A stretch of 64,000 nucleotides of DNA from the NCBI GenBank assembly GCA_038049695.1, contig CP142452.1, positions 53,216,501 to 53,280,500 of the forward strand, read 5' to 3'. Under the pieces are notes generated by a model. That model searched no databases. It saw nothing but the letters and a program-made list of their open reading frames with translations, and had not been told where the DNA came from. Source of the stretch: Cinnamomum chago (taxonomy: Eukaryota; Streptophyta; Magnoliopsida; Laurales; Lauraceae). Shown piece by piece: positions 1 through 64,000 of the stretch (position 1 is its first letter; each line of letters begins with the position of its first letter). A program made the translations under genes and the position numbers.

Positions 1-373
1 AAGAGCTTGAAGATTACCAAAAGCCTTTTGGAGTTGCCCAAAGAGTTTGAGGAATCCCAAAGTTTTGGAAAGTCTAGAAGTCCAAGAAGTCTATTCCGCT
101 TGGGCCATGTGGAGGAGAGGACTCGTTTCTAATTTTTAGCATTTTCTATTTATGGATGAATGCTTAATTTAGAATATTTTCAAATCTGATCCAAACATAA
201 CAAGTTACTAAAATTGGTCAAATCAAATTAATTTTTGGAAAGAGTTCTAATTAGTGTTGATGACCCATGAGATGGACACATTGGTAACACTAATTTAAGA
301 AACTGGACTTTCCTAAAAAAATAACTTGACTTGGAACCAATCTTTCATCATATCATGAGATGATTTGATGTTC

Positions 374-406
<33 letters not shown>

Positions 407-3400
407 GGCCCTAATACCTTACAAGGAAATCCTCAATTCTAAAATATTAAGTGGGAGCGGGGCATTTATATTTAGAAATCCCCATGGTTTTCCACCATAG
501 GTCCATTGTAAGGAAAGTATTAGCCTCGCGCCATCTTGAGAATGGTCGTTCCCCACGGAGGGCTTTTACTTGTCTGGTTACTAGATATGGATCTCCTATG
601 GATAGTGTTGGTGAGACGGGGCGGGGGGCCCACTCCCCAAGGAGGAGCTGCTCGCAACGATTGTCATGCAATGCTAGTTGGTGGGTCACACTTAACTAAA
701 ATAATGATGTAGTATCCCCAAGGATTTGCCTCATTTATTTTAGAAACCGAAGCTAATCGGGAGTCATTCATTATTTGGTATGAGATACCTAGATAATAAT
801 GAATGAAGGGGATCATGGAATGTTAGTCTTAATCTTAATTTTAACCAACTTTGATCCGCACCAATCTAGGTGGTATTCGCACTCCCCAATGAGGCATACC
901 CCGGAGATTGGAATTCCGATGTATTCTGAATATAGTGGTTATGAGGATTCCCACATAAATTTGGTAGAATACTAAACCCTAATGTCATTTAAATTCATTA
1001 ATTGAATGTATGGTTATGTGCTACAGTTTTTCAAGCATGAATTCAAATACTTTCAAACCACTTGCGACCATCCTCAACTAGAATAAGTTGATGGAATCCA
1101 ACTTTATAGACTGGAAAAGGACCCTGGATATTATCCTGACAGCTTCAGGATGCAGATGTGTCCTTACCGTACCCTCCCTTCCTGAGCCTGAGCTTCATGC
1201 ACCTCAGTATGAAAAAGACCTTTACAACGAATGGACATAAAATAATGAGGTAGCCAGATGTTTTATACAGGCATCCATGTCTAGTTTTTACAACACCAAC
1301 ATCAATCCTATAAGTCAGCATGCGATATTCTATCGAACTTAAATGAGATGTTTGCGGACCAGGTTAGACCTGTTAAGCAAGCTGCTATGAAGGTGCTGAT
1401 AAACACTAAGATGGCTGAGGGAACCCTAGTACAAAAACATTTGTTGAAAATGAGTCTCGCACTAAATGAGTTAGATGTACTGGGTGTTACGATTGATAAA
1501 GAATCGCAGATCGACATGATCCTTCAGTCACTACCGGATTCTTTTAATCATTTCGAGATCAATTATAATAAATTGGAAATGACCATAGCTGAGTTGTCTC
1601 GCCAGCTGGTAGTGACTGAGGAAATCATGAAGAAAGAGCAAAATTCCCTCATGATAGAAAAGTCATTTGCTAGGACTAAGCCAAAAGGCAAAGACCGAGA
1701 TAGCAAGAAGAAATCAGTCATCAAGGGTCCTAAGGTGGAGAATGGTTCTACTTGTAGTATGGCAAAGGCTAAGGGTACGGGAGTAAAAGGAAAGTGTTTC
1801 CATTGTGGTAAGACACGACATTGGAAAAGGAATTGTCCAGAATATCTGTCTAAGAAGAAGACCTCGGGTATGATTGAGTCACTTATTTCTGAAGTTAGTT
1901 TTGCAACTGGTACTTCAGAATCTTGGTGTATGGACTCCAGGGCAACTGATCACATATGTAATTCGTTGCAGGGGTTCAGGGAAACCAGGAGGTTCAGTGA
2001 TGAAGAAATCATTGTCAACCTAGGATCTGATGCTAAGGCAGAGGCTGTTTCAGTGGGAGTTATTACATTATGTTTTTCAAATGATAAATTGGTTTTGTCA
2101 AACACGTTATATGTACCGTCTTTACGGCGGAATTCAATTTCAGTTTCTAGTATGGTGAATAAGAGTTATTCTATTACTCTTGATACTGAAATTGTCATAA
2201 AGAGATACAGTACTTTTATGTATTCTGACAAGGTAATCAATGGAATTTATTTGTTAATCCCACAATGTATGAGATACATGATACTGAAACAACTAATAGA
2301 CCATCATTAAAGAGGAAATCGCCTTCATCTGATCCAACAAAACTTTGGCACTTGAGGCTAGGTCATATAAACCTAAACAGGATTGACAGGCTAGTGAAAG
2401 ATGGTATCTTGCCTTCAATGGTGGTAGAACCAATGTTTGTCTGCGAGTCCTGTCTGGAAGGTAAAATGACAAAAAGGCCCTTTTCATCAAAGGGCAATGG
2501 GGCCAAAGATTTATTGGAATTAGTGTATACTGATGTGTGTGGACCCATTAATATCAGGGCCAGAGGAGGATATCTCTTCGCTGATTTTATGGGATACTTA
2601 TCAGAAAATGGGATTTTATCCCAGTTGTCTGCTCCTGGTATGCCTCAACAGAATAGAGTAGCAGAAAGAAGGAACCAAACTCTTTTAGATATGATCAGGT
2701 CTATACTGAGTTTCTCAGGATTACATATATCCTTTTGGGGATACGCCTTGGATACTGCGATGTACGTACTAAACCTTGTACCATGTAAGTTTATACCTAA
2801 GACTCCTCGGGAGTTGTGGTCCGGGCGAAAGCCTAGTCTACAACATTTACACATTTGGGGTTGTCCGGCACACGCGGTGAAGGTTAAGACAGATAAGTTG
2901 GAAACGAAGTCGGAAGTATGCACGTTTGTAGAATATCCTAAAGGAACTAAAGGTTGGTTATTCTATAATCCCAGAGAGCAGAAAGTGCTGGTAAGCACCA
3001 ATGCGGTTCTTCTGGAGGAAGATTATATGATGGACTGGAAATCTTTAGAAAATGTTATCTTGGAAGAAATTCAGAAAGAGATCAATTCCAAATCCAAATA
3101 TGACCAAACTTGAAGAAAATTCACCCATACCTAACCCAGTAATTACACCAGTGCCTTGTCATAGTGGGAGCATAGTCAGGCCCCCTGATAGGTTCCCGTT
3201 CTTGGGAGAGTCTTACGAGTCAATCCCGGAAGAACTGGAACAGGATCCCTATAACTATGATGAAGCAATTAATGACATAGATTCGGGACATTGGCAAGAT
3301 GCTATGAAAGCTGAGATGGAGTCTATGTACTCTAATCAGGTCTGGACACTTGTGGACTTGCCTGCCAATATCTAACCTATTGGGTGCAAGTGAGTCTACA

Positions 3401-6400
3401 AGAGAAAGAGAGGACCAGATGGAAGAGTTGAGACCTTTAAGGTCAGGCTTGTTGCTAAAGGATATACTCAGAAAGAAGATATCGATTATGAGGAAATCTT
3501 CTTGCCGGTAGCCATGCTCAAGACCATCCGGATACTCTTATCCATTGCGGCTCATCTCGATTACGAGATTTGACAAATGGATGTCAAGACGGCGTTTCTC
3601 AATGGTCATCTTGAGGAAGACATCTATATGATGCAGCCAGATGGTTTTATAGCGAGTAACCAAAAGCAAAGAGTTTGCAAGCTGCAGAAGTCCATTTACG
3701 GACTGAAGCAGGCATCCCGAAGCTGGAACATTCGTTTTGACCGGGCAATCAAATCATTTGTTTTTAGTCAAAATCCGGATGAGTCATGTGTGTATATGAA
3801 AAGTGAAGGTGACAGGGTAGTTTTTCTGATTTTACGTGTCGACGACATCCTTCTCCTTGGGAAGGATATAGGAATGTTGTCAACACTAAAAGGTTTAGTT
3901 GGCTAAGACTTTTGATATGAAGGACTTGGGAGAAGTCAGCCACATCCTATGGATCAAACTCCATTGAGACCGGATAAATAGGATGATAGACTTATCCCAA
4001 TATGCGTACATAGATAAGGTGCTGGTACAGTTTACTATGCAAGACTCCAAGAAGGGTATTACACCTTTCAGGCATGGAGTGCACCTTTTCAAGGATCAGT
4101 ATCCCAAGACACCTGAGGAAAATAAGCAGATGAGGTCGATACCATACGCTTCGGGTGTTGGTAGCCTCATGTATGCTATGCTATATACTATACCGGATAT
4201 CTATCATGCATTGGGCTTAGTCAGCAGATATCAGTCTAACTCAGGTCCTAACAATTGGACTGTTGTAAGATGTGTTCTCAAATCCTTGAGAATGACTAAA
4301 TACCACATGTTGATTTACGGCAGTAATGAGTAGATTACATAGATACTGACTTCCAGTCAAATAAGGATTCCAAGAAATCAATTTCTGGGTATGTGTTCAT
4401 GCTGTAGCTGCTTAAAAAGCAGCCAAAGAAGTAGATTGACTCAATAGATTCCTTATGGAACTTGGAGTGGTGCTTTTGGCAAGACAGCCGCTCACAGTTT
4501 ACTGTGATAACAGCAGGGCAGTCGATAAGTCCAAGGAACGCAGGAGCCAAAAGCATGTACAGAGGTTATAACAAATGGTCAGAGAGATTGGGCAGAGAGG
4601 TGATACTGCTATCACCTAGATAGACTCTGCAGACAATATGGGAGATCTCTTTACTAAGCCTTTGAATACCAAAGTCTTTGGGCAGTAAGTAGATGGGATC
4701 TGCATGAGATGCAACCCTGACTGGCATTGAGCCCAAGTGGGAGATTGTTAGTTTTATGGTCTCAATACCAGTATATGATGAATAAATTGATTAATTTCTT
4801 TATTTATCAATATATATTATTGCTTTCCTTTCATGAGATGAATGGTGTTTTATTATTTGTTTGCACATAACTAATAAGAATGACATAATGGTTCATGAGA
4901 TGAACCGGAGTCCACAAGTATACAAGATGTAATACATGTGTATAGATGAGATCCACATACAGGAGACATGTATTGCAAATCTTATACTTAAATATCTTCA
5001 CAACCAGTGATGAGATTGGGCATCTCATCTGACAAGGTTGCAGCACTTTGATCACTATGAGATAGTGTGATTTGTCTCGATCATCGGAATGTAAGATTCT
5101 AGATCATGGTGCTGGTACATTGGATGTATTGAAGGACCATGAGAAGCACCTTATATACACTGTCTTTACTTTAAGGTCTGCTCTCATAATTCCCTAACAA
5201 TAGGCTCATAATCCTGAGACTTTAATGAACTCAAGTTTCTATCTATTCATTTGCTTTAAGTCACCAATGAGTGAGGCCAATTGTAGGTCAACACCTCGGT
5301 GATTTGGGTATGTGGTAGTAGAGCTGTGGGAACATTCAATGGTCAAGATGGAATCTATCTTTAATATCCCCTTGTGCCAATTAATGGATTTATCATTGGT
5401 AAGTGCGCACTCATTCCAATTAAGAGTTAATTGGATTGGTACCAAATGATCATTATAATTAATTGGGGCTCAAGAATAATAAGATATGTATCTAATTTGG
5501 TTGACAGGTCCAATTGATCCATGGATATAGATGGAGGGGTCTACTTGTGGTAATTGGGAAGTTTAAGGTCTTCATTGTAATATATTCCTAAAACTGGAGT
5601 GCAATTGCATTTATATAGTGGAGTTATTTGCAATTAACTGTGGGCCCGGATTGCACATGAGATGTGAGGTCGCGTGTCCCAATTGGAGCCAGCTTTCTAA
5701 GAAATCCCTAGTGGTCCCCATGCTAGCCCAAGATATTAGAAAAATACTAATTAGAGTAGAACTCTAAAAGGAAATAGAAAGTTATTATTTATATTTGAAG
5801 TGAGACTTCTAATAGTAATAATAGTAAGTTACTAATTATTAATGGAAGTGAGACTTCTATTTTAATTAGTAAAATAGGAAGTTACTAATCATATTTGAAG
5901 TAAGACTTCTAATTGTGATTTAGTAAGCAACTAGTTGTTTTGGAAGTAAGACTTTTATTTCAATTAGTAAGAGGAGGTTGCTTAAGTGCTATAAAAGGAG
6001 AGAGAGGAGGCTTGGACGTCCCTAATGCTATTCCATCTAGCGATTCACGCCCAGCCCTCTATTTGAGTGCAAGTGTTGCATCTCTTCCTCCCTTCCCTCT
6101 TCTAGTTCTCTTCTCTTCCTCCTCTAGTTCCTTGGAGTTGCTAGTTGGGTTTTCTCATTGAGATTCCACCATCTTCTTGAGAAAATAGAATCTGATACGG
6201 GTCATAGCGTGGAAGATCAAAAAGTGTTAGAGATTCTAATTTGATTAGTGAAGGTGTTCATCATCAAAGAAAGAGATCAAATTCTCCATTAGAGCACTAC
6301 CAAGCTCCAAATGTATAATCTACATCCTTGTATGTTGTAGATTTCGTGGTTGCATGTTTAGGTGTTGTTTTCTATCTTCTAGATAGTATATATTGCTGTA

Positions 6401-6526
6401 CATGATTTATGAGATTGAGGAATTGCATCCTGGATTGCGTTTGTTGCCTTCTAGATAATTGATCCCTGCATCAAGTGAGTCAAAAGTTTTTGAAACTTAT
6501 CTGAAAGGCCCACCTATTTTCCAACA
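1..6526 (+). mobile_element. Ty1/copia LTR retrotransposon, copy 1 (left end outside window)
   Basis: Seen: a long non-coding leader (1 to about 1036, with a TA/TG microsatellite near 374-406), then gag starting near 1037 and carrying a CCHC zinc knuckle (CFHCGKTRHWKRNC, near 1795-1836). Next come protease and GAG-pre-integrase parts (to about 2480, CESCLEGK), integrase (about 2500-3100), reverse transcriptase (about 3250-4100, with the YVDD-box equivalent near 3838-3850 read as RVDDILLL), RNase H to about 4690, a polypurine tract (4735-4745) and a 3' LTR. The same leader recurs at 36669-38540, which shows how much lies to the left. The order PR-IN-RT-RH defines Ty1/copia. The ~1.8 kb LTR and ~1.8 kb leader resemble the Angela/BARE lineage (inference). 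It is broken, with roughly half a dozen breaks, and looks old. Confidence 0.93.
4746..6526 (+). repeat. 3' LTR of copia copy 1
   Basis: Begins TGTTAG directly after the purine-rich tract and ends in CCAACA, so it has the expected TG...CA ends. The right edge is fixed by comparison with the LTR of copy 2, where the same end (36663-36668) is followed at once by a primer-binding site. Length is 1781 bp. The last ~550 bp are rich in short AGTTACTAAT / GTGAGACTTCTA repeats. The two LTR copies are clearly related but differ at many positions and belong to different insertions. Confidence 0.88.
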
Positions 6527-7165
6527 CCCTCATGCCAAAGAAAGGAGCATTATGCTCTTTATGTGTACCTCATTTGCGTGAAACTGATATACTGCCTCAG
6601 GGTGGGAAGTCTGGATGGGCAGGAACCTCATAGCCCTTGCATTGGACCATGGTTTAGGCTCTTGAAGACAATTGCAGAAGCTCAGAATCTTATTCCTGAA
6701 TTTGAGGTATCTTCACGTTGAGCTAAGTAAAGCATTTTGATATAAGTTTGTGTATGATGACACTAAGCTTGACCATGATACACTATAATCAAGCAAAAGA
6801 GAAAAGTAACGTAGGCAAAATGTCTTCTACTAACTACATAAATTATAAACTAATAATTTAATAAATAAAGAGTAGGTTGGTGAACATTGTATAATCAGTT
6901 GGGTGATAACACGTTGATAAGACAATTTTTGAGTCAGGTTCTTTACAATTGGGTGGTAACACAATATCAAGAAGATATCAGTTGCAACAACATAGGTTGT
7001 GACCAACTCCTCCAGCATGCGTTCTTGTATGTGGGGAGTGTGTGGGGACTGGGGAGTCATACATGATACTAGTGACAAAAGGTGTTTGCAGTTCGCACGC
7101 AAAGAGCTACCAATGATGATTCTCATCCGGTCTGAGCAACCAAAGACATATCTAATAACATATAT

Positions 7166-7221
<56 letters not shown>

Positions 7222-8244
7222 AGTGGAAACCACCTTGAGGTAAACTTCTACATTTCTTTTTTACTTTCTGTGATCTTTTATACCGTTGGGTTTGATGCAA
7301 TTATCATTGGGTGCCTTTATTTCTGGTATTAACAGGAGGAGTGGTTTTTTTGAGGCGTTTTTGTGGCACCTTTGAGGACCTCTTTTGCAAGTTTTACGTG
7401 GTTTTGGGAGGTGGGTCTTGCGTTGTTTCGAGTATCTGGCTTTTGAGGTTGGTGCCTTCTTTCCAGTGCTCTTATTCTATTTAGTATTTATTCATCTGGT
7501 GATGGAGTTCTAAGAGCATTTTTTTCATTGTTAGTTTCAGTGCTGTTGTTGCAGTTATTGATGACATTTTTTTTATTGGGTTGCTTTCTTTTTCCTTGCC
7601 TATTCTTCTTTTCTTCTTGATAGGAACCCATCAATGGAATATGGATATGGATCTTTGCCTTTTTCTTTTGTGGGTGCTCATCTCTTTATAAAAGTATTTT
7701 CTTTTCTTTTATGTTATTACTTTGAGTTTATGGGCAATTCCATAATTCTGATTCTGTGATTAGTGAAATCAGTTGTTTTTGTTTGTATCTTACTTTTTTA
7801 CATTTGCTTTTCTTTTTCACCTATTGAACTGTTTACTTTTCCTTTTTCCCCAAATCGAAGACTCCTGGATCCAAAGTTCTCTATCTTGGAGTTGCTTCGG
7901 GGACTACAGTTTCTCATGTATCAGACATTGTTGGACCGTAAGTAGAACTCTTTGGACAAGGTGTTTTTTTTTTCTTTTTCTTTTTTTTGTGTGTGTGTGT
8001 GTGTGATATCAAGTGCAGTTGGGATTATATGTAGAACTCTCTAGACTTTGGTTTTTGTATGCCAAAATCATATATCGCTTATTAGCATTTTTATCAATTA
8101 AATTGCATGAGAATGATTTTTTTCCCTTCGAACTTCATCCTATAAAAGGGGAACCTCTGACCATGTAAAATGTGCACAATGCAATTTATTTTCAAGTTGG
8201 ATTTCACAATTTACTACTCCAATTCTGTTGTGCAGTAGTCCACT
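6527..8244. other. Gene-poor, T-rich intergenic DNA
   Basis: No convincing gene is visible. A stretch at 6540-6715 has short open runs (for example SLDGQEPHSPCIGPWF in one frame) that could be an exon remnant, but I could not assign it. 7340-8010 is T-rich with short open frames typical of low complexity, and there is a TG run at 7990-8005. Confidence 0.5.
7167..7217. repeat. (GA)n microsatellite
   Basis: About 25 uninterrupted GA units. Reading frames through it give only Arg-Glu or Ser-Leu strings and are not genes. Confidence 0.97.
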
Positions 8245-8400
8245 GATTAGGGATATTCATGGCCAGGCTGGGCTAGGCTGAAGCACATCCCGGCCAGCCC
8301 GACTTTAGAAACAGCGGCTTGTATCCAACCCAGGCCCAATACAGGGTATAAATATCACGCTCAAACCTGCCCATTTAGTCAATTGGACCATAAAGCTTAG
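8245..8400. repeat. Dispersed GC-rich repeat (GGGCC/AGGCCC type)
   Basis: Contains phrases such as CCGACTTTAGAAA and TGTATCCAACCCAGGCCC that recur in inverted orientation at about 13440-13515 (TCTAAAGTCGGGG, CCTGGGTTGGATACGGGCC). This is a dispersed repeat, probably a MITE or part of one, with one copy here and another inside the pectinesterase intron. Confidence 0.6.
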
Positions 8401-8990
8401 TGAGTGCTTGAATTAGTTTCCTCCATGTTACGTACCATAGAGTCCCAAAATGGGTTACCATATTTTTTAAGGGACTCTATTAACTGCAATAAATCTCCTT
8501 CTATTATCACTTTCTTTAGCAGTAGTTCAATGCACATTTCAATGCCTTTGAGAAAGGATTGAAGTTCTGATTCTAGTGAATTTCCTGCAGCAATCTTCCC
8601 TTCAAAAGCTGTTAGAATTGCTCATGCTGATGTGCAAATAATGCCGCCAAAACCTGCTGATTTGGTAAATATGTTATATGATCCGTCAAAATCTAACTTT
8701 GAATAGTTGCCTGGTGGTGGAGTCCATATATCAGTAGAAAGACCTGCTAGAGCTGCGTTTAGTATAATTTTATTAGCCATGTTCCATTCAATAATTTGCA
8801 TTTTTTTATTTTGTGGTCCGAATTCATTCTAAAAAGAAGGAATGCAAGGATAGAGAGGCCCATACAAATCTAGGAAATTGCCTCCATACTAATTTTGTGA
8901 CTGTGCATTGGATGGTCCACGGTTTCAGGGTCTTGGTGACACAAGCTGCAGAAGGCAATTTCTGCACAATGCAATTTCTATCATATAGAA
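8400..8990 (-). mobile_element. LINE (non-LTR) remnant: RNase H-like domain and trace of RT zinc-binding domain
   Basis: On the minus strand, reading from about 8735 down to 8405, one frame gives WTPPPGNYSKLDFDGS, AGFGGIICTSA, LESELQSFLKGIEM and IIEGDLLQLIESLKKY. This is the plant RNase H-like (RVT_3) pattern, with the catalytic Asp (DFDG), Glu (SELQ) and Asp (EGDL) all present. It has at least one in-frame stop (after CTSA). Upstream on the same strand, 8990-8800 shows weak traces of the Cys/His reverse-transcriptase zinc-binding region. It is a decayed 3' piece of an L1-like LINE. A host RNase H-like gene remnant is the alternative. Confidence 0.68.
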
Positions 8991-8999
8991 CATTTAAGT

Positions 9000-9270
9000 T
9001 TCAATCAACATTTATAGTTGCACTCTGAGTTTTTATGATACATTCTCATGCACATAAATTCCTTCCTGAGAGGAAGCCTTAATATGTGCATATTTCATGA
9101 TTACAAAGGAAGGCCACAAGACACAAAATGGAAGATATTGACAACGTATTCTCTTTGCTCTGCATGAATCTTTCAGCTGAATGTCTTAATGATGAAAATT
9201 GAAATCTTATAATATGTTCTTTGAATTATTGCAATGGAAATCAAATTACATCATATTGAACATTTTGTCT
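9000..9270. other. No feature recognised
   Basis: AT-rich DNA between the LINE remnant and the invertase remnant. I see no exon, repeat or RNA gene here. Confidence 0.5.
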
Positions 9271-9392
9271 CCAGTGCTTCTTTGGCTTCTTACTGCTGCT
9301 TGTATTAAGACCGGACGTCCTCAGATAGCAAAGCGTGCCATTGATCTTGCTGAAACTCCGTTGTAGAAGGATAACTAGCCAGAAATGATACA
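9271..9392 (+). pseudogene. Neutral/alkaline invertase, single decayed exon fragment
   Basis: Read from 9271, the frame gives [20 protein letters not shown], then [11 protein letters not shown]. This matches the highly conserved region near the C-terminus of plant neutral/alkaline (cytosolic, GH100) invertases, which cleave sucrose to glucose and fructose. In functional enzymes the stretch follows NGGSW and is followed by DxWPEYYD. Here the matching codons run into two in-frame TAG stops (after ETPL and after KDN) and then homology ends. No other invertase exon is visible in the surrounding 3 kb, so this is an isolated remnant rather than part of a gene. The right edge is approximate. Recognition is from memory of the family. 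Confidence 0.75.
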
Positions 9393-9399
9393 AACTGCA

Positions 9400-9710
9400 C
9401 AATTACATCCAAGGCATCTGATGAAGATGGGGACTTTGCAGAGCTGTGTGTGTTCAAGTGGACAGCACTTCTCATTCCTCCCTTGCAGTCTAGAACCTTT
9501 CTCCGGCGTCCCTCTTACTTCTATTATTGATTTTTGTAGAGACTTTTCTCCAATGTAATTGTTGTATAGTTTTCTCCAATGTAATTGAGATTCCAAAGAG
9601 TATTTTCAGGATTTTTAAAAAAATTTGGAAAGTGGTACTTTTCATCCATTGACTGAAGAATTTTGGCCATTAAAATAGGAGGCTACTAATTTTTTTTCCT
9701 TATGAAATCT

Positions 9711-9741
<31 letters not shown>

Positions 9742-9834
9742 GCAATTCTTAAACAAGTTCCATTTCTAAAATTAGCTGAGTTGAACACTGCCCAGGATGT
9801 CCATAAGATGGGCAAAATCTTCATACTTGGCTGA
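9400..9834. other. Non-coding DNA with a T22 run
   Basis: No gene recognised. A ~22-base T run at 9719-9740 may mark the poly(A) tail of a small minus-strand retroposon, but no body or target duplication was identified. Confidence 0.45.
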
Positions 9835-10250
9835 GAAAATCTATGGAACTAGGACAATTTCAAGTTTTCAACTGAATCATTGTAATTGTCCAAAATCACA
9901 ATAGGTGTATTTTTTTCCTACTTGCATTTTGTTTTTATTCTTGTCTTACATTGTCTGCAACTAGTTGCTTAGTTGGGTTTTCAGCAGCAAATCTATGGAA
10001 CTAGGACAATTTCAAGTTTTCAAGTTGGGTTTTCAGCAGCAAATCTATGGAACTAGGACAATTTCAAGTTTTCAAGTGAATCATTGTAATTGTCCAAAAT
10101 CACAATAGGTGTATTTTTTTTCCTACTTGCATTTTGTTTTTATTCTTGTCTTACATTGTCTGCAACTAGTTGCTTAGTTGGGTTTTCAGCAGCAGCTTGT
10201 GAATAATCACTAAATTGACTTGAGGCCCCAAGTTGCTTAGTCGGGTTTCC
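9835..10250. repeat. Local tandem/partial duplications (~153-bp unit)
   Basis: A unit starting AAATCTATGGAACTAGGAC and ending GGGTTTTCAGCAGC occurs at about 9837-9989 and again at about 10043-10195, with a shortened ~53-bp copy between them (9990-10042) joined at TTTTCAAG. A more diverged tail copy of the end (TTGCTTAGTCGGG) follows at 10230-10255. The near identity of the full copies implies recent duplication. Confidence 0.9.
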
Positions 10251-10271
10251 AGCAGTAGTTTGTGATGTCCG

Positions 10272-10448
10272 CTGCTACAAGATACAAATAGCAGCATACA
10301 GTTATAAAAAATGCTATGAATTATTAGTGGCAGATTATAATAATTAGCGGCGGTTTACAACCACCGCTATTGATAATTTTTTTGCAAACGGTTTTCATAA
10401 TGTAGCGGCAGTTTTTATCCGCTACTAAATGTAATTTTTCTTGTAGTG
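10272..10448. mobile_element. Small CACTA-type MITE (~177 bp)
   Basis: The right end reads CTTGTAGTG, the reverse complement of CACTACAAG. The left end (GCTGCTACAAG) is an imperfect inverted match. The interior has subterminal motifs AGCGGCGG, CCACCGCT, GTAGCGGC and CCGCTAC in both orientations, as expected for a non-autonomous CACTA (En/Spm) element. Confidence 0.7.
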
Positions 10449-11126
10449 CCATTTGAAGTCCTTCGAAACTTGAGTTAGAGTTGGTTCCTCGAACTTGAGC
10501 CCTAGTCATACGCCTTGTAACTCGTCACGGAGGCCCTTGCTTGATCATATTTGTAGAGGCCATGTTAGGATCTGCCACTTTAGACACTCATTTTTTAGTG
10601 ATTTTACATCGAGCAGTTTTCTTTGTTTGTCTCTGGTGGTAGACGAGAGCTTTCTTGTTAATCTGGCTAACAAGATATGGGACCTATCTATTTAATTGAA
10701 TGAATAGGTATCCTGTTTTTTAAGTGAAGGGCCACTAATTTGAGTGTAGCAATTTTAGCGGGACCCATCAGCAGAAACTATCACTGACTATATTTTGGAA
10801 TTCTAGGCCTATAAAAATTTATTGGGGCCAGAGTTTCGACTTTATACTTAATGTTGTTGGACTCAGACCCTGGTGAGTTAATGGGCCTAGACCCACTCCC
10901 AAAATTTATTTGAAATGTCATCATTTTTTTTTAATGTCAACACACAAATCATAAATATCATGATTATTTTGTTAGTTTGATTTATTTCATTTACTTAAGA
11001 ATCACTCGATCACTTTCCATGCGGACCTTGGCATAAAGCAGGACCACATAAATCATGTTGTGCTTCTCTTATTTTGATTTTATATTTATTACATCGTGAA
11101 TGGTTACATTCTCAACGACCAATTTA
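10449..11126. other. No feature recognised
   Basis: Mixed-composition intergenic DNA. The short open frame at 10495-10695 has no recognisable similarity. Confidence 0.5.
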
Positions 11127-12060
11127 CGGTGTGTTTGGTTTGGATTCTTGATAATCAAATGTTCTTTTCTTAAAATAGCTTCGGAAAATAGACTTAGCTT
11201 ATTATTAAAGAGTGTCATTTGGTGAGCTCAGCTTTTGTACTTACTATTTAACAACAAAAGCATTCAATACTAATTAGACAATCATAAAGCACTTTCAAAT
11301 ATATAATGATCAAACAATTTGTATAAGTCTTTATAAAAATGAATAAATTATACAATATGAGGTAGCCTTGTAGGTAAATAAAATGGCCTCACATAAAGCA
11401 ATATACGCGCCATTTCATGTGGCCCCAACCGAAAAGCACTGGGATTTAGTAATCTGTACAAAAATAACAAAAGTTTAAAATAAAATGTAAGCCAAAAGTT
11501 AAATCCTCATAAGCAATTAAAAAAATTTCTATTAAAAGAAAAAAGGTAATATTGAGAAATTCTATAAGAAATATGAGATATCACAATTGAAAGGAAAAAT
11601 GCGATAGAATTAACTAACCAAAAATCCTTTTAATGCATAATCACAATCATGAGATAAGACGGTTTGGATCCATTTCACAGCCCCATATGTCGACACACAC
11701 ATATAGAGAGAGAGAGAGAGAGAGATAGAATTTCTTAAAACTCTTTTAATAAACCCTACAAACAGGTGGAATGCATCTATTCAAATGATACAAATCAGAT
11801 CATAAAAGTTCAGAAATCAAATTATGAACTTTGTAGCATGAGGTCCAGTCAATATCAGGTTTAAGTTCTACCATGCAAACAACATAAACTGGGAACTAGT
11901 GAAGTGGGTAGATCTCTCCTTCGTTCCAGAGTCATTTTTTCACTTCTATTTTTAAAAAGCTCTTTTGTAAGTGTAATGTCCAAACAAACTTTGGAGGGTT
12001 GTTGGGCTTTTTATAAGTTAAAAGCCCATAAAGCTCAGTTAAGTCGAACCAAACGCACCA
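11127..12060. mobile_element. Non-autonomous PIF/Harbinger-like (Tourist-type) element, 934 bp
   Basis: The left end CGGTGTGTTTGGTT and right end AACCAAACGCACCA are inverted repeats of one another with two mismatches. Each is bordered by TTA (11124-11126 and 12061-12063), the target duplication typical of PIF/Harbinger elements. The interior is AT-rich, lacks a transposase and contains a GA microsatellite (11707-11726). The class is inferred from TSD and termini. Confidence 0.72.
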
Positions 12061-12456
12061 TTATTAATTTTCTTAGTTGAAGACTCTACATGTTTATACC
12101 TTATGCTAACTGGGGATTTTCGCCCTTGATTGTTAATAGAAACTTAACTTTGGGATAAAAAATAATAATTATAATCTTTTCATCCGTATCTCTCTCTTAT
12201 ATTGAAGAAATGGATTACACTTCAGCTTACAGGCACATTGCAGCTAACATTACAAGAACTTGATTATTCTGCTAACTATGACATTATGTCACCTTTCCGA
12301 GCTTAACAAAAATTTTGAAACTTCCAGTAATGACTAATGCAAATTTCATTGCAATCTCTCTTATTTTCTAGGAGAGTAGAGGAACATCTTGCCATATGGT
12401 AGAAGAGACAGCAGGATGGTAGCTCTTGAAAAATCTAAAGGAATCTCTCTCTTGCT
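12061..12456. other. 3' flank of the pectinesterase gene
   Basis: Lies downstream of the pectinesterase stop codon on the minus strand. It is expected to hold the 3' UTR and poly(A) signal; A/T-rich runs are present but no clear signal was chosen. No other gene is seen. Confidence 0.5.
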
Positions 12457-14104
12457 CTAGAATTTTGGTGCTGGTAGAAGCCAGATGCCTGCTTTGATAA
12501 AGGTCTTGCTCAAGAAGGGCTTAACCTCCTCGTCATTTAGCAACTTTGTGTAGGGAGCACGCTTGCTTGTTACGGCCCCTGGTCCTGTACAATTGTACTC
12601 CGCGTAGAAAAGTTTGCTGCAAAAAGGAAAAATAAGGGTAAAGAAAATGATGATGTCCAACTGAGGTGGGCCACTCAATCCCACACAGCATAGTGTATAT
12701 ACTAGGTAGTGTCTTCATGTATACACGTGTTCATAGATAGATTGGCTACTTGGTGTGAATTCTAGTATTAAAAATGACAAAACCCAGCCTAATTCCATCT
12801 GGGTTTTGATTCCCGGCCAAGTCAGAACCAAACGGAAACTAGCCCCACCGAAATTTCACTTTTGGTTGGGTCGGGCCGTGCAGATTTGGGTAGGACCAAC
12901 TGAAGTTATAACGCCTACTGTAGGCTTCTAATGTCGAAGATATATAATCATAATGATGAAATAAAAGCCATACCATATACATCGCTGCCATCGGCCATGC
13001 CAGACAATTAGATTTGAGATTTATAATGATATTCTTAAGCAATTAGGTTATAGGAAATTTCAGTAATTATGGGACCCAAGGGCAATCTAACCCACATTTT
13101 AAATGGGTTGAAACCAGAAGTAAATTTATCAACCTATGCCCTGTATTACAGGGTCGGGATCATGTTGGGTTTGCAAGCCGGGTCAGACTTGCCACCCAAA
13201 GCTTGGAGTGCTCATGGGCTGAGCTTGGATAAATAATCCGGTCCCATTTAATAATTTAGCCAGGCTTGGATTAAGAGATAGAAAGCCCAAAGTCCAGCTC
13301 GGCTCCGCTGAATAAGAAGTGCATCTAATTTAGTGATTACTTTGTCCAAACAATTGCAAGAAAGCCTAAACACAAGAAGGAGAAAAAGGAGAAAAATAAA
13401 AAAACGCTTGGTTTAGACTGGCCCATTTGACTAAACAGGTGGGCTTGGGCAGCTTGTGTCGGGCCTGGGTTGGATACGGGCCTATATTTCTAAAGTCGGG
13501 GTTCCGGCCTGGCCCTAGCTATTGTTAGAGTAAGAAAGAAGGGAAGAGAAGCGTCCATACTCGTTGTATTCGGGATGACCGAAGTTATCCCATCCTTTTT
13601 CATTAATGAGTTCTGACATATAGGTGTATGCCATAATCACTCTTGAGCTATCCTTCCATGCCCTGCCCAAGTAGGCATTCCCAATCCCAGATATCATGCA
13701 GTTGATGAAAACGAATCCATTGTCCTCAGTGCCTGCCCTTCCTTGTGCTGTGATTGCTGTAACGCTGTTGGCAACTGAATGAATTTCGCATTTCTGCAAA
13801 AAAATAAAAATAAAAAATAAAAAATTAGGTGACTATCTTAATGGTGTATCTTGTTCTCCTATCTGATTCAAGTGTTCAATAAAAGGCCCCTGAGATCAAT
13901 GGTGGGAATGAGTAAACCATCGTTGACTAGCAATTTTATGTGATCTAGGCAAGATGTGAGAATTCATGGTTGTTTCTAAACTTGCCATTGAAGGGGAAAT
14001 AATTGGAAACGTTTTTTTTTTTTTTCGTTAAAGAACTGGAAACCTTTTTTTTCTAGCAATGCTCAAAGCATGGTTTTTAATGCCATTTAGCTTTAGATTA
14101 AAGT

Positions 14105-14135
<31 letters not shown>

Positions 14136-15734
14136 TATACCAGGTACATTGACCTTCCTTTGCCAAAGATGAAATCTACCATTCCCTGAATGAAGCAGTC
14201 TTGGAAATAATGCATGCCCACATCATCCAAAAGAGTGTCTTGGTAGCCAAGGAACCTGCAGTTATAGAAAGCTCCCTTGTCACCTGAGATCCGCATCGCA
14301 ACTGCTTGACCTCCTTCCGCGCCAGGTTCCGGCATGGGTGCAGAGTTCTATCAATTATAAAAATAGACATTTTTATGTTGCAACTAGGGATAGCAATTCT
14401 CCACCTGTGACCTTACCTACCCAATTCACCCCAAACTTTCACTGAAGGTTCAGGTTGACCCATTTTAACTTCCAAATTAACAAACAGGTTGGGCCTGGGC
14501 TGAGCCTGATCTTGCTTTTTGGCCAGAAAAACTTCCTCAATGTGGCCCATCCTAACTGTGGGCACTATCACCCATCAATTCCTATTAACTTTCAGATCGG
14601 ATTCAGGTTGCCATTCCGTTATAATTAGTGAGCAGGTCAGGTGGTGCTCTACTCCATAACCCAACCCAAATTTATCCCCACCCTACTCATTTCGGACAAT
14701 CAGGTCTATGTGACCCTTTTTTATCCACACAAGCATCAGCTGTCATTGAGCAGAATCTGAAGCTATAAACAAACAAACAAACAAACGCTTGTTCGGATAT
14801 TTTTGTCAGACCCTGTCTCCTTAATTTTTGCAATAGCAAAAGTTGGTTAAATGCTATCCCTGTTAGGGATCAGAGATTAGGTTTAGGCTGTTAGAGGGTT
14901 TAGGAATAGATTAAGAGTTTAAATTTTAAATTATTATCTCATCAGTCTCTGTCTCTTTTGCATAAATTCAAAAGTTCTTCGGAAATGCTAAACAACTGGC
15001 ATATTGATTCGGCTAATGGCCCATTACAAATAGCCGTCACTAGGAGCTGATTTTTGGTGGGACCCCTTTGTTACGAGACAAATATTTGTATTCAATTGTA
15101 TGGTGCAAACCATTTTCTTGAAGAAAAACATTTCCACAATGTTTTGCAATTCCATGAGAAGAGTGTATTCAATGGATAGTTAGGAAAGCAGCACAACCAC
15201 GTCCTTGGAGACCAATATAAGAAAGGATTCTTCCACACTACTATTGGACAAGTGTAATGCCTTCTGTTTAATGAAAAATTCAATATAAGGTAATGATTGT
15301 TGACCAAATTAATTTATACATACCTCGAAAATGATATTAGCAGCCATGAAGTATTCAGATTCAACAGCGACGGTGGCACTGTCCCAAGTTCCGACCTGAG
15401 CAGCAGTGGCACCATAGGAGATGACCGGATTTGAGCGCGGATCGTCCCCATAAAACGTAACGAAGGGCTTGGATCTGTTGACAAAGACTTTCTCCTTGTA
15501 GAATCCAGGCGCGATCCTGAGGATGGTCCGCTGTGTGTTGCCTTCAGGGATCGTGTTCACTGCATCCATAATGGTCTTGAAATCACCTGTGCCGTCTTGT
15601 CTGACGGTGACTATCCTCGGCTTACTCTCCGCCTGGACCAACTTTGGTTCTAGCTGCGCCACCACCATAAAACTCATCATCTTCATCGTGAGGACGAAGA
15701 AGAGGGTTGTTTTAAAATCTAGATTCCCAGCCAT
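12457..15734 (-). CDS. Pectinesterase (pectin methylesterase), PPME1-type without pro-region
   Basis: Four exons on the minus strand: 15734-15324, 14347-14141, 13793-13561 and 12616-12457, with GT..AG introns and a continuous frame of 336 codons plus stop. The enzyme removes methyl esters from cell-wall homogalacturonan. A hydrophobic N-terminus (about residues 9-26) looks like a signal peptide. The five PME signatures are all present: GFYKEKV (77-83), QAVAMR (151-156), GYQDTL (171-176), DFIFGKG (195-201) and LGRAW (248-252). The catalytic set Q151, Q173, D174, D195, R250 and W252 keeps the spacing of known plant PMEs. There is no PMEI-like pro-region, so it belongs to the short group like pollen PPME1. 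The first ATG of the frame opens the signal peptide and lies 59 nt downstream of a TATA box. Introns 1 and 3 contain dispersed repeats. The gene looks intact; the exact paralogue is uncertain. Confidence 0.95.
13130..13520. repeat. Dispersed GC-rich repeat in pectinesterase intron 3
   Basis: Rich in GGGCC, CGGGTC and GGCCTGG motifs. Its right part is an inverted relative of 8245-8400. A shorter related patch lies at 12781-12900. It sits wholly inside the intron, just downstream of exon 3. Confidence 0.6.
14100..14140. repeat. GA/TC microsatellite next to a splice donor
   Basis: On the minus strand intron 2 of the pectinesterase begins GTATAC and runs straight into ~14 TC units (plus-strand GA run 14108-14136), placing a length-variable repeat within a few bases of the 5' splice site. 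Confidence 0.9.
14385..14720. repeat. Dispersed repeat in pectinesterase intron 1
   Basis: Contains CAGGTTGACCCATTTTAAC and GGTTGGGCCTGGGCTGAGCC, the GGGCC-type phrases that recur at 12.8, 13.2-13.5, 59.8-60.0 and 61.3-61.5 kb. It is a dispersed, probably MITE-like repeat. The boundaries are approximate. Confidence 0.5.
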
Positions 15735-15792
15735 TTTGCTCAGGGAGAGAAAGGGAAGGAGGGAGGGAGAAAGAGAGAGCTTTGTGGAGAGA

Positions 15793-15798
15793 TTTATA
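15793..15798 (-). promoter_or_regulatory. TATA box of the pectinesterase gene
   Basis: The minus strand reads CACCCTATAAATCTCTCC, with TATAAA 59 nt upstream of the ATG at 15734. Transcription would start near 15765, leaving a short CT-rich leader. Confidence 0.65.
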
Positions 15799-15799
15799 G

Positions 15800-16370
15800 G
15801 GTGGGGGTCATCTGCTGGGTGTTAGAAGTCTGTTATTAGGATGCTCTATGACAATCTTATTGCTTGGCTGCAAATTTTCAAAGTTTTACACGTGAAATTT
15901 TGACCAGTTAAAATCATAACCGTTTTTTTTTTTTTTTTTTTTTTTTTTGAAGCTATGAAACAAGACAAGGAGGGCAAATGGTCTGGAAAGAGCTATGAAT
16001 AAATGGTTTACAGATAAGCATAAAGCCCGCGAGACAAACGAGTTGAATATGTTGCATATTTAATAAGATTTAAATTTAATGTTCAAATTAAGCATTATTT
16101 TAATAAGAAAACACATGGGTTGAGAAAAGAAGACATGAATTAACAAATTCGAATATTAGTTTTAGAAGAACTTTGTAGGTCACAATCATAGAAAGGAAAG
16201 AAAATTTATAAATAATAAAAATAATTATATAAGAGAGGAAAACCAAAATTAATATTTATATTTATATTTATTCATAAAAAGCTTATAAAAAAGATTTAGA
16301 TTTTTAAGAAACAACTGAGAGAGCATTGTTGGTATCTATGATGGGGTCCACTTGTATTTACATATGATTA
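15800..16370. other. Pectinesterase upstream region
   Basis: Contains a ~24-base T run (15923-15948) and then very AT-rich DNA. No gene or clear element is seen. Any pectinesterase promoter elements beyond the TATA box would lie here. Confidence 0.45.
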
Positions 16371-17250
16371 GATTAGCTAGGGAATGACTGCTTGGATCTC
16401 TCACACAAGTACAACTACCTCCATGTGAATCATGTGTAAGAGGCAAGAAAACCATTTTCCAAGGCGGAAAGATCCATAATCATCCACTCTGACATTTTTG
16501 GACCAATGAACGTGGCTAATTGACAAGAAACTCAATGTTTCATTACTATCATTGATGATTACTCTCGTTAGGGTCATGTGTTTTTATTTCCCACAAAAAT
16601 GAGGCAATTGATTCTTTCCAAATTTTTGTAAAACAAGTTCAAAATAAGTTTAATAAAAACATCAAGATCCTTGAAACCCATCTAGCTGGAGAGTAGAATT
16701 CAGAAATTTTTAAAGATCTTTGTAAGGAAAATGGAATTTCCCATCAACTAACTATGGTATACACTCCACAATAAAATGGAGTTGCGGAAAGAAGGAATAA
16801 GACTATTTTGGACATAGTTAGATCCATAATGGCTCATGCCAATTTACCCGTTTCCATCTGGGGAGATGCACTACTAACTTGAATTCCTTCCAAATCTATT
16901 TCAAAGACTCTGTATGAGTTGTGTACCGGTAGATAACCTACATTAGGAGATCTACAGCTATAGAGTTCTTTAGGGCATGTCCTGATCCCCAACCCAAATA
17001 AATTAAAGCATAAGACAATTCCATATTTCTTTGTGATTTACTCTAAGTTGTCAAAAGGACACATTCTAGCTTATGAGGAGGTAAACGGCAAAATAGTTGA
17101 AATAGAATTTCGTGGCATTGATTTCTTCAAGTTTTAATATCCTGAAACAAAGATGACAAAGGTTTCCATTGAACTATTTGAAATGGATACTTGCACCTAT
17201 CAAGAGGAAGCAACACCACCTATACTTAGTGGGAGAGATCTTATGTTTCA
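16370..17250 (+). mobile_element. Ty1/copia remnant (GAG-pre-integrase to integrase region)
   Basis: Plus-strand translations recall copia pol: CESCVRGKKT near 16425-16455, the integrase core around 16485-16700, and a WGDALL-type segment near 16860, ending around the hinge before reverse transcriptase. No LTRs are seen at either side. It is an old, heavily decayed internal fragment with many breaks, unrelated in detail to the two larger copia copies in this window. Confidence 0.8.
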
Positions 17251-17460
17251 GTCACACGAGTAATTCCATGACATCCTCGAGTTAACTCATCAGTTTTTTT
17301 TATTAAGCTCAAGTCGCGACCCAACTTGATTGTAAGACTCTTTTTTTTTTTTTTTTGTTTCAGTCACACGCGTAATTCCATGACATCCTCGAGTTAACTC
17401 TTCAGTTTGTTTTATTAAGCTCAAGTTGCGACCCGACTTGATTGTAAGACTCTTTTTTTT
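17245..17460. repeat. ~113-bp tandem duplication with T-runs
   Basis: The unit from GTTTCAGTCACACG through TTGATTGTAAGACTC plus a T-run appears twice (about 17245-17357 and 17358-17461) with only a handful of differences. Confidence 0.92.
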
Positions 17461-17589
17461 TTCCTAAAAGACTTTGTCGGTATCTCTCGTAGTGTATGAT
17501 CAATCACACAATACCCCATAAAAAGAGTGTGGCTAAAAGTAAGACACCTACGCAAATTAGTGACAAAAAAACTAAAAAACCTACTAGAC

Positions 17590-18101
17590 CATTAGTGGTG
17601 ATCAAAGATTAAAATCCACCATTAATTCTCTTTTCCTCTAAAATGACCTTTAGCTATGACATAGGAGTTACCACTAAATGTGAGCACCATAATACCTTGT
17701 GTTGACATCGGATTTCACCACTAAAGTAGAGTTTTTTAGGGGAAACAATTAAATTACGGCAAAAAATGTTGGCATCAAAAGTCAACTTTTTTGTGATATA
17801 TCTTTAGTGGTAATATAAAATTACCACAAAATGCAACACATACAACAGTAAAAAATATATCGCGGCGATATCTAAGCAATTGGTGACGAAAATAAATAGC
17901 TGCCACTAAAATCTTGGACCATTAGTGGCAAAATCCCACTAAAAGCTCCTGCCATGGAGTTAGTGGCAAACTTTAGCGGTAAGTTGCCACTAAATGTGGC
18001 TAGCATAATACCATCAGAGTTTCACCACTAAAAGTGAGCTTTTAGTGTTTAAAAAAAAGTAATTAAAATAGTTGCCACTAAAAATCAAATTCCTTGTAAT
18101 G
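17590..18101. mobile_element. CACTA-like non-autonomous element, partial
   Basis: Has many ACCACTAAA / TTTAGTGGT motifs in both orientations (subterminal repeats). The right end TTCCTTGTAATG is close to the inverted CACTACAAG terminus. No matching left terminus was found, so the left limit is approximate and the element is probably partial. Confidence 0.55.
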
Positions 18102-18119
18102 ATCCATTATTTTAGGAAG

Positions 18120-18590
18120 TCCTAAACAATTAATTTTCAGAATTGATGGGACTCGGAAAAAAGCTGGCTAGATGGAAGTGTAACCTCCTCTCTTTCGCAG
18201 GTAAGATGGTTCTAACAAGACATATGTTTTTTTTTACACTCTGCCTACTACCCGTTTGCTCATGTCCTTTTCCATCCGTAAGGCAACCATCAAGAAGCTG
18301 GAGAAAATCACGAGAAACATTTTTATGGTCTTGTGGTGAACATCATGAGGTGGTTCAAGGCCAAGTATTTTAAAGATTCTTTGCCTTGGCACCCAAACGC
18401 TCCCTAGCACAGGTTTCCACCTTAAGTAAATTAAACGATCAGGCGTCTATCTCCCTTCATCAACTCTCCGGGATTTTAGGGAATGGCTCTTCTGCTAATT
18501 ACTCTTCTGAGGACTTCTTTGCTAAGTGGTTTCCTCGTCTTTCTTTTCCTCCCAAGATGAAAGTTTACTCTCTTCTGGACTATACAATTT
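18120..18590 (+). mobile_element. L1-like LINE remnant (end of reverse transcriptase and following region)
   Basis: The frame from 18143 gives GLGKKLARWKCNLLSFAGKM, then VLTRH. This is the conserved segment at the end of plant LINE ORF2 reverse transcriptase (KL..WK...LS.AG...L...VL). Further on, in other frames, come traces of the linker and of the zinc-binding module (FPRLSFPPKMKVYS near 18525-18570). The frame changes several times between these segments, so it is a decayed 3' piece without a visible poly(A) tail. Confidence 0.72.
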
Positions 18591-19357
18591 TTTTTCTAAA
18601 TCCTTCATCTTCGTATTTTCAAACTTCCTTACTGAAATGTCAATACACACTTCCCACAAATTAAAGTGTAAATTATAATGAATATCACAAAGATAAGAAA
18701 TCTCACACATGAAGCCTCTATGATCAGAACATAAAGGACGGGACATAGTGCATGCAATGGCAGCAATGATAGGTTTTTTAGTCTGAAAAGAATTTTTAAG
18801 GCTAAATTCTGACCAATACTTTTCAATTAAATGGGCTAAAAGAGTCTGAAATGAATTTTTAAGATTCCTGAGGAATGCCTTTGAATGAATTGGGCTAAAA
18901 GTGGAGTACTAGATGTTGAGATCTACATGGGTTCATCCCAGTAAATTAAATTCTTGGAAAGTACTCACATTTTCCTTTCATGGAAAGGGCAGAATTATTT
19001 TCTCCCGCATCATATATTTCTGTCCCGTGACATGGAGGAAGCGCTGTAGAATCCATGCATGCATTTATTATTTTCCGCATTCAACTCACATTCGGTGAAG
19101 TTTTTTATTGTTCGTCTTAATGAATATTATCCATCAAATGCGGGAGATCGAAGAGCATGAGCTTGGATAAAAATAGACCCAACCACAAAAGCACGTACAC
19201 CCTACTGAACCCTTTACATAGCCCTACACTTGAATGATAGAATACTTAATTTATATGCAAAAACACACACAGGCCCAACCACAAATATTTGAAACTAAGT
19301 TCATCTATTTTATTCTCAACCATTCCCAGATTCTAAAACTGAGAATTATGGATGACT
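18591..19357. other. No feature recognised; 3' flank of the lipid-transfer gene
   Basis: AT-rich DNA downstream of the minus-strand lipid-transfer protein stop codon. I see no gene, and no repeat beyond short ones. Confidence 0.45.
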
Positions 19358-21593
19358 CTAACCCTGGAATGATGAGATAAACAACGACATTAAACAAAGG
19401 AAAAGAACACCAATAAGACCACAACCATCCAAAGCTGAGCCAGATCCTGGATCAACTGCTGGAGCCACTGCAAGGAATTCAAAAAACAAAAAACAAAAAA
19501 AAAAAATCCTTATCAGATTAACTTTGTGAGACTTTTCCAGATATACCGCACACAGAAATGGTCTCCTATGAGCTGCTGCATATGCAGTACTCCAGCCATC
19601 TTAGATCAGTGCAGGCCCTTTCACACTCTCTTCACCTCATGATCTGGTACTAGTACAGATGCTCATGACTATTATCAAATATTTATCTACTGTTGGATTG
19701 AATCTCAAAGAAATTTATTGGTAGAAGACCATAAAGTTTATATCTTTCAAATCAAGGGCAAGATAATAATAGGGTAGCTCAAATTTTTTGAATAACTATG
19801 AAGGAAATAAAACATAGGTGAAAATGGGAAGGATTCAGGCCTCGCCCATATGAACCTGATTCCAGGTCCATTGATTTTTGTTGAGTCAGCCACATGGTGT
19901 GATCCAACTGGCTTTCTAAGCCCAAGCCCAGAACTAAAAAGCTCTATCATGATTCATGAGTGAGAGTCTAAATAAATGCAAACTTCAGAATAAAAACCTA
20001 TATTCCGACAAGAATCTCAAAATCCAAAATAATGAGACTTTTGCAAACCCTCCCACCCATGAGAGTCAATAAAGCATATTTAGGTAGAGGAGCGTACCTG
20101 GAGCAGAAGGTGAGGGTGTGGTACCTGCATTTCCAAAAAGGCATTATATAGTAAGAATCAATAATATAATAACAACAAAAGACGAATGAAATTTTGTTAA
20201 AATCAGAGACCCAGTTTGCCAAATAGATATACATGGAAAACATTAAACAAAAAAAATAGAAAATAAATAATGAATAATGAACAGAGGTGTAAATGGGTCA
20301 GATAGCGGGGAGAGCCATTTGGGTCTTGACCCAAGTGTAATCACTGAGCTAAGAGTAATTAAAGCATGAAGCATGTTAAATATAATTTGATTTTTCTTCG
20401 TATGCCTCCTATGGGTTTGGCATCACTAATATTAATGACAAGATCAGATCTTATTCTTTTAAGACCCCATATATGATCATATTATTTATAATAAGATTTT
20501 ATAAAAATTAATAATTTTTTTATTAAAATAATAATAAGATCATGATTTTATTTTGATAATGATGATATAAAAAAATACCATTCGTCCTATTATTGGTACG
20601 GAAGTATAAAATTTTAAGTCATGAAATGTACGTTTTATTTCTAGGATGAGGTTTCTATATAAAACTGATTGTCTACTGTGCAAACAACGATGATTTAGCA
20701 TGGCCGGTATTCATCTTGAGTAGAATGCGAAATCATGAGACCTCCGGGAAGCCTCTCTCCTGAAGACGTTTTAGCCAAGGAAAGAGTCCACTGTCTCAAG
20801 TTTATTGGTCTTTCCCTCTTAATTCCCTGTGTTGGGTGTCCCTTGTTGTTCCTTTTTTTTTAACCTTTTTTTTTTTTCTGGTATATCCCTCTTATACTGT
20901 TAAATTTCTTTAATATATTCTATTTTTCCATTCAAAAAATATATATTTTTTCTAACCTAATTTAGCCCCAATACTAAAACAACCAAGATCACTTTTTTTA
21001 TTCATTTAATTATAAATTGATATTTTCTTTTTTCAGACATGAAGCAAGTTTATCACTTGAAGGATTGACACTCATGAGAGTCATTTCTTCATTTATATAT
21101 TTTAGAAATATTTAAAAATAAATTAAATGTTTATAAATTATTAAAATATATTAATTCACCTATATTCATGATAGTTAGTACAAATTAGAAAATTTATAAA
21201 TTTAAAAAACATTCTCATAACATCTTTCTTTCATATATTTGAGTGGACCGTGTCCAAGTCCTGAAAGGAAAAGAGATCATTACCATTAGTGCTAGAGCAG
21301 TCCGGAGTTTTGAAGCCACACTTGGAAGGGAAAGCCATGGCCTCTTGCTTTGTGACATTAAACTCTTTCAAGATGGCTTCATTGCTCAACACATTACAGA
21401 GGCAGGGCAAGTCTTTATTTACGGCGTCCTTCAAATTAAGGCAGCATTGCGGACTGGGTTTCACATCCCCCTTCAGGTAAGGTTGACATGGGAGGAGACT
21501 AGTCACACAAGATGGGTCTGAAACCCCTTCAGAGAAACCCCCAGAAACCCATGAAGAGATGAGAATTGCAGCAATCAGGAGCTTTGATTCCAT
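19358..21593 (-). CDS. GPI-anchored non-specific lipid-transfer protein-like (LTPG/xylogen type)
   Basis: Three exons on the minus strand: 21593-21284, a 27-nt microexon 20124-20098, and 19467-19358. All junctions are GT..AG with phase-1 introns, giving 148 aa. Residues 1-22 form a signal peptide. The eight-cysteine motif is complete: C29, C36, CC50-51, C64xC66, C92 and C99. Next come a short Pro/Ser/Ala linker (TTPSPSAP, mostly from the microexon) and a hydrophobic C-terminus (about 129-146) after a small-residue cluster (SGSA, 121-124) suited to GPI attachment. Family members bind lipids at the outer face of the plasma membrane and take part in cuticle or wall deposition; the ligand here is unknown. 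I chose the ATG at 21593 because it opens a normal signal peptide; an upstream in-frame ATG at 21719 would add an unlikely 42-residue extension. It looks intact. Confidence 0.93.
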
Positions 21594-22330
21594 TTCTAAC
21601 ACCAACACAAGGATTAAAAACAAAATCAGAATTTCTTTAACGACAACGTGCGATGATGATAGGCAATAAATTGAAATATAAATAAACATAGACAAAAAGA
21701 ATTGCATCATTTGATTCAAATTTTAATTCCATGTTAGTTTTTGAGTAGGCAAATCTCCATCATCACCATCATCGATCATCTTCCCGGCTTAATGAGTAAA
21801 ATAGTTTTTCTTTTATGCTTAAAAATCCTTGTGATACACGAATACAAAATGATACTAGTACAGAATCATGAGTTATATAACAATAATTTTCTGGTCTCCT
21901 CTCCAAGATGCAATGGAGAACTTCATCTTTATTGAAAAACTACATCGTTAAGGTAATATTTGTGCACAGAATTTTCCTTTGAAATGGATATGGTTTTCAA
22001 GGAAAAAAGATTTTGCTGTGTTCAATGTATGGATTCAAGTTTTGACGTTGAAGTACAATTGAATTTCCATGATCGTACAGAAAAGGTAGAGACAAACAAA
22101 ACTCTTGGCAGAAACTGGTTCCCCCCCGTAAACAGTAAAACCATGGAAAATGAAGTCTTCGATAAGTTTTCATTCTCTAAAAAGTATAAAAATCACTAGA
22201 GACATAAAATGCTACAGGAAACCTATCAAAAACATAAAATAAAAAGTAATGGAAGCAAACATGAACTAATGAAATTAAAATCACAGTGAAAATTATCTCC
22301 AACAAATAACAAGTAAAAGGGTGATAACTT
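21594..22330. other. Upstream region of the lipid-transfer gene
   Basis: AT-rich DNA. A possible minus-strand TATA-like TTTATATTT lies near 21675-21685, about 85-90 nt upstream of the chosen ATG. No further gene is recognised. Confidence 0.4.
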
Positions 22331-22404
22331 AATCCTGAAAACTTAATAGAGAGAGAGAGAGGTAGGGAGGTAGGTTTGATTCTCTATGACGTTTATCGAG
22401 TAGT

Positions 22405-22435
<31 letters not shown>

Positions 22436-22504
22436 AGTTTACCTGATTGAGAGATTTTCTTGATGGAGAGGGATGTTTCTATATTTTGAGGTTTCGATTG
22501 CATT

Positions 22505-22548
<44 letters not shown>

Positions 22549-22620
22549 TACCTGAATGAGAGATTTTCTTGATGGAGAGGGATGTTTCTATATTTTGAGG
22601 TTTCGATTGCATTTAAAGAT
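22331..22620. repeat. GA microsatellites and an ~80-bp duplicated unit
   Basis: GA runs at about 22350-22362, 22419-22433 and 22506-22543. The unit GAAGTTTACCTGA...TTTCGATTGCATTTA follows the second and third GA runs (about 22433-22507 and 22543-22617) and is almost identical between copies, so the GA tract and unit were duplicated together. Confidence 0.9.
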
Positions 22621-23335
22621 AAGTTTGTTGGGATTCATAGCAACGAAAGTGGGAACAGATTTCTAATCGTTGGGATTCATTGAAATATGGAACTGTACAT
22701 GCATTTGGTGTGGAACACATATCTGGTTAGATGGAGAGAGGTTTGGTAAGGGAACTACTTTTTTTCCTGTCTAAACAATGAGTGAGTGGGGCCCACCTGC
22801 GTAGATCCAAGTATGTGATCACTTGTAATCACTTGCTCTATGTATGTGATAATCTAAAAGTGGGCTCAACTCTGACTGCACCCTGATCGGTCGTTTGAGC
22901 GGTTTAGATTAAAGAAGATGGCCCCTCATGGGCCAGTCACCTAGGCTGCTACCAACAAATAATTAAAAAAAAAAAAAAAAAACATCTAATTACACCGATA
23001 CCACATGTTATGCATTATAAGCATAGTTGTCAATTTTCTTTCTGTCGTCCTGGCCTTCAAACTGCTGGAATACTATTTCTATTTTAGCAAAAGATTTTGG
23101 AGTAGCTTTTCAGAATAATAAAACTTAATATATATATATAAAATGAAATATAAATTATGTATGTTTCTTAATATGGATATTGAGGAAAACATTTAAAAAG
23201 ATAATTAGTGAAAATTGTGCTATAAACCGAAATGGACCGAAATAGGACAGAATGGACCGGAATTCAAACCAAAATCTTTTTACAGCTGACGATGCCAAAA
23301 AGTATTTTCGGACACCACCGGTCAAGTAATGAGTG
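22621..23335. other. No feature recognised
   Basis: Intergenic DNA with an A18 run near 22966-22982. No open frame or repeat could be assigned. Confidence 0.45.
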
Positions 23336-23995
23336 ATTAATGTGGAAATTAAAGAAGAGAGAGAGAATTTATAGTGGTTCAGTCAATATGACCTACGTCC
23401 ACTCCAGAAAGGCAGAGATTGCCGGTGATTTTACTTCTCCGATGTGTAGAGATTACAGGTTAGGAGAATACAAGAAATGTGCAAACATGGATCAATCTTA
23501 CTTGCCCCTAAGTGCCGGTGGGGCTCTCTGATTTATAGTCTTCCCCTAACAGATGGGGACGACTCTTCAGCAACGGGTGCTCTATTTTGGCGGAGTCTTC
23601 GAACTGCCCACGACGGACGAGGCAGGTAGGATCTTCTCCGCAGGACTTGGTAAAAGCGGGTTAAAGGAACGATGTGGTTGCTTTGACTTGGTCACTTCGT
23701 GGAGCTGGATCCGATCTTCAATGGACGGATTTGGACCTGGGTTTATCACGGACTCGAGTCACTTAGGCCTGACCCACTATCATGGACTGAATCACTTGGG
23801 CCTGACCCATCATTTGCCCCCCAATGCCTCGCGCCAAAGGAAACTTTGAGAGGAAGGCATTTTGAATATCCAGGCTTTCTTCATTCCGAGCATTCGTAGC
23901 CTTCCCAGACAGTGCCCGTCTCTGCCCTTTCTTTTTTAGTTTCATAGGAGAGTTATTTTGGCTCAGGGTTCTTTCCCTCTTTGAAAGCCCTAGAT

Positions 23996-24003
23996 TATAA
24001 ATA
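23996..24003 (+). promoter_or_regulatory. TATA box ahead of the antisense gene of the Tat element
   Basis: TATAAATA on the plus strand, 93 nt before the ATG at 24096, implies a start near 24030 and a ~65-nt leader. It points away from gag-pol and would drive the antisense gene independently (inference). Confidence 0.55.
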
Positions 24004-24095
24004 GGGACTACTTTCCCCAATCTCCTTTGAAATTGTTATCCTTCTTTGAGGTTGTTCATTCTCTTCTTGTTCAAAAGAGAAAGAAGGCAGCCACT

Positions 24096-26706
24096 ATGGA
24101 GCATCCGGAAGAGGATGGTGTCTGCGTTGGTGGCAAAGGGCTGGCCACCGCCAGCCCTGCTGCTGTCGGAGAAGATGGCAGCGGAAGGTGGGTGCCCAGC
24201 CTGCTGCGGCGGTGTACGACGGAAGGGCGCCGCCCTGGGCGCCCCTGCTGCTTCAGCGAACGACGGGGGCGACGAAAGGGCGACGTTGCTGCGGCGGGCG
24301 GTGTTGCTGCCGCGGTGGGTGACGAAAGGGCGGCGCCCCTGACGCTGTTGCAGGAGACGGACGGGGCGCCGCCCAAGGCGCCCCTGGTGCTGCTGCAGTC
24401 ATCGGACGGGTGCTGCCCCTGCTGCTGCGATGAGCCACGGCCTGCTGCTGCGGCGAGCCACGAACGGGGCTGGGGCTCCCCCTTGGGAGCCCCTGGTGGC
24501 GCTGAGGAAAAAAGGGGAAGGGGCGCCATCCTGGGTGCCCCTGCTGTTGGCGCTGGAGATGGAAGAGGCAGGGGTGCCACCCTGGGCGCCATTGCTGGTG
24601 CTGGTGATGGGAGGGGAAAAGGCGCATCTACTACTGGTGGCAGCGGCGAGAGTGGCGGGTGTGACCCGGGCGAGCGAAATTTACGTCCTCGCCCGAGTAA
24701 GTACCGGAGCAAGGTTGTTACTAATGACGACGGATCCAATGTTTGTACTCTTTTTAGCTTGCTCACTGCTGATAGTGATATTTTGAGGATCGCTGCCGTT
24801 TATCGTATTCCCCCTACTGTGTTATGCCGTCGAGCTGGATTGGATGAGCCCGCTTACGACGACTCGTCTGGTGATATTGCCATTTATGAAGAGATGCTCG
24901 AGGCCGGGATGAGGTTCCCCATGCCCTCCTCTATTTGCCGCATTCTTCATTACTTCTCATTGACCCCGGGGCGGTTAGCACCCAATGGTTGGAGAGTTCT
25001 GCTCGGCTTTCTTGCATTATGGAGGAGGGTTCATCACGAGGATGCTTCTCATGTGGAGTTCCATGCTGCCTACAGCATGATTGAGTCTCTGACCCCTAAC
25101 AGGGGATGGTACTATCTTACCCCTAGGGGTGGCAAGCTGCTCACGGGTTTGCGTTCCAATTGTCACAGTTGGAAATCCCGTTTCTTCTTTATTGGTGGAG
25201 AGTGGGCCTCTAAGATAGACCAGGCTTTGGTGCCCGTACGATGGGCTGAGGCAAAAAGATTTGGTACTTCACTGATTGCTCCTTCCTTTTTATGCATACA
25301 CATGCTCATTTATATTTTTTTTTGTTTTTTTTTTCCAGAGCCCCTAGTGCTCTCTTCGGATCAGGAGTAGAAACTGCAGGCTGTGAGGGCGCATCCTGAC
25401 AAAGATTTGGGCGTCCTCCTCCCTAAAGAGAGTTGTAGGACTAGTGGACCCCCTCAAGATCCTTCTAACATTGGTAGGACCCTCTCCGGAGTCTTCTTTC
25501 AAAACAAAAGGTACATAACCTTTTTTTTTACCTGATATTTCATACCTAAGTAATACTTTTGCTTCTGCAGCAGTAGACAGAGAGGTGATTGGGGCTCGCC
25601 TTTCGAGTAGGAGTGCCCCTCCTTCCAAGGCGGCAAGGGTAGACAACACTTCAAGAGGGAACTCTCCACCAGTAACTTTCAAGGCGAGCTCTCTCGTATC
25701 CACCCCTTCAGCGGGGGCACGACCGTGTTCCCATCGGGCGGCCTCTCCCGCAGTGTCTCCCCAGCCAGCGACCTCCTCCGCCACGATTGCTACTCCAGAG
25801 TCTTTTTCTCTGGCTATACCTTCTGCCCCTCGTTCGTGTCCTTCACGCTCGGGGGCTTCTACAGGGGCGCCAACTTGGGCTGGTCCCATGCTGGGCAATC
25901 CGCTGGTGATTCGGGAAAAGCTTGGGAGATTTGTGTTTCCTCCTGAGGTTACGCAGATTAATGCTTTGGGCACCGAGGGGGTTATTGACACATTCCTAGA
26001 GGGTCTGGCTCAGGTAAAGGCTTATTGTTCCCTTTTCTCCAGACTTTCATTTTTTATATATGTGTACTCTCATTTTCTTTGTCTCTTATTGTTTCAGGCT
26101 TCTACTGCGTCCGTCTACTTGTTATCAAGGGCCCAATATAGCAGTCAGCTGAAATAGGACAATGAGAGTATGCAAAAAGAGCTCTCCGTTGTTCAAGGGA
26201 AGATTGCTGCTCTTGAAGCTACTAGAAGAGCTTCCGATGCTGATCTTACAGCGGCCCGCGAGAGGGCGATCAGGCTTGAGACTGAGCTCTCAGCAGCCCG
26301 TGAGAGGGCGACCAAGACAGAGGCTGAGCTAGTGAAGGCCTGTGAGAGGGCTTCGCTCAATGAGGCTGAGCTAGTGAAGGCCCGCGAGAGGGCTTCGCTC
26401 AGTGAGGCTGAGCTTGTACAGACCCGCGAGAGGGCGTTGCTCAGAGAGACTGTTGTGGAGACAGAGATGAAGGTGGCACATGATAGAGCTTCTCAGGCTG
26501 AGAAGGAGTTAGCGAATGGTCTCGCTGATGCCTTTATTGATGGCTACGAGGAGCTCCGAGGGAAGATCTCTACTGCTTTTCCAAATATTGATTTTTCAGG
26601 CTTCGTGCCGACTGAGGCGCCTGATGATAGCAGTGGCAGCTCTGACGAGGATGATGATGCTGGGGATGATGCCGAGGATGAGGAGGATAGCTCTGAGAGT
26701 GATTAA
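24096..26706 (+). CDS. Antisense gene (aORF) of the Tat retrotransposon
   Basis: It runs opposite to the pol genes. Its N-terminal third is Gly/Ala/Pro/Arg-rich low complexity (about 24100-24660). A globular segment (about 24740-25250) contains YRIPPTVLCRRAG, AGMRFPMP and LAPNGWRVLLGFLALW, resembling the plant 'putative gypsy-type transposon' family (Pfam Transposase_28-like, from memory). The last part (26170-26706) is a heptad-rich coiled coil built on a ~14-residue repeat (AELVKARERAS) followed by an acidic Asp/Glu/Ser tail. T-rich stretches ending in AG at about 25320 and 26095 suggest introns. I chose the start at 24096 because the earlier in-frame ATG at 24027 lies at the expected transcription start. 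Function is unknown. I cannot tell whether the gene is whole. Confidence 0.6.
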
Positions 26707-28639
26707 GGGGCATGGGGCTTTTGTTGTACTCTTGTTTTTTAGAAAGGCAACCTTCAGCCTAACTTTTGGTAATTGAATAAAAATGCAAGGATCTTTTCTC
26801 ACAAAATGTAGTGTTTTATTCCTCCATTTCTTACTGCTTGAACAATGTCAATTGAAAATAGAGAAAAAAAATCAACTTAAACCCCGCACCCTCACTACTT
26901 GGCTACTCTGGCTCTTGTAGAATGTCACTGATAGTACCTCTTCAAATGTTCCGCGTTCCATGGATGGAGTAAGACCTTTCCTTCAGAATTTCAGATTTTG
27001 TAGGTGCCTGGCCTTACTATTTCTGTTATGAGGTACGGCCCTTCCCAGTTTGGTCCCAGCTTTCCTTCGCAAGAGTCCTTTGTGGCAAGGATCACCTTTT
27101 TGAGGACTAGGTCTCCCAGTTGAAAGGAACGAGGCTTCACCCTCGAGTTGTAGTACCTTGCCATGCGCCGTTTGTACTCCGCGTTACGGACCATAGCCAT
27201 CTCCCTTGCCTCCTCTATCAAATCGAGGTTGATGCGGAGTCCTTCCTCGTTAGTGATGGGGTCATGGGGATGGACCCTTGAAGAGTGTACACCTATCTCG
27301 ACAGGGATGACTGCCTCAGTCCCAAAAGCGAGAGAGAAAGGGGTTTCCCCCGTGGGAGTTCTCGTCGTGGTTCGATAGGCCCATAACACTCCTGGGAGCT
27401 CGTCAACCCAAAGACCCTTCGCTCTTTCGAGCCTTGTCTTTAGGTTGCGAAGGACAGTTCTTACCATGACTTCTGCCTGCCCATTTGCTTGTGGGTGTGC
27501 CGGACTGGAATGAGGCTGCTTTATATGGAGGTCGGAGCAGAAGGTGTTGAAGAGTTTGTTATCAAACTGCTTGGCATTGTCACTAATAATGGCGTGAGGT
27601 ATCCCAAAGCGACAGACTAGGTTTTTCCAGACAAAGTCTTTTACCTTTGAGTCTGTTATTTTCGCTAAGGGTTCTGCCTCCGCCCATTTTGTGAAGTAGT
27701 CAAGATGACTACAGACTTGCACTGTCCTCTGCTCAACGGAAGGGGGCCCAAGATATCAATGCCCCATTTGGAGAAAGGCCACGGGCTCAAAATTGAAGTC
27801 AGCTCCTCCGGTGGCTGCCTTGGCACAGTGGCAAAGCGTTGACACTTGTCGCATTTTTTGGAAATTTCTTTGGCATCCTTCACCATGGTAGGCCAAAAGA
27901 ATCCTTGCCTTAGTGCTTTGTGGGTAAGGGAGCGTCCTCCAGAGTGATTCCCACAGATTCCTTCGTGAATTTCACGGAGGGCGTAGTCAGCTTCCTCAGG
28001 TGAAAGACAGCGCAGCAGAGGTAAGCAGTAACCTTTCTTGTAGAGTGTGTCTTGCAGGAGAGTGAACTTTGAAGCCCTCATCCTAAATTTTTTCGCCTCG
28101 AGGGGATAACCTGGCTCTGTACCTTCTTGGAGGTACGCCCTTATGGGGGTCATCCAGCTTGACTCATCCGCTGTACAGTTGATGTTTATAGTATTTATAT
28201 CTAACTTACTCGGCTCCAACTAGTGCCCAATGAATGTTGGTTCGGCAGATGAGGCCTCCAACGATGAGGCAAGCCTGGCGAGTGTATCTGCTGCCATGTT
28301 TTCCCCTCTAGGGATGTGACAGATCTGGAAGCATTGGAAATGCGGGATCAATCTTTTCACCATACCAAGGTACTCCTGCATTCTTTCCACTTTAGCTTCG
28401 AACTCCCCATTTACTTGATTGACCACCAGTTTTGAATCACTGTAAGCAACAAGGGCCAAGGCGTCCATCTCTATCGCCAATCGCAGACCAGAGAGGAGGG
28501 CCTCATATTCTGCTTCATTGTTAGAGGCAATGAAGTGGAGTTTTATAGAGTACTTAATGGGCGTACCATCAGGGCTGATTAGGATGAAGCCAGCTCCACT
28601 TCCTTCACTGGTTGCCGAGCCATCAACATATAGTCTCCA

Positions 28640-28864
28640 AAGCGGTTGTGGCGAGAGAATCTGGTCGCCTGGATGAGGCTGGACGCGCAGGGGGTCTTTG
28701 GCGTTTGGTGAAGAGGTCCCTTGGGCGCCCGAAAGAGTCTGGGCACCCAGGGGGCTTTGGGCGCCTGAGGAGGAGGTCCCCTGGGCGCCCAGAAGAGGTT
28801 GGGCGCCCAGAAAGCTTTGGGCACCCGGAGAGCTTTGGACGCCGAGGCCTGAGGGGGAGGCCAC
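28640..28864 (-). repeat. GAQ-repeat linker between the two RNase H domains
   Basis: The DNA is a run of GGGCGCCCAG-like units (palindromic GGGCGCCC core). It encodes repeated LGAQ / SGAQ / GAQGTSS, forming a low-complexity linker of about 60-70 residues before LYVDGSA of the second RNase H. Confidence 0.8.
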
Positions 28865-30839
28865 CTAGGCGCCAGGAACAGATTGGGCGCCCAGGGGGTC
28901 TTATGCGTTCGGGGCCTCAGCGTGTGGAAGAGGCTGGGAGCCCTGGGTGCCCCTTTGGATGTCTTCGGTAGGTGGCAGATCGACTTGTGCGCCAGGGTCG
29001 ACAGAGTATGTAAATTCAGCTACAAAGTCAGTCAGGGCTTGTGCTTTGATGGCCGTCCTTGGCTGGTACTGGACATCAAACTCGCCTAGTTCTACTGCCC
29101 ACTTGACGAGTCTCCCGGATACATCCGGCTTTCCTAACATCCTCTTCAGAGGCTGATCGGTAACTACAACAATTGTATGGCTCTAAAAATAATGTCGTAG
29201 GCGCCTTGCCGTCGAGATGAGGGCGAGCGCCAGTTTTTCCAACTCCGAGTATCTGGGCTCTGCCCCTCGGTATGCTCTACCTGCATAATAGATGGGCTTT
29301 TGCACTCCATCATGATTTCTGATGAGGACAGAACTGACTGCTGAGGGGGAAGCAGAGAGATACAAATATAACACCTCGCCAGGTGCCGCATGTGAAAGAA
29401 GAGGGGGAGCGGACAAGTAGGCTTTAAGCTTCTGGAATGCCTCCTCAGCCTCGGGTCCCCATTCGAAAGTTTTCCTGAGGATTTTGAAGAATGGCAAGCA
29501 CTTGTCCGCAGACTTGGAAACAAATCTGTTAAGTGTCGCAACCTTTCCATTGAGGCGCTGCAGCTCCTTAGTGGAAGTGGGCGACCTCATGTCCAGTATA
29601 GCTTTGATTTTATCGGGGTTCCCCTCTATTCCCCTTTGGTTGACCATGAAGCCCAAGAATTTTCCCGACCCCACGCCGAAGGCGCACTTCTCAGGATTCA
29701 ACTTCATGCGATAGAGCCTGAGAATATTGAAAGTTTCTTGGAGATGGTCAATGTGATCTGCAGCAGCGAGGCTCTTCACCAACATGTCGTCCACATAAAC
29801 CTCCATGGTCCGCCCAGTCTGTGAGTGAAACATTTTGCTCACTAGGCGTTGGTAGGTTGCACCTACATTTTTCAGCCCGAAAGGCATGATCCTGTAGCAA
29901 TAAGTCCCCTTCGGGGTGATGAACGACGTCTTCTCTTGATCTGGGGGATGCATGCTGATCTGGTTGTATCCAGAATAAGCATCCAGGAAGGACAGCAGTT
30001 CATGTCCTGCTGTGGCGTCAATGAGGAGATCAATCCTTGGCAACGGGTAGTAGTCTTTTGGACATGCCTTGTTAAGGTCGGTGAAGTCGACGCATAGGCG
30101 CCACTTCCCATTCGCCTTCGTTACCATCACGACCTTTGAAAGCCATTCAGGGTATGTTACTTCCCTAACAGCCCCATTCTCTATTAGCTTCCCGACCTCC
30201 TTGTCCATTGCTTGGGCCCTTTCAGTGGAGGCGCCCCTTAACTTTTGTCGGATGGGCTTGTGGCGAGGGTCGACATTGAGGCGATGAGTGGCGACTTCGG
30301 GATCAATCCCTTCGAGATCCGCATGTGACCATGCGAAGATGTCCATGTTATTTTCAGAAAGTTTGTCAAGTGACGGACCAGATCCTCAGAAAGAGAAGAA
30401 CCAATGTATACTCTTCTATCAGGGAGGTCTTCATTTAAGACCACAGGGATGAGTGGTTCAACTGGTTCTCCCCTCTCTGTAGTGGCTTCGTCTCTCGGGT
30501 CCAAGATTCCAACTTGCAACGCCTCCTGTGGTTTCTTAGCTTTCATTGAGGAGACGTAGCATTCTCTTGTTGCTACCTGGTCCCCCCTTACCTCTCCGAT
30601 TCCATTCGGGGTTGAAAAGTGGAGGATGAGATGGTAGGTGGAGAGGATGGCTCTTATTGCATTAAGAGTAGGCCATCCCAGTATGATGTTATAGGCTGAG
30701 GGGCAGTCTATCATTAGGAAGTTGACCATTGTAGTGGAACTTCAGGGTGCTGCCCCGGCTGTGACTGGCAATGTGATTGCCCCTTAGGGATATACTTTCT
30801 CCCCGGAAAAGCCGATGAGGGGGGATTTGACAGGCTGCA

Positions 30840-31650
30840 AAGCTGAGAGTTGTGCATATGTGTATGTGTAAGCATAAGCGTGTGGTTGCGTACCTTTTCT
30901 GGGATAGCTCCCTATATATATAGGGGCCAAGAGTTGACTTTTGGAGGTAGAGTCCTATCGGACCTTACCCCGGCGTCTTAGAAGTAAAGTCCCATCAAAC
31001 CTTACCCTGATGTCTTGTGAATCCCGCTCTATCAGGAATTATAGACGTAACCGCCGGGTCAGGATGACTTCTTATCTCTATCCGACGCGTGTCCTTATCT
31101 CTCAGCACGTTCTGTAACGTGGCTGAGTCTCCATAGAGGTACAGTTGTCAGTGCACGTCTAGGTGAACCATTCTGGCACTATTACCTTGATGGACGAGGC
31201 TGAGATGGATGAGGCCGAGATCAAGAAATGCCTAACTAGTACTCTTACCGAATCTAGGACAACCTTCTGGCACTATTGCTGAGATTGATGAGGTCGAGAT
31301 CAAGGCATGCCTAGCTGGTACTCGTACCGAAGTAGGATAACCTTCTGGCACTATTGCCGAGATGGATGAGGCCGAGATGGATGCACGCCTAGCTGGTACT
31401 CTTACCGAAGCTAGGACAACATTCTGGCACTATTGCCGAGATATATGAAGCCAAGATCAAGGCATGCCTAGCTGGTACTCTTACTGAAGTTAGGACAACC
31501 TTCTGGCACTATTGCCGAGATGGATGCACGCCTAGCTAGTACTCTTATCGAAGCTAGGACAACCGAGATGGATGAGGCCGAGATCAAGGCATGCCTAGCT
31601 GGTACTCTTACCGAAGCTAGGACAACATTCTGTACTATGAAAATATCCCC
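30840..31650 (-). repeat. Probable 5' LTR-like flank of the Tat element, with tandem repeats
   Basis: Lies upstream of the protease-side segment. A palindromic TATA region (CCCTATATATATAGGG, 30910-30925) is followed on the minus strand by a CA-rich leader-like stretch. Further out (about 31165-31630) are about five 75-95-bp tandem units with TTCTGGCACTATTGC, GCATGCCTAGCTGGTACTC and ACCGAAGCTAGGACAAC. The layout fits a U3 with tandem enhancer-like repeats, a TATA box and R/U5, but I could not match it to the other end of the element, so the LTR call is inference. Confidence 0.45.
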
Positions 31651-33480
31651 GCACAAATATTTTGACTAAACAAATATGCATTATGCAATCTTTTTGCTTT
31701 TTTATTATAATACTTTCCTTGTATATATAAATTTATTAATTTGGATTTATTATCATGAATGCATGTGAATAAATGAATATTTATATTTTATAAGTGTTTA
31801 ATCCATTTTTAAAATAATCTTCAAATTATTTTAAAAAAGGACATGACTCTCTCGAGTCACCGTGTTGACTCTATCTGAGTCAAGTTTTTTGCATTGTACG
31901 AGTCCGAATCCGAGTCCCGAGTTTTCCAACCTAGGTTCCAATGCTATGAAGTAAGAGAGGATGGAGTACATGAAAAATCAAAGGAAGAAGGTGATGAAGA
32001 AAGAAAAGGTAGTGTAGGAACAGAGAGGATTGATTCTGAGGTTTGGTCTATCTCGGCATGATGAAGAGGTGAAGATGGGGCAGATAAAACGTTGATATGG
32101 CTAGAAGGTTGGTTACGTGTGAGAGAAAGATATGAATAGGTCTAGTGTTAGATCTGACGATAGGAGAGTAGTGGTTAACCTCATATGGAAAGCTTACAGA
32201 GATCGAGTGGGTGTCAGTAGTGGTGGGCGAGATAATGGAGACAATAATAGAGATGGCTTTGTTTATGAAATGATGAGACGTAATAGTAATGAAGGGAGAA
32301 GCCGAGTGGACTGAATTGGGTTGAATGGCTATTGGCAAGTGGGTTCAGGTATGGATGAGGGAGAGTATGATTTACGAAAGCGGGATGTCACTGTGTAGCG
32401 TCTATGGTTATGAACTTATGATAGAAACAAAGGGGGCGTGTGTTAAAGTAACGGTGGGTTTAGGTCCTGGTTTGATCCCAAGTATAAAGAGAGATTGGTG
32501 GGCGGGCCACAGATGGTTGGGTCAAGCGGACAAAATGTGCTTGGGTTTGAATGTGGATCGACCGTTGGGTTGGCTGGTGGCTTATTTGGGAATGATGGCC
32601 TCGAGTGGGTAGTCACAGGTTTGGGGATTTAATTGGTAAGGGAGTTGAATCGAATGCTTTGCTCGTTAAGGAAGAGATGATAGTGTACTCGGTTTTGGTA
32701 GTATGTAAATGAGAAGATAAGATGGTGACGGATGATAACGGAAATTGAGAGAAGGGCTGGGTAAAAGTGGTGGGTCTCGGCTGCAAGGTGATGGAAAAGA
32801 TGGAAATAGTGACTCAGGCTGCGAGTTGCCATACGGTCTGAGAGATGGTCTGTTCAAGTGGGTATGGAGTGGGTACCGTTCTATTTGGGTGAGTTCTGAG
32901 AGGAGTGGGTCTTGTTTTGTAATGGTGAAGAGATTGAGAAAACAGAGATGAGCATTGGAAGGGGCTGAGTTAAGTTGGGTTTAGTTGCTTGGCTTTGTGA
33001 GTTTTGGGTTGGTCTGATGTGGCTGAACTGATTTGAGTAACTGAGTTGAATGGGTTCTTAGTGAGATTTGAGTATGATGGGGGTCAATTTAAATTGATTT
33101 GAGATAATGTTGTGGCCCTCATATGATGATGAGTGAGGATGGGTACTGACTATGTTGGCCTGAAACTAAAAGGGAAAATCTATAAAGGAACTGATTTAAC
33201 CTAAATTGTGTTGGTCTAATTAGCATGTTGGACTAGGTTCAATTGAGGGTGAGGGATAGGGCAGCATTGTGGCGGCTTGAGGGGCAAAACTTGAATAAAT
33301 TTTCATTTCACCAATTGTTATAACTATCATATTTTTAAGTTTTCTTTTGACATAGTTGTAAGTTCAAGCATGAAAAATATATTATGACTCAAGACTAAAT
33401 TTTACATAAAAATTAAAACCAGTATCTATTCAGCCTTAACAAAATATAAGCAAAGAAAGTTGTAAAATAATTATTTCTTA
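31651..33480. other. No gene recognised
   Basis: AT-rich at first, then (31930-33280) a G-rich plus strand with many GGTTTGGG / GAGTGGGT words and short unassigned open frames. It may belong to an unrecognised transposon, but no termini or coding similarity were found. Confidence 0.4.
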
Positions 33481-33499
33481 GTACATTTCAACTCAATCA

Positions 33500-35040
33500 T
33501 CTATCAAAACGGAACTCAACGTTCTTTCAAATCTTGAAAATCGTCTATGATTGATTCTGTGTTAAGTTTCTCAGTAATTTCTTTTTCAATGTACACAATC
33601 AAATAGTCAGAGAGAAAATCATCCTCCATTTTGCTGCGAAGCCTAGTTTTGACAATATACATGGCTGAAAATGATCGTTCAGTAGTTGCAGTAAAAACTG
33701 AAAGAGTAAGCACAAGTTCAATCACTCTAAAAACAAGTTGGTAGACTGTTGGTCTTCTAGTCTTTACCAACTATTGACACGGATCAGAAACAGTTGACAA
33801 TTTTTGAAAGTCTAAATGTCGAACTACATTATACTCTTAATGGTGAAGTTGCATTCTCAATTGCATTTTCTCATTTTTTGTGTAGTCTTGAGGATAAAAA
33901 TTCTCTACCAACTTGCAAATATCATCACCTCTAAAAGATTCATGTGCATTTCAAGGATCCAAAGCTGAGCTAAGAATAAGCAACTCTACTGCATGCTCAC
34001 TAAACCGACAATTTAATTCTTGTAATTGAGAATCAATTACAGCATAAAAATTTTCTATTCGATAATGATGCTCAATTGTAAACTCATCTTGTTGATCGCA
34101 GGCTCAACCTCGTCTCGCAACATAATGAGCATTCATATCTAGGACATCTGTATTGCGTGCCTCACAAAATGATTTCACCTTGGTAAGTAAAGCATCCCAC
34201 CCAATATCTCTCAATTTTTGGATAAGTGCTTTAGTAGATAAAACAAGATGCATGGCATTTAAAATGTCGTGAGATTGACATTGCAAAGCTTGACAAAGTA
34301 ATTCAGTGATCTCCATGATTTCTTTCATGAGATGCAAGATGAAGACATTTAAATGAAGTCATTGCCTCGTAAGTTGAGTCCACATCTCATCATTGAGAAA
34401 GAATAGTTCCGTCCTCAATGATGTTAATTAGAACTACACATGTTAGACTAAACATCTTTATCAAGTTAGAAACTGATTTCAAGTGAAAACTCCAACGAGT
34501 ATCTCTTACCCATTGTAAAGAATCAATATGATTAAGTCCTCTCCCATTCTTGAGCTCATCAATGGCAATCAAATGTGCAATTTCAGCAGCTTGAGCAACT
34601 TTTAACTCATCATTACGCTTGCATGAAGCTCCAATAATATTGACAATTGAAGTCAATTTAGTAAGAAATTGATAAATTGGAATAACTTCTTTTGATGCTG
34701 CAACTAATGTCAATTGAAAGCGAAGTGCCAAACAATGGACATAGTAAGCATATAGACAATCATTCAAAATCAAAGCTTGTAATCCATTCCACCCACCCCG
34801 CATATTGCTTGTACCATCGTATCCCAGCCCTCTAATATTCTGAATATATAAATTATGATAAGACAATACAACATATATCTCATTTTTTAAGGTCAATGCT
34901 ATAGTGTTGGAGACATGAACAAGCCCAAAAAAGAATGCTCTCGCACAAAACTATCTTTGTCGACGAATCTCAAAACTATAGCCATTTGCTCATTTGACTT
35001 ATCACGAGCTTTGTCAACAATTATACAAAATTTTGCATCA
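33500..35040 (-). mobile_element. hAT transposase remnant (ZMYM1-like / DUF4371 type)
   Basis: On the minus strand, from 35040 downwards: DAKFCIIVDKARDKSNEQMA (the DUF4371 RNase H-like start), IRGLGYDGTSNMRGGWNGLQ and YYVHCLALRFQL (34896-34390), a middle segment QALQCQSHDILNAM (34337-34104), and the C-terminal hAT dimerisation domain with TATTERSFSAMYIVKTRLR and DYLIVYIEKEI (33770-33516). The order matches the plant hAT family annotated as zinc-finger MYM-type protein 1-like. The zinc-finger N-terminus is absent, and the pieces lie in different frames with stops between them, so it cannot make transposase. No TIRs were identified. The right edge abuts a copia LTR at 35041. Confidence 0.85.
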
Positions 35041-36668
35041 CCAATTTCTTTATTTATCAATATAATAATGCTTTCCTTTCATGAGATGAATGGTGTTTTA
35101 TTGCTTACTTGCACATAACCAATACGAATGACATGATGGTTCATGAGATGAACTGGAATCCACAAGTATACTAGATGCAATACATGTGTATGGATGAGAT
35201 CAACATATGGGAGACATGTGTCGCAAATCTTATACTTAAATAGCTTCACAACCAGTACTGGGATTTGGCATCTCATCAGAAAATGTTGCAGCATTATGAT
35301 CACTATGAGATAGTGTGATTTATCTCAATCGTTAGAGTCTAAAACTCTGGGTCATCATGCTGGTACATTGGATGTATTGAAGGACCATGAGAACCACCTT
35401 ATGATACATTATCTTTACTTTAAGGTATGCTCTCATAATTCCCCAGCAATAGACTCATAATCTTAAGACATTAATGAACTCAAGTTTCTATCTATTCATT
35501 TGCTTTGAGTCGCCAATGAGTGAGGCCAATTGTAGGTCAACACATCGGTGTCTTGGGTACGTGGTAGTAGGACTGTGAGAATATTCAATTGTCAAGATGG
35601 AATCTATCCTCATTATCCCCTTGTGCCAATTAATGGATTTATCATTGGTAAGTGCTCACCCAACTCAATTAAGAGTTAATTGGATAAGTACCGATGATCA
35701 CTATGATTGATTGGATCTCAAAGATATTAAGATATGGATCTAATTTGGTGGACATGTCCAATTGATCCATGGATATAGATAGAGTGGCCTACTTGTGGTC
35801 ATAGGGAAGTTTATGGTCTTCTTGTAATTTATTACTGAGACTGGAATTAAATTGCATTTATATATAGTGGAGTTATTTGCAATTAACTTTAAGCCCGAAT
35901 TGCACATGAGATGTGGGGTCGGGGTGTCCCAGTTAGAGCCACTTTCTATGAAATCCCTAGTGGTCCCCACGTTAGCTCAAGTTATTAGATAGTTACTAAT
36001 TCTACTTAAACTCTAAAAGGAAAGGAAATAGAAAGTTACTAATCCTATTTGAAGCGAGACTTTCTAATTGTGATATAATAAGTTACTACTTGTTATGGAA
36101 GTGAGACTTCTATTTCAATTAGAAAGAGGAGGTGGCTTAAGTGTTATAAATAAGGAAAGAGAATCTTGGACGTCCCTATGCTAATTCCATCTCTTGGAAT
36201 TCACGCCCAAGGATAATTGTACAAGAGTTGCACACGCCCATCTCCATCGCCTCTCTTTTCTAGTTTCTCTTCCGGTTTCCTTAGATAGCTTCTAGTTGTT
36301 TTCTCTTGGATATCCCACCCTTCTCCTTGAGAATAAAGATCTGATATGGGTAATAGCGTGGATGGTGATTGGGCCTTGGAGATTTTGATTTGTTTTGTGA
36401 AAGAGTTCATCATCAAAGAAAGAGATTAACTTCTCCATTAGAGATCTACCAAGCTCCAAAGGTAAACGTCTACTTCCTTGTATGTTAGGTGGTTGCTTGT
36501 TAGGTGCTGTTTTTATCTTCTAAATAGAGTTTATTACTGTTCATGATTCATGAGTTTTGAGGACTTGGATTCTAGATTGGGTTTTGTTGCCTTATGGATA
36601 GTTGATCCTGCGTCAAGTGGGTCAAAAGTTTTTGAAACCTATCCACGAGGCCCACCTACTTCCAACAA
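35041..36668 (+). repeat. 5' LTR of copia copy 2 (partial)
   Basis: Aligns by eye with 4793-6526, starting at the shared phrase TTTCTTTATTTATCAATAT and ending CCAACA. Its left edge is the junction with the hAT remnant. Confidence 0.88.
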
Positions 36669-36670
36669 TT

Positions 36671-36678
36671 GGTATCAT
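36671..36678 (+). other. Primer-binding site (initiator tRNA-Met type)
   Basis: TGGTATCA two bases after the LTR end is the classic plant copia primer-binding start, complementary to the 3' end of initiator methionine tRNA. Confidence 0.85.
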
Positions 36679-39600
36679 AACCATACCTCATCTTTAATTA
36701 TGTTAGATCTGTAGGCTAGTTCTAATCTTTGCATGAGATGCGACGAGGATAGAGCTAGGGCTATATAAGGATCAGTTTTGTTGATTTTGCTTGCAACAGC
36801 GGTAGAATCATGTTTGGAATGTCACAAAAGGGTTTAAATATAATGGAAAGATGGTAGGAAGCCATTAGGAGGCTTCAAAAGAGATTTGGAATAGTTTGGA
36901 CACGAACATAGAAAACCCAAGTTAATGTCTTCGGCAATCTGGTCGATTTGCCTTTGTGCCCGGTCGACCAGGTTTATACAGGCCAGTAGACCGGGCCCTC
37001 TGGTAAGTCAACCGGGGACACTGACACAGAACTGTGAAGTTTCAAATTTTCAGATTCGGGGCTTATTTGGCATCCTGTTTTTCCAGCCTGGTTTTGTGAT
37101 TTGTATGGTTGTATGAGATACTAACTTGCATTGTTATCTTTGTCCTCTCTATGTGGCACACAAGTCTTTTACATTACTTTTATGGTTATTGGTTCATTTG
37201 AAGCTAAGTGTAAAGGGCATCATGATTTCCTTGGTTTCCCATGAAAGGGCAAAGCATGGTGAATTTCCCTATAGCCCTTTTATTTCCATTATCAGCTTAC
37301 TATGTAAGTCTCATCGTCGAGGCATAGGAATTTATGTAATTTTCTATTTTTGTAAATTTTGGCGATGTCTGAGACAAAGAAGGAAAGTGAAGTTGGACTC
37401 CTAATTAAAGAGTTTGAAGATTACCAAAAGAGTTATCGAGATGCCCAAAGAGTTTGATGAATCCCAAAGTTTGGGAAAGTCTAAGAAGTCTATTCCGCAT
37501 GGGCCATGTAGAGGAGATGACTAATTTCTATTTTTAGCACTTTTTATTTATGGATAAATGCTTTTATAGAATATTTCCAAATCTGATCCAAACATAGTAG
37601 TTTCCAAAATTGGTCGAATCAAATTAATTTTTGGAAAGAGTTCTAATTAGTGTTGGTGGGCCCATGAGAAGAACTCATCGGTAACACTAATCTTAGGTCT
37701 GGACTTTCTTTAAATATAACTTGACTTGGAACCAATCATTGGACATATCATGAGATGATTTAATGTTTATATATGTGGGTCTTAATACCTAAAAAAATCC
37801 TCAATTCTAAAATATTAAGTGGGAGCGGGGCAATTAAATTGAGAAATCCCCATGGTTTTCCACCATAGGTCCATTGTAAGGTAAATATTACCCTCGCACC
37901 ATCTTAAGAATGGTCGTTCCCCACGGAGAGCTTTTGTTTGTCTAGTTACTAGATATGAATCTCCTTAGGATAGTGTTGGTGAGACATGGTGGGGGCCCAC
38001 TCCCCAAGGAGGAGCTGCCCACAACGGTTGTCATGCAATGCTAGTTGATGGGTCACACTTAACTAAAATAGTGATGTAGTATCACTAAAGATTTACGTCA
38101 TGTATTTTTAGAACCCAAAGTTGATCGAAAGTCATACATTATTTACTATGAGATACCTAGATGATAATGAATAATGTGGATCATGGATAGTTAGTCTTAA
38201 TTCTAATTTTGACCAACTTTGATCCACACCAATTTAGGTGGTATCCGCACCCCTAAGGAGGCATACCACAAGGGATTGAGATTCCAATGTATTCTGAATT
38301 TAGTGGTTATGAGGATTCCCATATGAATTTGGTAGAATACTAAACCCTAATGTCATTTATATTCTTTAATTGAATGTATGGTTATTTGCGACAGTTTATT
38401 CAACATGAATTCAAATACTTCCAATCCACTTGCGACCATCCTCAACAAAAATAAGTTGGTCGGACCCAACTACGTAGATTAAAGAAGGAACCTAGATATT
38501 GTCATGACAGCTTCAGGATACAAATATGTCCTTACCATAACCCCCCCCCCCCCCCCTACTACAAGAATTTGCATTTTTGCTAGCGTTTTTTGCCGGCGAA
38601 ATAATTAAATGTCGGGAAAAGTGTAACTTTTTCCGGCGAAAAAGCTTATTTCGCCGGGAAAAGTTATACTTATTTCGCCGGTAAGGGTTCAGCTTTGCCC
38701 GGCGAACTCATTTTTTCACCGGCAAAGATTATGTTTTACTAGCAAAATATTTGTGTCACCCGCAAAGGATATATTTTTTGCCTGCAAAATACCTATATTA
38801 TTTGTGGGCTGGTGTTGGTTTGGGGACAAAGAAACAAGGGTTTGGGGTTGTGATTTGTGTTTGGCTACTGTGTATTGGATAGATGAGTTATGTGGTTGGT
38901 GTATCAGGGGCAGTGAGCTGTCAGCCAATATGTAATGGGTTTTATAACCATTCGGACAATGGTTTAGTGGATAAAGGTGGTCGACAGGTGGGGCTTGGAT
39001 TATCTGACATTCAGCTGATGCGTGGAGAGAGTTGATGATGATATAAGGGTTGGTTGTGGGGTGTGATGGGAAAGAGGGTTCAGCCACTTGGCTTCCTTGG
39101 ATAGAAACACTCAGTAGATGTGAATGAAGGTCTGGGACTAGTCGGCAGCTCAGATCTTTGATGTGGGGATTTCGGCCATGTAGTTTTGTGGTATGGGTGT
39201 GGTCCGGTCAATGAAAACAAGGCCTGATTTTGGGGAAACAAGGGTTGTACAACCAATGATATTTAGAGTGTAGGTGATGACTCGGTGATAAATTCAGTAT
39301 AGGAGCCATTCTAGAATTATTCTTAACTTCTTTCTGAATTACATATATCTATTTATTTGTTTTGTGAAAATTTTCAGATGGCGTAAATCAGTCGATCATC
39401 ATAAGGTACATTGAGCTTTTCATTTTCTCAGTTCCCTATGAAGTTCGGGTACTTCTTCATCTTTGCCAGTCTACATACAGTTTTATTTGTGGCTTCTCAT
39501 CTTTGTGCTTTAACCATTATGCTAAATCCCAATATTTTATAAATCCTTTTGTTACTTTGGTGGGAGTGTTGAGTTCGTCAGAGTGTAGTTAAATTTCTAA

Positions 39601-39959
39601 TATTAATATCATTTTGGCCAAGAATGATCGATGGCACAAAATTTTCTTTTCCTGTTAAACAAATTCAGGATCCACAACTAAATGCTTTGTATGAATATAT
39701 TAAGATTACCAGATCAGATGTATTTAGAACCAATATAGCCTTTTTACTTTCAGCTAAAGCTAAAGTGCAAATCAAGTATTTTCAACCAAGAATAACGAAG
39801 AGAACGTTTGTTTCAGTTCAATAAAGTTCAGGGATATTTGAGTAATTGATCCACAACTAGATAATCTGGTTAATGATAATCTGAACAGAAGTGGATATCA
39901 ACATTTAAGTACCATGTTTGTTAGAGTTTTTGTTTTGTTGCAATTTGATAGGATGCATT

Positions 39960-41526
39960 CACTTTCATAAGCTTGTCCTCTCATTCATACATGGTTTTAT
40001 TCATAGGATCATCATGCATATTTCAACTTCTTAAAACTTTATTTTTATCAATTGTAATGCATGGTTTTCATATTCAGGTTGACTCTTCAGTTCTTGGAGT
40101 CTTTGATTTCAAAAATCCTTCCAAGCTTTCCAAAGTTTCTAACTTTAAATTCATTATTGTGTTTTGGAGTTTTCACGGCTTTAAAATCTCAGTTTTCATC
40201 TTCTTTCAGTCATGATTTAATGCTTGGTAGATGTGTTTAAAAGTCCCTTGGAAGGTGCCCTCAAAAGTTACAAGTTTCTCTCAATTGTCAAAAATCTGGG
40301 TTGTTTCTGGCAGTGTCGTCGGTCGACCGAGACCTGCTTCTCGGTCGACCGGGAACACTGTCGGGCGAGTGGTCTGTTTCTGAGCTGAAACAAGCCAACG
40401 GTCAGAAATATGACCGTTGTGCTTTCTCGGTCGACCGAGACCTCTTTGCCGGTCGACCGAGAACTAGCCGTTGGCAACTTTAACTTTATAAAAAGTGGCT
40501 TTTTGGTTGAAGAAAGTTGCTGAGATTGGAGAGACCTTTGAGGCCAAGGCTAAGCAACTTCTCAAGAGCATTTTCAAAGGGATTATGAAGCCATTCCACT
40601 AATTGAACCTTTGATCTTCAAATGGGTGTGCTTCCTTTAATCCATAGTCTTTTTACAATCATGTTTTGGTTCAAATCTTTGATCTTTCTCAATGCATGAT
40701 TATCAAGTTGCTTTCATTTTAAAATGTTGTCTTTCATAACATGTCTAATAGCTTAGAAATCTCATATGCTATGAATACAACATGTTGTCATTGTTTCACA
40801 TGAAGTTGTTTTCTTGTTTCAATATAAACATGTTAGACTTGAATTTGTTTTCTTTGAAATCAAGTTAGTTTACCTTGTTAAATTCATGTGTTAGACAAAT
40901 CACTCTTTCTCAAACTTATGTTTATCATCTTTGAATCTTTTAAGATTGTATCTTTTCAAAAAGAGAAAGAGTAATTTCTAGAAAATGCATTTTACATAAA
41001 CTTTGTCATTCACATGCATGTTTCTAGAACTTAAGTTTTCACTTTCTAATTAGCCTGATTAGAGGCACTCAATTGCACCTCATTGTTCTCTTTATCCATG
41101 CATTCTTAGGCATATTTCTTAAGAGAAAAGTTCTTTGTTGTAAAGGTTCATGCTTAGCCTTGAAAAGCATATGTTGTAAAGGTTTATGCTAAGCCTTGAA
41201 AAGCATAGTGTGTTTGTAAGGTTTGAGGTGATCCTAAACCTTAATTGAAGTTAGTGAATACCGATAAGTGTATCGGGAGTGGATGTAGGCAAGTTGGCCG
41301 AACCACTATAAATGAGCTTGTCATGGTGATTGATCTTTTACTCTCTTTGCTTGAATGATTTACTTTTGGTTGTATGAAGTTTGTAGTTGATGATTCCTTG
41401 TGTATGCTTATCTTAGAGATTCATATCTATCACAAGATAATTAATCTTCATCAAACCTTAATTGACTTAAAAGTTAAAAGAATTCAAATTGGCCTAGGTT
41501 TTTAGAGCTCATTCTATTCACCACCC

Positions 41527-41560
<34 letters not shown>

Positions 41561-41590
41561 ACTCTAGGATTCGGTCTTGGACTTTCAATG
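39960..41590 (+). mobile_element. Probable solo LTR of a copia-type element inside the CACTA
   Basis: Contains four GGTCGACC palindromic sites (40318-40460), a TTTATAAAA promoter-like site near 40486, the phrase GATGTAGGCAAGTTGGCCGA followed by ACCACTATAAAT (41284-41311), and an end with CTCTAGGATTCGGTCTTGG after a long C-run. These features are common in long LTRs of plant SIRE-type copia elements (from memory). No internal region adjoins. Exact ends and target duplication could not be fixed. Confidence 0.45.
41528..41560. repeat. C33 homopolymer
   Basis: Thirty-three consecutive C's close to the end of the putative LTR. A second, 16-C run lies at 38541-38556 against the CACTA left end. True length may be affected by sequencing. 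Confidence 0.9.
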
Positions 41591-42038
41591 TTCACTTCAA
41601 CAAGGGAAAATTATCCTGTGACCTTTGGTTGGTGAGTTTAATTAGCTGAGAACTTATAAATTTCTTATAACATCTTTGTGCCCTGCATTGTATAAGATGA
41701 AGCTGTATGCATAAAGCATATTTTGTGTCATTATTATTGTCATTTTCATTGTTGTTGTTGTTATTATTATTATTATTATTTTATCCTTTCCTTTTTGGTA
41801 TTTGTATCGTTTTATATCTCAAATACTGAACGCACTGCACTTCTTTTGTATTTTAGCGACGTTTAAAATTTCAAATGGTCTTTCGTAATATTATATTATC
41901 TGATCTTGGGTCCATTGTAATGGAATTAATGTGGTACTTGTTTTAATTACAGAAGTGTCTGTAAAAGTGTCATGCCATCATAAACCTGTGTAATAGATAT
42001 ACTTTTTTGATGCTTTCAACTTGTTACTTGCATCACAG

Positions 42039-42804
42039 TGGTGAAAGTGGAGCTGGGAAAACCGAAACAGCAAAAATTGCCATGCAATACTTGGCAGCAC
42101 TTGGTGGTGGGAGTGGGATAGAGTATGAAGTGCTCCAAACAAATTCAATACTTAGTGCATTTGGAAATGCCAAAACCTTGTGAAATGACAATTCTAGCTG
42201 ATTTGTGAGTATTTCTCCTTTTTATGACTGAAATTTTTTTAAGGGATTCCATACATGAAGTTTAAGACATTTACTTCATTCAATTTAAAGCTTTGTGATC
42301 TGTGTTTTACTATCCTGCTTGCTTCTCCCATTTTCTATTTGAATATGTTTCCTCATTTTGATAAACCTAAGGATTTGCGGTTAGCTTGTATTTTCTTGGC
42401 GTGGCATAGGGGAAGCTGATAGAAATTCATTTTAGTACAACTGGGAAAATTTGTGGTGCTGAGATTCAAACATGTAAGCATACTTTGAGTGACTCATTTC
42501 TCATAATGTGTGACGTGAGATTTAATTAATCACTTTCTATTTAGGCAATTATTACTGACTCAGTTCCTGTCCTCTGCATCATGGACAACAAATTTCAATT
42601 CCTTTTTACATTATCAAAGTTTTGCTCGAGAAGGTAGTGTGACTTCTATCTTGGCTTATTCTTGGGTTTTTTTTTTTTTTTTTATCCGGGATTTGAAGAA
42701 TTCCATGTATGTTGTGAAGTCTAGAGTGGTTCAACGAGCCAAGGGAGAAAGATCTTATCATATCTTTTATCAACTTTGTGCTGGAGCTCCTCCTTCTCTT
42801 AGAG
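42039..42804 (+). pseudogene. Captured fragment of plant myosin VIII (ATM1-type) motor domain
   Basis: Four consecutive exons with introns retained: 42039-~42205 ([10 protein letters not shown]-loop, [20 protein letters not shown]), 42410-42473 (GKLIEIHFSTTGKICGAEIQ), a 14-nt exon 42620-42633 (FLLEK) and 42720-42804 (SRVVQRAKGERSYHIFYQLC, AGAPPSLR). The [11 protein letters not shown] insert is typical of myosin VIII, an actin motor at plasma membrane and plasmodesmata. The conserved switch-I stretch RNDNSSRFG has TGA in place of both Arg codons (CGA to TGA). Only about 100 codons of a ~1150-residue protein are present, with no start, tail or IQ motifs, so it is non-functional. Retained introns show capture at the DNA level by the surrounding CACTA. 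Confidence 0.9.
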
Positions 42805-42879
42805 GTTGTATGCTGTTTTTATTACTTGTCTAAGCTATATCTTCCTATTTGCTTCATTATATTTAATACTTTTTTCAGA

Positions 42880-44580
42880 GGTTCATTACATTTTGATACT
42901 CTTTACATCTTTTTTTTTTTTTTGGCCCTCCCAATAGCATGGGCCAGCACATGAGATGGAGAACATGGCATAGGACTAGACCTAAGGCCTGGTCAGTTCA
43001 ATCGTGTTCCCCATTGGCCCATCAAAGGCCACACATCAAACCCTATTGGCTTGAACGACCACCTCTTGGGGCCATTGCACCGTTTTTCTTTATAGATTCA
43101 CTGAGTGAAAAAGGTTATAGTAGTAACTTCCCCTTTATTTTATGTTTCTACTGTTGAGTTTATAACATCATTAATGGTTTTATGCTAGTTCAATGATTTA
43201 TATCTCTTATATAATTTTAATTCCCCCTAACTCATAAATACAATGGCATATTGAACATCCCCAATTCTTGGACAATTTTTTGCTTTATTTTTTCAATTTG
43301 CACAAAACCCTTTGCTAGGGTTTTGTTTGATTTTGGTTCAATATATGGTATAGAAAGGAGTTTTCAGATTTTCTTTGGTTGTACCTGTTGTAAGTTGTAA
43401 CCCCTGTTTTCCCTTTGTAATTGTATGCCATTGGGGATTGGTTTAAGGTAGGTTTGTTCTTCAAGGGGGCTGATCTTTAGAGATTTATCATATATTCTTC
43501 GTCTATTTCCTTCTTGTTGGTGTCATCCTACATTAGCTGGTCTCCCCCTTATCCTAGTTCCTAGAACTCCGAACTTTTTAATTCATCATATAGTGGTTTT
43601 TTTCCTTGGCTTTTCTATACACATCCAGACCATCCCTTGAGGTTTTTTTCCATTTTCCTTGATTTGAAGCTACCCTTAGGTTTGCTCTATGTACTCTGTC
43701 CTGGTTCTATCATTTCTCATAAATTCATGCATCCATCTCAGCACGTGCATCTCAGTCACATCTATTTGATCTTCTACTTGTTTCTTCTTTGTTCAACATT
43801 CAGTTCCATATGAAAAGTGGGTCATAGAGCCTCTTTAGTCGTAAAGGCACTTGATAATTGTGTAATACTCTACTATCTCATCTCCACTTTACCACACCTT
43901 GCATCGATCCTGTTTGCCACATCTAAGTCAAACCCACATTACTACGCTACAATTGTTCTTAGATACTGAAATGTACCACACTATGGTGCTAAGACATTTA
44001 GAATTTTGACCAACACATATTCCCTACTCTCAAAACCACTTATATTGAACTCTACTATATTACTTTGATCTAATATTTTCCATCCATTTGGCTCGAGATA
44101 CTTTTCTCCAATGTTCTAGCTCATAATTTTCTTGCTTTCTCTCTGACTGATGAGTGCCAGATCATTGTAGGCAACATAGACTGCAGGACTTCATCTTGGA
44201 TATTGGTTGTAAAGATCCAAAATCGAGGCTAATTTATAAATAAGGACTCAACATAGACCCTTGGTTCAATCCTAGTCTAATTGAAAACTTATTCATCACC
44301 CTACATAGTTCCTAAGCTCATTACTGGCCCTTCATATATGTTTTGTATATTAGAATATACCCATTAGTGTAATCTTTTTTCTTTAGTGTTTTCCAAACTA
44401 ATTAATATGTATCTCTTAAAGTTGTATAAAGAAATGTAAATTTCATAAATTTTACAAATGGATTTAAAGAAGAATTAGTAAAATGACTGAAGCCAAAATC
44501 TGCAACAATTTAAAGGCATCTGAGGTCCTTCCAGACAAGTTCAACAACCCATATGCACAAAGAGAGAACAGGGGCAGCCA
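42880..44580. other. Interior of the CACTA element, no gene recognised
   Basis: A GGGCC-type dispersed repeat lies near 42920-43080. The rest is T-rich DNA without recognisable coding similarity. Further decayed captured sequence is possible. Confidence 0.4.
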
Positions 44581-44830
44581 CATTTGGGGGATGTTTGTGT
44601 GGGTAGTTTCTACTATTTGTGGGGTTTTGCTAGAACTGATGCCACAACACAACTAACCTTTTTTATATTTCATATTTCCAAGTACCCTTCATACATTTCT
44701 TTATCTTCCTTTCTCTTATTGCCTTTTGGATCCTTCAATTTGGATTTCTTTTTTCACTCTGGCTTTTGGGTTACTTCCGCAGAGATATATAGTGGTATTC
44801 GAAATTGGGTTTAGATTTCGTGGGAGTTTG

Positions 44831-44998
44831 TAACTCTGTTTTGTGCGAATGGGGAATTCGCAACAGTAGGGGATATGTACGGTTTGCTTGAATTTTCAGT
44901 TTCTACAAGCGGTGACTCTGTTTTGCGCGAATGGGGAATTCGCAACAGTAGGGGATATGTAGGGTTTACTTGAATTTTCAGCTTCTACAAGTGGGAGC
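44831..44998. repeat. ~83-bp tandem duplication upstream of the MFSD12-like fragment
   Basis: The unit with CTCTGTTTTGCGCGAATGGG, AATTCGCAACAGTAGGGGAT and TTTCTACAAG occurs twice head to tail with few differences, 480-650 bp before the captured ATG. It is probably in the captured promoter or 5' UTR region. Confidence 0.9.
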
Positions 44999-45481
44999 TG
45001 TGGTTTGCTTGAATTATCTTCTATCTGTAATAAAAAATTGTTTAATGAATAATCAAGTGGCTGATCTTCTGATTATAACAATTGAGTTGAAAATTGAATT
45101 GAATTGCAAATTATTTAAATCCTTTTACCCATTTGACAAATGCTGTATTGAAAGGACCATCAACAGTTCTTTGAAAAGGATATGATGTAGCATAAATTAT
45201 CTATCGATCTATCCTTTGTGGAATCTACTGCAGAGTAATTCAAGCAGGTTTTCTTGAGTAGTTCACAGAAGACAATAAAAAGTGACTTAACTAGGTAAAT
45301 TTTCTTTTAGACTTGCATAAGATAATTAAATAGTGATTTTGTAAAGGTACTGTTTATTAGAAGTTGTTGTCTTGCTAAAGTTCCCGTGCATGTATATATT
45401 TTTTTTTCCTACAGAAGCTTCCAAACTTGAGGGCATCCCGGACTCCCATCTTCTGTTTTCTACTTTTAGAACATATTCTCT

Positions 45482-46331
45482 ATGATTGTTGACATGGAAG
45501 ATGAATTATCAGCTAATGAGCCATGTGCTAAGCCCCTCCAAAGGAGTTACGTATTTTACTATGGTGTGGGCCACATGCTCAATGACGTCACATCTGCTTG
45601 TTGGTTTACTTATCTGTTATTATTCTTGACAGAGATTGGATTGACTCCAAGGTATATCTTTCATAAACATGCAAATGTTATGGTATTAGTGTACTTCTGC
45701 TGGCCTTCTTGTGCTTCTTGTGCTTTTTTTTTTTCTATTTTATTTATTTATTTATTTAATCTAATGGTTACTGAAGGTGGCCAATCTCAGCTTATATGCT
45801 ATTGCCTTAGCTGTGTTCAATTTATTTAGTGCAAGAACACCTTCCGATATTGAAAATCAGGTATGTTCAGTTAAAGGTGTTTCTTTATTTGTCAATAGAA
45901 TAAATTTTCAGGTATGACATTAACATCTATATTTTACTCTTTCATTCATGTACATTAAACAGGATTTGTGGATAGCATGTTTGTCAATTTTTCTTGGGTG
46001 CTGCTTTGTGGTCATATTTCTTGCTGGATTCAAATAGCCAAGGTATGGTAGGGATTCTTAATGTGTTTTTTTAAGTTGCTTTATTTCTGTCCATCGGAAG
46101 CTTGAGATAATTATTCTGTTCACTTGTAACTGATCTTGTGACCATGCTGCTTGATTAAAGAATTCAAGTTATGTTTCATTCTTTATCGATTTACCATAAT
46201 GTAGATTGCAGCAACAGAGTGAGCATAAATACCGCCAAAGGATTTCTTGGACCCATTGGTTTAAAAAGACTTTGTATTATCAAGTTGCTCTTGTTTATAT
46301 GCTCATGAGGCTGGTGACAAATGTTTCACAG
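45482..46331 (+). pseudogene. Captured fragment of an MFSD12-like major facilitator gene
   Basis: Exon-like blocks with plausible splice sites: 45482-45651 (MIVDMEDELS...YVFYYGVGHMLNDVTSACWF, LLLFLTEIGLTPR), 45777-45860 (VANLSLYAIALAVFNLFSAR, TPSDIENQ), 45963-46042 (WIACLSIFLGCCFVVIFLAG) and 46205-46331 (WTHWFKKTLYYQVALVYMLM, RLVTNVSQ). These match the N-terminus and a middle part of plant MFSD12-like transporters. A long central stretch (roughly 150-200 residues) between the first two blocks is missing. The third block has an in-frame TAG where relatives have KEPR. No C-terminal half is present. Probable 5' UTR and promoter sequence precedes it. It is intron-containing, so captured as DNA and not retroposed. 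Confidence 0.88.
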
Positions 46332-47099
46332 GTCAGTGTTCTTCCTTTCAATAACTAAAAAGTATGTTGCAATTATCTCATTGTCATTATCATCTAGGCC
46401 TTATCCATCCATTTGGAATCGCTTGAATAGTTAATTGCAAAAAACATGTCATCTTATAGAGTGGTTGCCTCTGTATTTTGTTAGCTCTTTTCATAACTAT
46501 TTAAGGACGCATGGAACTTTAGTACTTGAAGAGTCATGCTTTATTCTATAGTTTCACTAAAAGTTGTGCATATGACATTCTCAATCATATGTTAATCTTG
46601 CTTTTTTTTTATGCAGATTGAATGAAAATTGAAAAAAAAATTTGTTGAAAGAGTTCATGCAGCTAGGATGTAGCCAACATGAAGGCCAAGTATGCAGAGT
46701 AACAAATTGCTATATGTTAAAATGAGATGCATGAAGTTTTTTAAAACAATGGTGCAGGTGTTGGAATGGTGCAACAATGAAATTATTATATATGAATATT
46801 TAAATTTTCATTGGCATTTGAATGTTGGTACAGAGTAGAATGTTAGCATTTGTTTTAATTTTGTAATGGTAATGGTAAAGTGTTTTCAATGTTGCAAGGA
46901 TGCTTGAATATTAATATGAAGTGAAATGAGTTTTCTTGCTTCATTTTATGATGATTTTGGAATGGAAATGGATGTAGGGTGTGTAGTAGATGTGGTCTTG
47001 GATAATGGAATTAGAAATTTCAATTTATTCATGTGACAAACAGGAAAAGAAATTTAAAAAGTCAAATAAATAAATAAAAATATATTTAAAAAATAATTA

Positions 47100-47623
47100 T
47101 TCCCGACTAGAAAAGACGCTGGCAAAAAGATTTTGAAAAAATAATTTTCATAAATTGTAAATCTTTTCCCGGCGCAAAAAACGCCGGCGGAAGTTTTTCT
47201 AAATTTATTTTAGAAAAAATAAATCACTTTTCCCGGCAAAAATTAACACCGACGAAAGTCTTTCTAAATTTATTTTTGAAAAAATAAACCACTTTTCCCG
47301 GCGCAAAATAACGCCGGCAAAAGTTTTTCTAACATTTATTTTTGAAAAAATAAAAAAAATTTCCAGCGCAAAATAACGCCGGGAAAAGTTTTTCTAAACA
47401 TTTATCTTTGAAAAATCAAACTCTTTTCCCGGCGAAATAAAACGCCGGCAATGTATGGACTTTTACCGGTGCTGCCTTTTTTTCGCCGGCAAATGCTATT
47501 ACTGGCAAGCTTTTCCCGGCGCATTGCGGCGCAAGAAAAATCACCGGTAATAGACATTGTCAGCGTTAATGGACCTTTACCGGCGCTTTTTTAGCGCTGG
47601 TAAAAGTGTAAATTGTTGTAGTG
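47100..47623. repeat. Right subterminal repeat region of the first CACTA
   Basis: Repeated TTTTCCCGGCGCAAAA-AACGCCGG-(A/C)AAAGTTTTTCTAAA modules (at least six) with self-complementary CCGGCG/CGCCGG cores, ending at the terminal TTGTTGTAGTG. Such arrays are transposase-binding regions in CACTA elements. Confidence 0.85.
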
Positions 47624-49199
47624 CCTTGAGGAGCCTGGGCCAAATGCACCACAGGACGAGAATGACCCTTACGCCAAATGGACCAAAGACGATGAGATGA
47701 CAAGATGTTATATTCAGGCATCCATGTCTAGTATTTTGCAACACCAACATCAATCCTATAAAACTACATACGATATTATATCGAACTTAAAGAAGATGTT
47801 TACGGACCAAGGCAGACTACTATGAGGGTGCTTATAAGCACTAAAATGGCTAAGGGAACACCAGTACAAGACCACATGCTGAAGATGATAAACTCATCGA
47901 ATGAGTTAAATGTACCGGGTGATGCGATATATGCAGAATCACAGATTGACATAATCCTCGAGTCGCTGCCGGATTTATTCAACCATTTTAAGATCAATTA
48001 TAATATAAATAAAATGGATCTGACTCTAGCTGAGCTGTCTAGCCAACTAGTAGCGACTGAGGGGATCATGAAGAAAAACCAACCACCCTGATGACAGAAA
48101 AGTCATTTGCCAGGTCCAAGTCGGAAGGCAAAGGCCGGAAAGGGAAGAAGAAATCAGTCCCTAAGGGTCCTAAGGTGGAGAATGGTGCTACTGGTGGTGT
48201 GACCAAGGCTAAGGGTTCGGGAGCAAAAGGAAAGTGTTTCCATTGTGGTATGACATGACAATGGAAGAGGAATTGTCCAGATTTTTTGTCTAAGAAAAAG
48301 ACCTCAAGTATGATTGAGTCAATTGTTTCTGAAGTTAGTTTTATAACTAGTACTTCATAATCATGGTGTGTTGACTCCGGTACAACTAATCACATCTGTA
48401 ATTCGTTGCAGGGGTTCCGGGAAATCAGGAAGCTTAGTGACAGCGAAAATATTGTCAACCTAAGATCTGATGCCAAGGCATAGGCGGTTTCAGTGGGAGT
48501 TGTTACTTTACTATTATCAAATAATAAGTTGATTTTGTTAGATACATTATTTGTACCGTCTTTGAGGCGGTATTTAATTTCAGTTTCTAGTCTGGTGAAT
48601 AAAAGTTATTGTATTTCTTTTGGTACTGAAGTTATCATAAAGACGAACGGTACTTTTATATGTTCTGGCAAGGTAATCAATGGCCTTTATTTGTTAACTC
48701 CCATAATGTATGAGATACATGACGGCGAAATAATTAATAGGCATCATTAAAGAGGAAGTCACCTTCATCTAATCCAATAAAACTTTGGCACCTAAGGCTA
48801 AGTCACATAAACCTAAACAAGATTGATAGGCTAGTGAAAGACGGTATCTTGCCTTCATTGGTGGTAGAACCAATGCCTGTTTGTAATTAAAAATGATTGA
48901 AAGACCATTTTCATGCAAGGGCAATAGGGTCAAAGATTTATTGGAATTAGTGCATACTGATGTGTGGACCCATAAATGTCCGAGCGAGAGGAGGATATGA
49001 GTACTTCTTCACTTTCACAGATGATTACTCAAGATATGAATACATATACCTTATGCACCGCAAGTCCTAAACTTTTGAAAAGTTCAAAGAGTTTAGAGCG
49101 AAAGGGGAAAAGCAATTAGGTAAAAGTAGCAAGACTCTTCTTGATCAAAGTAAGGAGGGGAATATCTCTCTGTTGAATTTATGGCACTACAACAAACTG

Positions 49200-50030
49200 C
49201 ACTTTTAGCGATGCCTTTCTAAATTCGTCGGTAAAGAGTACTTTTTACCGACGTATATAATTCCTTCGATAAAGATAGGACTTTTCCCGACGTTTTTAAT
49301 AAAACGTCGGTAAAAGTCCTATCTTTACCGACGTTTTTTTGGAAAACGTCGGTAAAAGTTTAATTTTATCATTAGTTTATTTTTCAGGGAAAATAAAAAT
49401 CACAGACTTTTACTGACGAAATATAAATGTCGGTAATATTTTATTTATTTTTATTTTTCCTTTTACTAACGAAAAAAACGTCGGTAATAATATTTTTATA
49501 ATTTTATTATTTTTATTAATCCTTTCGCCGACGAAAAAAAATGTCGGTAAAAGTATTACATTTATTTATTTATTTTTCTTTTATCGATGAAAAAAAAACA
49601 TCGGTAACTGTATTTTTATATTTTTTATTTTATTTCTTATTTTGTCGATAAAAAAAACATCAATAAAAGTATTTTTATAAAAAAAAATTGCGACGAAAAA
49701 AAACGTCGTTAAAAGTATTATATTTATTATTTTTTTTACCGATAAAAAAAACATCGGTAAAAGTTTTTTATATTTTATATTTTATTTTACCGACGAAAAA
49801 AAATGTCGGTGAAAGTACTTTTATATTTTATATTTATTTTTCTTTCTTCTTTTGCCGACGAAACAAAACGTCGGTAAAAGTGTTTTTTAATGTTTTTATA
49901 TTTTATTTTTTTTGGCCGACGAAAAAAAAAGTCGGTAAAAGTATTTTATGTTTTTTATTTTTATTTCTACTTTTGCCGACGAAAAAAACGCCGGTAAAAT
50001 TATTTTTTGTTTTTTCGAAAAATGCCATAT
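49200..50030. repeat. Left subterminal repeat array of the second CACTA
   Basis: About ten 60-75-bp units of the form CCGACGAAAAAAACGTCGGTAA plus a T-rich spacer; each has a palindromic CCGACG/CGTCGG pair. The open frame across 49688-50047 is only a translation of these units. Confidence 0.9.
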
Positions 50031-50399
50031 TTGTTTTTTCAATATAATTTTCCTGTAAACCTGTTTATACACCTGTATAAAAAAATAAACCTGTTCGTGT
50101 ACCTATATTTAATATAAAAAAGCAAGCAAACAAAATTTGCTAAATAAACAAACAACCATCACCATTTTTCATCAAATCATTCATCTCATTAAACAAATAT
50201 TATATTCAATAATGATACAGTCACATATAAATGTCCAATATACATATATAAATAAACTAAAGAAATAAAATAGCCCCAGAAATCTGCAACCAACCCCAAA
50301 GCATCCATCAATCTGCAATGACAAAAACAACATTAAAATCTTTTCAATGAATTAAATTATAAATGAAAGATAAACATGTATATATAAATCTTTTCTTAA

Positions 50400-51445
50400 G
50401 TTTTTCGGCGGCCTGTTTTCCAACCTAAGTATTGAGAATCAGGCGGTTTTTTCTTTTAATTCGTTAACCTGAAGTCCGATTCACTAACCGTCAATTCCTA
50501 CAAGGTACTTTGGCCTTGAACAAGGTACCCGTGTTAGTTTTCAATTTTTCATGGGGCCATTTCCCGTTCCGGACCCCCGGAGGGCCGTTTTCGAGCCTAA
50601 GTGTTGGAAAATCCGATGTTCTCGCTTCTAGTTCTCTAACAGAGAGTCCTATTTGCGAATCGTCAGTTCCTAAAAGTTATTCTACCCTTGAGCATTCGAT
50701 TTTTCCGGGGGTTGTTACCCGTTCCGGACCCCCGGCGAGCCGTTTTCGAGCCTAGGTGTTGAAAAATCTGATGTTTTTGCTTCTAAATCTCTAACCCAGA
50801 TTCCTATTTGCGATCCGTCAGTTCCTACAAGTTACTCTAGCCTCGAATGAAGTGCTCGTGCTGGTTTTCAATTTTTCCAGGGGCCGTCTCTAATTCCGAA
50901 CACCCGGCGGGCCGTTTTCGAGCCTAGGTGTGGGAAAATCTGATATTTCCGCTTCTAATTCTCTAACCGGGAGTCCTATTTTCGAACAGTCAATTCCTAC
51001 AAGTTACTCTACCCTTGAGTGAAGTGCTCGTGCCGGTTTCCAATTTTTTCGGGGGCCGTTTCCTGTTCCGGACCCCTGGAGGGCCGTTTTCGAGCCTAAG
51101 TGTTGGAAAATCCGATGTTTTCGCTTCTAAATCTCTAACCAGGAGTCCTATTTGCGAACCGTCAGTTCCTAAATGTTACTCTGCCCTTGAGCGAAGTGCT
51201 CGTGCCGGTTTCCATTTTTTCCAGGGGCTGTTTCCAGTTACGGACCCCCGGCGGGCCGTTTTTTGAGCCTAAGTGTTCGAAAATCTGATGTTTTCGCTTC
51301 TAAATCTCTAACCGGGAGTCCAATTTGCGAACCGTCAGTTCCTACAAGTTATTATAGCCTCGAGTGATGTACTCGTGCCGATTTCTGATTTTTTCGGGGG
51401 CCGTTTCCCGTTCCGGACCCCCGGTGAGCCGTTTTCGAGCCTAAG
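50400..51445. repeat. ~171-bp tandem array, first block (about 6 units)
   Basis: GGACCCCCGG-type anchor positions recur about every 160-173 bp (near 50571, 50731, 50897, 51070, 51242, 51415). Shared words: CGAGCCTAAGTGTTGGAAAA, CTCTAACCGGGAGTCC, GTCAGTTCCTACAAGTTAC, GAGCGAAGTGCTCGTG. Confidence 0.95.
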
Positions 51446-54400
51446 TGTAAGACCCCGACCCGAGTGAACCCGATTAGTGTTAATTAAGTTGTGTGTTAGC
51501 CTTAAGCATGATTAGAAGTCTTTGACTAAGTTAGGTTTGGAATAGCTTTTGATATAGTTTTGGAGAATTTTGATTGCTTTGTGATAGTGGGGCCCTTTGG
51601 GGGTTCCTATTTATGACCTTGCATGCGCTTGAGGATTTATATGAGATTTTTGCATTCATTGTTTTAATCCCATTTTATTTGTATTGTTAACCCCTACAAC
51701 TTTCATGTTGATCCCGTCCCCGTTCGAGATCCCAAAATCCGATTCCCTAGCCTTGAGGGCAAAATAGTCATTGCACACTAAATCAGTAACCAAAACTTGA
51801 TATTCCCAAAACCCGCGAAACATATACTTTTTGGAAACTAAATATTTCGGCTATCATTTCTTCCTTCTTCGTCAAATTCATTCGAGATCTCGAAAGACAT
51901 GATTTCAGCCCAAAGAGTGTCTTAAGTGGTGTGACCCATTCCCATTTGCTTATATAAGGAGAACCCATCTTCCTCATTTCCCTTTTCCAGCACAAAAGGC
52001 AGCCTAGGGTTTCTTGCAACCTTTCTCTTCTTCTTCTTGCTCTCTCCATCTCAATCTCCTACTAATCTTGGACCAACATCAAAATGGAGGTCATCATTCT
52101 CTTCCTCATCACCATAACTCTCTTTTGATACCATTTGTGAAGAAAACCTCTCATTCCAAGACCTTCTTTGAGCTCACCTTGCCCATTTGGAGAACCTACA
52201 AGTAAGCAACCTTCCCCATCTCTTAGATTTGTGCTACTTTGATCTTGAAGAGGTCTCATTTTCATTATTGTAAGGTTTCCCTTTCTATTTCATTGTTTGA
52301 CCATTTTAGGGTTTGTTTTTGGGGATTTTGTTCATAGCTTGGATCTTTGGCTTGGAAGAGTATTAGAGCTTGATTTCCTTGATTAGAAGACCCAAGGCAA
52401 GTGGATGATTTGGTTTTCATAAGCTTTCAATGATTTTAGTATTTTCCACTCATGCCTATTTATTGCATTGGTTTGAAATAAATGTCCATGATAGAGCTTT
52501 GATAGTGCATTTATGTCTTATAAGTGTATTGGTGAATGTCATTTAATTTCTTCTTGTTTGTACCAAATGTACTCTATTGTGAAATAGTTTCTTTCTTTCT
52601 TTCTTTCTTGGTATTGAATGGGATGTTGATGGAGGAGGTAATGGTATGAACACCTATTGGAGTTTTGGAGAAGTGTAGATAGATGCATTGGAGGAGCTCT
52701 TAGCTCGGTTTTATTGCAGGGATTTAATGGAAGTGAGGAGAGTGGTGTTGAGGAGGAAAAAGGGGCTCAAATCTGAACACAGTGGGTGTTTCCCACACCT
52801 GGCGGTCAGCAATCGGCTAACCGCCGAACCCATCGGCGGCTAACCGCCTGCCAACCTATCCATTTCGGTTACTTCTCCAGAGAGCAACATTTTCCACCTG
52901 AGAAGCACGGTCAGCCTCACGGTCAACAAGCGGCTAACCGCCAAACCCATCGGCTGCTAACCGCAAGCCAACCGAACCACTTCGGTTACATTTCCAGTAA
53001 CCTGTCTTTCTGTCAGGCTAACCGCCATCGACCGCTAGGTAACAAAAATTACCCAGACAATCATTCCAGAGTGCTCCTCGCTCGAGCGATGAACTTTGTT
53101 GGTCAAAGGAGATTCGCTAGGCAATGTATGAGGCCATTCGAGAAAGAAACCATATCACGAAGATGTCATTCGAAGTTTTGAAAATTCAAAGTGTATTAAG
53201 AGCCCGGAATGTCCCCAAACTCAAAGAGTACCAAATTATTATTAGTTCGACATACGGGATCCCTATTCACTTCAAATAAATCTTGAACCCGATACTTTAC
53301 CCGAGATTTCAATAGTTTATTGTACTTTATCGATCCCGAGATTTATACTACATGTCTTGTTTTCCCGAAAGCATATGAAACGACAGTGTGCCCTTGAGCA
53401 CCCCCGTCCTGCCCGTTTATTTACTTGTATTTGATTTACTTGCATATGTCTTGATTTGTTATTTGACCTATGAGTCGGCACCACTAAACTTGGATAACCC
53501 TGTTGATCTGATCCACCGACTTAGAAATCCCCTTCTTGTCCTGCCAGCTGCAGTTTGGATCTTGCTACCCGGTTATTACCGTGGTCTTGTCCCGATGCCG
53601 CAGATTGCTACTGTGGTCCTCGATGCCCGGCTCGCTACCGTAGTCATGTATAGTATATGTATATGCATTTATAAGATCCATTGTTTCTCCTCACCTCGAG
53701 TGACTGAGATCAGTGCCTAGTTATTGCTCTGTCACTTTAGTGATAAAGGACTTAGCTTCGTGTGGCTGTCATCTTGCTTGTTTCTCGTTTCCTTGGTTAC
53801 ATTTACATGTTTTATAAAGCATACTTGTATTTGAATAAATGTTTTATCTCATTTATATAAATTGTTATTTAAACAGGTTTAAATGCTTTTGAAAGTACAT
53901 TCATTTATTATCATATTGTCTTTGTATTTTACCCATTTGCCAAACCGTCGTGTTTTACCCACTCTTTGGTACTCAGGTCCCATTGTTGGTTATCCCGAGG
54001 AGGAGCATGAGGAGGCGGTCGGAGAACCGCAGCAGTTAGTTAAGTGGCGTGCTGATGATATCATTTAGACATTGGATTGCTTGAGAGAGAGAACATTTTG
54101 GGAAAACTTTTAACCATTCTTTTGGGGATTGGTATTTTGTTTATATTGGCCTTTGTTGGCCTTTATTTTTGGGAATGTAATTAAATGATCCTTGTATAAA
54201 CTCTAACTTACTTTTGGTTAACATGCTAATGATCATTGCTCATTTCGATACAGTATTATACTCGTGTTATTATTTTTATGGCTAAGAGATAGATTGAATA
54301 TTTGATTTGCTACACGCTTCCGCACTTAATAGAAATGTTCTTATATGGTTGTGATATCCTCACCGCGGACACATGTGGGAAATTAAATACATATATGGCA

Positions 54401-54483
54401 TTAAACCGATGATGTGGTATTATCATCATTATTAGTGTCCCGATCCCGGATTAGTCCTTCGGGCCCGGTCCAGGGTCGTGACA
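51446..54483 (+). mobile_element. Solo LTR, ~3.04 kb, probably Ty3/gypsy (chromovirus/Tekay-like)
   Basis: Begins TGTAAGACCCCGACCC and ends GGTCGTGACA (TG...CA). It is flanked by CTAAG (51441-51445) and CTAGG (54484-54488), a 5-bp target duplication with one difference, inside the 171-bp array, which continues on both sides. A TATATAAGG box lies near 51951 with a CT-rich leader after it. No internal element sequence or second LTR is present, so it is a solo LTR formed by LTR-LTR recombination. The lineage is inferred from length and termini; orientation is from the TATA box. It is younger than the array it entered. Confidence 0.8.
52798..53030. repeat. Two ~118-bp direct repeats in the solo LTR
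   Basis: CGGCTAACCGCC...AACCCATCGGC...CACTTCGGTTAC-type units at about 52798-52910 and 52918-53030, each with self-complementary CGGC/GCCG and GGCGGTTAGC-like motifs. Confidence 0.85.
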
Positions 54484-56175
54484 CTAGGTGTTGGAAAATC
54501 CGATTTTTTCGCTTCTAATTCTCTAACCGGGAGTCCTATTTGCGAACCGTCGGTTCCTACAAGTTACTATACCCTCGAGCGAAGTGCTCTTGTCGGTTTT
54601 CGATTTTTTCGGCGGCGGTTTCCCGTTCCGGACCCCCGACTGGCCGTTTTTGAGCCTAAGTGTTGGAAAAAGATTTATTTTCGCTTCTAATTCTCTAACC
54701 GGGAGTTCTATTTGCGGACAGTCAGTTCCTACAAGTTACTCTACCCTCGAGCGAAGTGCTCATTTCAGTTTTCGATTTTTTCGGGGGCTATTTCCTATTC
54801 CGGACCCCAGCGGGCCGTTTTTGTGCCTACGTGTTGGAAAATCCGATGTATTCACTTCTAAATCTCTAACTGGGAGTCTTATTTGTGAACCGTCGGTTCC
54901 TAAAAGTTACTTTACCCTCGAGCGAAGTGCTCAGGCCGATTTCCGATTTTTTTCTGGGGCCGTTTCCAGTTACGGACCCCCGACAGGCTGTTTTTCGAGC
55001 CTAAGTGTTGAAAAATTTGATGTTTTCGGTTCTAAATCTCTAGCCGAGAGTCCAATTTGTGAACCGTCAGATCCAACAAGTTACTATAGCCTCGAGTGAA
55101 GTGTCCGTGCCGGTTTTCAACTTTTTTGGGGCTGTTTCCCGTTCCGGACCCCCATTGGGCAGTTTTCGAGCCTAAGTGTTGGAAAATCCAATTTTTTCGC
55201 TTCTAATTCTCTAATCAGGAGTCCTATTTGCGAATCGTCGGTTCCTACAAGTTACTATACCCTCGAACAGAGTGCTCTTGCTGCTTTTTCAATTTTTTCG
55301 GGGGCCGTTTCCCGTTCCGAGGCCCTGGCTGGCCGTTTTCGAGCCTAAGTGTTGGAAAAAGGAATTATTTTCTCTTCTAATTCTCTAACCGGGAGTTTTA
55401 TTTGCGAACAGTCAGTTCCTACAAGTTACTCTACCCTCGAGCGAAGTGCTCGTGCCGGTTTCCAAATTTTTCGGGGGCCGTTTCCTATTCTGGACCCCCG
55501 GCGGGCCATTTTTTAGCCTAAGTGTTGGAAAATCCGATGTTTTCGCTTCTAAATCTCTAACTAAGAGTCATATTTGTGAACCGTCAGTTCCTAAATATTA
55601 CAATACCCTCGAGCGAAGTGCTCGTGCCAGTTTCCGATTTTTCCGAGTGTCGTTTCCCGTTACGAACCTCCGGCGGGCCATTTTTTTAGCCTAAGTGTTG
55701 GAAAATCTTATGTTTTTGCTTCTAAATCTCTAACCGGGAGTCCAATTTGCGAACTGTCAGTTCCTACAAGTTACTCTAGCTTCGAGTGATGTACTCGTGC
55801 CGGTTTCTGATTTTTTCGGGGGCCGTTTTCCGTTCCGGACCCCCGGCTGGCCGTTTTCCGTTTCAGACCCCCGGCGGACCGTTTTCGAGCCTAAGTGTTG
55901 GAAAATCCGATTTTTTCGCTTCTAATTCTCTAACTGGGAGTCCTATTTGCGAACCGTCGGTTCCTACAAGTTGCTATACCCTCGAGCGAAGTGCTTTTGT
56001 CAATTTTCAATTTTTTTGGCAGCCGTTTCTCGTTCCGGACCCCTGGCTGGCCGTTTTTTAGCCTAAGTGTTGGAAAAAGAATTATTTTCGCTTCTAATTC
56101 TCTAACCGGAAGTCCTATTTGCGAACCGTCAGTTCGTACAAGTTACTTTACTCTCGAGCGAAGTGCTCATGCCTG
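54484..56175. repeat. ~171-bp tandem array, second block (about 10 units)
   Basis: Continuation of the 50400-51445 array beyond the solo LTR. Units differ from one another by about 5-15% as judged by eye. Because many units are close to 171 bp (57 codons), long open frames run through two or three units. Confidence 0.95.
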
Positions 56176-56860
56176 TTTCCAATGCAATTCCAATTTGAAT
56201 GCATTTGGACCCCACTTGGAGTGTATCATCTTGAACCTTCATGGCTTTGGACGTGTAAAGCCTCTTTTGGATTTTTTTTTTCTTTGTTTTTATTTTCTTT
56301 CTTGATTCAAGATTCAAAATTTGTATCTTAAATTTTATCTTCAATCATGGCTTGGACGTCCAACTTAGAATGGAGAAGCTTGGAAACATTGGAAACATAT
56401 CTTGACTGAAATCCAACTTGTAGAGTTTTCAAGGAAACGTGGACTCTTTGGATTTGAATTTATCTTGCAACTTCTAGGTTACTACCCTCCATATTTAGGA
56501 CTCTGAAATTTGCTTTTATCTATCCAAATCTGGGCCCACTTCCTCTATTAAGAAATTCCTCAAATTACATCTTAGCTTAAATAATTACAAATCTGAAATT
56601 CATATTTGTATTATCAATTGGAACACATGATGGGCCCCACTTCTGTGTGCAGTGCTTGAAATTCCCTTACCTTGGATGTCCTTCATATGGTTGGATTTCT
56701 TTTGCATTTTTTTTTCTTATTTGTTTGGCTTGAATTGAATCTTCCAACCAGGTTAGTGTGGACCCCATGCAGAGCTGCAATACCTTGGTTTTCCTTATTT
56801 GATTTATCACTTTCGTGGGTCCAAAGAAATTGATTTTCTTTACAAAAATAAAGTGTAATT
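56176..56860. other. No gene recognised
   Basis: Unique-looking AT-rich DNA after the tandem array. Homology to the array stops at TGTTTCCAATGC. Confidence 0.45.
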
Positions 56861-57245
56861 ACAAAACATCGGTAAAATCCTTGAAAACCGTCGGCAGAGT
56901 TCAATTTTATTATTAACTCCATTTTAGGGAAAATAAACATTCCTAAAAATATTTAATTAAACATTATTGACCAATTTTATGACATCGGTAAAATGAAAAT
57001 TTATAGCGACGTTTTCTGTAAAACGTCGGTAATATTTAATTTTATTTTTATGAAAATAAAAAAATCGGAGTCCTTTACCAACGAATTTTTTTTCCCAACG
57101 AAAATTAGCATCGAAAAATTTATTACCGACGTTTAATATAAAACGTCGATAAAGGTTGATAGACATTTTTACTTGTTTATAAATAATAAAAATAAAATAA
57201 TTTTTACCGACAAAAATTCATTTTTTGCAACAAAACACAAATGTC
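56860..57245. repeat. Further CACTA subterminal-type modules
   Basis: Contains AAAACATCGGTAAAA, GCGACGTTTTCTGTAAAACG, CCGACGTTTAATATAAAACG and similar modules like those at 49200-50030, but with shorter, less regular spacing. Confidence 0.8.
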
Positions 57246-57289
57246 AGTAAAGTTCCCACTTATTTTTTCCCCTCTCCCGCCTCAAAAAG

Positions 57290-57878
57290 CCCTCTTTTTT
57301 ACTCTCCCTCCAAAAGCCCTCTTTCCTCTATTCTCTTCTCTCATTCTCGCTCTCTCTGCTCTTATCTCACTCTCGATCTCTCTGCTCTCTCACTCTCTGC
57401 TCTTCTCTCACTCTCGCTCTCTCGCTCTTTGCTCTTCTCTCACTCTCGCTCTCTCTGCTCTTCCCTCACTCACTCTCTGCTCTCTGACGCTCGATCTCTC
57501 TGCTCTCTCTCTCTCTCTCGATCTATCTGCGCTCTCTCTCGCTCGATCTCTCTGCTCTCTCTGTCTCTCTCGCTCTCTCTCTCGCTCGATTTCTCTGCTC
57601 TCTCTCTCGCTCTCTCAATCTGCTCTCCCTCTCTCTCTCTCGGTCTCTGCTCTCTCTCACTACGCCAAAAACATTAAACCCACCCCCTTTCTCTTTTCTC
57701 TCACCCGGTGCTCTCTTTTCCTCTCCCGCCGTCGCTCCCTGCGCTGTCTCTCGCTCGATCTCTCTCTCTCTCTCTCTCTCTCTCACTACGCCAAAAACTT
57801 TAAACCCACCCCCTTTCTCTTTTCTCTCACCCGGTGCTCTCTTTTCTTCTCCCACCGTCGCTCCCTTCTCTCTGGTAT

Positions 57879-57910
<32 letters not shown>
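57290..57910. repeat. CT-rich low-complexity region with a duplicated CACTACGCC unit
   Basis: Mostly (CT)n/(TCTCTCGCTC)n. A ~90-bp unit starting CACTACGCCAAAAAC and including CCACCCCCTTTCTC and CACCCGGTGCTCTC occurs twice (about 57659-57745 and 57784-57870). Ser/Leu/Arg-rich open frames here are compositional. Confidence 0.9.
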
Positions 57911-57911
<1 letters not shown>

Positions 57912-57949
57912 ATAGTTTGGGCAAAAAAAAAATTCAGGTATGCCCCAGC

Positions 57950-59303
57950 AATTCCTCATCTCTATTCTTTCTTTTCTTTTCATTTTTTTTTTTTTTTTTT
58001 TTATCCCTCAGGTTTGCAATCCTCTCTCTGCTCGGTCTTTGCAACCCTATATTTGCTCATGATTTCTGCAACCATCTAAGGTATGATTTTTTTAAATTTA
58101 TGTAAATGTAGATTGTAAATGTGTTTTCATGGTTGCAAATTTTTTAGTTTTTATTTTCTGTGTTATGTCTGTTGTGATGGTGGTGGTGTGACAGTGGCAA
58201 TGGACAGATGGAGGGGTTTTTTTTTTTTTTTTTTAAGGTTTTAGCTGTTTTTTTTTTTTTTTGGAAGATCTAATGGTCTGCATCCGATGGTCGACTTGAA
58301 TAATCTGACGAGGCTGTTAGACCTAACACCCTTTCTCTCTGTTTGCTCAATTTTGGATTATCTTCTTAGTCCTTTATGTTCTTGTTCCCAGCATGACAAA
58401 ACTGGCCTAAACACTCAGATTACTCTCCAACCCAAAAACTAATAAAGTGTTCATTGCCAAGGAAATATATCTTCCCTCTCAAGAATCAGATTATAAAGTG
58501 TATTGCTTGTACACCATCAGAATTCTTTTTCCTCCAGAATCTTGATATTGGGCTACTCAAGCATTATTCATGGCCATTCGGTTCCATATGTACATTTCCT
58601 GAGGACAGACTAATTGCCCTTGGGCTTGGATCCTGAAACTTGGGTGCCCTGCAATCTGTTTTCCTGCAGATATAGTTTCCTGCTACTCTCTGTATATGCA
58701 ATTGATAATTGGAAAAAAAAAAAAAAAAAAAAAAAAAAAAGACTTCCAACTTACAGTTAACTCACACATGAAACCCCATTTTACATGCCTTTTAAGTCAT
58801 GTCCTAGTAACCATTCAAATTCAGCACCCACTTCTATCTATGAGACAATGAAAGAGGCAACAAAAAGTAGAATTTGCATCAGGTCAAATATTCACTTGAT
58901 CCCAGTTGATTGACTTTTGATCTTGAGTCATAGGGTGAAATCATAAAAAGATATCCAATATTGGAGAGATGATGACTCCTTTTCCTCATCATCATCCAGG
59001 GTCAGCTGCATGAATTAACTTCTCTCTTCTCCTCAGGAAACTCATATTCCTTTTCTTTTCGCATGATTGAAATACTTTTGATGATGTTATATGTAGACAA
59101 ATGAGTGTTGGTGGTGGTTTTAATAGTACTTTTCATTAAAATTAAAAACAAGCACAAAGGAGGAATTCTACTAGTATAAAAGAGAAATCTAAATGTCTGC
59201 TGCTAGTTGAGCATGTCAAAATTTACAGATTAACATAAAATACATCAGCTTCCATCAGAGGAATTGCAAGAATCATTTCTATGCTTACTATTATAGTGGG
59301 GCC

Positions 59304-59371
<68 letters not shown>

Positions 59372-60190
59372 TCTCCCTCTCCTTTTCTTGGTGGCGTGGC
59401 CAAACAAGGAGCACCATCTCTTTGGTTGTGGTTTTTTTTTTTTCCCTTGGAAGATGGATGCTTTTATCCACTGGGAGAAGAGAGAAGATCATGAGGTCTC
59501 TAGATTTGCTCACATGCAACTTTTACAATACCCAAACTTATAAAAACCAAAAAACTTGAGAACAAGAGGTGTCCCACTGTCCCCATTTGTTGAGAGCCCC
59601 ATTTCTCACCTTATTATCCAGCAGGAGTGGGTATTATATCTCCGAGGATGGAGTTTCTTATAAGAGGAGCGGATATTATATCCCAAAGATGGGTTCTCTA
59701 ATGGGTCAGTCCCCTTGGATGGGTACCAAAGGAAAAATAAATATTACTTTTAAAATCTCATAACCTTGGAGAAGGAATTTAAGTACTTGACCTGACCCAA
59801 TTCGCTTAACTCACTCCAAATTGCACTTGAGTTGGACATTTCCAATTCATTCCCAAGATTTGGAGGGTTATCTTTAGATTTCATCCAGGTCAAGTTCAGG
59901 TTTGTTTCAAATTTTCATTATAATGTTTAAACATACACTTCGGGTCAGGCTTGGCTTGAACCAATACCAATCTAACCTGCCGGATTTGCACTCCCCACTC
60001 CCAATTCAGCGAGTCACCACAAGATACTAACAATCAGTGAATTCAAACCCTGCATGAAAATCTGTGGTGTAATGGTGTGATTGAAACACGCAAATGAGAA
60101 GGGAAAAAAAAAAAAACATTTACAATTCCACACACATCATGTTATAAAAGAAGAAGAGACCCATCACAAGATTAGAGAAAAAGAGGGGAG
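57950..60190. other. No gene recognised
   Basis: T-runs (57980-58002, 58218-58262), an A28 run (58712-58740) and a long CT microsatellite are the only obvious features. 58390-58712 reads like transcribed UTR ending at the A-run and could be a small retroposed sequence, but no target duplication was found. Some GGGCC-type dispersed repeat lies at 59780-60000. Confidence 0.4.
59309..59378. repeat. (CT)n microsatellite
   Basis: More than 30 CT units, nearly uninterrupted. Confidence 0.97.
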
Positions 60191-60194
60191 AGAG

Positions 60195-60556
60195 ATGAAG
60201 ATGGCTTATGGGGAGACAAGAGCTAAAAGAATAGCTCCATATGCTATACATGATATTAGCACAGATCATAGCAGCAAGTTATGCAATCCTTAGCAAAATA
60301 GTCTTCACTCTTCACACAAGGGACAAACACCATTGTCTTCAACATATATCAGTTCACTGCAGCCACCATCTTCATGGGTCCCGTAGCTTTCTTCATTGAA
60401 AGGTGTCTCTCTAATTTCCACCCCACTTTCTCTCTTTCTGTATTGTAATTACTGAAATCTTACTATACTGCTCTGTTTAATTTATTGATGCAGAAAAACA
60501 AGACCTCCTCTCTCTCTATCAATCTTATGTTGGATGTTCTTAATAGGATTACTTGG
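60195..60556 (+). pseudogene. WAT1-related / UMAMIT transporter, 5' fragment (exons 1-2)
   Basis: The first exon starts MKMAYGETRAKRIAPYA (60195). It continues as LYMILAQIIAASYAILSKIV one frame on, then as LFTQGTNTIVFNIYQFTAAT and IFMGPVAFFIER in the third frame. The GT donor is at 60403. The second exon (60494-60556) continues in phase with KTRPPLSLSILCWMFLIGLL to a GTGAGT donor. This is the start of the EamA/DMT-type UMAMIT (nodulin MtN21-like) family, ten-membrane-segment amino-acid or auxin transporters. The two frame changes are each explained by one extra base (near 60246-60250 and 60307-60312). Later exons (the remaining ~280 residues) are not seen in the next 3.4 kb, so this is a truncated pseudogene unless introns are very long and the frame changes are sequence errors. 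Confidence 0.82.
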
Positions 60557-63090
60557 GTGAGTGATTCCTTCATTGTCCATCTTACCATTTTGAACCTACC
60601 AGCAATTGGATTACATGGTTCCAAACTGTTCTAAATTTCACTTTTTTCCTCCCATTTGCTATCAAATCTGAGGAAAACTTCATGAGAACAAAACTAAACC
60701 AGTTGGAGATTAGTCTTACACTCATAAGTCATACCCATGATGTATTTATTTATTTATACATTTTGTGCATCTGTGTGATGATTACATGCAGTGGTGTTCA
60801 TGGGTTTAGAACCCCGACCCAAGCATTTGTGTAGTTAGTAGGAGCAGCATCTTCATTCTTCCCCGACACTCCTGGGACCCACAAGGTTTTGGCTGTCTTA
60901 GCCATGCGGCCCACCTGATGAATGGACCTCCATGACTTTTGAACCTACCTCCTACCAGTTGTATATTGTTGAAACTTGATAATGATGATTTGTATGGGAC
61001 GACCATGGTCCCAGAAGTAATGAGTATCTGGTTACCAAAGGACCCAACGAAAAGGATCAGAGCATCGGTTAAGACCTGATTCACAACAAGGTCAAGGTCC
61101 GGGTCTACAATTTAGATCGAGGTGCGTGTCCAGAGTCATGTTCTTACCCAAAGACTTCTGCTCCTGAGTATAATAATAATAATAGACATGGTAATATACT
61201 AATATTAACTATCTAAATTCTATTGTATATTATAAAACATATATATATATATATTAACTTACGAGGGCTTTGGCTTGGCTTGGGTTCAGAGTCGGGTTGG
61301 CGCAATGAGGTGGGCCTTGGTCTCACACATTGAACTCTCTCTATGTTCGGGTCCAGACAAACCACACTAATCAGGTTTGGGTCAGGGTTTAGATGTCAAT
61401 TAGACCACCGATTATCCTCCTGTTAGCCAAAGAACCTGACTCCAATTAGATTCACTTTTGGTTGGACAATTAACTCCAGGCCTAGGTCTGGCCTTGACCC
61501 CTTTATATGATTACATATCCAAAACAATAGAAAAAAACGAGAGAGAGAGAGATGAAACCAAATTAATTAAGTGAATGATTGAGAGTGCTAATAATGTTAT
61601 TAGCATTTAGCGCGAGGCATTTGATTTGATTGAAATCTATCAATCACAATGCAGTGAAATCTATCTTCTTTCTCCTAGTCCTACCCATGTTATTTCTTCT
61701 TCTTCCTAACCATATCAGAACTCACCATACTAACTTCTTCCTGTCCATCTCAGACCCACACTATAGCTAGTATAACTTATTCTTCTTACCCACGATGCTA
61801 CTTCTTCTGCACTATTACTATGAATGTTAGAACTTACTACGGTAATACCCACCATACCATGCTTCTAAAGTTCTACTACTCCCTTCTATACCACTACTAC
61901 CCATGCATGTCCGAACCATTTTTCTAATTGGGTTCAAGTGTCAACCCATACCCAAAACTACTGGATTGGTTTCGGATCATGTTGGTGGATCGGGTTAGGA
62001 ATTTGCACCCCCCTACTTGCCTTGGGTGTTATCAATTAATGGAACAGAAAATGAGGCTAATTGGATGTAACATTGATCAAATGTTGGACAAAATGAGGGC
62101 GAAAAAAACAGTACGAGGTTAATGGTGATTAAATTCCAGCTGCTTCGATAAATATTCTACCTTTTACCCAAAAAAAAAAAAAAAACCTCTAGTTTTTACC
62201 AGTTTGGGCCACATAATCCACCTTATGTTTCACCATATTGGGTGTATGGCATGTTTGCAGCATACACATGAATCCACAAATGGATTTTCTACACGTTTGC
62301 AGCATGACATGATCTAACAGTGACCTCCAATATGCAATTCTGATGGGCACCGATGTCCTAAAAATCCCAAAACAGATGTATGCTATAAACCAATAAGCCT
62401 TACTTTTACTAGTTATTAATGTATGAACTCAACAGAACCCCAACCAGAAATCAATTAGCAGTTGATCCAAACTGTGGACCTGCGCACAAACCCAATTATC
62501 AATCGGGTGCTAAAATGGGCCCATATCTGAATTTTTTCGGTCGGACCCCAGATAGATGAGATAAGGCCATGATGATGATGCCCTTCAGGTAATCAGTAAG
62601 GCCATGATGATGATGCCCTCGCAGAGGGACACCATTGACCTTAAATGGCCCTGTCCAATACAAACAATTGACAATTTAAAAATAATGACACAGATAAAAT
62701 GGGAAATTTTAATGTTCATTATTAGTTTTTTACATACTTCCATTCAAACAACATTTTATATCCAATTTGGTCTTGGTTGCTAATTTCTTGGGTACTGCAG
62801 ATAATTCGAAGAGCAAATGAATTGTAAATATTGTAAATATTCACATCGGATCAGAGATCCAAGAATGCATATAAAGTTCTCTTATAACTAGTGTAAGTAA
62901 CTGAGGTTGGTTATTCTACATCGCCCAACTCAACTTGATCTACTACCTGCTTGGGCCCCAATTGACCCCCATATTGTTATGAAACCACTGTAACCATGGT
63001 ATACTCATTGGCTCACTTCCACTCTAATTTTGAATTTTGCAATTCTCTTGCACAATTAAAGTTTACGTTGACATATTAGCTGTGTTGTAG
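60557..63090. other. No gene recognised
   Basis: Contains GGGTC/GGGCC-type dispersed repeat (about 61270-61510 and 61930-62010), a TA run near 61240, an A-run near 62170-62184, and a short duplication of AAGGCCATGATGATGATGCC at 62564-62617. Confidence 0.45.
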
Positions 63091-63940
63091 ATTTGCAAAC
63101 TATACCACCCGTTGGCTTTGAGGATTTTCTTGATGGGCACACCCTATCGATCTCCGGTCAACTACTCAAGTGCACTGTTCGAAATTGCATCAGAACGTAT
63201 TTTCTATATTTATCAGGTATTTACATTTTTAAATTGCCATACTCTCCCAAATTTTTAAGCTGGCAATATATTTTGCTCGATGTGGGTAGATGAAAAACTA
63301 TGGGGTATAGTGAATATGCAAATTTTTAAGCTGGCAATACATTTAGGATTTAAATGCATGAGGATTTTGAGGTTCCATCCTCATTGATCAAACATCTCAT
63401 GCTTTGTTTCTCTTTCTATCTTGGGTTATTCTGTCATGATTATGTATGTGGAATAATAGCCTGCTTTTTCCTCTTCATGTGTCTGTTTATTTCTCATGTT
63501 TCAGTTGCACCCTTTTTAGGAGATTTAACCAATGCCAAGTACTTCTTGTATGCAGAAAGTTCAGGAGGAATCAGACCCACTTTGAATATTTTCCCTTCTC
63601 AACCTATGCAAGTGGAGCCATCTACAAAGCTATGGCAGTTAGATGAAGAAGAGGAAAATGAAGAGTTTTATTTGGAGCCATCTAAGAAGGTATGGACTTG
63701 GAAGAAGATGATGGAAGGTGGCTTCTTTTTTTTTTTTATTGGTGGCTATTTCAAATAGTAGGTACATGGGATGGCTCTAAAACTGCGCTTTTATTGGCAG
63801 TAAACTATTGATTTTGTTTCTACAAGTAAGAGACCATCAGAGATATCCATGGAATTAGCCCATCCTAAAAATGATCCTGCAACAGTTCCTCAACCTGGGA
63901 GAGATGCCAAGGTAGTAGGAACGGTAAAAAGAAACTAATG
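63090..63940 (+). other. Exon-like segments, possibly from a TGA-type bZIP gene
   Basis: After an AG acceptor-like site at 63555 the frame reads SSGGIRPTLNIFPSQPMQVE, then PSTK. A later segment (about 63836-63912) reads KRPSEISMELAHPKNDPATV, then PQPGRDAKV. From memory these resemble the N-terminal regions of TGA-type bZIP factors (PTLNIFPSQPMHVEPS...). No basic region or leucine zipper is in the window, which ends 60 bp later. Segment 63096-63200 (PPVGFEDFLDGHTLSISGQL) is open but unassigned. It could be the 5' part of a host gene continuing beyond 64000, or a captured fragment. Confidence 0.35.
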
Positions 63941-64000
63941 GTGTTACCATGGTATTTTCTTCTCTTGTACATTTATTCTTTTTAACTTGTTTGCTTCTCA

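Follow-up and report, generated by a model that had tools for sequence, protein, structure and literature searches.

A non-autonomous CACTA transposon of the Pack-CACTA type, 9.07 kb long (38557-47623), lies inside a Copia retrotransposon in the window, that is, the whole 64,000-nucleotide stretch of Cinnamomum chago contig CP142452.1 analysed here. Its 5' terminus and subterminal region (38557..38800, plus strand; TACTACAAGAATTTGC...) begins with TACTA, in which T replaces the first C or that C was lost, and its 3' end is an exact CACTA. The two ends pair at 23 of 30 bases, which none of 20,000 random pairs of 30-base segments from the window equalled (maximum 18), bearing out the inverted termini proposed by an earlier, sequence-only reading; a degenerate end pattern matches both termini and one further terminus, at 49186, with 0.05 matches expected. 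The 3-bp flank duplication of that reading is not clean: the right flank is CCT, and to obtain CCT on the left one must assume a lost first C and let the element begin at 38558, the flank otherwise being the CCC that precedes TACTA. The empty Copia site described below is stronger evidence of insertion than this imperfect duplication. The subterminal repeats, also noted earlier, include a 65-bp tandem array at 47163-47451 within the family's own 3' region and terminus (46456..47623, plus strand). At the locus L002 this 3' region begins at 46456 without the transporter piece described below, and six of the listed genome matches begin at the same position. Donors and relatives were sought in the plant's own 1.06-Gb genome, where the CACTA 3' region gave at least 52 matches among the best 40 of 875 candidates and 38557-38760 at least 73 among the best 40 of 469; the element thus belongs to a multi-copy family with common ends, as befits a Pack-CACTA. 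A six-frame domain search of the element found no transposase family, in agreement with the earlier reading; this rules out a transposase hidden in another frame and makes the element non-autonomous. A minus-strand open frame at 39207-38719 spans 163 codons, a length that first-order resampling of the element reached in 2 of 100 trials, and Pfam leaves the greater part of it unmatched; the stretch 38801-39918 holds an open frame of 135, reached by 4 of 300 resamples of that stretch. Viral contigs searched with the ends, an LTR motif and the two spliced peptides gave no matches.

Both flanks of the element are Copia sequence. A second Copia copy forms the left flank (37408..38546, plus strand) and resumes on the right (47631..48998, plus strand); its LTR would lie at about 35043-36667, followed at 36670 by a weak primer-site match that is one of four when up to two mismatches are allowed. 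The first Copia copy, which codes for Copia gag and integrase-region domains, runs uninterrupted across both flanks: by blastn its positions 1-1178 correspond to 37408-38546 and its positions 1184-2573 to 47631-48998, so that the blocks end at 1178 and restart at 1184 and leave an empty insertion site at 1179..1183 (plus strand), the paralogous counterpart of the target. Ordinary genes running beyond the element, one of the two findings by which the earlier reading said it would be refuted, are excluded by these Copia flanks. The same Copia also holds, outside the element and 1.56 kb away, the 5' terminus of a second CACTA (49185..49206, plus strand), recognised by the degenerate end pattern; neither its far end nor the rightward rest of its Copia host was found within the window.

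The larger captured segment (39290..44404, plus strand) derives from a myosin VIII gene, runs from intron to intron and is collinear with the loci L019 and L020, interrupted by a solo LTR. It contains five exons on the plus strand, at 39378..39405 (DGVNQSIII), 42039..42204 (with the P-loop GESGAGKT), 42410..42473, 42620..42633 (the mini-exon FLLEK) and 42720..42804 (SRVVQRAKGERSYHIFYQLCAGAPPSLR), and all ten of their bounds are AG or GT. The first, which the earlier reading lacked, fits the next exon in phase and is also present in L019. Joined with X at two in-frame TGA stops in the P-loop exon, where the donors encode Arg, the exons match Pfam Myosin_head with an E value of 1.3e-51, confirming an intron-containing fragment of the motor domain. 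Its parent could indeed be found in the same genome: L019 and L020 are the two copies of a myosin VIII gene duplicated in tandem; the donor gene includes the myosin VIII SH3 domain PF25369 and has further exons to either side of what was captured. The piece would come from L019, L020 or their ancestor. Compared with L019 it shows 7 differences in 357 exon positions and 96 in 3070 non-coding ones, and it is about 97% identical to the donor, gaps excluded in both figures. Both TGA stops are present in the window and in L022-L026 and in none of L019, L020, L021 and L032, with L021, which carries the myosin piece, keeping both Arg codons; the frame was thus lost before that spread. In the tree, 2 of 10 inner branches are well supported, and the group of the window has support of 87/91. 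The C-to-T and G-to-A changes from donor to element numbered 29 of 103 and 15 of 55, and with such counts we do not claim decay by methylation.

The solo LTR in the myosin intron (39919..41587, plus strand; 1669 bp), likewise absent from the earlier reading, has exact LTR bounds and no internal region, and is flanked by a 5-bp duplication, ATGTT, at 39914-39918 and 41588-41592. Since the element holds 229 TG..CA pairs with matching 5-mers, this duplication is by itself weak proof, and the decision came from empty sites: the LTR is missing and a single ATGTT is left in the donors L019 and L020 and in the relatives L030 and L031. In all of the best 40 scored genome candidates, the main match starts at the first base of the LTR.

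Two stretches that the earlier reading had passed over match neither donor. One is internal (38804..39289, plus strand) and occurs whole in L031; its part 38804-38988 matches four short collinear pieces (55, 19, 39 and 75 bp) of the locus C4, joined by overlaps of 2 and 6 bp and then a 5-bp gap. The other is a junction of 246 bp between the captured genes (44405..44650, plus strand), which has at least 41 genome matches and adjoins the myosin edge in L023, L024, L029 and L041, and partly in L027. Beyond it lies the transporter piece (44651..46458, plus strand), which, as had been claimed, has the same orientation as the myosin piece. It corresponds to positions 206-513, 1622-2354 and 3670-4406 of the donor L039, its parent gene in the same genome, to which it is about 96% identical, gaps excluded; relative to this donor it has two large internal losses, the middle exons being missing from the element, and a join within it shows a 7-bp overlap at 45012-45018. 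An 82-bp tandem duplication (44830..44993, plus strand) is single in the donor. Four coding blocks follow on the plus strand: 45497..45651, whose left limit was chosen and is not a splice site, 45777..45860, 46205..46331, and 45963..46042, in which an in-frame TAG takes the place of a codon that is Glu in the donor, L029 and L042. Three of their left bounds are AG and all four right bounds GT. In Pfam the blocks matched MFS_1 alone, with an E value of 0.0085, below its cut-off, and among solved structures none matched (best E 1.2). The donor locus establishes the gene as the source, whereas the name MFSD12 given earlier is a putative one based on motifs, its Pfam support lying under the threshold.

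Relatives elsewhere in the genome preserve parts of this composite. One of them holds both fragments together with a 3' end of the same type, and the fragments adjoin 3' ends of this family's type in L029/L040 and in L042, where the join 44175/45432 has a 6-bp overlap; no relative with both genes and both ends was found, L029 and L042 having been compared without their 5' ends. A deletion derivative, of which one copy was examined, is probably present in 11 copies. A 724-bp element (L003 and L038, one place) has paired family ends, with flanks ACT/CTC and no clean duplication; the second refuting finding named by the earlier reading, termini paired in no other copy, is thereby contradicted. 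In a second CACTA family, whose ends differ, a 9,879-bp element flanked by ATT on both sides carries 41873-44680, and this family has two more gene domains, of the triose-phosphate-transporter and DUF1749 types.

The ends and the empty site, both donors with the edges of capture, the solo LTR, the stops held in common, the relatives and the second family were all observed, and from them we conclude with high confidence that this is a Pack-CACTA with myosin VIII and MFSD12-like pieces captured at the DNA level, which moved into a Copia element, spread, was shortened and shared cargo with a second family. An ancestor had taken up the myosin VIII and transporter segments as DNA, next to each other and on one strand, with interrupted gap repair or the fusion of adjacent elements as the presumed route. 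The myosin frame was lost early; the composite was then copied round the genome and lost parts through deletions between short stretches of common bases, and part of it also appears in the second CACTA family after a passage whose direction we infer. The present copy entered the Copia retrotransposon by cut-and-paste, with a transposase made elsewhere and presumably supplied in trans, and later received in its myosin intron a retrotransposon that was reduced to a solo LTR. The captured pieces probably have no protein function.

Retention of introns disfavours an RNA intermediate, and retroposed copies were rejected on this ground. That the CACTA ends are coincidental and the fragments arrived through retroposition or with a Helitron or Mutator element is hardly credible: the stretch 38804-38988 superficially looks spliced, but its patchwork joins show no GT..AG bounds, paired CACTA ends bound this element, and the 9,879-bp element with its clean duplication holds part of the same cargo. 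The second family might instead have captured myosin independently, given that the donor sits in the same genome and that CACTA capture recurs in plants; however, L023 and L024 match the window in the 44404/44405 join, the 246-bp junction stretch and both stops, which makes a separate capture very improbable. It is likely that gene fragments circulate between CACTA families, the dead composite (myosin VIII, junction stretch and transporter edge) occurring in both and capture often being a relay. If so, the transposon cargo of one family, rather than a host gene, feeds the next capture.

Function has also to be considered, since both pieces lie on one strand with splice bounds intact, and the chimeric RNAs of soybean Tgm-Express1 (PMC1947982) offer a precedent for a working chimeric gene yielding one spliced, translated RNA. 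A chimeric protein is nevertheless highly unlikely because of the three in-frame stops, namely the two TGA codons common to L022-L026 and the TAG at a Glu codon of the donor, L029 and L042, and the middle exons of the transporter are missing as well. Less remote, though still doubtful, is that the element may serve mainly as a source of small RNAs acting on both parent genes, which would suit the many copies in the genome and the close match to the donors, roughly 97% identity for myosin and 96% for the transporter; both segments are sense, however, and this role would require either that an antisense promoter exist or that the element be silenced as a whole.

The process is a known one, of which the element gives a well-resolved case. 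The way in which plant transposons acquire gene pieces, and the order in which these are captured, lost and multiplied, are for the most part deduced from end products; in this genome the donors and many related copies elsewhere make much of the capture history readable, and the presence in one genome of donors, edges, early frame loss, a derivative and second-family cargo allows capture models, interrupted gap repair versus fusion of neighbours, to be tested on real joins. Close myosin VIII pieces occur in at least 12 listed places, not counting the window and the donors, those examined being partial, which is a warning to annotators.

In the open-access literature we found no paper on a CACTA with a captured myosin gene, and passage of cargo between CACTA families is not named in the titles and abstract openings of the papers listed from it. 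The sequence-only reading had called the gene pair unusual; as a kind it is not, being preceded by soybean Tgm-Express1, which carries five unrelated gene pieces (PMC1947982), and by maize Pack-CACTAs, which frequently contain several loci and for which, with Pack-TYPE elements, fusion of neighbouring insertions has been proposed as a capture route (PMC8903248). The element resembles the Pack-CACTA/Pack-TYPE elements of Arabidopsis, maize and rice in its CACTA ends, lack of a transposase and host pieces from several loci, and differs from them in its 9.07-kb length and in offering donors, capture edges, a deletion derivative and second-family cargo in one genome (PMC8903248). With CACTA elements of Chenopodium it shares gene pieces inside the element, and the satellite arrays that those elements contain may be compared with the second element at 49185; the Chenopodium pieces were described upstream of the element's coding sequence, whereas no transposase was found here (PMC8978399). 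Like Tgm-Express1, it is a CACTA with intron-containing pieces of unrelated genes; Tgm-Express1, however, lies within the intron of a gene whose RNA includes the element's pieces through splicing (PMC1947982), whereas the present element sits in a retrotransposon and is known from DNA.

The element at 38557-47623 starts with TACTACAAGAATTTGC, its other end is CACTACAACAATTTACAC in inverse orientation, and 23 of 30 terminal bases pair between its ends, a level reached by 0 of 20,000 random pairs drawn from the window. A degenerate end pattern, for which 0.05 matches were expected in a window scan, matched both element ends and position 49186. The flanks read CCT/CCT only with the first C lost, and CCC versus CCT if read from 38557. 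Insertion into a Copia retrotransposon is firm, since a second Copia copy at the window's left end aligns in order with both flanks and runs without a break through 1178-1184; this copy codes for integrase-region and gag domains of Copia. Searching all six frames of the element revealed no transposase family; CACTA elements lacking transposase move once an autonomous relative provides it. The same Copia also holds the start, at 49185, of a second CACTA element, followed to about 57250, with ACGTCGGTAAAAG-type subterminal repeats and a 172-bp tandem repeat in two arrays (50406-51448 and 54484-56183); its far end was not found within the window, and 49185-57400 gave no Pfam match in six frames. 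Elsewhere in the window lie a terminus of a further CACTA type, matching CACTACAAGAAAAATTAC exactly (10448, minus strand), a lipid transfer protein open frame (21231-21719, minus strand; LTP_2, E 6e-15) and a hAT transposase remnant (31500-37400, minus strand; Dimer_Tnp_hAT, E 1.2e-4).

Within the element, five myosin exons have AG/GT bounds: 39378-39405, in phase with the next, and 42039-42204, 42410-42473, 42620-42633 and 42720-42804, all with in-phase joins. Joined, and with stops written as X, they match Myosin_head (E 1.3e-51) and solved myosin motors (E down to 1e-37), and both X face Arg in the alignment shown with the latter. In the genome of the same plant (1.06 Gb, 14 contigs), the myosin query 41593-42900 found at least 45 matches (best 40 of 114 candidates scored), and 20 stretches of 9,991 bases plus four shorter loci were compared with the element. 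Two of these, L019 and L020, both on contig C5 (11.21M and 11.32M, about 102 kb apart) and 98% alike over 9.1 kb, are a duplication of a myosin VIII gene, and are collinear with 39290-44404 save for a 1669-bp insertion in the element. L019 encodes PF25369, the SH3 domain at the N-terminus of myosin VIII, together with further motor sequence, and tblastn with peptides of a second myosin VIII locus, L032, placed donor exons on both sides of the captured part; class VIII is therefore a tested assignment. Against L019, exon differences amount to 7/357 and non-coding differences to 96/3070 (gaps excluded).

The insertion, at 39919-41587, has ATGTT on each side, and chance TG..CA-type pairs with matching flanking 5-mers are common in the element (229). 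A single ATGTT, with no insertion, stands at this place in both donor copies and in two relatives, L030 and L031. Among the best 40 of 5048 candidates scored genome-wide, all 40 main matches start at the first base of this solo LTR; the copies include 10 pairs that lie on one strand and no more than 15 kb apart, and 7 of these pairs are spaced 6.9-7.0 kb, as would be expected of full retrotransposons.

The second captured piece comprises membrane-transporter blocks at 45497-45651, 45777-45860, 45963-46042 and 46205-46331; it is probably MFSD12-like, and its Pfam match, MFS_1 at E 0.0085, is below the family cut-off. Its donor, L039 on contig C2, corresponds at 206-513 (two overlapping matches) to element 44651-45018, at 1622-2354 to 45012-45698, and at 3670-4406 to 45725-46458. 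Between the last two matched blocks L039 has open exon-like peptides not in the element, and further ones come after those blocks. Over the two larger blocks, 12/445 exon and 43/975 non-coding positions differ.

Because the donor matches stop there, the capture edges are 39290 and 44404 for myosin and about 44651 and 46458 for the transporter. From 46456 onward the element is the CACTA family's own 3' region, because this region is present without the transporter in L002, six of the at least 47 listed transporter-query matches start at 46456, and it has at least 52 genomic matches (best 40 of 875 candidates scored). The stretch 44405-44650 matches neither donor gene; it has at least 41 listed genomic matches and adjoins the myosin edge in L023, L024, L029 and L041, and partly in L027. 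A 47-bp piece of it (44583-44629) recurs alone, at 91-96%, at many places. Likewise, 38804-39289 matches neither donor gene and has at least 25 listed genomic matches. Its first 185 bases (38804-38988) match four short collinear pieces of one locus on contig C4 (L043, C4:89474300-89477300), a candidate source or relative; successive pieces overlap by 2 bp and by 6 bp, and a 5-bp gap follows.

Among the at least 45 listed myosin matches, 12 are close copies (at least 94% identity over at least 300 bases), not counting the window and the donor pair. L029, on contig C8, carries 42389-47105 with both genes and a 3' end of the element's type (seen in L040); the stretch examined stops short of its element's 5' end. 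L028 and L029 (C8:4.53M and 4.60M) have the same sequences as direct and inverted copies about 70 kb apart, forming a local cluster. In L041 a 3' end of the same type lies beside 42782-45208. At least 47 matches were found with the transporter query (best 40 of 360 candidates scored), and 11 among those listed start exactly at 45432. In one of them, L042, which retains the 3' terminus, 44175 is joined to 45432 and the two sides overlap by 6 bp; the other ten presumably share this join. Four transporter-fragment copies on one strand of C2 (70587756, 70627783, 70667827 and 70707871; spacing 40,027, 40,044 and 40,044 bp) look as if a segment roughly 40 kb long had been amplified in tandem. A 724-bp element (L003/L038) has both ends of this family, little else and unlike 3-bp flanks.

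The least expected part is that two CACTA families carry the same dead cargo. In L022-L026 the match to the element starts at 41873 or 41874, and in L024 the segment from there to 44680 lies inside a 9,879-bp element with ends CACTACAAGAAAAATCATTTTTCGCG and ATT on each side, a Pack-CACTA of another family (oriented 399-10277, C2:76.95M, read with L044). Its other cargo, with one strand scanned, includes a triose-phosphate-transporter-type domain (TPT, E 6e-10) and a DUF1749-type domain (E 2.5e-7). In an alignment of 14 sequences, of which L027, L028, L029 and L041 do not span the TGA sites, both myosin TGA codons are present in the window and L022-L026, and Arg stands at both sites in L019, L020, L021 and L032. 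A tree of 13 rows (the short L026 omitted) grouped the window with L022-L025, L027 and L041 (support 87/91), 2 of its 10 inner branches being well supported. Since the TGA codons are common to the window and L022-L026, and given this grouping, the frame was lost in this lineage before its spread and before the two families shared cargo. The transporter TAG stop of the window is lacking in L039, L029 and L042. We infer that cargo passed from this family to the second, because, among the loci read, the portions of the two genes are longer in this family than in the second. L021 (C10:23.22M), with myosin piece 41699-43011 at 96%, both Arg codons intact and other sequence in common with L030 and L031, may be a separate capture.

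One possible route of capture, to which the patchwork and short overlaps point, is interrupted gap repair involving template switching. Alternatively, neighbouring insertions may have fused, the capture model which PMC8903248 sets out following Arabidopsis work; this model requires neighbours of the type seen here, where the end of another CACTA element lies 1.56 kb off within one Copia. The element is another member of an already known kind: according to PMC8903248, maize Pack-CACTAs commonly hold several loci, and Tgm-Express1 is described in PMC1947982 with five gene pieces.
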